Virus record (IMG/VR): IMGVR_UViG_3300025303_000068
Location: 1 to 20,229 of that record
Reading direction: 5' to 3' (one strand)
Length of the DNA stretch: 20,229 nt
Source of the DNA: a virus
The position numbers and the translations under genes were made by a program. How positions within the stretch are numbered: position 1 is the stretch's first letter; the number at the start of each line of letters is the position of its first letter. The notes beneath the pieces are model-generated. The model did no database searches and was not told where the DNA came from. It worked only from the letters and a program-made list of their open reading frames with translations. Shown here in pieces: positions 1-20,229 of this stretch.

Positions 1-426
1 CTCGGCCAGCGCGTCCTGCATCTCGCGCTTCTTCGCGAGCAGCGCGGCGACGAAGCCGGTCAGCTCGCTTTCCTGGCGCGCGTGCTCGGCCAGCGTGGTC
101 TCGAGCACCGGCAGCTGGGCCTCGATGTCGAGCTGGCGGGCCACGGCGGCGCGGGCCAGGTCCTCGCGGCCGGCGCTCATCGCCTCGTCGATCTGCGACG
201 ACAGGGTCGCGTGCAGCTGGTTCAGGTTGGCGTGCTGGCGCTGCGACAGATGGCGGTTCGCCGAGACCGTGCCGAGTTCATGGCGGACGTCGTCGATGAC
301 GGTGTCGGCCTCGCGGATCGACTGCTCCATCATGGCCTCGGGGGCCTGGTCCTCGATCCGGTCGAGGAGCGCGTGCACGCTGCCGGCGATCACGCGGCCG
401 ACGCGGGTCTTCAGGGTGTCGGTCAT
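1..426 (-). CDS. pspA: PspA/IM30-family membrane-stress protein, N-terminal 142 residues (cut by window edge)
   Basis: Read on the minus strand from ATG at 426, the frame stays open to base 1, so only the first 142 residues are present; the family is usually about 220-230 residues. The protein starts with the amphipathic-helix and long coiled-coil pattern of PspA/IM30: a short N-terminal helix, then LLDRIEDQAPEAMMEQSIRE, then heptad-rich helices with many Gln, Glu and Ala. In the family these proteins form ESCRT-III-like polymers on the inner membrane and protect it under envelope stress. The start codon lies 1 bp after the stop of the preceding gene (TGAGATG), with an AAAGGA ribosome-binding site inside that gene, so the two are surely co-transcribed. 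No PspF-type activator or sigma54 promoter is visible, unlike the Escherichia coli psp operon. Family assignment is strong; orthology with E. coli pspA is not established. Confidence 0.88.
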   Translation of the reverse strand, partial: MTDTLKTRVGRVIAGSVHALLDRIEDQAPEAMMEQSIREADTVIDDVRHELGTVSANRHLSQRQHANLNQLHATLSSQIDEAMSAGREDLARAAVARQLDIEAQLPVLETTLAEHARQESELTGFVAALLAKKREMQDALAE

Positions 427-427
427 C

Positions 428-946
428 TCAGGATCCTTTCGAGGACGTGGAGGGATGCAGGGGCTGGGCGAGGTCGAGCGCGGTGCCCAGGTGTCTGCGC
501 ACGACCTGCGGGTCGTACGCGGCGGCGGAGGCTGGCGTGCCCTGGCGCAGCAGCGTCTCGCAGAGCGCGGCGGCGCGGCGCACGAGGGCCTCTTCGAATT
601 GGCGCGCCTGCCCGGCGTCGGCGGGCGCCTGGCTGATGGCTAGTGCGAGCGCGGCGATGAAGTGATCCAGCAGCAGGCTGACGACCTCGGAGTGCTGGCC
701 GGTCTCGCTCTCGATGCGCACGAGCGAGTCGCGCAGCCGGGCGGTGAGGTCGCGGGTCCAGGCGTGGGCGGCGACGTAGTCGAAGGCGCCGTCGTGCTGC
801 CGCTTGAGCTGGCCGAGCAGCACGCGCAGCTTGTCGCTGTTGGTCGCGGCGCCCTCGACCTGCAGCTGGGCGAGCCAGAGATAGAGGTCGCTGGGGATGC
901 GGGCCGACAAGGGCTCCATCGTGGTCGGGGGACTGCTCGCGTTCAT
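428..946 (-). CDS. Hypothetical protein with possible ribbon-helix-helix N-terminus, co-transcribed with the PspA-like gene
   Basis: 172 residues. I do not recognise a named family. Residues about 12-48 (PLSARIPSDLYLWLAQLQ, then an Asn-Ser-Asp-Lys turn and a second helix) resemble the strand-helix-helix of CopG/Arc-type ribbon-helix-helix DNA-binding proteins. The remainder is predicted helical and Leu/Ala-rich, and the C-terminus is Ser/Lys-rich. The gene immediately precedes the PspA-like gene (1 bp gap). A sigma70-like promoter with an internal palindrome lies about 35-60 bp upstream, which would fit an autoregulated stress operon. The start at 946 is preferred for length, but the ribosome-binding site there is poor. 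The second Met (codon 10) is an alternative start that keeps the putative DNA-binding segment. The DNA-binding role is an inference from a short pattern. Confidence 0.75.
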   Translation of the reverse strand: MNASSPPTTMEPLSARIPSDLYLWLAQLQVEGAATNSDKLRVLLGQLKRQHDGAFDYVAAHAWTRDLTARLRDSLVRIESETGQHSEVVSLLLDHFIAALALAISQAPADAGQARQFEEALVRRAAALCETLLRQGTPASAAAYDPQVVRRHLGTALDLAQPLHPSTSSKGS

Positions 947-978
947 GTCGAAGGGCGTGAAGCGGTGGGGATTTGTTC

Positions 979-1006
979 AGTGTATGCAGATGAATTCATC
1001 CGTCAA
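979..1006 (-). promoter_or_regulatory. Predicted sigma70 promoter of the PspA-like operon
   Basis: On the minus strand TTGACG (1006-1001) is followed after 16 bp by TACACT (984-979). This places the start of transcription near 972, about 25 nt before the ATG at 946. TTGACG matches the -35 consensus at 5 of 6 positions. TACACT matches TATAAT at 4 of 6. The spacer is 1 bp shorter than optimal. Confidence 0.55.
989..1000. promoter_or_regulatory. Perfect 12-bp palindrome inside the promoter spacer, candidate operator
   Basis: GATGAATTCATC is a perfect palindrome lying exactly between the -35 and -10 hexamers of the predicted promoter. A protein bound there would block polymerase. The first gene of the operon has a ribbon-helix-helix-like N-terminus, so autoregulation is a reasonable guess; it has not been shown. 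Confidence 0.4.
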
Positions 1007-1194
1007 CAGAACGCGCTCGCTGCATTTCCTGCGCGTTCCGCAGGTTTCTCCGAACGGCGGACTGCGGCCAGAGGGCGCAGTGGGCCCCGGCGGGCGGAGC
1101 GAGTCAATCACCTTCCCCCTTCAGTGGGAGACGGATGGAGAGATGGGGGGTCACGTCTTGCTGCGGCGCGGCAAATGCGGGCGCGCAAATGACG

Positions 1195-1228
1195 CCGCCC
1201 CGCGATTGCAGGGCAATCAGCGGGGCGG
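1195..1228 (-). terminator. Long hairpin downstream of the 50-aa gene, probable terminator
   Basis: CCGCCCCGC-GATTGC, a 3-nt loop AGG, then GCAATC-A-GCGGGGCGG: 15 base pairs with a single bulged A. It begins about 43 nt after the stop of the small minus-strand gene at 1271. On that strand it is followed by GCGTCATTTGC, so the U-tract is weak. It may act as a factor-independent terminator of low quality or as an mRNA 3'-end stabiliser, and it separates this gene from the PspA operon. Confidence 0.5.
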
Positions 1229-1270
1229 TTGGATGTCGGCCGCAGGGGCCGGGCGGGGCTGGACGAGGGT

Positions 1271-1423
1271 TCAGCCCGGCTTGTTCTTGAGCTTGCCCTT
1301 GGGCATGACGGCCGTCGTCGGGGCGACGGGCCGGTCGGAGACGAAGGAGGATTCCTTCGTATTGCCGCTGTCCTTCTTCGGCTTCATCTTGGCCTTGTCG
1401 TTGCGTTGTTCACCCTTGGGCAT
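1271..1423 (-). CDS. Small lysine-rich basic protein (50 aa)
   Basis: The ORF runs from ATG at 1423 to TGA at 1271-1273. It begins MPKGEQRNDKAKMKPKKD and ends VMPKGKLKNKPG; the tetrapeptide MPKG occurs near both ends. It is rich in Lys, Asn and Pro with no hydrophobic core, so it is probably disordered and may bind nucleic acid. A good ribosome-binding site (GAGGAG, about 8 nt upstream) supports translation. Similar short basic proteins are common in Xanthomonadaceae-type genomes, always as hypothetical proteins in my recollection. It is divergent from the TPP riboswitch and tandem to the PspA operon. No function can be assigned. Confidence 0.7.
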   Translation of the reverse strand: MPKGEQRNDKAKMKPKKDSGNTKESSFVSDRPVAPTTAVMPKGKLKNKPG

Positions 1424-1598
1424 GGTCTGAGCTCCTCAGCTTTCAATGTCGGTCAGCAATCGCCGCGTCTTGCCTCTCGGGCTTCGTTCCGGACGCCCGC
1501 AGCGAATGCGGCACTCTACTCCCGCTTTGGGGCGATGAAGCCACTCGCCGGACCTCGCCGTATCCCCTGCTTCGCGACCACGGCTAGAATCCCACCCG

Positions 1599-1619
1599 CT
1601 CGCCGGCCCGTCCGGCGAG
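1599..1619 (+). other. Hairpin at the expected 5' end of the riboswitch transcript
   Basis: CTCGCCGG, loop CCCGT, CCGGCGAG: a perfect 8-bp stem directly before the TPP aptamer. A -10-like TAGAAT at 1585-1590 would start the transcript about here, putting this hairpin at the very 5' end of the RNA, but no convincing -35 accompanies it. It may stabilise the leader. Confidence 0.4.
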
Positions 1620-1620
1620 T

Positions 1621-1740
1621 TTCGCTAGGGGTGCTGGTCCGATCGATGCGTCGGCGGGCCGGCTGAGAAAGTCCCTTTGAACCTGATGACGGCCAGTCCG
1701 GCCGTCAGCCCGCGGAGCCAGATCTTCGCGGGCCGAGTTA
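1621..1740 (+). ncRNA. TPP riboswitch (THI element), 5' half canonical, 3' half divergent
   Basis: The order and spacing of the THI-box landmarks are clear: AGGGGTGCT (1627-1635), GGCTGAGA (1661-1668) and CCTTTGAACCTGAT (1674-1687). Between the first two lies a paired P3 region, CTGGTCC against GGGCCGG. These motifs form the pyrimidine-sensing half of the TPP aptamer. The expected 3' part (a short P4/P5 stem, then a CGNAGGGA-like segment) is not canonical. Instead there is GACGGCC-AGTCC-GGCCGTC (1688-1706) followed by CCCGCG...CGCGGG (1709-1714 with 1727-1732). TPP riboswitches normally control thiC or other thiamine synthesis and transport genes; here the next gene is an unrelated lipoprotein. 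Either this is a variant aptamer, or the element to the right interrupted the riboswitch or its gene. The right boundary given is approximate. Confidence 0.75.
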
Positions 1741-1744
1741 AGCC

Positions 1745-1764
1745 TCAACCTACAAAGATAAACA
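1745..1764 (+). repeat. Motif copy A (junction-proximal), candidate attachment-site relative
   Basis: TCAACCTACAAAGATAAACA. It matches copy B at 2533-2552 at 19 of 20 positions (the mismatch is position 4) and copy C at 6586-6604 at 14 of 19. It is not preceded by the inverted repeat that precedes B and C; its left flank is the riboswitch sequence instead. This is what one would expect if the left flank is host DNA and the right flank belongs to the element. Confidence 0.55.
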
Positions 1765-1809
1765 GGTTGCATCCGTGGCCGTAGATCATGGAGCGCCCAG
1801 GGAGCTCCG

Positions 1810-2487
1810 ATGAAGCGTAATTCACTAGCTGTCTGCTTGCTTCTCGCGCTCGCGGGTTGCGATGCCTCTCCTGAACGAGCCCACTGGCATGTCGCGGGTC
1901 AACTAAACGACGGCCTCCAAGCCAAGTTTGTTGAGATCGACGGCATGAAGGCACAAGATCGAGCGACCTATGACGACGCGGTCTCCACGCTCTGCCGCAA
2001 CCAGCAGATTTGTGTGATCGGTTTTTTCTTGGCCGGCGACCGACTCCCCAACACCGAAAACTCCCGGCAGTTCTTTGCTAGCGGCGGCTGGGAGCCATAC
2101 GCACCTCTCGCAATCTGGTGGAGCAACTCCACCACCGGCAAGACTGGCTTTACGAAATGGGACTGCCAGCGCGCAGGCGAGGCTGCCGCGCCTCTCGACG
2201 CACTATGCGGAGAAGGAATCGACGAAGCTCACAGCGCCCTTCTATCCTTGGCATCACGTGTCGGCATCGGCGAAGCGTGCAAGTGGCCCGCGACGGATGG
2301 GGCGGCAGTCGCAGCTGCGTACCTTGCATCGCTTCCCGACGTTAAGCGGCGTGAGCATTTCCAGAGCGCGTACGATCAAATGTATACATCGAGCCGAAGT
2401 GGTCCCGATCAGTTGAGCAGCTGTGCACGCATCCGGGGGAAACTGGATGCGGACGCAAAGAAGGCAAGACAGACGCTGAAACGCTGA
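1810..2487 (+). CDS. Putative inner-membrane lipoprotein, unknown function
   Basis: 225 residues. The N-terminus (MKRNSLAVCLLLALAGCD) is a lipoprotein signal with lipobox LAGC and acylated Cys17. The residue after it is Asp, which in E. coli is a Lol-avoidance signal retaining lipoproteins in the inner membrane; this is a prediction for another species. The mature part has several Cys residues (in SQ/LCRN, ICVIGFF, KWDCQR, LCGEG, EACKW, SCARI contexts), plausibly disulfide-bonded in the periplasm. The C-terminus is a basic helix. I recognise no domain. ATG at 1810 has a GGGAG ribosome-binding site. The gene is bracketed by motif copies A and B, so it could move as a cassette. It sits where the riboswitch's target gene would be expected, yet it has nothing obvious to do with thiamine. 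Confidence 0.8.
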   Translation: MKRNSLAVCLLLALAGCDASPERAHWHVAGQLNDGLQAKFVEIDGMKAQDRATYDDAVSTLCRNQQICVIGFFLAGDRLPNTENSRQFFASGGWEPYAPLAIWWSNSTTGKTGFTKWDCQRAGEAAAPLDALCGEGIDEAHSALLSLASRVGIGEACKWPATDGAAVAAAYLASLPDVKRREHFQSAYDQMYTSSRSGPDQLSSCARIRGKLDADAKKARQTLKR

Positions 2488-2504
2488 AGCCACGTCCTCG
2501 GTCC

Positions 2505-2523
2505 TGTACACGCTTCGTGTACA
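2505..2523. promoter_or_regulatory. Perfect inverted repeat upstream of the AbiTii-like gene
   Basis: TGTACAC-GCTTC-GTGTACA, with 7-bp arms and a 5-bp spacer, 18 nt after the lipoprotein stop and about 43-61 nt before the GTG at 2566. Nearly the same element (TGTACAC-ATTTC-GTGTA) stands in the corresponding place before the integrase gene. It could be an operator, an integrase or excisionase binding arm, or an RNA hairpin ending the lipoprotein transcript. There is no U-tract after it, which argues against a terminator. Confidence 0.5.
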
Positions 2524-2532
2524 ACGCAAGCG

Positions 2533-2552
2533 TCACCCTACAAAGATAAACA
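2533..2552 (+). repeat. Motif copy B
   Basis: TCACCCTACAAAGATAAACA, 19 of 20 identical with copy A. Its left flank (the inverted repeat, then CAAGCG) resembles the flank of copy C, while its right flank resembles copy A. The site therefore looks composite, joined near the TCA. A ribosome-binding site (AGGGAGGAG) follows directly. Confidence 0.6.
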
Positions 2553-2565
2553 TTAGGGAGGAGCT

Positions 2566-3573
2566 GTGGCTTCTGTGAACGAGAGGTCCGACCGCCGTGC
2601 CGAGGCATTGGTTGTGGCCCGAGAACTGGTGGACGACCTGGAGTCCGGCGTCGTTTCCATCGCGCAGAATCTGATGAAGGCGCAGCGGCTGGCGCGCCTC
2701 CTGCGCGACTCCGACGCGCAGCGCTGGCTCGACCTGGAGAGCCGCGGCTACCCTGAGACTTTGGCCTTGACCGAGCTGGGCTCTTGCGAGAAGTACGCTC
2801 ATCGCGCGCTCGTGGGAGAAGGGCATAAAGTCTTCCGAACCAGCTTGCCAGCGCTTGAGGCCCAGGTGGATGCCAACCGCGCGGTACTGGACAAGTTCAA
2901 AGCTCCAGTTGCTACGAAAACGGCCAACTTCATGGAACTGAGATCCACCCAGCAACTGCACCAGGGCGTATCGGCACAAATTGCCAACGCTCGCGACACG
3001 CTAACAGGGTCAGTCGCGATCTTTGAACGCATGAAGTCGCACCTGTACCGGTTTGCGGCGGACACGTTGATTGCCCTGGAGTTCGGTGATGTAGTCGAAG
3101 ATCTCTTTGAGTCGGCACGTCAGATTACCGACGCGTTCATCCGCGATCATGCACCCAAGGCTGCGGAACAACTGCTAGCTGCAAATGACCGCTTGCGTGA
3201 GGGGACAGATGAAGCGCTATCCGCAAGTTTGACGTCCTGCCGCAGAGTGCTCAACACGGTTGCGGACTCACTTTTCCCAGCGCAGACCGGTGAGTATGTG
3301 GGTTCCGACAACCGGCCGAGAAAGGTTGGGGCCGAGCAGTACAACAATCGACTCTTGGCATACGCCGACGCCCGGATCGCAAGCGGATCGACCCGTCAGC
3401 TCATCAAGACTCAACTTGGACATCTTGCAGCCCGGCTAGATGCCGTCTATGAAAAGGCCTGCAAAGGGGTTCACGCAGACGTTACCGTCGAAGAGGCTCG
3501 CATGGTGATGATTCAGACTTACCTTTTCCTAGCCGAACTAGCGAGACTGCCCGCAGCTGAACCCCGGGCGTGA
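2566..3573 (+). CDS. AbiTii-domain protein, putative abortive-infection defence gene
   Basis: 335 residues from GTG at 2566, chosen because a very strong AGGGAGGAG ribosome-binding site precedes it. Residues about 20-64 (ELVDDLESGVV...LARLLRDSDAQRWLDLESRGYP) match the pattern of the AbiTii domain: two helices, then W-x-x-x-E-x-x-GYP. AbiTii domains are linked to abortive infection and other phage-defence proteins. The C-terminal third (about 215-330) has a second recognisable family pattern, with R-R-V-L-N-T-V-A-D-x-L-F-P, QYNNRLLAYAD and KGVHADVTVEEA (His303). This resembles the C-terminal helical domain often found with AbiTii; whether it is an RNase-type (HEPN-like) domain is uncertain. 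There is no signal peptide, so it is cytoplasmic. The gene lies in cargo carried by a prophage, fitting superinfection defence. Function is inferred from domains only. Confidence 0.75.
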   Translation: MASVNERSDRRAEALVVARELVDDLESGVVSIAQNLMKAQRLARLLRDSDAQRWLDLESRGYPETLALTELGSCEKYAHRALVGEGHKVFRTSLPALEAQVDANRAVLDKFKAPVATKTANFMELRSTQQLHQGVSAQIANARDTLTGSVAIFERMKSHLYRFAADTLIALEFGDVVEDLFESARQITDAFIRDHAPKAAEQLLAANDRLREGTDEALSASLTSCRRVLNTVADSLFPAQTGEYVGSDNRPRKVGAEQYNNRLLAYADARIASGSTRQLIKTQLGHLAARLDAVYEKACKGVHADVTVEEARMVMIQTYLFLAELARLPAAEPRA

Positions 3574-3614
3574 TACGAATCTCGGCGATCAGTCGCTGCA
3601 GAAGGACTTACGTC

Positions 3615-3653
3615 ACTAGCTGAGTTGTTGAGCGCGATGTCCACTCGCTGAGT
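3615..3653. promoter_or_regulatory. Paired direct repeats upstream of the toxin-antitoxin pair
   Basis: ACTAGCTGAGT (3615-3625) and ACTCGCTGAGT (3643-3653) differ at one base and are 28 bp apart (start to start). They lie 22-60 bp before the toxin start. GAGTTG (3622-3627) and CAACTC (3654-3659) also form an inverted pair. Such repeats fit an autoregulatory operator of a toxin-antitoxin operon. No clear -35/-10 pair was found, so this is tentative. Confidence 0.3.
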
Positions 3654-3674
3654 CAACTCTCAGCAGGTCGCTCG

Positions 3675-4052
3675 ATGTTCCCCAAAGAGTTCTTCATTGT
3701 CCCCGAAGAGGTGTTCCGCCTCGGAAATTCGTCTAGCCCCAAACTCGCCCACGTTCGCCCGCATGATGTCCGGCAGACAGTGATTAACGGGATCACCGTT
3801 GTGATCGCGAACAACAAGGGCATCAGTGTCTTCGACAAGGACGGGATCGCACGCACCGACATGAGCGGCTGGGTGTGGAAATTTGCCCCAAGTACGCCGT
3901 TCCCGACGGGCCTCAAGCTTGTGAATGACAAGCCCGGCCACTTCTGTATCGCCCCGACCTCGGACATGCCGCTTGGCAAGTACAAGGGACTGCTGGAGGA
4001 GCTAGCATTGAAGGCAACCAGAGTGTTTTACAAGCAAGGGGCGCAGGTATGA
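3675..4052 (+). CDS. Tse2-like ADP-ribosyltransferase-fold toxin (probable)
   Basis: 125 residues. The pattern VRPHD (about 27-31), GISVFDKDGI (49-58), W-V-W-K-F, PTGLKLVNDKPGH (78-89) and a short C-terminal stretch ending MPLGKYKGLLEEL corresponds, in order, to the Pseudomonas Tse2 toxin as I remember it (a TSVFDRAGV segment, then PDLKVKQD, then HYTIMPAKPM). Tse2 folds like ADP-ribosyltransferases and arrests cells from the cytoplasm. There is no signal peptide and no type VI secretion gene is nearby, so this copy more likely acts as an intracellular toxin of a toxin-antitoxin pair than as a secreted effector. It overlaps the next gene by 4 bp (ATGA), which couples their translation. The ribosome-binding site is weak (AGG about 11 nt upstream). 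The assignment comes from pattern recall and needs a profile search. Confidence 0.7.
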   Translation: MFPKEFFIVPEEVFRLGNSSSPKLAHVRPHDVRQTVINGITVVIANNKGISVFDKDGIARTDMSGWVWKFAPSTPFPTGLKLVNDKPGHFCIAPTSDMPLGKYKGLLEELALKATRVFYKQGAQV

Positions 4053-4282
4053 GCAAAGTGACGGTGGAGCTACTGGAGTGGGAGGCCAGGCTGGTCCTCC
4101 TCGCGATGGCCGAGCTGAAAGAGAAGTGGCGGACCATCTGTAATACGACCACGGACGAAGATGTCCAGGCCGACTACGGAAATGATCTCGTTGAGCTTGG
4201 AATGGCGATGGATTCGATCAAGGACAAGTCAGTCGCTGAGTTCGGAGAGCAGATTCTCGTCTTTGACCGAACTCCGCTCTGA
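4049..4282 (+). CDS. Small acidic protein, probable antitoxin/immunity partner of the Tse2-like toxin
   Basis: 77 residues, net acidic, predicted mostly helical (MSKVTVELLEWEARLVLLAM onward), with no DNA-binding motif visible. Its ATG overlaps the toxin's TGA by 4 bp. From memory, Tsi2, the immunity protein of Tse2, is also 77 residues and acidic, and it ends with a similar helix followed by a Y/F-D-R segment (here VFDRTPL). Sequence identity is low, so common descent is only a suggestion. The order toxin-then-antitoxin with a shared terminator downstream fits a type II toxin-antitoxin operon. I do not recognise this protein independently of its neighbour. Confidence 0.65.
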   Translation: MSKVTVELLEWEARLVLLAMAELKEKWRTICNTTTDEDVQADYGNDLVELGMAMDSIKDKSVAEFGEQILVFDRTPL

Positions 4283-4377
4283 TTGCAGGCGACAGCTTAG
4301 AATTCGTCCCGAGCGCTTTGCGCTCCATGCTCCTCCCTCCCTGAGCATGCGGCAAGTCAAAACGCGATGAGCTGTTG

Positions 4378-4407
4378 TGGCCTCGGCATTGTCGAGGCCA
4401 TTTTTTT
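4378..4407 (+). terminator. Strong factor-independent terminator after the toxin-antitoxin operon
   Basis: TGGCCTCG, loop GCATTGT, CGAGGCCA: an 8-bp perfect stem followed by seven T. It starts 95 nt after the antitoxin stop. A second weaker hairpin (CATGCTC/GAGCATG, 4326-4349) lies between. Confidence 0.9.
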
Positions 4408-4818
4408 CTCCTGCACCTTCTACGTACGCGGCTCGTGCATCGCCTCAGGCCCGGCAAACACCGACTGGTCATCGCGACGCCCGTACCGTACATCTCTCGG
4501 GGGACAGAAGTTGCCACGAAGACTCGAAGTTGGACCGCTCCAGTACACCGAGCTGAGTTCGAAATGGCCTTCCGGCTGATGTCGAGCACGGCGATGCCTT
4601 AATCAGCAGGCGGCTACAGGAGACCGCATCGTCTCGCGCCTGCCGCGTCGAACCGCTGGACCACTTGGTGCGAAAGCCCGGCCCTGCGAGCGAATGCATT
4701 TGCCATCCCCATTTTTAGCGCCCCCAAAGGAGGGAAGGGTTTGCACGACTCCCGCTACTTGGCGCCTGCCCAATCATGCTCAGGCGCATCCGCGCAATTG
4801 ATGCAAAAGGGAGAAAAC
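4408..4818. other. 411-bp gap without a supported gene
   Basis: Short open frames exist on both strands but are Arg/Ser/Pro-rich without ribosome-binding sites or recognisable motifs. An upstream extension of the next gene (TTG at 4741, ATG at 4801) is possible but less likely than the GTG at 4819. The stretch may be gene debris plus the promoter of the next gene; I see no clear promoter. Confidence 0.4.
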
Positions 4819-5526
4819 GTGTTCAATAGGATCATTCTTTTTGTCGGACTCGTCCTGACGACTGCAGGCAATGCTTACGCGTACTGCTTCAACGACGAAT
4901 TCCTCACCACCCCTGACCCGGCACTTCGAGAAGCTGAAATATCGACCACATCGTCCTCCGGAAAACTGGAAACCATCACGATTGGCGACAAGCAATTCAA
5001 AATCGTACGAGGGGCTGACGGGAACATAATCGGCGCCATGGACTCAGCAGGCAAGACAGTCTTAATCAAGACGTCCGCTGCCGCCCCAACACGTGGGACG
5101 CAGAAACCTCCCACGACTAACGCTCTCGAACCCTGCCAAATGGGCGGCGACTCGTTTGTTCTAGATGTTGCTGAGTTGCCAAAGGTGGAGATCACCCGAG
5201 AGCGGGTTGACGATTCGATTTTGTGGCGAGACATTGTGCAACCTGCAATGCCCTATGTCGAAGTCTTCACGCCACCCGATCCCGATCGCGTGAAGGCATG
5301 CCAGCGCGGCCTAGACGCTTGCATGGCAAAGGCCGGCGAAAAGCTACCCCTTATTTTCGGAGCGTGCACCAAAGCCGTTGACCAGATGAAGATTCAAAAG
5401 CCGGGTTGGGGAATGATCATCTTCGCCGCCGCGATGAGCGCATGTGCCGCCGCAGCCGAATATTTCGAGAACAGAAATAAAGATGCTTGCATCGGTGACT
5501 ATGCATCCTGCGTAGCGAACGGGTAA
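4819..5526 (+). CDS. Exported cysteine-containing protein, unknown function
   Basis: 235 residues from GTG at 4819, chosen because AAGGGAG precedes it and because it gives a clean signal peptide (VFNRIILFVGLVLTTAGNAYA, cut after AYA). An in-frame ATG at 4801 adds six residues. The mature protein starts YCFNDEF. Its middle holds a small beta-rich segment (TITIGDKQFKIVRGADGNII). The C-terminal ~80 residues carry evenly spaced cysteines (ACQRGLDACMAKA, GACTKA, SACAAA, DACIGDYASCVANG), suggesting a disulfide-linked helical bundle. A hydrophobic stretch (GMIIFAAAMSACAAAA) lies within that part and could be a membrane segment or the buried core. I recognise no family. The next gene (46 bp later, same strand) is also exported, so the two may work together. 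Confidence 0.72.
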   Translation: MFNRIILFVGLVLTTAGNAYAYCFNDEFLTTPDPALREAEISTTSSSGKLETITIGDKQFKIVRGADGNIIGAMDSAGKTVLIKTSAAAPTRGTQKPPTTNALEPCQMGGDSFVLDVAELPKVEITRERVDDSILWRDIVQPAMPYVEVFTPPDPDRVKACQRGLDACMAKAGEKLPLIFGACTKAVDQMKIQKPGWGMIIFAAAMSACAAAAEYFENRNKDACIGDYASCVANG

Positions 5527-5572
5527 TCACTTCAGCGGGCCCACGGGCGCACAAATATATGGACCAACGCGA

Positions 5573-6469
5573 ATGAAGCAAGTAGCCGCCACGATTACAG
5601 TAGTCAGTATTGTTGTCGTTTCCGTATGCGCTGCGTGGTGGAACGGGAATGCGGGTGAGTCAGCAGATAGAGTCAAGCTCGCTCACAGGACGGATGACTC
5701 AGGCGTTGGGAACCCGTCATTAGATGTCGGCGCAGATCGCACCGCGCAAAATGCGACCGCTTCTGCCGCCACAACGTTGGGCCCGCAAGTACAGGAATCC
5801 AGGCCGATCGAACCCGAGCCCCCATACGCACCCATAATCCAATCGATACTGGACAGTCAAGATGGCAAACGCGCCCTATATGCCGTTCAGAAGCTTGACT
5901 GGTGTGACAGTATTGATTCGGTTGCGCGCATTGCTTTCGATCGGAAGGACACAGTGACGGAGGCTAGGCTTAGAGCGGGTTACGCACAAGCCGCCGCCCA
6001 CTTCCAAGACGAACAACGTGCATGTCAAGGTGTTACCCCACAACTGAAAGCCAACCGAACTCAACTTCTTAAACTTGCCGTTCTTGAGAACACACCAGGC
6101 GCCGGATATAAGTACTTGGCGACTGGCAAGGAAGGGGAGAACAACGATCCCGAGACCTGGCGCATCGCGCTCTCGAATGCCATTTCTGACGCGAGGTCCG
6201 GTCATTTGTTATCGATTCAGCTCCTAGCACTCGAAGGGGGGAACTACAAGCTCTCCAAAGAGGACCAGTGGATCTATTCGTTAGCAGCAGGAAAAATCCA
6301 GCGAGGCGAACAAAGTCTCGGCTCAGAAATGGCCGACGACCTAATCAGGCAGGGGTTTTCGATCAACGCTCCACCATCCGGCACGCCCTCGGAGGTCGTT
6401 AAGAGGGTTGAAACGGAGGCTCAAAGGATTGTGGATCTATATCGCTCTCAACAGTCCAATCATCCATAA
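5573..6469 (+). CDS. Membrane-anchored or exported hypothetical protein
   Basis: 298 residues. Residues about 4-23 are a single hydrophobic segment (ATITVVSIVVVSVCAAWW) without a clear cleavage site, so the protein is probably anchored in the inner membrane with the rest in the periplasm. Residues about 25-85 are Ala/Thr/Pro-rich and likely an unstructured linker. From about 88 onward the chain is helical, with LDWCDS and RACQG contexts, then a region resembling a helical-repeat (Sel1-like) fold without diagnostic motifs. It follows the exported 4819-5526 protein by 46 bp and probably shares its transcript. The ribosome-binding site is weak. Similar anchored helical proteins occur in Xanthomonadaceae and Burkholderiales genomes as hypothetical proteins. 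No function can be assigned. Confidence 0.7.
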   Translation: MKQVAATITVVSIVVVSVCAAWWNGNAGESADRVKLAHRTDDSGVGNPSLDVGADRTAQNATASAATTLGPQVQESRPIEPEPPYAPIIQSILDSQDGKRALYAVQKLDWCDSIDSVARIAFDRKDTVTEARLRAGYAQAAAHFQDEQRACQGVTPQLKANRTQLLKLAVLENTPGAGYKYLATGKEGENNDPETWRIALSNAISDARSGHLLSIQLLALEGGNYKLSKEDQWIYSLAAGKIQRGEQSLGSEMADDLIRQGFSINAPPSGTPSEVVKRVETEAQRIVDLYRSQQSNHP

Positions 6470-6558
6470 GGCGAGATATAGCCACCAAGCCAGAACCCAA
6501 TGAGCTTGTTGAGGCGTCCACAAATCGAGATCAGTTCTTTTCGCTCCGGCCCGCTCTC

Positions 6559-6604
6559 TGTACACATTTCGTGTAGGTCCAAGCGTCAAGCAGCGAAGCT
6601 AAAC
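6559..6604 (+). promoter_or_regulatory. Composite element before the integrase gene: inverted repeat plus motif copy C; candidate att-derived site or operator
   Basis: TGTACAC-ATTTC-GTGTA (6559-6575), then AAGCGTCA (6581-6588), then a motif related to copies A and B up to TAAAC (6600-6604). The same order with almost the same spacing is found at 2505-2551 before the AbiTii-like gene. The element ends 22 nt before the integrase start. Large serine integrase genes commonly sit next to their attachment site, so this is the natural place for attP-derived sequence. It is equally compatible with an operator that controls both genes. Confidence 0.5.
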
Positions 6605-6626
6605 TTTCGCGCTCGACGGAGGTTCA

Positions 6627-8240
6627 ATGCGAGCGAGGGTTTACAGCTATCTCAGATTCAGCGACGCCAAGCAGGCCACAGGCGCCAGCAGCGACCGCCA
6701 ACGCGCTTACGCTCAGGAGTGGGCAAAGCAGAATGGCCTCACCCTGGACGAATCGCTCAGCATGAGGGATGAAGGGCTATCCGCCTACCATCAGAAGCAC
6801 GTCAAGCGGGGAGCATTGGGCGCTTTCCTGAAAGCCGTTGAGGACGAAAAGGTGCCCATCGGGTCCGTGCTGGTCGTGGAGGGTCTAGACCGGCTCTCGC
6901 GTGCCGAGCCGATGGTGGCGCAGGGCCAACTAGCCCAGATCATCACTGCGGGCATCACGGTGGTCACGGCGGGTGACAACAAGCAGTACAGCCGAGAGAG
7001 CCTGAAGGCGAATCCCATGGATTTGGTCTACAGCCTTCTAGTGATGATTCGCGCTCACGAAGAGAGCGCCACCAAGAGCAAGCGGGTGCGCGACGCCATC
7101 CGACGGATGTGCCGCGGCTGGGCAGAGGGCACGTACCGGGGACTCATTCGCTATGGACAGACCCCCGGCTGGCTACGGGTGCAGGACGGCAAATGGGAAC
7201 TGATTCCCGAACGAGCCGAGGCCTACCGCTACGCAATTGAGCGCTTCCGTTCCGGTGTCGGACTAGGACCAATCATTCAAGAATTACAGGTACGCGGCTT
7301 GGAGCTTGGAACCTCCGAAGCCCGGTCCGGGCAGATGTCACGACTACTCTCCCATCCGGCACTGAAGGGGGAGAAGCACCTGGATCTCGACGGCGAGACG
7401 TTTGTGCTGGAGGGCTACTACCCAGCAGTCGTACCCAAGAGCGAATGGGATGAGCTTCAGGTCCTCGTTGGTCAGCGATCACGAAAAAGGATTCGACGCT
7501 CCATCCCGGCTATCCTCACCGGGGCCGGCGTGACCATTTGCGGTTATTGCGGAGCGTCGAAGAAGACGCAGACCATGACTGCAAGAATGAAGGCTGACGG
7601 CAGTGTGCCGGATGGCAACCGCCGTCTGCAGTGCTGTAGCGACAATGGCGCAATCAAGTGCCCTGTTCGTAGTTCGTGCTCCGCTGCGCCCATTGAGCGC
7701 GCCTTGATGAACTTTTGTTCGGACATGCTCAATCTTCAATCACTGTATTCCGGAGACGCAACGGCCGCTCCGAGAGCTGCCGTCATCGCTGCAAGGGAAA
7801 AGCTCAAGAAGATCGACAGCCAGTTGGACCGCTTGACGCAGGCCATGCTTGACGATGAAGGCAGCGCACCGGCTGTCTTCGTGCGCCGAGCAAAGGAAAT
7901 GGAGGAACAGCGCGGCCATCTTGAGCACGAACTGCAGACAGCGGAGCGCGCTCTGGCCGACGCAGCGCGCGTGGACATCACAGGCTCCGAGGACCGGTGG
8001 CGAGAACTTGCTGCCGGCGTCGAAACGCTCGATACAGAGTCGAGACTGAGAGCGCGGCAACTCATCGCCGACACATTCGACCAGATCGTGGTCTACCGGA
8101 TCGGCATCGATCCGCAAACCACGCCTGCGGGCACCATGGACGTGCTACTCCGGGCAAAGGGCGGGAAAGCCCGACTGCTCCGAATCGACAAGAAGGGCGG
8201 ATGGGTGGCAGGCGCCGAGTTCGCCGCCCTGCCCGCCTGA
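6627..8240 (+). CDS. Large serine recombinase (site-specific integrase)
   Basis: 537 residues, the usual size for large serine integrases. The N-terminal resolvase domain (about 4-155) has YSYLRFSD with the catalytic Ser12 and Arg10, SSDRQ (21-25), and LDRLSR (87-92) matching the conserved D-R-L-x-R. A recombinase domain follows (about 165-285). A zinc ribbon has Cys305-x2-Cys308 and paired cysteines at 336/337, 345 and 351. A charged coiled coil (about 385-450) comes next, as in integrases where it controls direction of recombination. The C-terminal tail is basic. The start is supported by GGAGG 5 nt upstream. The enzyme should catalyse integration between short attP and attB sites through a Ser-DNA linkage, and excision with a directionality factor; none is evident here. 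It ends 3 bp from the convergent late operon. Confidence 0.95.
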   Translation: MRARVYSYLRFSDAKQATGASSDRQRAYAQEWAKQNGLTLDESLSMRDEGLSAYHQKHVKRGALGAFLKAVEDEKVPIGSVLVVEGLDRLSRAEPMVAQGQLAQIITAGITVVTAGDNKQYSRESLKANPMDLVYSLLVMIRAHEESATKSKRVRDAIRRMCRGWAEGTYRGLIRYGQTPGWLRVQDGKWELIPERAEAYRYAIERFRSGVGLGPIIQELQVRGLELGTSEARSGQMSRLLSHPALKGEKHLDLDGETFVLEGYYPAVVPKSEWDELQVLVGQRSRKRIRRSIPAILTGAGVTICGYCGASKKTQTMTARMKADGSVPDGNRRLQCCSDNGAIKCPVRSSCSAAPIERALMNFCSDMLNLQSLYSGDATAAPRAAVIAAREKLKKIDSQLDRLTQAMLDDEGSAPAVFVRRAKEMEEQRGHLEHELQTAERALADAARVDITGSEDRWRELAAGVETLDTESRLRARQLIADTFDQIVVYRIGIDPQTTPAGTMDVLLRAKGGKARLLRIDKKGGWVAGAEFAALPA

Positions 8241-8243
8241 CGC

Positions 8244-8771
8244 TCACCCCTTGCGCTGTTCCTCCACCGGGTGTGGCGCTCGCGGGTTGCTGCTGCCGAA
8301 GTAGTAGCCCAGCACCAGCCCCAGGCCCATATCCAGGGTCCCCAGCGTCCGCATGATGATCTCCCGCATTTCCGCGGGAACCACATGCGCGAGCAGCCAC
8401 GCCTGAACCACGAACCATCCCGCGACGATGGCACCCGCAAGCAGACGCGGCGTCAAGCTGTCGCCCGTTGCCGCCTCCCGCTTGCGGGCATCCGCTCGGT
8501 CTTGTGTGGCCGCCAGGGTCAAGGCCTGATGGTTGCTGAAACCCAGCTCGCGCATGCGCAACTGGAACCCCTGCTCCGCCTCCCGCAGCTTCGCCAGCTG
8601 GGTTTCAGAGGCTCGCGCGATCGCTTCGGTCACATGCGCCGCGGTCTCGCCCGGCGCCTCCAGCGCCTCGGCTGCCGTGCGCAGCGCCTGCATCGCCAGG
8701 CCACCCGGTCCAGCCGCAGCGGCCGCGATCCACGGAGCGACCTTCCCCAGCAGCTTCTGCAGCTCGCTCAT
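8244..8771 (-). CDS. Phage membrane protein with C-terminal transmembrane pair (3TM-holin-like)
   Basis: 175 residues starting at ATG 8771 (MSELQKLLGKVAPW), which has a good AGGAGGTG ribosome-binding site; longer readings upstream are out-of-frame overlap with neighbours. Residues about 40-110 are a charged helical segment (ATQDRADARKREAATGDSLT). Two hydrophobic stretches follow (LLAGAIVAGWFVVQAWLLAHV and a glycine-rich LGTLDMGLGLVLGYYFG), and the tail ends in a basic segment. This arrangement resembles phage proteins annotated as 3TM holins of gene transfer agents and many temperate phages. It overlaps the preceding gene by 4 bp (ATGA). Last gene of the late operon; its stop is 3 bp from the integrase stop, with no terminator between. 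Confidence 0.75.
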   Translation of the reverse strand: MSELQKLLGKVAPWIAAAAAGPGGLAMQALRTAAEALEAPGETAAHVTEAIARASETQLAKLREAEQGFQLRMRELGFSNHQALTLAATQDRADARKREAATGDSLTPRLLAGAIVAGWFVVQAWLLAHVVPAEMREIIMRTLGTLDMGLGLVLGYYFGSSNPRAPHPVEEQRKG

Positions 8772-9070
8772 CGCATCACCTCCTTCAGTGCCATCAACAG
8801 CAGCGCGAGCAGCCAGCCGGGCACCGCCGTGGCCAGCACGTCGGCCAGTTCGACGCCGTGCATCCCCGGCTGGATCTTGTTGTCTTGGTAGTCTGCCACC
8901 TCCTTGGTGAAGCCGGCTACGGTGGACGCGATCAGCGCTCCCGAAGCGGCGCCGATCAGGTCTGGAGCCTCCCCAGCGACCACGGGGGCCACCGTGGCCA
9001 ACGCCATGCCCGTCAGGCCGGCCAGAAGGCCCGCCAGGGCGTGTTTCAGCTTGTCCTGTTGAACGATCAT
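8768..9070 (-). CDS. Small phage membrane protein with DKxxH and KE-x-D motifs
   Basis: 100 residues. Features in order: DKLKHALAGLLAGLTG (6-21, amphipathic then hydrophobic), a second Gly/Ala-rich hydrophobic segment, KEVADYQDNK, PGMHGVELADVLATAVPGW, and a final hydrophobic helix (LLALLLMAL). Small proteins with a DK-x-x-H...KE-x-D arrangement are known in phage lysis regions and in YfiM-like envelope proteins; their biochemical role is unclear to me. It starts 2 bp after the endolysin stop (9073) and overlaps the next gene by 4 bp. It could be an accessory lysis or envelope protein. It is not an obvious Rz-type spanin. Confidence 0.75.
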   Translation of the reverse strand: MIVQQDKLKHALAGLLAGLTGMALATVAPVVAGEAPDLIGAASGALIASTVAGFTKEVADYQDNKIQPGMHGVELADVLATAVPGWLLALLLMALKEVMR

Positions 9071-9072
9071 GG

Positions 9073-9546
9073 TCAGACCTCCTGAATGCCCAGCAGCGCT
9101 CCAGCAGGGCCAATGGTGATGACACGATTAACGGGCGCGGCCGGAATGCGGGTGGACGTATGCACCCATGCGGTTCGGCCGGGCTTCTCGTAGATCAGTT
9201 GCCCGACGCCCAGACCACGCACCAGCGGCGCCAGGGCCTTCGCAACCTCGTAGGGGGTCCCGAACGCGGGCGCCGACCAATCAGCGGCCATGGCCTTGAT
9301 GTGGTCGCTGGTCGCGCTACTGCCCACGGCGCGATTCAGTTCGAAGCTGCGATAGCCGCTACTGACCAGCACGGGCACGTCGCACCCCTTCATCGCGGAC
9401 AGCTCGGCGCGGATGCGCTCCAACATCTGCGCAGTGCGCCTCGCTTCCTCCAGCAGCACTGCGGGCAGAACATTCTGAATGCCGCGCTCCGCGGCCGTAG
9501 AGCTGGCCGTGAACTCGGCCAGGGTGAAGTGCTCGGACAGCTTCAT
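9073..9546 (-). CDS. Endolysin, M15 (D-Ala-D-Ala carboxypeptidase-like) metallopeptidase
   Basis: 157 residues. It begins MKLSEHFTLAEFTASSTAAE, the usual opening of phage M15_3 peptidases. Catalytic-site motifs are present: SGYRS (63-67) with the LN pair (70-71); S80-x-His82-x6-Asp89 (the zinc ligands His82 and Asp89); and W127-V-His129 as the third ligand. The family cleaves peptide bonds in the peptidoglycan stem or cross-link, so this protein should degrade the cell wall at lysis. There is no signal peptide, so it needs the holin for export. The gene starts within the holin stop (4-bp ATGA overlap). The usual Gly between His and Asp is Ala85, a tolerated change. Confidence 0.92.
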   Translation of the reverse strand: MKLSEHFTLAEFTASSTAAERGIQNVLPAVLLEEARRTAQMLERIRAELSAMKGCDVPVLVSSGYRSFELNRAVGSSATSDHIKAMAADWSAPAFGTPYEVAKALAPLVRGLGVGQLIYEKPGRTAWVHTSTRIPAAPVNRVITIGPAGALLGIQEV

Positions 9547-9836
9547 CGTCCGCTCCTTTCGTTGGGATGGCAGTGGCCGCGGCAGCCGCTGCTCGCGATC
9601 ACCTCTGGACTGACTGATCGCATGCGCAGCTCGTGCTCGCGCTCTTCGCGCCGGTCCTGCCGGCGCCGGAAATAGAGGTTGATGACCAGGCCCAGGACTG
9701 CCACCAGCGCACCGGCAAGGGCCGCGGCTTCACTGGAGAACACGACGCCGAGCCCAGAACTCGCTGCGCCGCCGTAGGTGGCCTTACTCGCCGACGCCGC
9801 GAGGGCCGCGTCGGCTGCTTGCGTTTTCACGCTCAT
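9543..9836 (-). CDS. Holin, HP1-like (single strong transmembrane segment)
   Basis: 97 residues from ATG 9836 (MSVKTQAADAALAAS); an upstream TTG at 9848 is a weaker alternative. Pattern: KATYGGAASSGLG, then SSEAAALAGALVAVLGLVINLYF (one clear membrane helix, about 35-57), then a highly charged RRRQDRREEREHELRMR segment facing the cytoplasm. This is the HP1-family holin plan. The C-terminal tail contains CRGHCH, a possible metal-binding motif of unknown meaning. A holin opens the inner membrane at a set time and lets the endolysin reach the wall. It overlaps the endolysin start by 4 bp, and a factor-independent terminator stands just before it, so the lysis cassette may depend on read-through or an internal promoter. 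Confidence 0.85.
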   Translation of the reverse strand: MSVKTQAADAALAASASKATYGGAASSGLGVVFSSEAAALAGALVAVLGLVINLYFRRRQDRREEREHELRMRSVSPEVIASSGCRGHCHPNERSGR

Positions 9837-9851
9837 GGATCTCTCCAAGGG

Positions 9852-9892
9852 AACAAAAGAAAGCCCGCCGCGGCTCTTGGCCAGGGCGGGCT
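9852..9892 (-). terminator. Factor-independent terminator between tail and lysis genes
   Basis: On the minus strand AGCCCGCC (9892-9885), a 15-nt loop, GGCGGGCT (9869-9862), then TTCTTTTGTTC (9861-9851). It lies 16-56 nt upstream of the holin start and 31 nt after the stop of the preceding gene. It would limit transcription into the lysis genes unless late antitermination applies. Confidence 0.8.
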
Positions 9893-9922
9893 GAAATGGA
9901 GAGAGGGAGAGAGACTTGAGGC

Positions 9923-10135
9923 TCAGCTTTCCGAACTGGTATCCATCGGCTGGCGAGGCCGCCCCTGCTCATGTTGCGCGTGCTGGCGCTGCAGTTGCTC
10001 CCCGGCCTGTCGTTGCACCTCGTGCAGGACTGCGGCGCAGTGCTCGTAGGGCAGTTTCGCGGCGCCAGCGAGGAGCAGATTCACGCCGCTCAGTGCAAGC
10101 GTGATCGTGATGATCGGTTCGTTGTTCGGTGCCAT
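9923..10135 (-). CDS. Small phage protein of the tail-lysis junction
   Basis: 70 residues from ATG at 10135 (MAPNNEPIITITLALSGVN). The pattern ITLALSGVNLLLAGAAKLPYE...VLHEVQRQAGEQLQ resembles small siphophage proteins whose helices carry V-N-x-x-L-x-x-x-x-x-LPY followed by a Q-rich helix; they are usually unnamed. The longer reading upstream (start near 10201) overlaps the preceding gene and is less likely. It begins 4 bp after the stop of the gene at 10140-10517 and is followed by the terminator at 9852-9892, so it is the last gene of the tail segment. Function unknown. The apparent hydrophobic stretch is too short and too mixed to call a membrane helix. Confidence 0.65.
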   Translation of the reverse strand: MAPNNEPIITITLALSGVNLLLAGAAKLPYEHCAAVLHEVQRQAGEQLQRQHAQHEQGRPRQPMDTSSES

Positions 10136-10139
10136 GGTC

Positions 10140-10517
10140 TCAGTTGCCGCTGGGCTGTTGGATCGCCGCCTGAGCAGCAGTCGCCGCGGCAGCTCGTTCA
10201 TCGCGCGCCTGCGCGCCGATCATGTAGAGGGAATGCAACGCCGCGCGCAGCTGCAGATGCGTCATGGTCTCGCCCGTCAGTTCCCCCGATTCGGGATCGC
10301 GCAGCGCGATCACGCCGGCCGGATCGAAGGCGACCGAGACAGTCTCGAAGTCAAACACCTGTGTCAGGCCGATGACCTTGCCGTCCGCAGTGATCACATC
10401 CTGTTCGGTGAAATCGATGCGTGGCTCGCCGCCGCCTGGAAGTGGGTTATGGATGACGCCGCTGAAGGCCCGGCGCCACGAAATGGCGCTGGTCTGGTTC
10501 TCGCGATAGTTGGGCAT
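10140..10517 (-). CDS. Phage hypothetical protein, tail-fibre region
   Basis: 125 residues. Begins MPNYRENQTSAISWRRAF and contains IDFTEQDVITADGKVIGLTQ, then LRDPESGELTGETMTHLQLR, and ends with an Ala/Gln-rich helix (ERAAAATAAQAAIQQ). Comparable proteins are found just downstream of tail fibres in temperate phages and Burkholderia/Bordetella-type prophages; no function is known to me. It could be a tail-associated chaperone or a minor structural protein. It follows the 178-aa gene by 21 bp. Confidence 0.7.
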   Translation of the reverse strand: MPNYRENQTSAISWRRAFSGVIHNPLPGGGEPRIDFTEQDVITADGKVIGLTQVFDFETVSVAFDPAGVIALRDPESGELTGETMTHLQLRAALHSLYMIGAQARDERAAAATAAQAAIQQPSGN

Positions 10518-10538
10518 AGCCTCTCTCCTTTGTCTCTC

Positions 10539-11075
10539 TTACGCCTCTCTGAAGGCGGAAAATTCGACGGTGCCGGAACACACGATGTTGTTGCCGACCG
10601 CGTCGCTGCTGATATCGAATCGAAGGGTTCCGGAGCGACCTGCGGTCGCCCCCTGCTGGGACGTTGCGTAGCCCCACCCTTGCACACCGCCGAGCGGGAG
10701 CCACGTGTTCATCGCGGAGCCGTTGTTCGGACTTTGCCCGCTGACGACGGTCGCACGTACCCAATGCTCCGCACCAATGCCGGAGACCGGCGCGTCGTAC
10801 CAGACCGTGTTGGGCCCACTCTCGTTGCCGGAGAACGAGACATAGCCGTCGCTGTCGATGCTGCAGCTACAGGCCGATGCGCCGATCATCCCGATGAAGT
10901 AATCGGCCGCACGACCGCTGAAGTTGGTGGGTTGGCTCGCTGCGGACTGTCGCCAGCCCGTGCCGTCGTGCACATACACGGCGCGAGCCTTCCTCCACGC
11001 AGCGCCGTCATGGACCCACAGGGCACGAGCACGTCGCCACGCCGCGCCATCGTTGAAGTGCAGCGCGCGTCCCAT
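10539..11075 (-). CDS. Tail protein with three DGAAWR repeats (178 aa)
   Basis: Starts at ATG 11075, sharing one base with the stop of the fibre gene (TAATG). The N-terminal ~42 residues are three near-identical units: ALHFNDGAAWRRAR, ALWVHDGAAWRKAR, AVYVHDGTGWRQS. Such V-H-D-G-x-x-W-R units occur in tail tip or fibre-associated phage proteins, where they probably form small beta hairpins. The rest is Gly/Ser-rich and beta-like (IDSDGYVSFSGNESGPN...), ending VEFSAFREA, with a single CSC motif. I infer a receptor-contact or tip protein. The translation-coupled position after the 587-aa fibre supports this. The exact role is unknown. Confidence 0.7.
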   Translation of the reverse strand: MGRALHFNDGAAWRRARALWVHDGAAWRKARAVYVHDGTGWRQSAASQPTNFSGRAADYFIGMIGASACSCSIDSDGYVSFSGNESGPNTVWYDAPVSGIGAEHWVRATVVSGQSPNNGSAMNTWLPLGGVQGWGYATSQQGATAGRSGTLRFDISSDAVGNNIVCSGTVEFSAFREA

Positions 11076-12838
11076 TAGTACATCACCCAGATGTCGCCCT
11101 GGGCGCCGCCGGACGGCGTGCCGGTGGACACAGTGATTCGGCCCAGGCCATTTCCGGCGCGGTTCACGTCGTTGCCGAAGATCCGCCCCGATACGCCGAG
11201 CGTCCCGTCGTTGAACAGTCCCATGCGCTGGGCGCTGTTCTTGTACCAAAAGAAGCGATCGGAGTAGCGCCCCACCGTCCAGCCGCCATCCCTCGCCTCG
11301 TTGGACGCACGGAAGTGGATAGAGATCTCCTGGGCGTCACCGGCCGTCCCGAACAGCTGGAGCATGCCGTATGAGCCAGCCGGTGACGTATACGCCATCA
11401 CACCGCCTTGACTGACGTCGAGGGTCGCATCAGCGCTCCGCATCCGGAGTCCGTAGTAGCCGGCCAAGTGCACCCCGTTGCCCCCGTTTCCGAAGAGGTT
11501 GGCGACATACCCCACGCCGTACCACGGTGCCGTGCCACTGATCGAGTCCGCTGGACTCGCATTGGCCACGGTGTAGCGGTTGGCCACCACGGCGTTCCCG
11601 TTCGACACCGTCAGCGCGCCCGACAGATTCATGTTGCCGCCAACGTCGATGGCCGCGACTTGGGCTCCACTGCCGTTGCCCACTACGACCCCTGAGCCCG
11701 AGTGCCAGTTGAGGAACACGCCCCGGTTCACACCAGGGTCCAGATGCAGAGTTCCGTTGGTCGCCACAACACTCGCCAGCTTGTCGGTACGGGTGAGGCC
11801 ATTGACTCCATCGCCGCCGACGACGAGCACCCCGCCCCACGTCCCGTTCGGGTTGAACGACAGTCTTCCGTTCTGAGCGACGTTGAAAGTCGCGGCCGAC
11901 ACGATGGGGCTTCCACCGTTTCGGTCAATCACGTTCCACCAGCCGTTCTCGGTCGAGTTCAGGACATGCAGGTTGCCGCGGAAATAGCTCGGCCCCTGCA
12001 CCTCAATCTGTCCGGGAAAGGTTGGCGACTGCAGGGGTGCATAGTTCGCAGGGGCGAAGTTGCCGGCGTGCCAAACCACCTTTCCGCCCGCGGCATAGAG
12101 CCCACCAGCGGCATAGAAGTCGCCGTTCTGGCGGAAGGTGAACTTTGAACCCGCCGCGGTGGGCGTCCCGAAGTGGATGCCGATGGAGTCATCCCCGCCC
12201 CATCCAGCGCTACCCTGGAAGTAGCTAAGGCCGTATGCATCGGCGTTCCCGAAACGCCAGATGGGATTGCGCTGGTCCACGACGTAGGCAGTGCTCACAA
12301 AGCCCGCGCCACCTGCAGCTTGCACGACGCCATTAACCGTCAACGCACCGCGCAGCGTTCCGCCTGCAATTGGCAGGTAGTCCGCGGGGTTGAAGTTTCC
12401 CGCGTGCCAAACGGCATTCCCGGCCACCGCCAGGATCACGGATGCCCAGTTGGCCCGGTCCGCGGCGGGGTCAGTGGCTGAGCTGCCCGCAGACCTGCGG
12501 CGGTACAGCATGCGGTCCGACGGCGAGTAGACGACGGCGTCGGCCGGATAGACCGCCGGAGCGCTCCACGCCGCAGCGCCAGCGTAGGCGGCAGCCAGTT
12601 CCGCGCTCGTTTGGGCCGCAGCCCGATCAGCACGCGTTGCCGCGCGATCAGTTGCCGTTGCAACCGCATCGGCGTCAGCCCGAGCAACGCTGGCATCCAC
12701 CTGGTCGAAGGCGGTGTTGAGCTCTTTGACCATCACGGTCAGCGACGCAACATGCTTGTCCGCCGCGAGCACGAACGCCTCGGGCGACTGCTGCCGATTC
12801 GGAGCAGGCGGCAGGGAAGTAATGTCGTAGATCGGCAT
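11075..12838 (-). CDS. Tail fibre protein (587 aa)
   Basis: The N-terminal ~110 residues are helical and Ala-rich (MPIYDITSLPPAPNRQQ, then an ADADAVATATDRAATRADRA coiled-coil-like run), probably the tail-attachment part. Two collar-type repeats follow: AVWHAGNFNPADYLPIAGG (about 142) and VVWHAGNFAPANYAP (about 258), as in fibres of many temperate phages. The remainder is Gly/Asn/Ser-rich beta repeats (GVLVVGGDGVNGL, LSGALTVSNGNAVV), ending GTPSGGAQGDIWVMY. There is no visible S74-type self-cleaving chaperone domain at the C-terminus. The fibre trimer should bind the host receptor. It overlaps both neighbours by one base (TAATG), so the three genes are translationally coupled. Confidence 0.85.
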   Translation of the reverse strand: MPIYDITSLPPAPNRQQSPEAFVLAADKHVASLTVMVKELNTAFDQVDASVARADADAVATATDRAATRADRAAAQTSAELAAAYAGAAAWSAPAVYPADAVVYSPSDRMLYRRRSAGSSATDPAADRANWASVILAVAGNAVWHAGNFNPADYLPIAGGTLRGALTVNGVVQAAGGAGFVSTAYVVDQRNPIWRFGNADAYGLSYFQGSAGWGGDDSIGIHFGTPTAAGSKFTFRQNGDFYAAGGLYAAGGKVVWHAGNFAPANYAPLQSPTFPGQIEVQGPSYFRGNLHVLNSTENGWWNVIDRNGGSPIVSAATFNVAQNGRLSFNPNGTWGGVLVVGGDGVNGLTRTDKLASVVATNGTLHLDPGVNRGVFLNWHSGSGVVVGNGSGAQVAAIDVGGNMNLSGALTVSNGNAVVANRYTVANASPADSISGTAPWYGVGYVANLFGNGGNGVHLAGYYGLRMRSADATLDVSQGGVMAYTSPAGSYGMLQLFGTAGDAQEISIHFRASNEARDGGWTVGRYSDRFFWYKNSAQRMGLFNDGTLGVSGRIFGNDVNRAGNGLGRITVSTGTPSGGAQGDIWVMY

Positions 12839-13731
12839 TAGATGAGCCCCTCGATTTCAAGGGAGCAGTCGGACCATTTCGGCCCGGAGATCACGATGTC
12901 CACGTCCTTGTAGTAGCCGTAGACGATGGAGGCGTCGTAGAGCGCCGTCGCCACCCAAACGAGCGGGACGGCACGGTATTGCGCGAGCAGACGGAAGACA
13001 CGATCAACGTCACCAGCCCGAATGCGGATCGGCGCGCGCAGCTTCTTGCTGTAGGGGCGCTGCACCACGCGCCACTCGCCGAAGCTGTCGCGCTCCTTCA
13101 CGCTGTAGTCGGTGATCCCGAGGCTGAGACCGAACTTGGTATCGCCCAGCTCGTGTTGCTGACCCAGAGCGACCACGCCCACGCTGGCATCGCCCTCACT
13201 GTTCATGATCTCGATTTGCACCTGCGCGTCGTTGTAGGGCGGCAAGTCAAACAACACCAGATCGCGACGCCGCAGGATCGGCTCGAAGTAGTACGCATAC
13301 CAGTCGCTGATGCCGCTCGCACTGACCAGATCGACGGTGCGGTCGTACACCAGCCCATCAACCTTGTCGGTCACACGGACGCGAACCTTGGTCGCCTCCA
13401 TGTCCATCACGGCAACGGCGTTCACGCGACCTTCGCCCTGAATCGTGATGTCGATCAGCGCAGGCATCGAGGTCGTGGTCCCCACTGCCGCGTCAAACGC
13501 GGCCCAGCGATTCGTGGCGCCAACGTCTACCCACGCAGTCGGGCTCGCGGCCGGCGCCTTGCCAGTGTTCCCATCGGTGAGGCTTTCGTATCGCCGATGG
13601 GTTGCAGCCACCACCACTCGGTCACCCTTCTTGTAGGTGGTGGCTGCCGCCCAGGCGGGATGATCGGTCTCGGGCACGTTGCTGCGAAGCAGCGCCGCAT
13701 CCGTCACCTTCATAGGTCGGATCACTTTCAT
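12838..13731 (-). CDS. Tail/baseplate protein with N-terminal carbohydrate-binding-like motif (297 aa)
   Basis: Residues about 25-75 (AWAAATTYKKGDRVVVAATH, then RYESLTDGNTGKAP) match the W-x-x-x-x-x-Y-x-x-GD-x-V...Y-x-S-x-x-x-x-N-x-G-x-x-P signature of small carbohydrate-binding (CBM5/12-like) repeats that phages place on tail tips. A WVDVGATNRWAAFD segment, then beta-rich sequence, complete the protein. Comparable proteins follow the tape measure gene in some temperate phages. Its start at 13731 is only 5 nt after a hairpin and U-rich tract, with a poor ribosome-binding site; an in-frame ATG lies at 13713. Probably a distal tail or baseplate protein linking the tail tip to the fibre. Confidence 0.75.
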   Translation of the reverse strand: MKVIRPMKVTDAALLRSNVPETDHPAWAAATTYKKGDRVVVAATHRRYESLTDGNTGKAPAASPTAWVDVGATNRWAAFDAAVGTTTSMPALIDITIQGEGRVNAVAVMDMEATKVRVRVTDKVDGLVYDRTVDLVSASGISDWYAYYFEPILRRRDLVLFDLPPYNDAQVQIEIMNSEGDASVGVVALGQQHELGDTKFGLSLGITDYSVKERDSFGEWRVVQRPYSKKLRAPIRIRAGDVDRVFRLLAQYRAVPLVWVATALYDASIVYGYYKDVDIVISGPKWSDCSLEIEGLI

Positions 13732-13735
13732 GGCT

Positions 13736-13763
13736 CGAAGAAGAAGCCCGGCCGAAGCCGGGC
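13736..13763 (-). terminator. UUCG-loop hairpin with U-rich tail between tape measure and the next gene
   Basis: On the minus strand GCCCGGC-TTCG-GCCGGGC (13763-13746) is followed by TTCTTCTTCG (13745-13736). The stable UUCG tetraloop plus U-rich tract is typical of a factor-independent terminator. It starts 10 nt after the tape measure stop and ends 5 nt before the next start codon, so it may attenuate rather than end transcription. Confidence 0.7.
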
Positions 13764-13772
13764 GGTTGTACG

Positions 13773-16700
13773 TCAGGCCGCCGCTTCCCGCGTGACCAGC
13801 GCATCCCCCGCGGGGGACACGCGCTCAAGCACCTTGGCCGCACGCTGCGTGCTGGAGGCGATGGCGAACTGCGAGGCTTCCTGCTCGGCTCTGAACTGCT
13901 CCACCTCGGACCGCAGCTTGCGAACCTCCTGCAGCAGCTCGTCATTCGGCGAGGCTGCGGCCGAAGCACCGCCTGCGATCAGGGACGCGTCATAGCCCGC
14001 CGCGCCGCCAGCCATGACGGCGGCGGAGACCACTCCCTGCTGCTTCTGCCGAGCACGGACTTCCGTCAGCGTCGCCTCCAGGCTGGCCATCGTGGCCGCC
14101 TGCAGGCGACGCAGCTCGACAGAGCTGCTCGCATTTGCCGCCGCGGCCTCCAGCAGCGAACCGCTCAGCTGCGGCAGCCGGGCCGCCGCCTCCTGATCGC
14201 CGGCACGAGCTGCCGCAGTGTCGATTGCGAACTGCGCCTGCAAGGTGCTCAGGCTGGAGTCCGGGCTATCCGAGAGCAGTCCGCGGATGCGGTTGATCTC
14301 TTCTTCAATCCCGTCGCCCAATCGCTCCCATGCCTCGCTCGCGCGCGTCACAGCCTCCGCCGCGGCCTCCGCTGCCACCTTCTCGTCCTGAATGGCCCAG
14401 ATGCGTTCCTGCAGAGGCCGCAGGCTGGCGTCCATCTTCGCTAGCTCGGCCGCTCGGATCTCCGCAGTGGTCCCCGTCAGTTGGAGCAGCTGCGACTGCA
14501 AGCCTTCGCGCTGGCTGGCCAGCTGCTGCTGAGCCTGTGCCGCAGCCTGGGCAGCCGCCTGCTCATCCTGCAGGGCGTAGATGCGCTCCTGCAGGGGACG
14601 CAGGCTCGCATCGAGCTTTTCCAGCTCGCGGCGGCGCAGCTCGGCGGTATTGCCCTGAAGCTGCAGCAGTTGTCCCTCCAGGCTCTCGCGCTGGCTGGCC
14701 AGCTGCTGCTGCGACTGAGCTGCGGCCTGGGCCGCCGCCTGCTCGTCCTGCAAGGCCCAGATGCGCTCCTGCAAGGGGCGCAGGCTCGCATCCATGCCTG
14801 TCAATTCACGGCGCCTCAGCTCAGCGGTATTCCCCTGCAGCTGCAGCAGCTCGTTCTCGAGCTGCAGGCGATCAGCGACGAGCTGGCTGGACGACTCGGC
14901 CGCGCCGGCCAGCACCTCCTGCAGCGCGGCGAAGCTGCCGGACAGCGTGATGACGCGGCCGAACAACTCCTGGCCCGCGGCGGTGCTGGTGTCGATCCCC
15001 TGCACGAGCCGCCGAAAGCCGTCGATGGACGATGGCATCGACAGGCCCAGTGCAGAGAACTTCTCTGACAGCCGCCGCGACATCTCCGATGTGCGCTCGC
15101 CTTCCGTCAGGAACTTGTCGAAGTAGACCTGAAGACCGTCGCTGAGGGCGTCAACGCCCCCAGCGCCGCGGATCATCTCCGCGCCCAGGGACCGCACATC
15201 GACACCAACGGCACGCAGCCCATCCCGCATTCCGGCCAGGCTCCCCCACAGAGTCGCCAGTTCGTCCGCCGAGCCGCTGAACGCCTCCACGATGTCCCCG
15301 ACGCCTGTGGTCAGCCCGTAGCGCGCATGCTCCCAGGCCAGCAGGCTCTCCCTGATAACCTCGGTGCCAACATCGCCCTGCTTGTTCACGACGTTCGTGT
15401 ATGCGACGGCGGACACGCCCAATCGGTCCAGAACAGACCGCGCCGACTCAACGCCGGAGGCGACCCGAACAACGGTCTCGAAGTAACCCTCCCCGACCTT
15501 CTGGAAGTCTCGGAGGCCGGGTAGAGCAGCGCCTGCGATGTTGTCGGCAGCGGCGCCGAAGACGGCCGTGAGCTTCTCCTGGATCTGCTGTCCGGTCAGC
15601 CCCTTCAGGTCAATCTTGCCGATGCTGACCACGAACGACGACAGGCGCTTGCGCACCTCATCGAGGTTGGCACCCAAGGGCTGAGCAGCCAGCTCGATGC
15701 CGTTATAGAACTGCTGGAACATCAGGCCGAACTGCTGCTGCAACAGCGGATCTGCCGCTGAGAACCGCGTGCTCGAACTACTGCTGTAGGTGAAGCCCAA
15801 AGCCTTGCGCTTCTTCTTGACGTCGATGTAGTTCTGTAGATTCGCGCCATCGGTCACGATGCTCCCAAAGGTCTGATTGCCCATGTAGAGACCCGTGCCA
15901 TTCACCGTGGTTTTCGACCCGAACAGTGAACCCAACACTTTGCCGACGACCGGCAGCTTGCTTGCCAAGCTAACGGCCACTCCGATTGCGCCACCCAGGA
16001 CTCCCGCGAGCGCCGGGTTTGAAATGGAACCGGGTAGCTTCGTCCCTTCCTGCACGCCAAAGTTTGCGCCCGTGGTCAGATTTCCATCGCGCACGATCAG
16101 CCCGGACAGGCCGCTGATGCCGCTTGCAATCGTGTTGAGTGCGGAGAGCATGCCCTGGCTGTAGCGCAGCGACACGTCGCTGTTCTTGGCCAAATGCTCG
16201 ATGGCGTTCGTGATGCTCGCGCTCTTGGCTGAACTGTCCCCCAGCACCGTGCCGGTCCCGGTGTTGCCTGGGTCCGCCTTCGATCCCCCGCCGATGCCAC
16301 CGACGAGGAACCCAAGCGCAGCCATGATGGCGGCCATGGCCGCCATGCGCGGAATGGCCGAATACGGATCTCCCATCGCCTGATTGGCGACGCCTGCGAC
16401 GGCCGCTGCCTGACCTGCGGCGGTATTCGCTGCCACCTGCTGCGCGGCCGACGCAACGCTCGACTGCGCGGCGAGCTGATCGCCCGTGACCTTGGCAGCG
16501 GTCACGGTGGTCACCTCCAGCAGCCGCTGCGCCATGGACTTCACCGACATCGCCAGCTCGAAGGCACGGAACACTTGCTCCGCTTTCTGTAGCGCGGAGT
16601 ACCCCTTCGTCCCCTCCTTGAAGAAGCCCTTCGCTGCGCCGGCGATGTTCCCGTAGGCATTGAGCTGCTGGGTAGTGCCCTTGTCGGTGATCTGCTGCTG

Positions 16701-19256
16701 AACCTTGGCGAACTTGGCCCAGTCCCTTCCGTTGGCCTTCAGGTTGTCGCGCATCGCCTGCGCCTGCGCCTGCTGCACGTCCACCAGCCCGCGCACGCCC
16801 GCGACGAACTGCCCCAGGCTTTGGCTCGCCTTGTCGAAGCCCGCGGCCAGATCCACGCCGATGTCCTTGCCGAGATACTGCTTCAGCGACTCAGCGGCCT
16901 CCTTCCCTTGCTCTCGCAGCTCTTTCGCTCCTGCGAGCTTGGCCAGCTTCTGGCGGGCTGCAATCTCCGCGTTGATCGCATCGAGCCGCTCCTGCTCGCC
17001 GCTGCTGCGCGCGACCATCGCCGCCTCTTGCAAACGCGCGATCTGCACTTGCTCGACCGCTTCGGCCAGCGTGATGTTGGCGCGCGCCGCAAGCGCCACC
17101 CCTGCCTCCTCCAGTTGCAAGGCCACGAGACGCTCGGCCGCCTGCTTCGCATCCTGCTCGGCGGCCTTGACCATCGCCACGTAGGTTTTCTCGACCTCCT
17201 CACGCGCAGCCTGCGCGGCCTTCTGCTCCGCCTCCATGCTCGCCTTGATGGCGGGCTGCTGCTCCAGCAGCAGGCGCTGCGCCTGCTCCAGCTGCAGGGC
17301 ACTGATGCGACTGGCGCGATACGCCGCACTCAGGCTGTCCCACTTCTCGGCGAAGTCCGCCGCGAGCCCGCTGCCCTGAGCGGTGAGATCGCCATAGAGC
17401 TTCGTCCCCGCCTTCACCATGTCCGCAGCGGCCTTGTTGACCGGTTCCGCGAACTTCTTGCGAATGGCCGTCTCCACTTCGGGCGGGACCACTCCATTGA
17501 AGTCAGCCCGTGCCTTCTTCAGCTCTTGTTGAAGTTGCACGGCCTTGTCGCCGAGCTGCGCCAGCCACTTCGTCCGCTTGTCTCCCTGCTCACGCTCCTG
17601 AGCCATGGCCTGCTGCCGCGCCTTCTCCTCCGCCAAGGCTTTCATCTGCCCGAGGTGCAGGTTGAGCGCGTACTTCTCGTTTTCGAGATCGAGCGTGGAC
17701 GCGTTCCAGCCGCGCCGCTTCGCCAGCTCGTCCTCGATCTCAACCAAACGCGATCGCGCCGCCGCAATCGAGCGCACGTCCTCGTCCGAGCCGCCAGCGA
17801 GCGCCCTCTGGCCGGAGTTGCTCAGTGAGTTCCGCTCGCGCAGCAGGTCCACTTCGCGCTCCAGGCGCTTCACGGATTCCTCCAGTTTCCCGCCAAGCGT
17901 GTCGGCTGCGTCCGCTGCCTGCTTGCTCGAATTGCCCCACATCGCCCATGCCGCAGCGCCCGCGCCGAGCAGTGTGAGGATGATTCCCAGCGGCCCGCCC
18001 AGCAGGCCAAGCGCGCCAGTCGCAAGCGATGCCGCCATGCCGCCCGCGGACGTGACGGCATTCAGCCCGGCCTGCGCGGCCGCACGAGCCGTCTGCGCCT
18101 GCATCAGCCGCACCTCGGCAGCAGCGAGCGCTGTAGCGCTTCCGACTCCGAGATTCATGGCTTGAGCGGCGCCGAGCTGGGCCATCGCTTGAGCCACAGC
18201 CGCCTCGGTCTGAAGTACCGTCGCCCGGGCCAACTCGATGGTGACTGCACGATCCGCGATCTTGGCGACCATAGAGCTGCCCAGCGACTGCAGCATCTTG
18301 CCCGCCATCACGCCCGCGACGGCGCCGCCCGCGACCACAAGCACGTCGAGATTCGCGCCCAGGGCGCCGATGGCGTCGGCTACCAATCGACTCGCACCCG
18401 TCACCTTGTCGAAGTCACCGACGATGCGCAGCGCGTCGTTGCGCAGCAACGTGGTCGCCTGCCCGATCGTCAGCGGCAGCTTGGAGGTGGACTGGGTCAA
18501 TTCCTCGCTCGCCTGCACGACCGCTGCAAAGAATTCCTTGCTCGACACCTTGCCCTCGGACACCAACTCCTTGAGCTTGGACACGCTGCCACCGGCTCCG
18601 TCGATATGCTTCGCCGCAGCCGCCAGAAGCGGTCGCGCACCGTCCAGGATGCTATTGAATTCCTCGGCCTGCAGGTTCGTGCCGCCAATGGCTTGGCCGA
18701 GCTGCAAAAGCGCACCGGCGGACTCCTTCGCGCTGGTGCCCTGCAGCAAGAGCGAAGCAGCCACCGCCTCAGTGAACTTCGCGACATCCTTCTGGCTCGC
18801 GCCCAGATCAGACGCGACGCTGGCTGTCTTCGTGTACAGGCCGCCGACCTCGGCCAGTCCCGCTCGCTGGTCGTCAGCAATCTGCGCGATGTCCTTCTGC
18901 GCCTGCGCGTACTCGCGCGAACTGCTTGTGACCAGCTTCAGCCGGCCCTCCATGCCAGCCAGCTCGTCCGCCATGCCGGAGAGCACCGATGTGACCTGAC
19001 CGAGCCCCACACCGCCCAGCACGGCTCCCGTGACGGTGCCCACCTTGCCCACCGCGGACGCGAGGCGGTCCGTCGCCTCGATGGCTCGCGCCGCCTCGCC
19101 AACGTGCGTCGCTCCGAATCGCGTGCTAGCCAGACGCAGCGCATCCAGCTCACGCGACACGCTCGCCGAGTGGGAGCCGAACATGCGTTCAACGCCCGTG
19201 AGCTGCGCCTGCAGGCCCGACGGGTCAACGGCCAATCGGTACTTGATCTCGGACAC
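13773..19256 (-). CDS. Tail tape measure protein (1827 aa)
   Basis: Starts at GTG 19256 with GGAGG 7 nt upstream, directly after the frameshift gene, the standard place for a tape measure gene. The N-terminus (about 75-270) is the conserved tape measure domain: SVLSGMADELAGMEGRL, then YTKTASVASDLGASQKDV, then EEFNSILDGARPLL and GKVSSKEFF. Hydrophobic regions follow at about 408-445 (LATGALGLLGGPLGIILTLL), near 965-990 and near 1080-1115, between long coiled coils. Three exact-length 60-residue repeats lie at 1459-1638. Tape measure length scales with tail length at about 0.15 nm per residue, giving a tail near 270 nm, so the virion should be a siphovirus. The protein sits in the tail tube and is ejected with the DNA. 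No lysozyme or peptidase motif is obvious. Confidence 0.95.
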   Translation of the reverse strand: MSEIKYRLAVDPSGLQAQLTGVERMFGSHSASVSRELDALRLASTRFGATHVGEAARAIEATDRLASAVGKVGTVTGAVLGGVGLGQVTSVLSGMADELAGMEGRLKLVTSSSREYAQAQKDIAQIADDQRAGLAEVGGLYTKTASVASDLGASQKDVAKFTEAVAASLLLQGTSAKESAGALLQLGQAIGGTNLQAEEFNSILDGARPLLAAAAKHIDGAGGSVSKLKELVSEGKVSSKEFFAAVVQASEELTQSTSKLPLTIGQATTLLRNDALRIVGDFDKVTGASRLVADAIGALGANLDVLVVAGGAVAGVMAGKMLQSLGSSMVAKIADRAVTIELARATVLQTEAAVAQAMAQLGAAQAMNLGVGSATALAAAEVRLMQAQTARAAAQAGLNAVTSAGGMAASLATGALGLLGGPLGIILTLLGAGAAAWAMWGNSSKQAADAADTLGGKLEESVKRLEREVDLLRERNSLSNSGQRALAGGSDEDVRSIAAARSRLVEIEDELAKRRGWNASTLDLENEKYALNLHLGQMKALAEEKARQQAMAQEREQGDKRTKWLAQLGDKAVQLQQELKKARADFNGVVPPEVETAIRKKFAEPVNKAAADMVKAGTKLYGDLTAQGSGLAADFAEKWDSLSAAYRASRISALQLEQAQRLLLEQQPAIKASMEAEQKAAQAAREEVEKTYVAMVKAAEQDAKQAAERLVALQLEEAGVALAARANITLAEAVEQVQIARLQEAAMVARSSGEQERLDAINAEIAARQKLAKLAGAKELREQGKEAAESLKQYLGKDIGVDLAAGFDKASQSLGQFVAGVRGLVDVQQAQAQAMRDNLKANGRDWAKFAKVQQQITDKGTTQQLNAYGNIAGAAKGFFKEGTKGYSALQKAEQVFRAFELAMSVKSMAQRLLEVTTVTAAKVTGDQLAAQSSVASAAQQVAANTAAGQAAAVAGVANQAMGDPYSAIPRMAAMAAIMAALGFLVGGIGGGSKADPGNTGTGTVLGDSSAKSASITNAIEHLAKNSDVSLRYSQGMLSALNTIASGISGLSGLIVRDGNLTTGANFGVQEGTKLPGSISNPALAGVLGGAIGVAVSLASKLPVVGKVLGSLFGSKTTVNGTGLYMGNQTFGSIVTDGANLQNYIDVKKKRKALGFTYSSSSSTRFSAADPLLQQQFGLMFQQFYNGIELAAQPLGANLDEVRKRLSSFVVSIGKIDLKGLTGQQIQEKLTAVFGAAADNIAGAALPGLRDFQKVGEGYFETVVRVASGVESARSVLDRLGVSAVAYTNVVNKQGDVGTEVIRESLLAWEHARYGLTTGVGDIVEAFSGSADELATLWGSLAGMRDGLRAVGVDVRSLGAEMIRGAGGVDALSDGLQVYFDKFLTEGERTSEMSRRLSEKFSALGLSMPSSIDGFRRLVQGIDTSTAAGQELFGRVITLSGSFAALQEVLAGAAESSSQLVADRLQLENELLQLQGNTAELRRRELTGMDASLRPLQERIWALQDEQAAAQAAAQSQQQLASQRESLEGQLLQLQGNTAELRRRELEKLDASLRPLQERIYALQDEQAAAQAAAQAQQQLASQREGLQSQLLQLTGTTAEIRAAELAKMDASLRPLQERIWAIQDEKVAAEAAAEAVTRASEAWERLGDGIEEEINRIRGLLSDSPDSSLSTLQAQFAIDTAAARAGDQEAAARLPQLSGSLLEAAAANASSSVELRRLQAATMASLEATLTEVRARQKQQGVVSAAVMAGGAAGYDASLIAGGASAAASPNDELLQEVRKLRSEVEQFRAEQEASQFAIASSTQRAAKVLERVSPAGDALVTREAAA
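14343..14882 (-). repeat. Three tandem 180-bp (60-aa) repeats in the tape measure gene
   Basis: Units 14882-14703, 14702-14523 and 14522-14343, each exactly 60 codons. Units 1 and 2 are the most alike; unit 3 has diverged. All share QLQGNTAELRRREL (or its variant), DASLRPLQERI and AQDEQ-type segments, then an Ala/Gln helix. Such units lengthen or shorten the tail by about 9 nm each. Confidence 0.95.
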
Positions 19257-19267
19257 CGTTTGCCCTC

Positions 19268-19591
19268 CTAGGTATTCGCGGCTTCCCGCTTCTGACGCCA
19301 GCCCTGAAGCCAGCCGCGCTCAAGGCACTGGATCTCGGCGAATCGCTCAGTGCGCTCCCGCGCCTTGATCCCGCGAACCCGCAGCAGCGCCTCAACGCTC
19401 GGATACGACAAGCCAACTGGGCCGGCCATGCCGACTACCCATTGGGTCTGCAGGGCCAGGAACAGCTCGAAGGCATCGAGGCAATCGGGCCATAGGTGCC
19501 ACTCGCGCTCCCGCGCCGCGGCGTCGTCCTCCTCCAGCACGAGTCCGAAGGCTGCGAGCGCATCCGCGACCGCGCCTTTCTGCTCCTCCAC
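19268..19591 (-). CDS. DUF1799-like tail protein, expressed mainly as the -1 frameshift extension of the tail assembly chaperone
   Basis: The 107 residues read from GTG 19591 contain a W-x-x-x-x-D-A-F-E-L-F-L-A-L-Q-TQW-V-V-G-x-x-G-P-V-GL-S-Y pattern, matching DUF1799 phage proteins. That start has no good ribosome-binding site. The frame is open upstream to the slippery site at 19651-19645, adding 18 codons (CTG ACC GAG ...). The natural product is therefore a fusion of the 113-residue chaperone to about 125 residues of this frame, roughly 238 in total, like the gpG-gpGT arrangement of lambda. The chaperone and the fusion together coat the tape measure protein during tail assembly. It ends 11 bp before the tape measure start. 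Confidence 0.8.
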   Translation of the reverse strand: MEEQKGAVADALAAFGLVLEEDDAAAREREWHLWPDCLDAFELFLALQTQWVVGMAGPVGLSYPSVEALLRVRGIKARERTERFAEIQCLERGWLQGWRQKREAANT

Positions 19592-19641
19592 CTCTCCGCC
19601 CAGCTGCAGCTCACCGCGAGCCAGCAGCCGGCCGGTCTCGG

Positions 19642-19983
19642 TCAGTTTTTTTCCTTCGCCCCGAACTCCTTCAGGTAGGACTGGTACGCCGCGAACGCGG
19701 CGCCGGGGAAGTTGAAGAGCGCCGCCAGCGCGTCAGCACAGAACTCGGCCGGCTTGCCGGTGCTTTCTTCCAGCACCAGCGTCTGACCGGACCATCCCTT
19801 GGTCACGTCCGTCATGAAGTCCTTGACGGTCTGGCTGTCGTCCTTGACGCGCTCCGAAACCTCGGCCTGGTTGAGCCGGTCGCACTGCAGCGAGAACTTG
19901 AATGTGGCCGCCTTGTCACCGTCATTGACGACGAGGCGAACCGGAACGTTGACGATGGGGGCGACGGCGAACTTGTAGGACAT
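19642..19983 (-). CDS. Tail assembly chaperone (gpG-like)
   Basis: 113 residues from ATG 19983 with CAGGAG 5 nt upstream. Begins MSYKFAVAPIVNVPVRLVVN and is mostly strands, then helices (KDDSQTVKDFMTDVTKGW, LEESTGKPAEFCADALAALF), ending AAYQSYLKEFGAKEKN. This fold plan and position (between major tail protein and tape measure) fit siphophage tail assembly chaperones. Its last codons contain a slippery heptamer just before the TGA, so a fraction of ribosomes produces the longer fusion. The short form and the fusion are needed in a set ratio in lambda; that ratio is unknown here. Confidence 0.85.
   Translation of the reverse strand: MSYKFAVAPIVNVPVRLVVNDGDKAATFKFSLQCDRLNQAEVSERVKDDSQTVKDFMTDVTKGWSGQTLVLEESTGKPAEFCADALAALFNFPGAAFAAYQSYLKEFGAKEKN
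19645..19651 (-). promoter_or_regulatory. Programmed -1 ribosomal frameshift site A AAA AAC
   Basis: The mRNA reads GG-AAAAAAA-C-TGA. In the zero frame the codons are GAA AAA AAC TGA, so the heptamer A-AAA-AAC is in the exact X-XXY-YYZ register required, with the stop codon immediately after. Slipping back one base opens the DUF1799 frame for 125 codons (through 19271). AAAAAAC is among the most efficient bacterial slippery heptamers. No strong pseudoknot was identified by eye downstream. Confidence 0.9.
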
Positions 19984-20010
19984 GGATGCTCCTGAGGATC
20001 TGAAACGACA

Positions 20011-20038
20011 GCGGCCCCGGACTGATCGCCGGGGCCGC
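20011..20038 (-). terminator. GC-rich hairpin between major tail protein and chaperone genes
   Basis: Minus strand GCGGCCCCGG, an 8-nt loop, CCGGGGCCGC: a perfect 10-bp stem. It is followed by TGTCGTTTC, so the U-tract is poor. It stands about 62 nt after the major tail protein stop and 28 nt before the chaperone start. A partial terminator here would lower expression of the chaperone and tape measure genes relative to the abundant tail tube protein. Confidence 0.55.
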
Positions 20039-20099
20039 GCAGCTGGGCGCCTTCGCGCTCGATGTGTTTGGGGTAGCCGCCCAAAGGCAGCGGTGTGGG

Positions 20100-20229
20100 T
20101 TACAGCAGGACCAGACGCAACTCGTCGTTGCCACTCTTCGGCACGAAGCGAAGGTCATAGCTGGCCATCGCTCGACCGTTGTAGTCCTCGTAGCTCGGGC
20201 TCAGCCGCTGAACCGCGGGCCCGAACAGC
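20100..20229 (-). CDS. Major tail (tube) protein, C-terminal end (cut by window edge)
   Basis: The frame runs in from beyond 20229 and stops at TAA (20102-20100), giving the last 42 residues: a Tyr/Ser/Pro-rich loop (RLSPSYEDYNGRAMASYD) and a final strand LRFVPKSGNDELRLVLL. Position directly before the chaperone frameshift gene, and a beta-strand ending, fit the major tail protein of long-tailed phages. The identification rests on position more than sequence. Confidence 0.65.
   Translation of the reverse strand, partial: LFGPAVQRLSPSYEDYNGRAMASYDLRFVPKSGNDELRLVLL

What the first reader, a model, noticed from the sequence alone, without database searches (positions are those of the whole stretch)
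3675..4282. Prophage-borne Tse2/Tsi2-like toxin-antitoxin pair outside a type VI secretion context
A 125-aa protein with Tse2-family landmarks overlaps by 4 bp a 77-aa acidic protein whose size and plan resemble Tsi2. The pair has its own candidate operator repeats and a strong terminator, and lies between defence and exported genes. Tse2 is known as a secreted effector; here it appears as a compact toxin-antitoxin cassette, perhaps stabilising the prophage or blocking other phages. The small partner looks previously unassigned.
Basis: partly seen in the sequence, partly recalled or inferred. Interest (0 to 1): 0.75.

Follow-up and report, generated by a model that had tools for sequence, protein, structure and literature searches.

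The report
Prophage-borne Tse2-type toxin and immunity pair
A bacterial virus sitting in its host's chromosome carries a small toxin gene and its antidote from the Tse2 family of weapons that bacteria inject into rivals through the type VI secretion system; the pair is real and widely mobile, but its relatives occur almost only in bacteria that have that system, so it looks more like a travelling weapon-and-antidote set than a free-standing toxin-antitoxin system.

Summary
The two overlapping genes are real. The 125-aa protein is a Tse2-family ADP-ribosyltransferase (Pfam PF18648, 40.6 bits against a cut-off of 26.6; best fold match the Tse2 structure 5AKO). The 77-aa partner is a conserved acidic two-helix protein that no library names. 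Gene order and the 4-bp overlap recur in about 25 gammaproteobacterial loci, and both proteins diverge together. Many copies are integron cassettes or plasmid genes. The window copy lies in a low-GC arm of a prophage-like element, between a serine integrase and a junction inside the host's TPP riboswitch.

'Outside a type VI secretion context' holds only locally. Of 24 genomes carrying the module, 23 have the T6SS sheath gene. The link also holds within Rhodanobacteraceae (9/9 carriers against 93/234 overall), Microbulbifer (20/20 against 38/48) and Shewanella (4/4 close copies against 27/118). A 63% identical relative was already predicted to be a T6SS effector. Most likely this is a phage-carried effector-immunity pair. 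A cell-internal toxin-antitoxin or anti-phage role is not excluded: 9 of the 10 genomes nearest to the host flank lack the sheath gene, and the host itself is unknown. The partner shows no sequence homology to Tsi2. Toxicity, neutralisation and export are untested.

The parts
3675..4052 (+). Tse2-family ADP-ribosyltransferase toxin gene, 125 aa; G49-I50-S51 aligns with G78-T79-S80 of P. aeruginosa Tse2
   Evidence: PF18648 40.6 bits, cut-off 26.6; profile hits 5ako_C Tse2, E 7.9e-4 and 4.1e-5; AlphaFold2 pLDDT 82, best PDB fold match 5ako_C, prob 1.00
4049..4282 (+). Presumed immunity/antitoxin gene, 77 aa, pI 4.3, two-helix hairpin; no named family
   Evidence: conserved downstream partner; AlphaFold2 pLDDT 92.6, helices 10-33 and 37-65; only sub-threshold family hits
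4377..4401 (+). Candidate intrinsic terminator after the pair
   Evidence: 11-pair stem followed by T6; 0.9 such sites expected by chance
3614..3653 (+). Weak direct repeat CACT[AC]GCTGAGT x2 upstream of the toxin
   Evidence: about 3% of resamples contain such a repeat
2566..3573 (+). Neighbouring gene with an N-terminal AbiTii domain (335 aa)
   Evidence: PF18864 33.3 bits, cut-off 27.6; PADLOC AbiTii 1.4e-10
6627..8240 (+). Large serine integrase of the element
   Evidence: PF00239 and PF07508 above cut-off; PHROG 95 integrase 5.6e-69
1617..1712 (+). Left junction (attL) of the element: host TPP riboswitch whose 3' part is replaced
   Evidence: RF00059 22.8 bits, cut-off 54.3; homologous genomic sites are complete TPP riboswitches at 64-68 bits while nucleotide matches mostly stop at 1687-1705; the second contig of the same element starts at 1713
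8244..20229 (-). Phage late genes: lysis (endolysin 9073-9546), tail, tape measure
   Evidence: PHROGs hits

Best explanation
The pair is a Tse2-family effector-immunity module carried as accessory cargo by a temperate-phage-like element. The 125-aa protein is a basic NAD-dependent ADP-ribosyltransferase-type toxin acting in the cytoplasm. The translationally coupled 77-aa acidic helical protein binds it and blocks its active site, so the lysogen is protected. In a lysogen with a compatible type VI secretion system the free toxin is loaded and injected into neighbours that lack the antidote, which favours the lysogen and so the phage. Shown: family, overlap, conserved pairing, charge complementarity, co-divergence, location in the element, statistical link with T6SS genomes. 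Inferred: catalysis, binding, export, and benefit to the phage.
For: PF18648 over cut-off in the toxin and a hit in all 27 aligned homologues. Profile and fold matches single out Tse2 5AKO. S51 is invariant and aligns with S80 of Tse2, part of the T79A/S80A double mutant with a marked loss of toxicity. Toxin-then-partner with 4-bp overlap in about 25 loci. Toxin pI about 8.7-10, partner pI 4.05-4.7, Tsi2 4.05. Distance matrices correlate at r=0.89, permutation p=0.0005. VipB in 23 of 24 carrier genomes. Within clades: 9/9 carriers against 93/234, 20/20 against 38/48, 4/4 close copies against 27/118; stratified p about 7e-8. In G233 a Tse2-like gene lies 10 kb from VipB. The 63% identical WP_033023891 (L004) was predicted to be a Tse2-like T6SS effector in P. 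fuliginea BSW20308 (PMC11882849). Prophages carrying T6SS effector clusters are known in Ralstonia (PMC11481896).
Against: No T6SS gene was seen in the window. The host is unknown, and 9 of the 10 genomes nearest to its flank lack VipB. One distant Shewanella relative (G051) sits in a VipB-negative genome. The genome association may be partly due to genome size or relatedness (Microbulbifer genomes up to 4.5 Mb: p=0.09). T79 of Tse2 is Ile here, and V109/K110 correspond to L82/V83. No sequence homology of the partner to Tsi2.
Confidence: 0.62

Rival explanations
1. A true T6SS-independent toxin-antitoxin or anti-phage module: the toxin stays in the cell, the antitoxin is lost or outcompeted on phage infection or loss of the element, and arrest of the cell stabilises the prophage or blocks superinfecting phage.
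For: Neighbour of an AbiTii-domain gene in a low-GC accessory stretch. Homologues sit on integron cassettes and on a 3.8-kb plasmid with little else but a replication gene, places where toxin-antitoxin genes also gather. Genomes nearest the host flank mostly lack VipB. Partner gene intact where the toxin is broken in L013, L030, L031.
Against: Carriers are almost all T6SS-positive, an unexpected pattern for a T6SS-independent toxin-antitoxin system. Partner has no predicted DNA-binding domain, toxin gene comes first, repeat upstream is weak. No PADLOC hit for the pair.
Confidence: 0.25
2. The pair serves mainly as immunity: the element keeps the antidote to protect lysogens from T6SS attack by relatives, and the toxin is weak or dying.
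For: Broken toxin genes beside intact partners in some relatives; stop codons inside several Microbulbifer toxin-like matches.
Against: The window toxin is intact with conserved core residues; most relatives keep both genes.
Confidence: 0.08
3. Decayed or non-enzymatic Tse2 fold with another function.
For: T79 equivalent is Ile; the N-terminal half is not covered by the Pfam match and residues 13-23 of the model have low confidence.
Against: Core residues invariant over a broad range of genera, with co-divergence of the partner.
Confidence: 0.05

Closest known systems
Tse2-Tsi2 of Pseudomonas aeruginosa (PDB 5AKO, 3RQ9)
   Same: Tse2 domain; toxin paired with a small acidic helical partner of 77 aa; invariant Ser in the position of S80; no secretion genes needed next door (own knowledge)
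   Different: Shorter toxin (125 aa, against about 158 in Tse2 from own knowledge); 18% identity in the fold match; partner without sequence similarity to Tsi2; carried by a phage-like element
WP_033023891/WP_007379016 of Pseudoalteromonas fuliginea BSW20308 (L004)
   Same: Same subfamily, 63% identical toxin, 125 + 77 aa, same overlap; predicted as a Tse2-like T6SS effector (PMC11882849)
   Different: On a 906-kb replicon of a T6SS-positive bacterium; mRNA bound by CsrA; the partner was not discussed in the passages read
Prophage-borne T6SS effector clusters of Ralstonia (PMC11481896)
   Same: Effector and immunity genes moved by temperate phages
   Different: Those are aux clusters with other toxins; here a stand-alone two-gene pair with no secretion part seen
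Type II toxin-antitoxin systems
   Same: Two small overlapping genes, basic toxin, acidic partner, mobile elements
   Different: No DNA-binding antitoxin domain, no clear operator, association with T6SS genomes

Membership tests
Tse2 ADP-ribosyltransferase toxins | Match to PF18648 above the curated cut-off | tested here: met
   40.6 bits against 26.6; all 27 members hit the family
Tse2 ADP-ribosyltransferase toxins | Tse2 fold | tested here: met
   5ako_C is the top fold match, prob 1.00, E 4.4e-3, TM 0.54; the next match has E 0.7
Tse2 ADP-ribosyltransferase toxins | Residues needed for toxicity (T79/S80; V109/K110) | tested here: inconclusive
   S80 = S51, invariant; T79 = I50; V109/K110 = L82/V83 beside invariant L80 and D85
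Tse2 ADP-ribosyltransferase toxins | NAD-dependent ADP-ribosyl transfer; growth arrest | not testable with these tools
   needs an assay
Tsi2 immunity proteins | Sequence homology to Tsi2 | tested here: not met
   hhalign probability 0.7%; no PDB profile hit to Tsi2
Tsi2 immunity proteins | Tsi2-like all-helical fold, acidic | tested here: inconclusive
   two-helix hairpin, pI 4.3; Tsi2 among the fold matches at TM about 0.7 but not better than ferritin-like hairpins, E about 1-3
T6SS effector-immunity pairs | Occurrence with a T6SS | tested here: inconclusive
   met for the family; unknown for this host, whose nearest genomes mostly lack VipB
T6SS effector-immunity pairs | T6SS-dependent export and killing | not testable with these tools
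   needs an experiment
Type II toxin-antitoxin systems | Antitoxin with DNA-binding domain and operator autoregulation | tested here: inconclusive
   no named domain, plain helical hairpin; one weak repeat
Type II toxin-antitoxin systems | Labile antitoxin, addiction on loss | not testable with these tools
   needs an experiment

The most novel reading that the evidence does not exclude
A Tse2-type toxin has been turned into a genuine T6SS-independent toxin-antitoxin or anti-phage module of a temperate phage, working in hosts without T6SS, with a partner unrelated in sequence to Tsi2.
Probability: 0.2. Interest if true: 0.7.

Novelty: new member of a known kind. Interest (0 to 1): 0.45.

Why it matters
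Tse2 is known from one well-studied secreted toxin. Here a compact subfamily with a fixed 125 + 77 aa layout and an unnamed partner family appears in many gammaproteobacteria, on integron cassettes, plasmids and one prophage-like element, and follows T6SS across genomes. This suggests that T6SS weapons travel as small stand-alone two-gene cassettes. It also makes testable whether phages arm their lysogens with such pairs or reuse them as toxin-antitoxin systems.

Tried and rejected
Single-sequence searches against the PDB gave nothing useful; a profile was needed. The significant-looking partner hit to a de novo TIM barrel comes from a short stretch repeated four times in that design and was discarded. 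A tRNA attachment site was rejected; the junction is a TPP riboswitch. The strict attC consensus missed the clear repeats of L003, so flank repeats and a looser motif test were used; the window copy itself shows no attC. That the pair lies in host DNA outside the element was considered and rejected, because the riboswitch junction lies to its left. The phage collection held no convincing relative. The Stenotrophomonas 'Tse2' of PMC13340143 is a different protein that shares only the name.

Full report
Observation. The toxin ORF (3675-4052, 125 aa) and the partner ORF (4049-4282, 77 aa) are present with a 4-bp overlap. The toxin hits Pfam PF18648 (Tse2 ADP-ribosyltransferase toxin) with 40.6 bits against a cut-off of 26.6, over residues 53-116. 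The partner has only a sub-threshold Pfam hit and no NCBIfam, PHROGs or PADLOC hit. The terminator-like hairpin is present but is not rarer than chance by the simple scan. The upstream repeats are weak.

Relatives. Scans of viral contigs, plasmids and genomes gave homologues at 34-70% identity and one 100% identical copy on another contig of the same element (L002). Wherever sequence allows, the toxin gene is followed by a small partner gene, with the 4-bp overlap in nearly all close relatives and an 8-bp overlap in a second group. The toxin gene is interrupted in L013 (in-frame stop), L030 and L031 (frameshifts) while the partner stays open; L030 and L031 are draft contigs, so sequencing error is possible. 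Toxins are basic and partners acidic throughout, and the two distance matrices correlate (r=0.89 over 27 pairs; 0.60 in the 20 close ones; both p=0.0005).

Structure. A profile of the subfamily finds the solved Tse2 (5ako_C, E 7.9e-4; 4.1e-5 with a smaller alignment). The AlphaFold2 model of the toxin (pLDDT 82) has Tse2 as its clear best PDB match (prob 1.00, E 4.4e-3, TM 0.54). The profile alignment puts G49-I50-S51 on chain residues 99-101. With a 21-residue tag these are G78-T79-S80, and the same offset puts V109-K110 on L82-V83; both are positions of the published loss-of-toxicity double mutants (PMC3325213). The tag length is inferred from this double agreement. S51 and G49 are invariant. 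The partner model is a confident two-helix hairpin (pLDDT 92.6). Tsi2 appears among its fold matches at TM about 0.7, but so do other hairpins, and no match is significant. Profile comparison with Tsi2 gives 0.7% probability. So the partner resembles Tsi2 in plan, but homology to Tsi2 is not shown.

Where the module travels. L003 holds an integron integrase (TIGR02249, 476.6 bits) followed by cassettes separated by repeats of about 120 bp, with the pair as one cassette. L014, L013, L016, L024 and L031 show repeats of attC type at the flanks. A loose motif test finds the downstream core in 11 of 31 loci against 0.4 expected, and all three marks in 6 against 0.01. One distant copy is on a 3.8-kb plasmid.

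Where the window copy sits. GC is about 0.70 at 1-1000, falling to about 0.65 by 1500, then 0.52-0.62 from about 1,800 to 8,000, then mostly 0.62-0.69 over the phage late genes. At 1617-1727 a TPP riboswitch matches well in its 5' part but only 22.8 bits in all (cut-off 54.3). Many Xanthomonadales genomes match just this stretch, most matches ending at 1687-1705. The six such places checked are complete TPP riboswitches at 64-68 bits, and in L125 the next reading frame looks like ThiC (identification from own knowledge). In the window a lipoprotein-like gene follows instead. The second contig of the same element starts at the equivalent of 1713. The simplest reading is that the element is integrated in a TPP riboswitch, with the left junction at about 1688-1712. 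The pair then lies inside the element, between this junction and the serine integrase (6627-8240). The right junction was not seen.

Type VI secretion. The sheath family VipB (PF05943) is found in 23 of 24 genomes carrying the module; the exception is an environmental (MAG) genome. Background was measured in three clades. In Shewanella 27 of 118 genomes have VipB, and so do all four genomes with close copies; one distant relative is in a VipB-negative genome. In Microbulbifer 38 of 48 have it, and so do all 20 with Tse2-like genes. The stratified test gives p about 7e-8. Caveats: many hits in the last two clades are distant Tse2 relatives; genomes are related; larger genomes tend to have both (Microbulbifer up to 4.5 Mb: p=0.09). 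The 63% identical WP_033023891 was predicted as a Tse2-like effector in a T6SS-positive strain (PMC11882849).

The host question. The flank at 1-426 encodes a PspA-like protein (own reading of the translation). Its nearest genomes match at only 65-71%, and 9 of those 10 lack VipB. This neither identifies the host nor settles its T6SS state, and it is the main reason for keeping the toxin-antitoxin reading alive.

Verdict. Tse2-family toxin with presumed cognate immunity: strongly supported. Carried by a phage-like element: well supported. Delivered by T6SS: likely for the family, open for this copy. Toxin-antitoxin or defence role: possible, not favoured. Partner as a Tsi2 homologue: not shown. 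A phage that carries T6SS effectors is not unprecedented (PMC11481896). The papers searched did not describe Tse2-type integron cassettes, but the library is not complete.

Noticed in passing
window 1617-1712: The element appears to be integrated inside a host TPP riboswitch, replacing its 3' part and separating it from the downstream gene (probably thiC). No paper with the terms TPP riboswitch, prophage and integration site was found.
   Followed up: partly
window 2566-3573: 335-aa protein with an AbiTii domain only at residues 18-69 and a long tail without family, next to the toxin pair.
   Followed up: no
window 4825-5526 and 5573-6469: Two predicted exported proteins without any Pfam, NCBIfam or PADLOC hit between the pair and the integrase.
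   Followed up: no
L041 1255-1887 (Shewanella G051): Tse2-like protein that seems to start with a signal sequence, followed by a small partner, beside a gene resembling a plasmid replication initiator, in a VipB-negative genome: a possible T6SS-independent branch.
   Followed up: partly
Microbulbifer genomes G677, G678, G673: Five to seven Tse2-like matches per genome, some with stop codons inside.
   Followed up: no
G002-G023 VipB matches: Most carrier genomes have two VipB-family genes about 1.6 kb apart, which suggests a particular T6SS subtype with two sheath-like proteins.
   Followed up: no
L005, whole 3.8-kb plasmid pPsKG3_2: A tiny Pseudoalteromonas plasmid carrying a Tse2-like pair, a replication gene and three other small genes; a 3.9-kb contig of P. 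arctica (L032) encodes identical toxin and partner proteins.
   Followed up: partly
L036 6741-6846: Two near-identical direct repeats of about 46 bp downstream of the pair, origin unknown.
   Followed up: no
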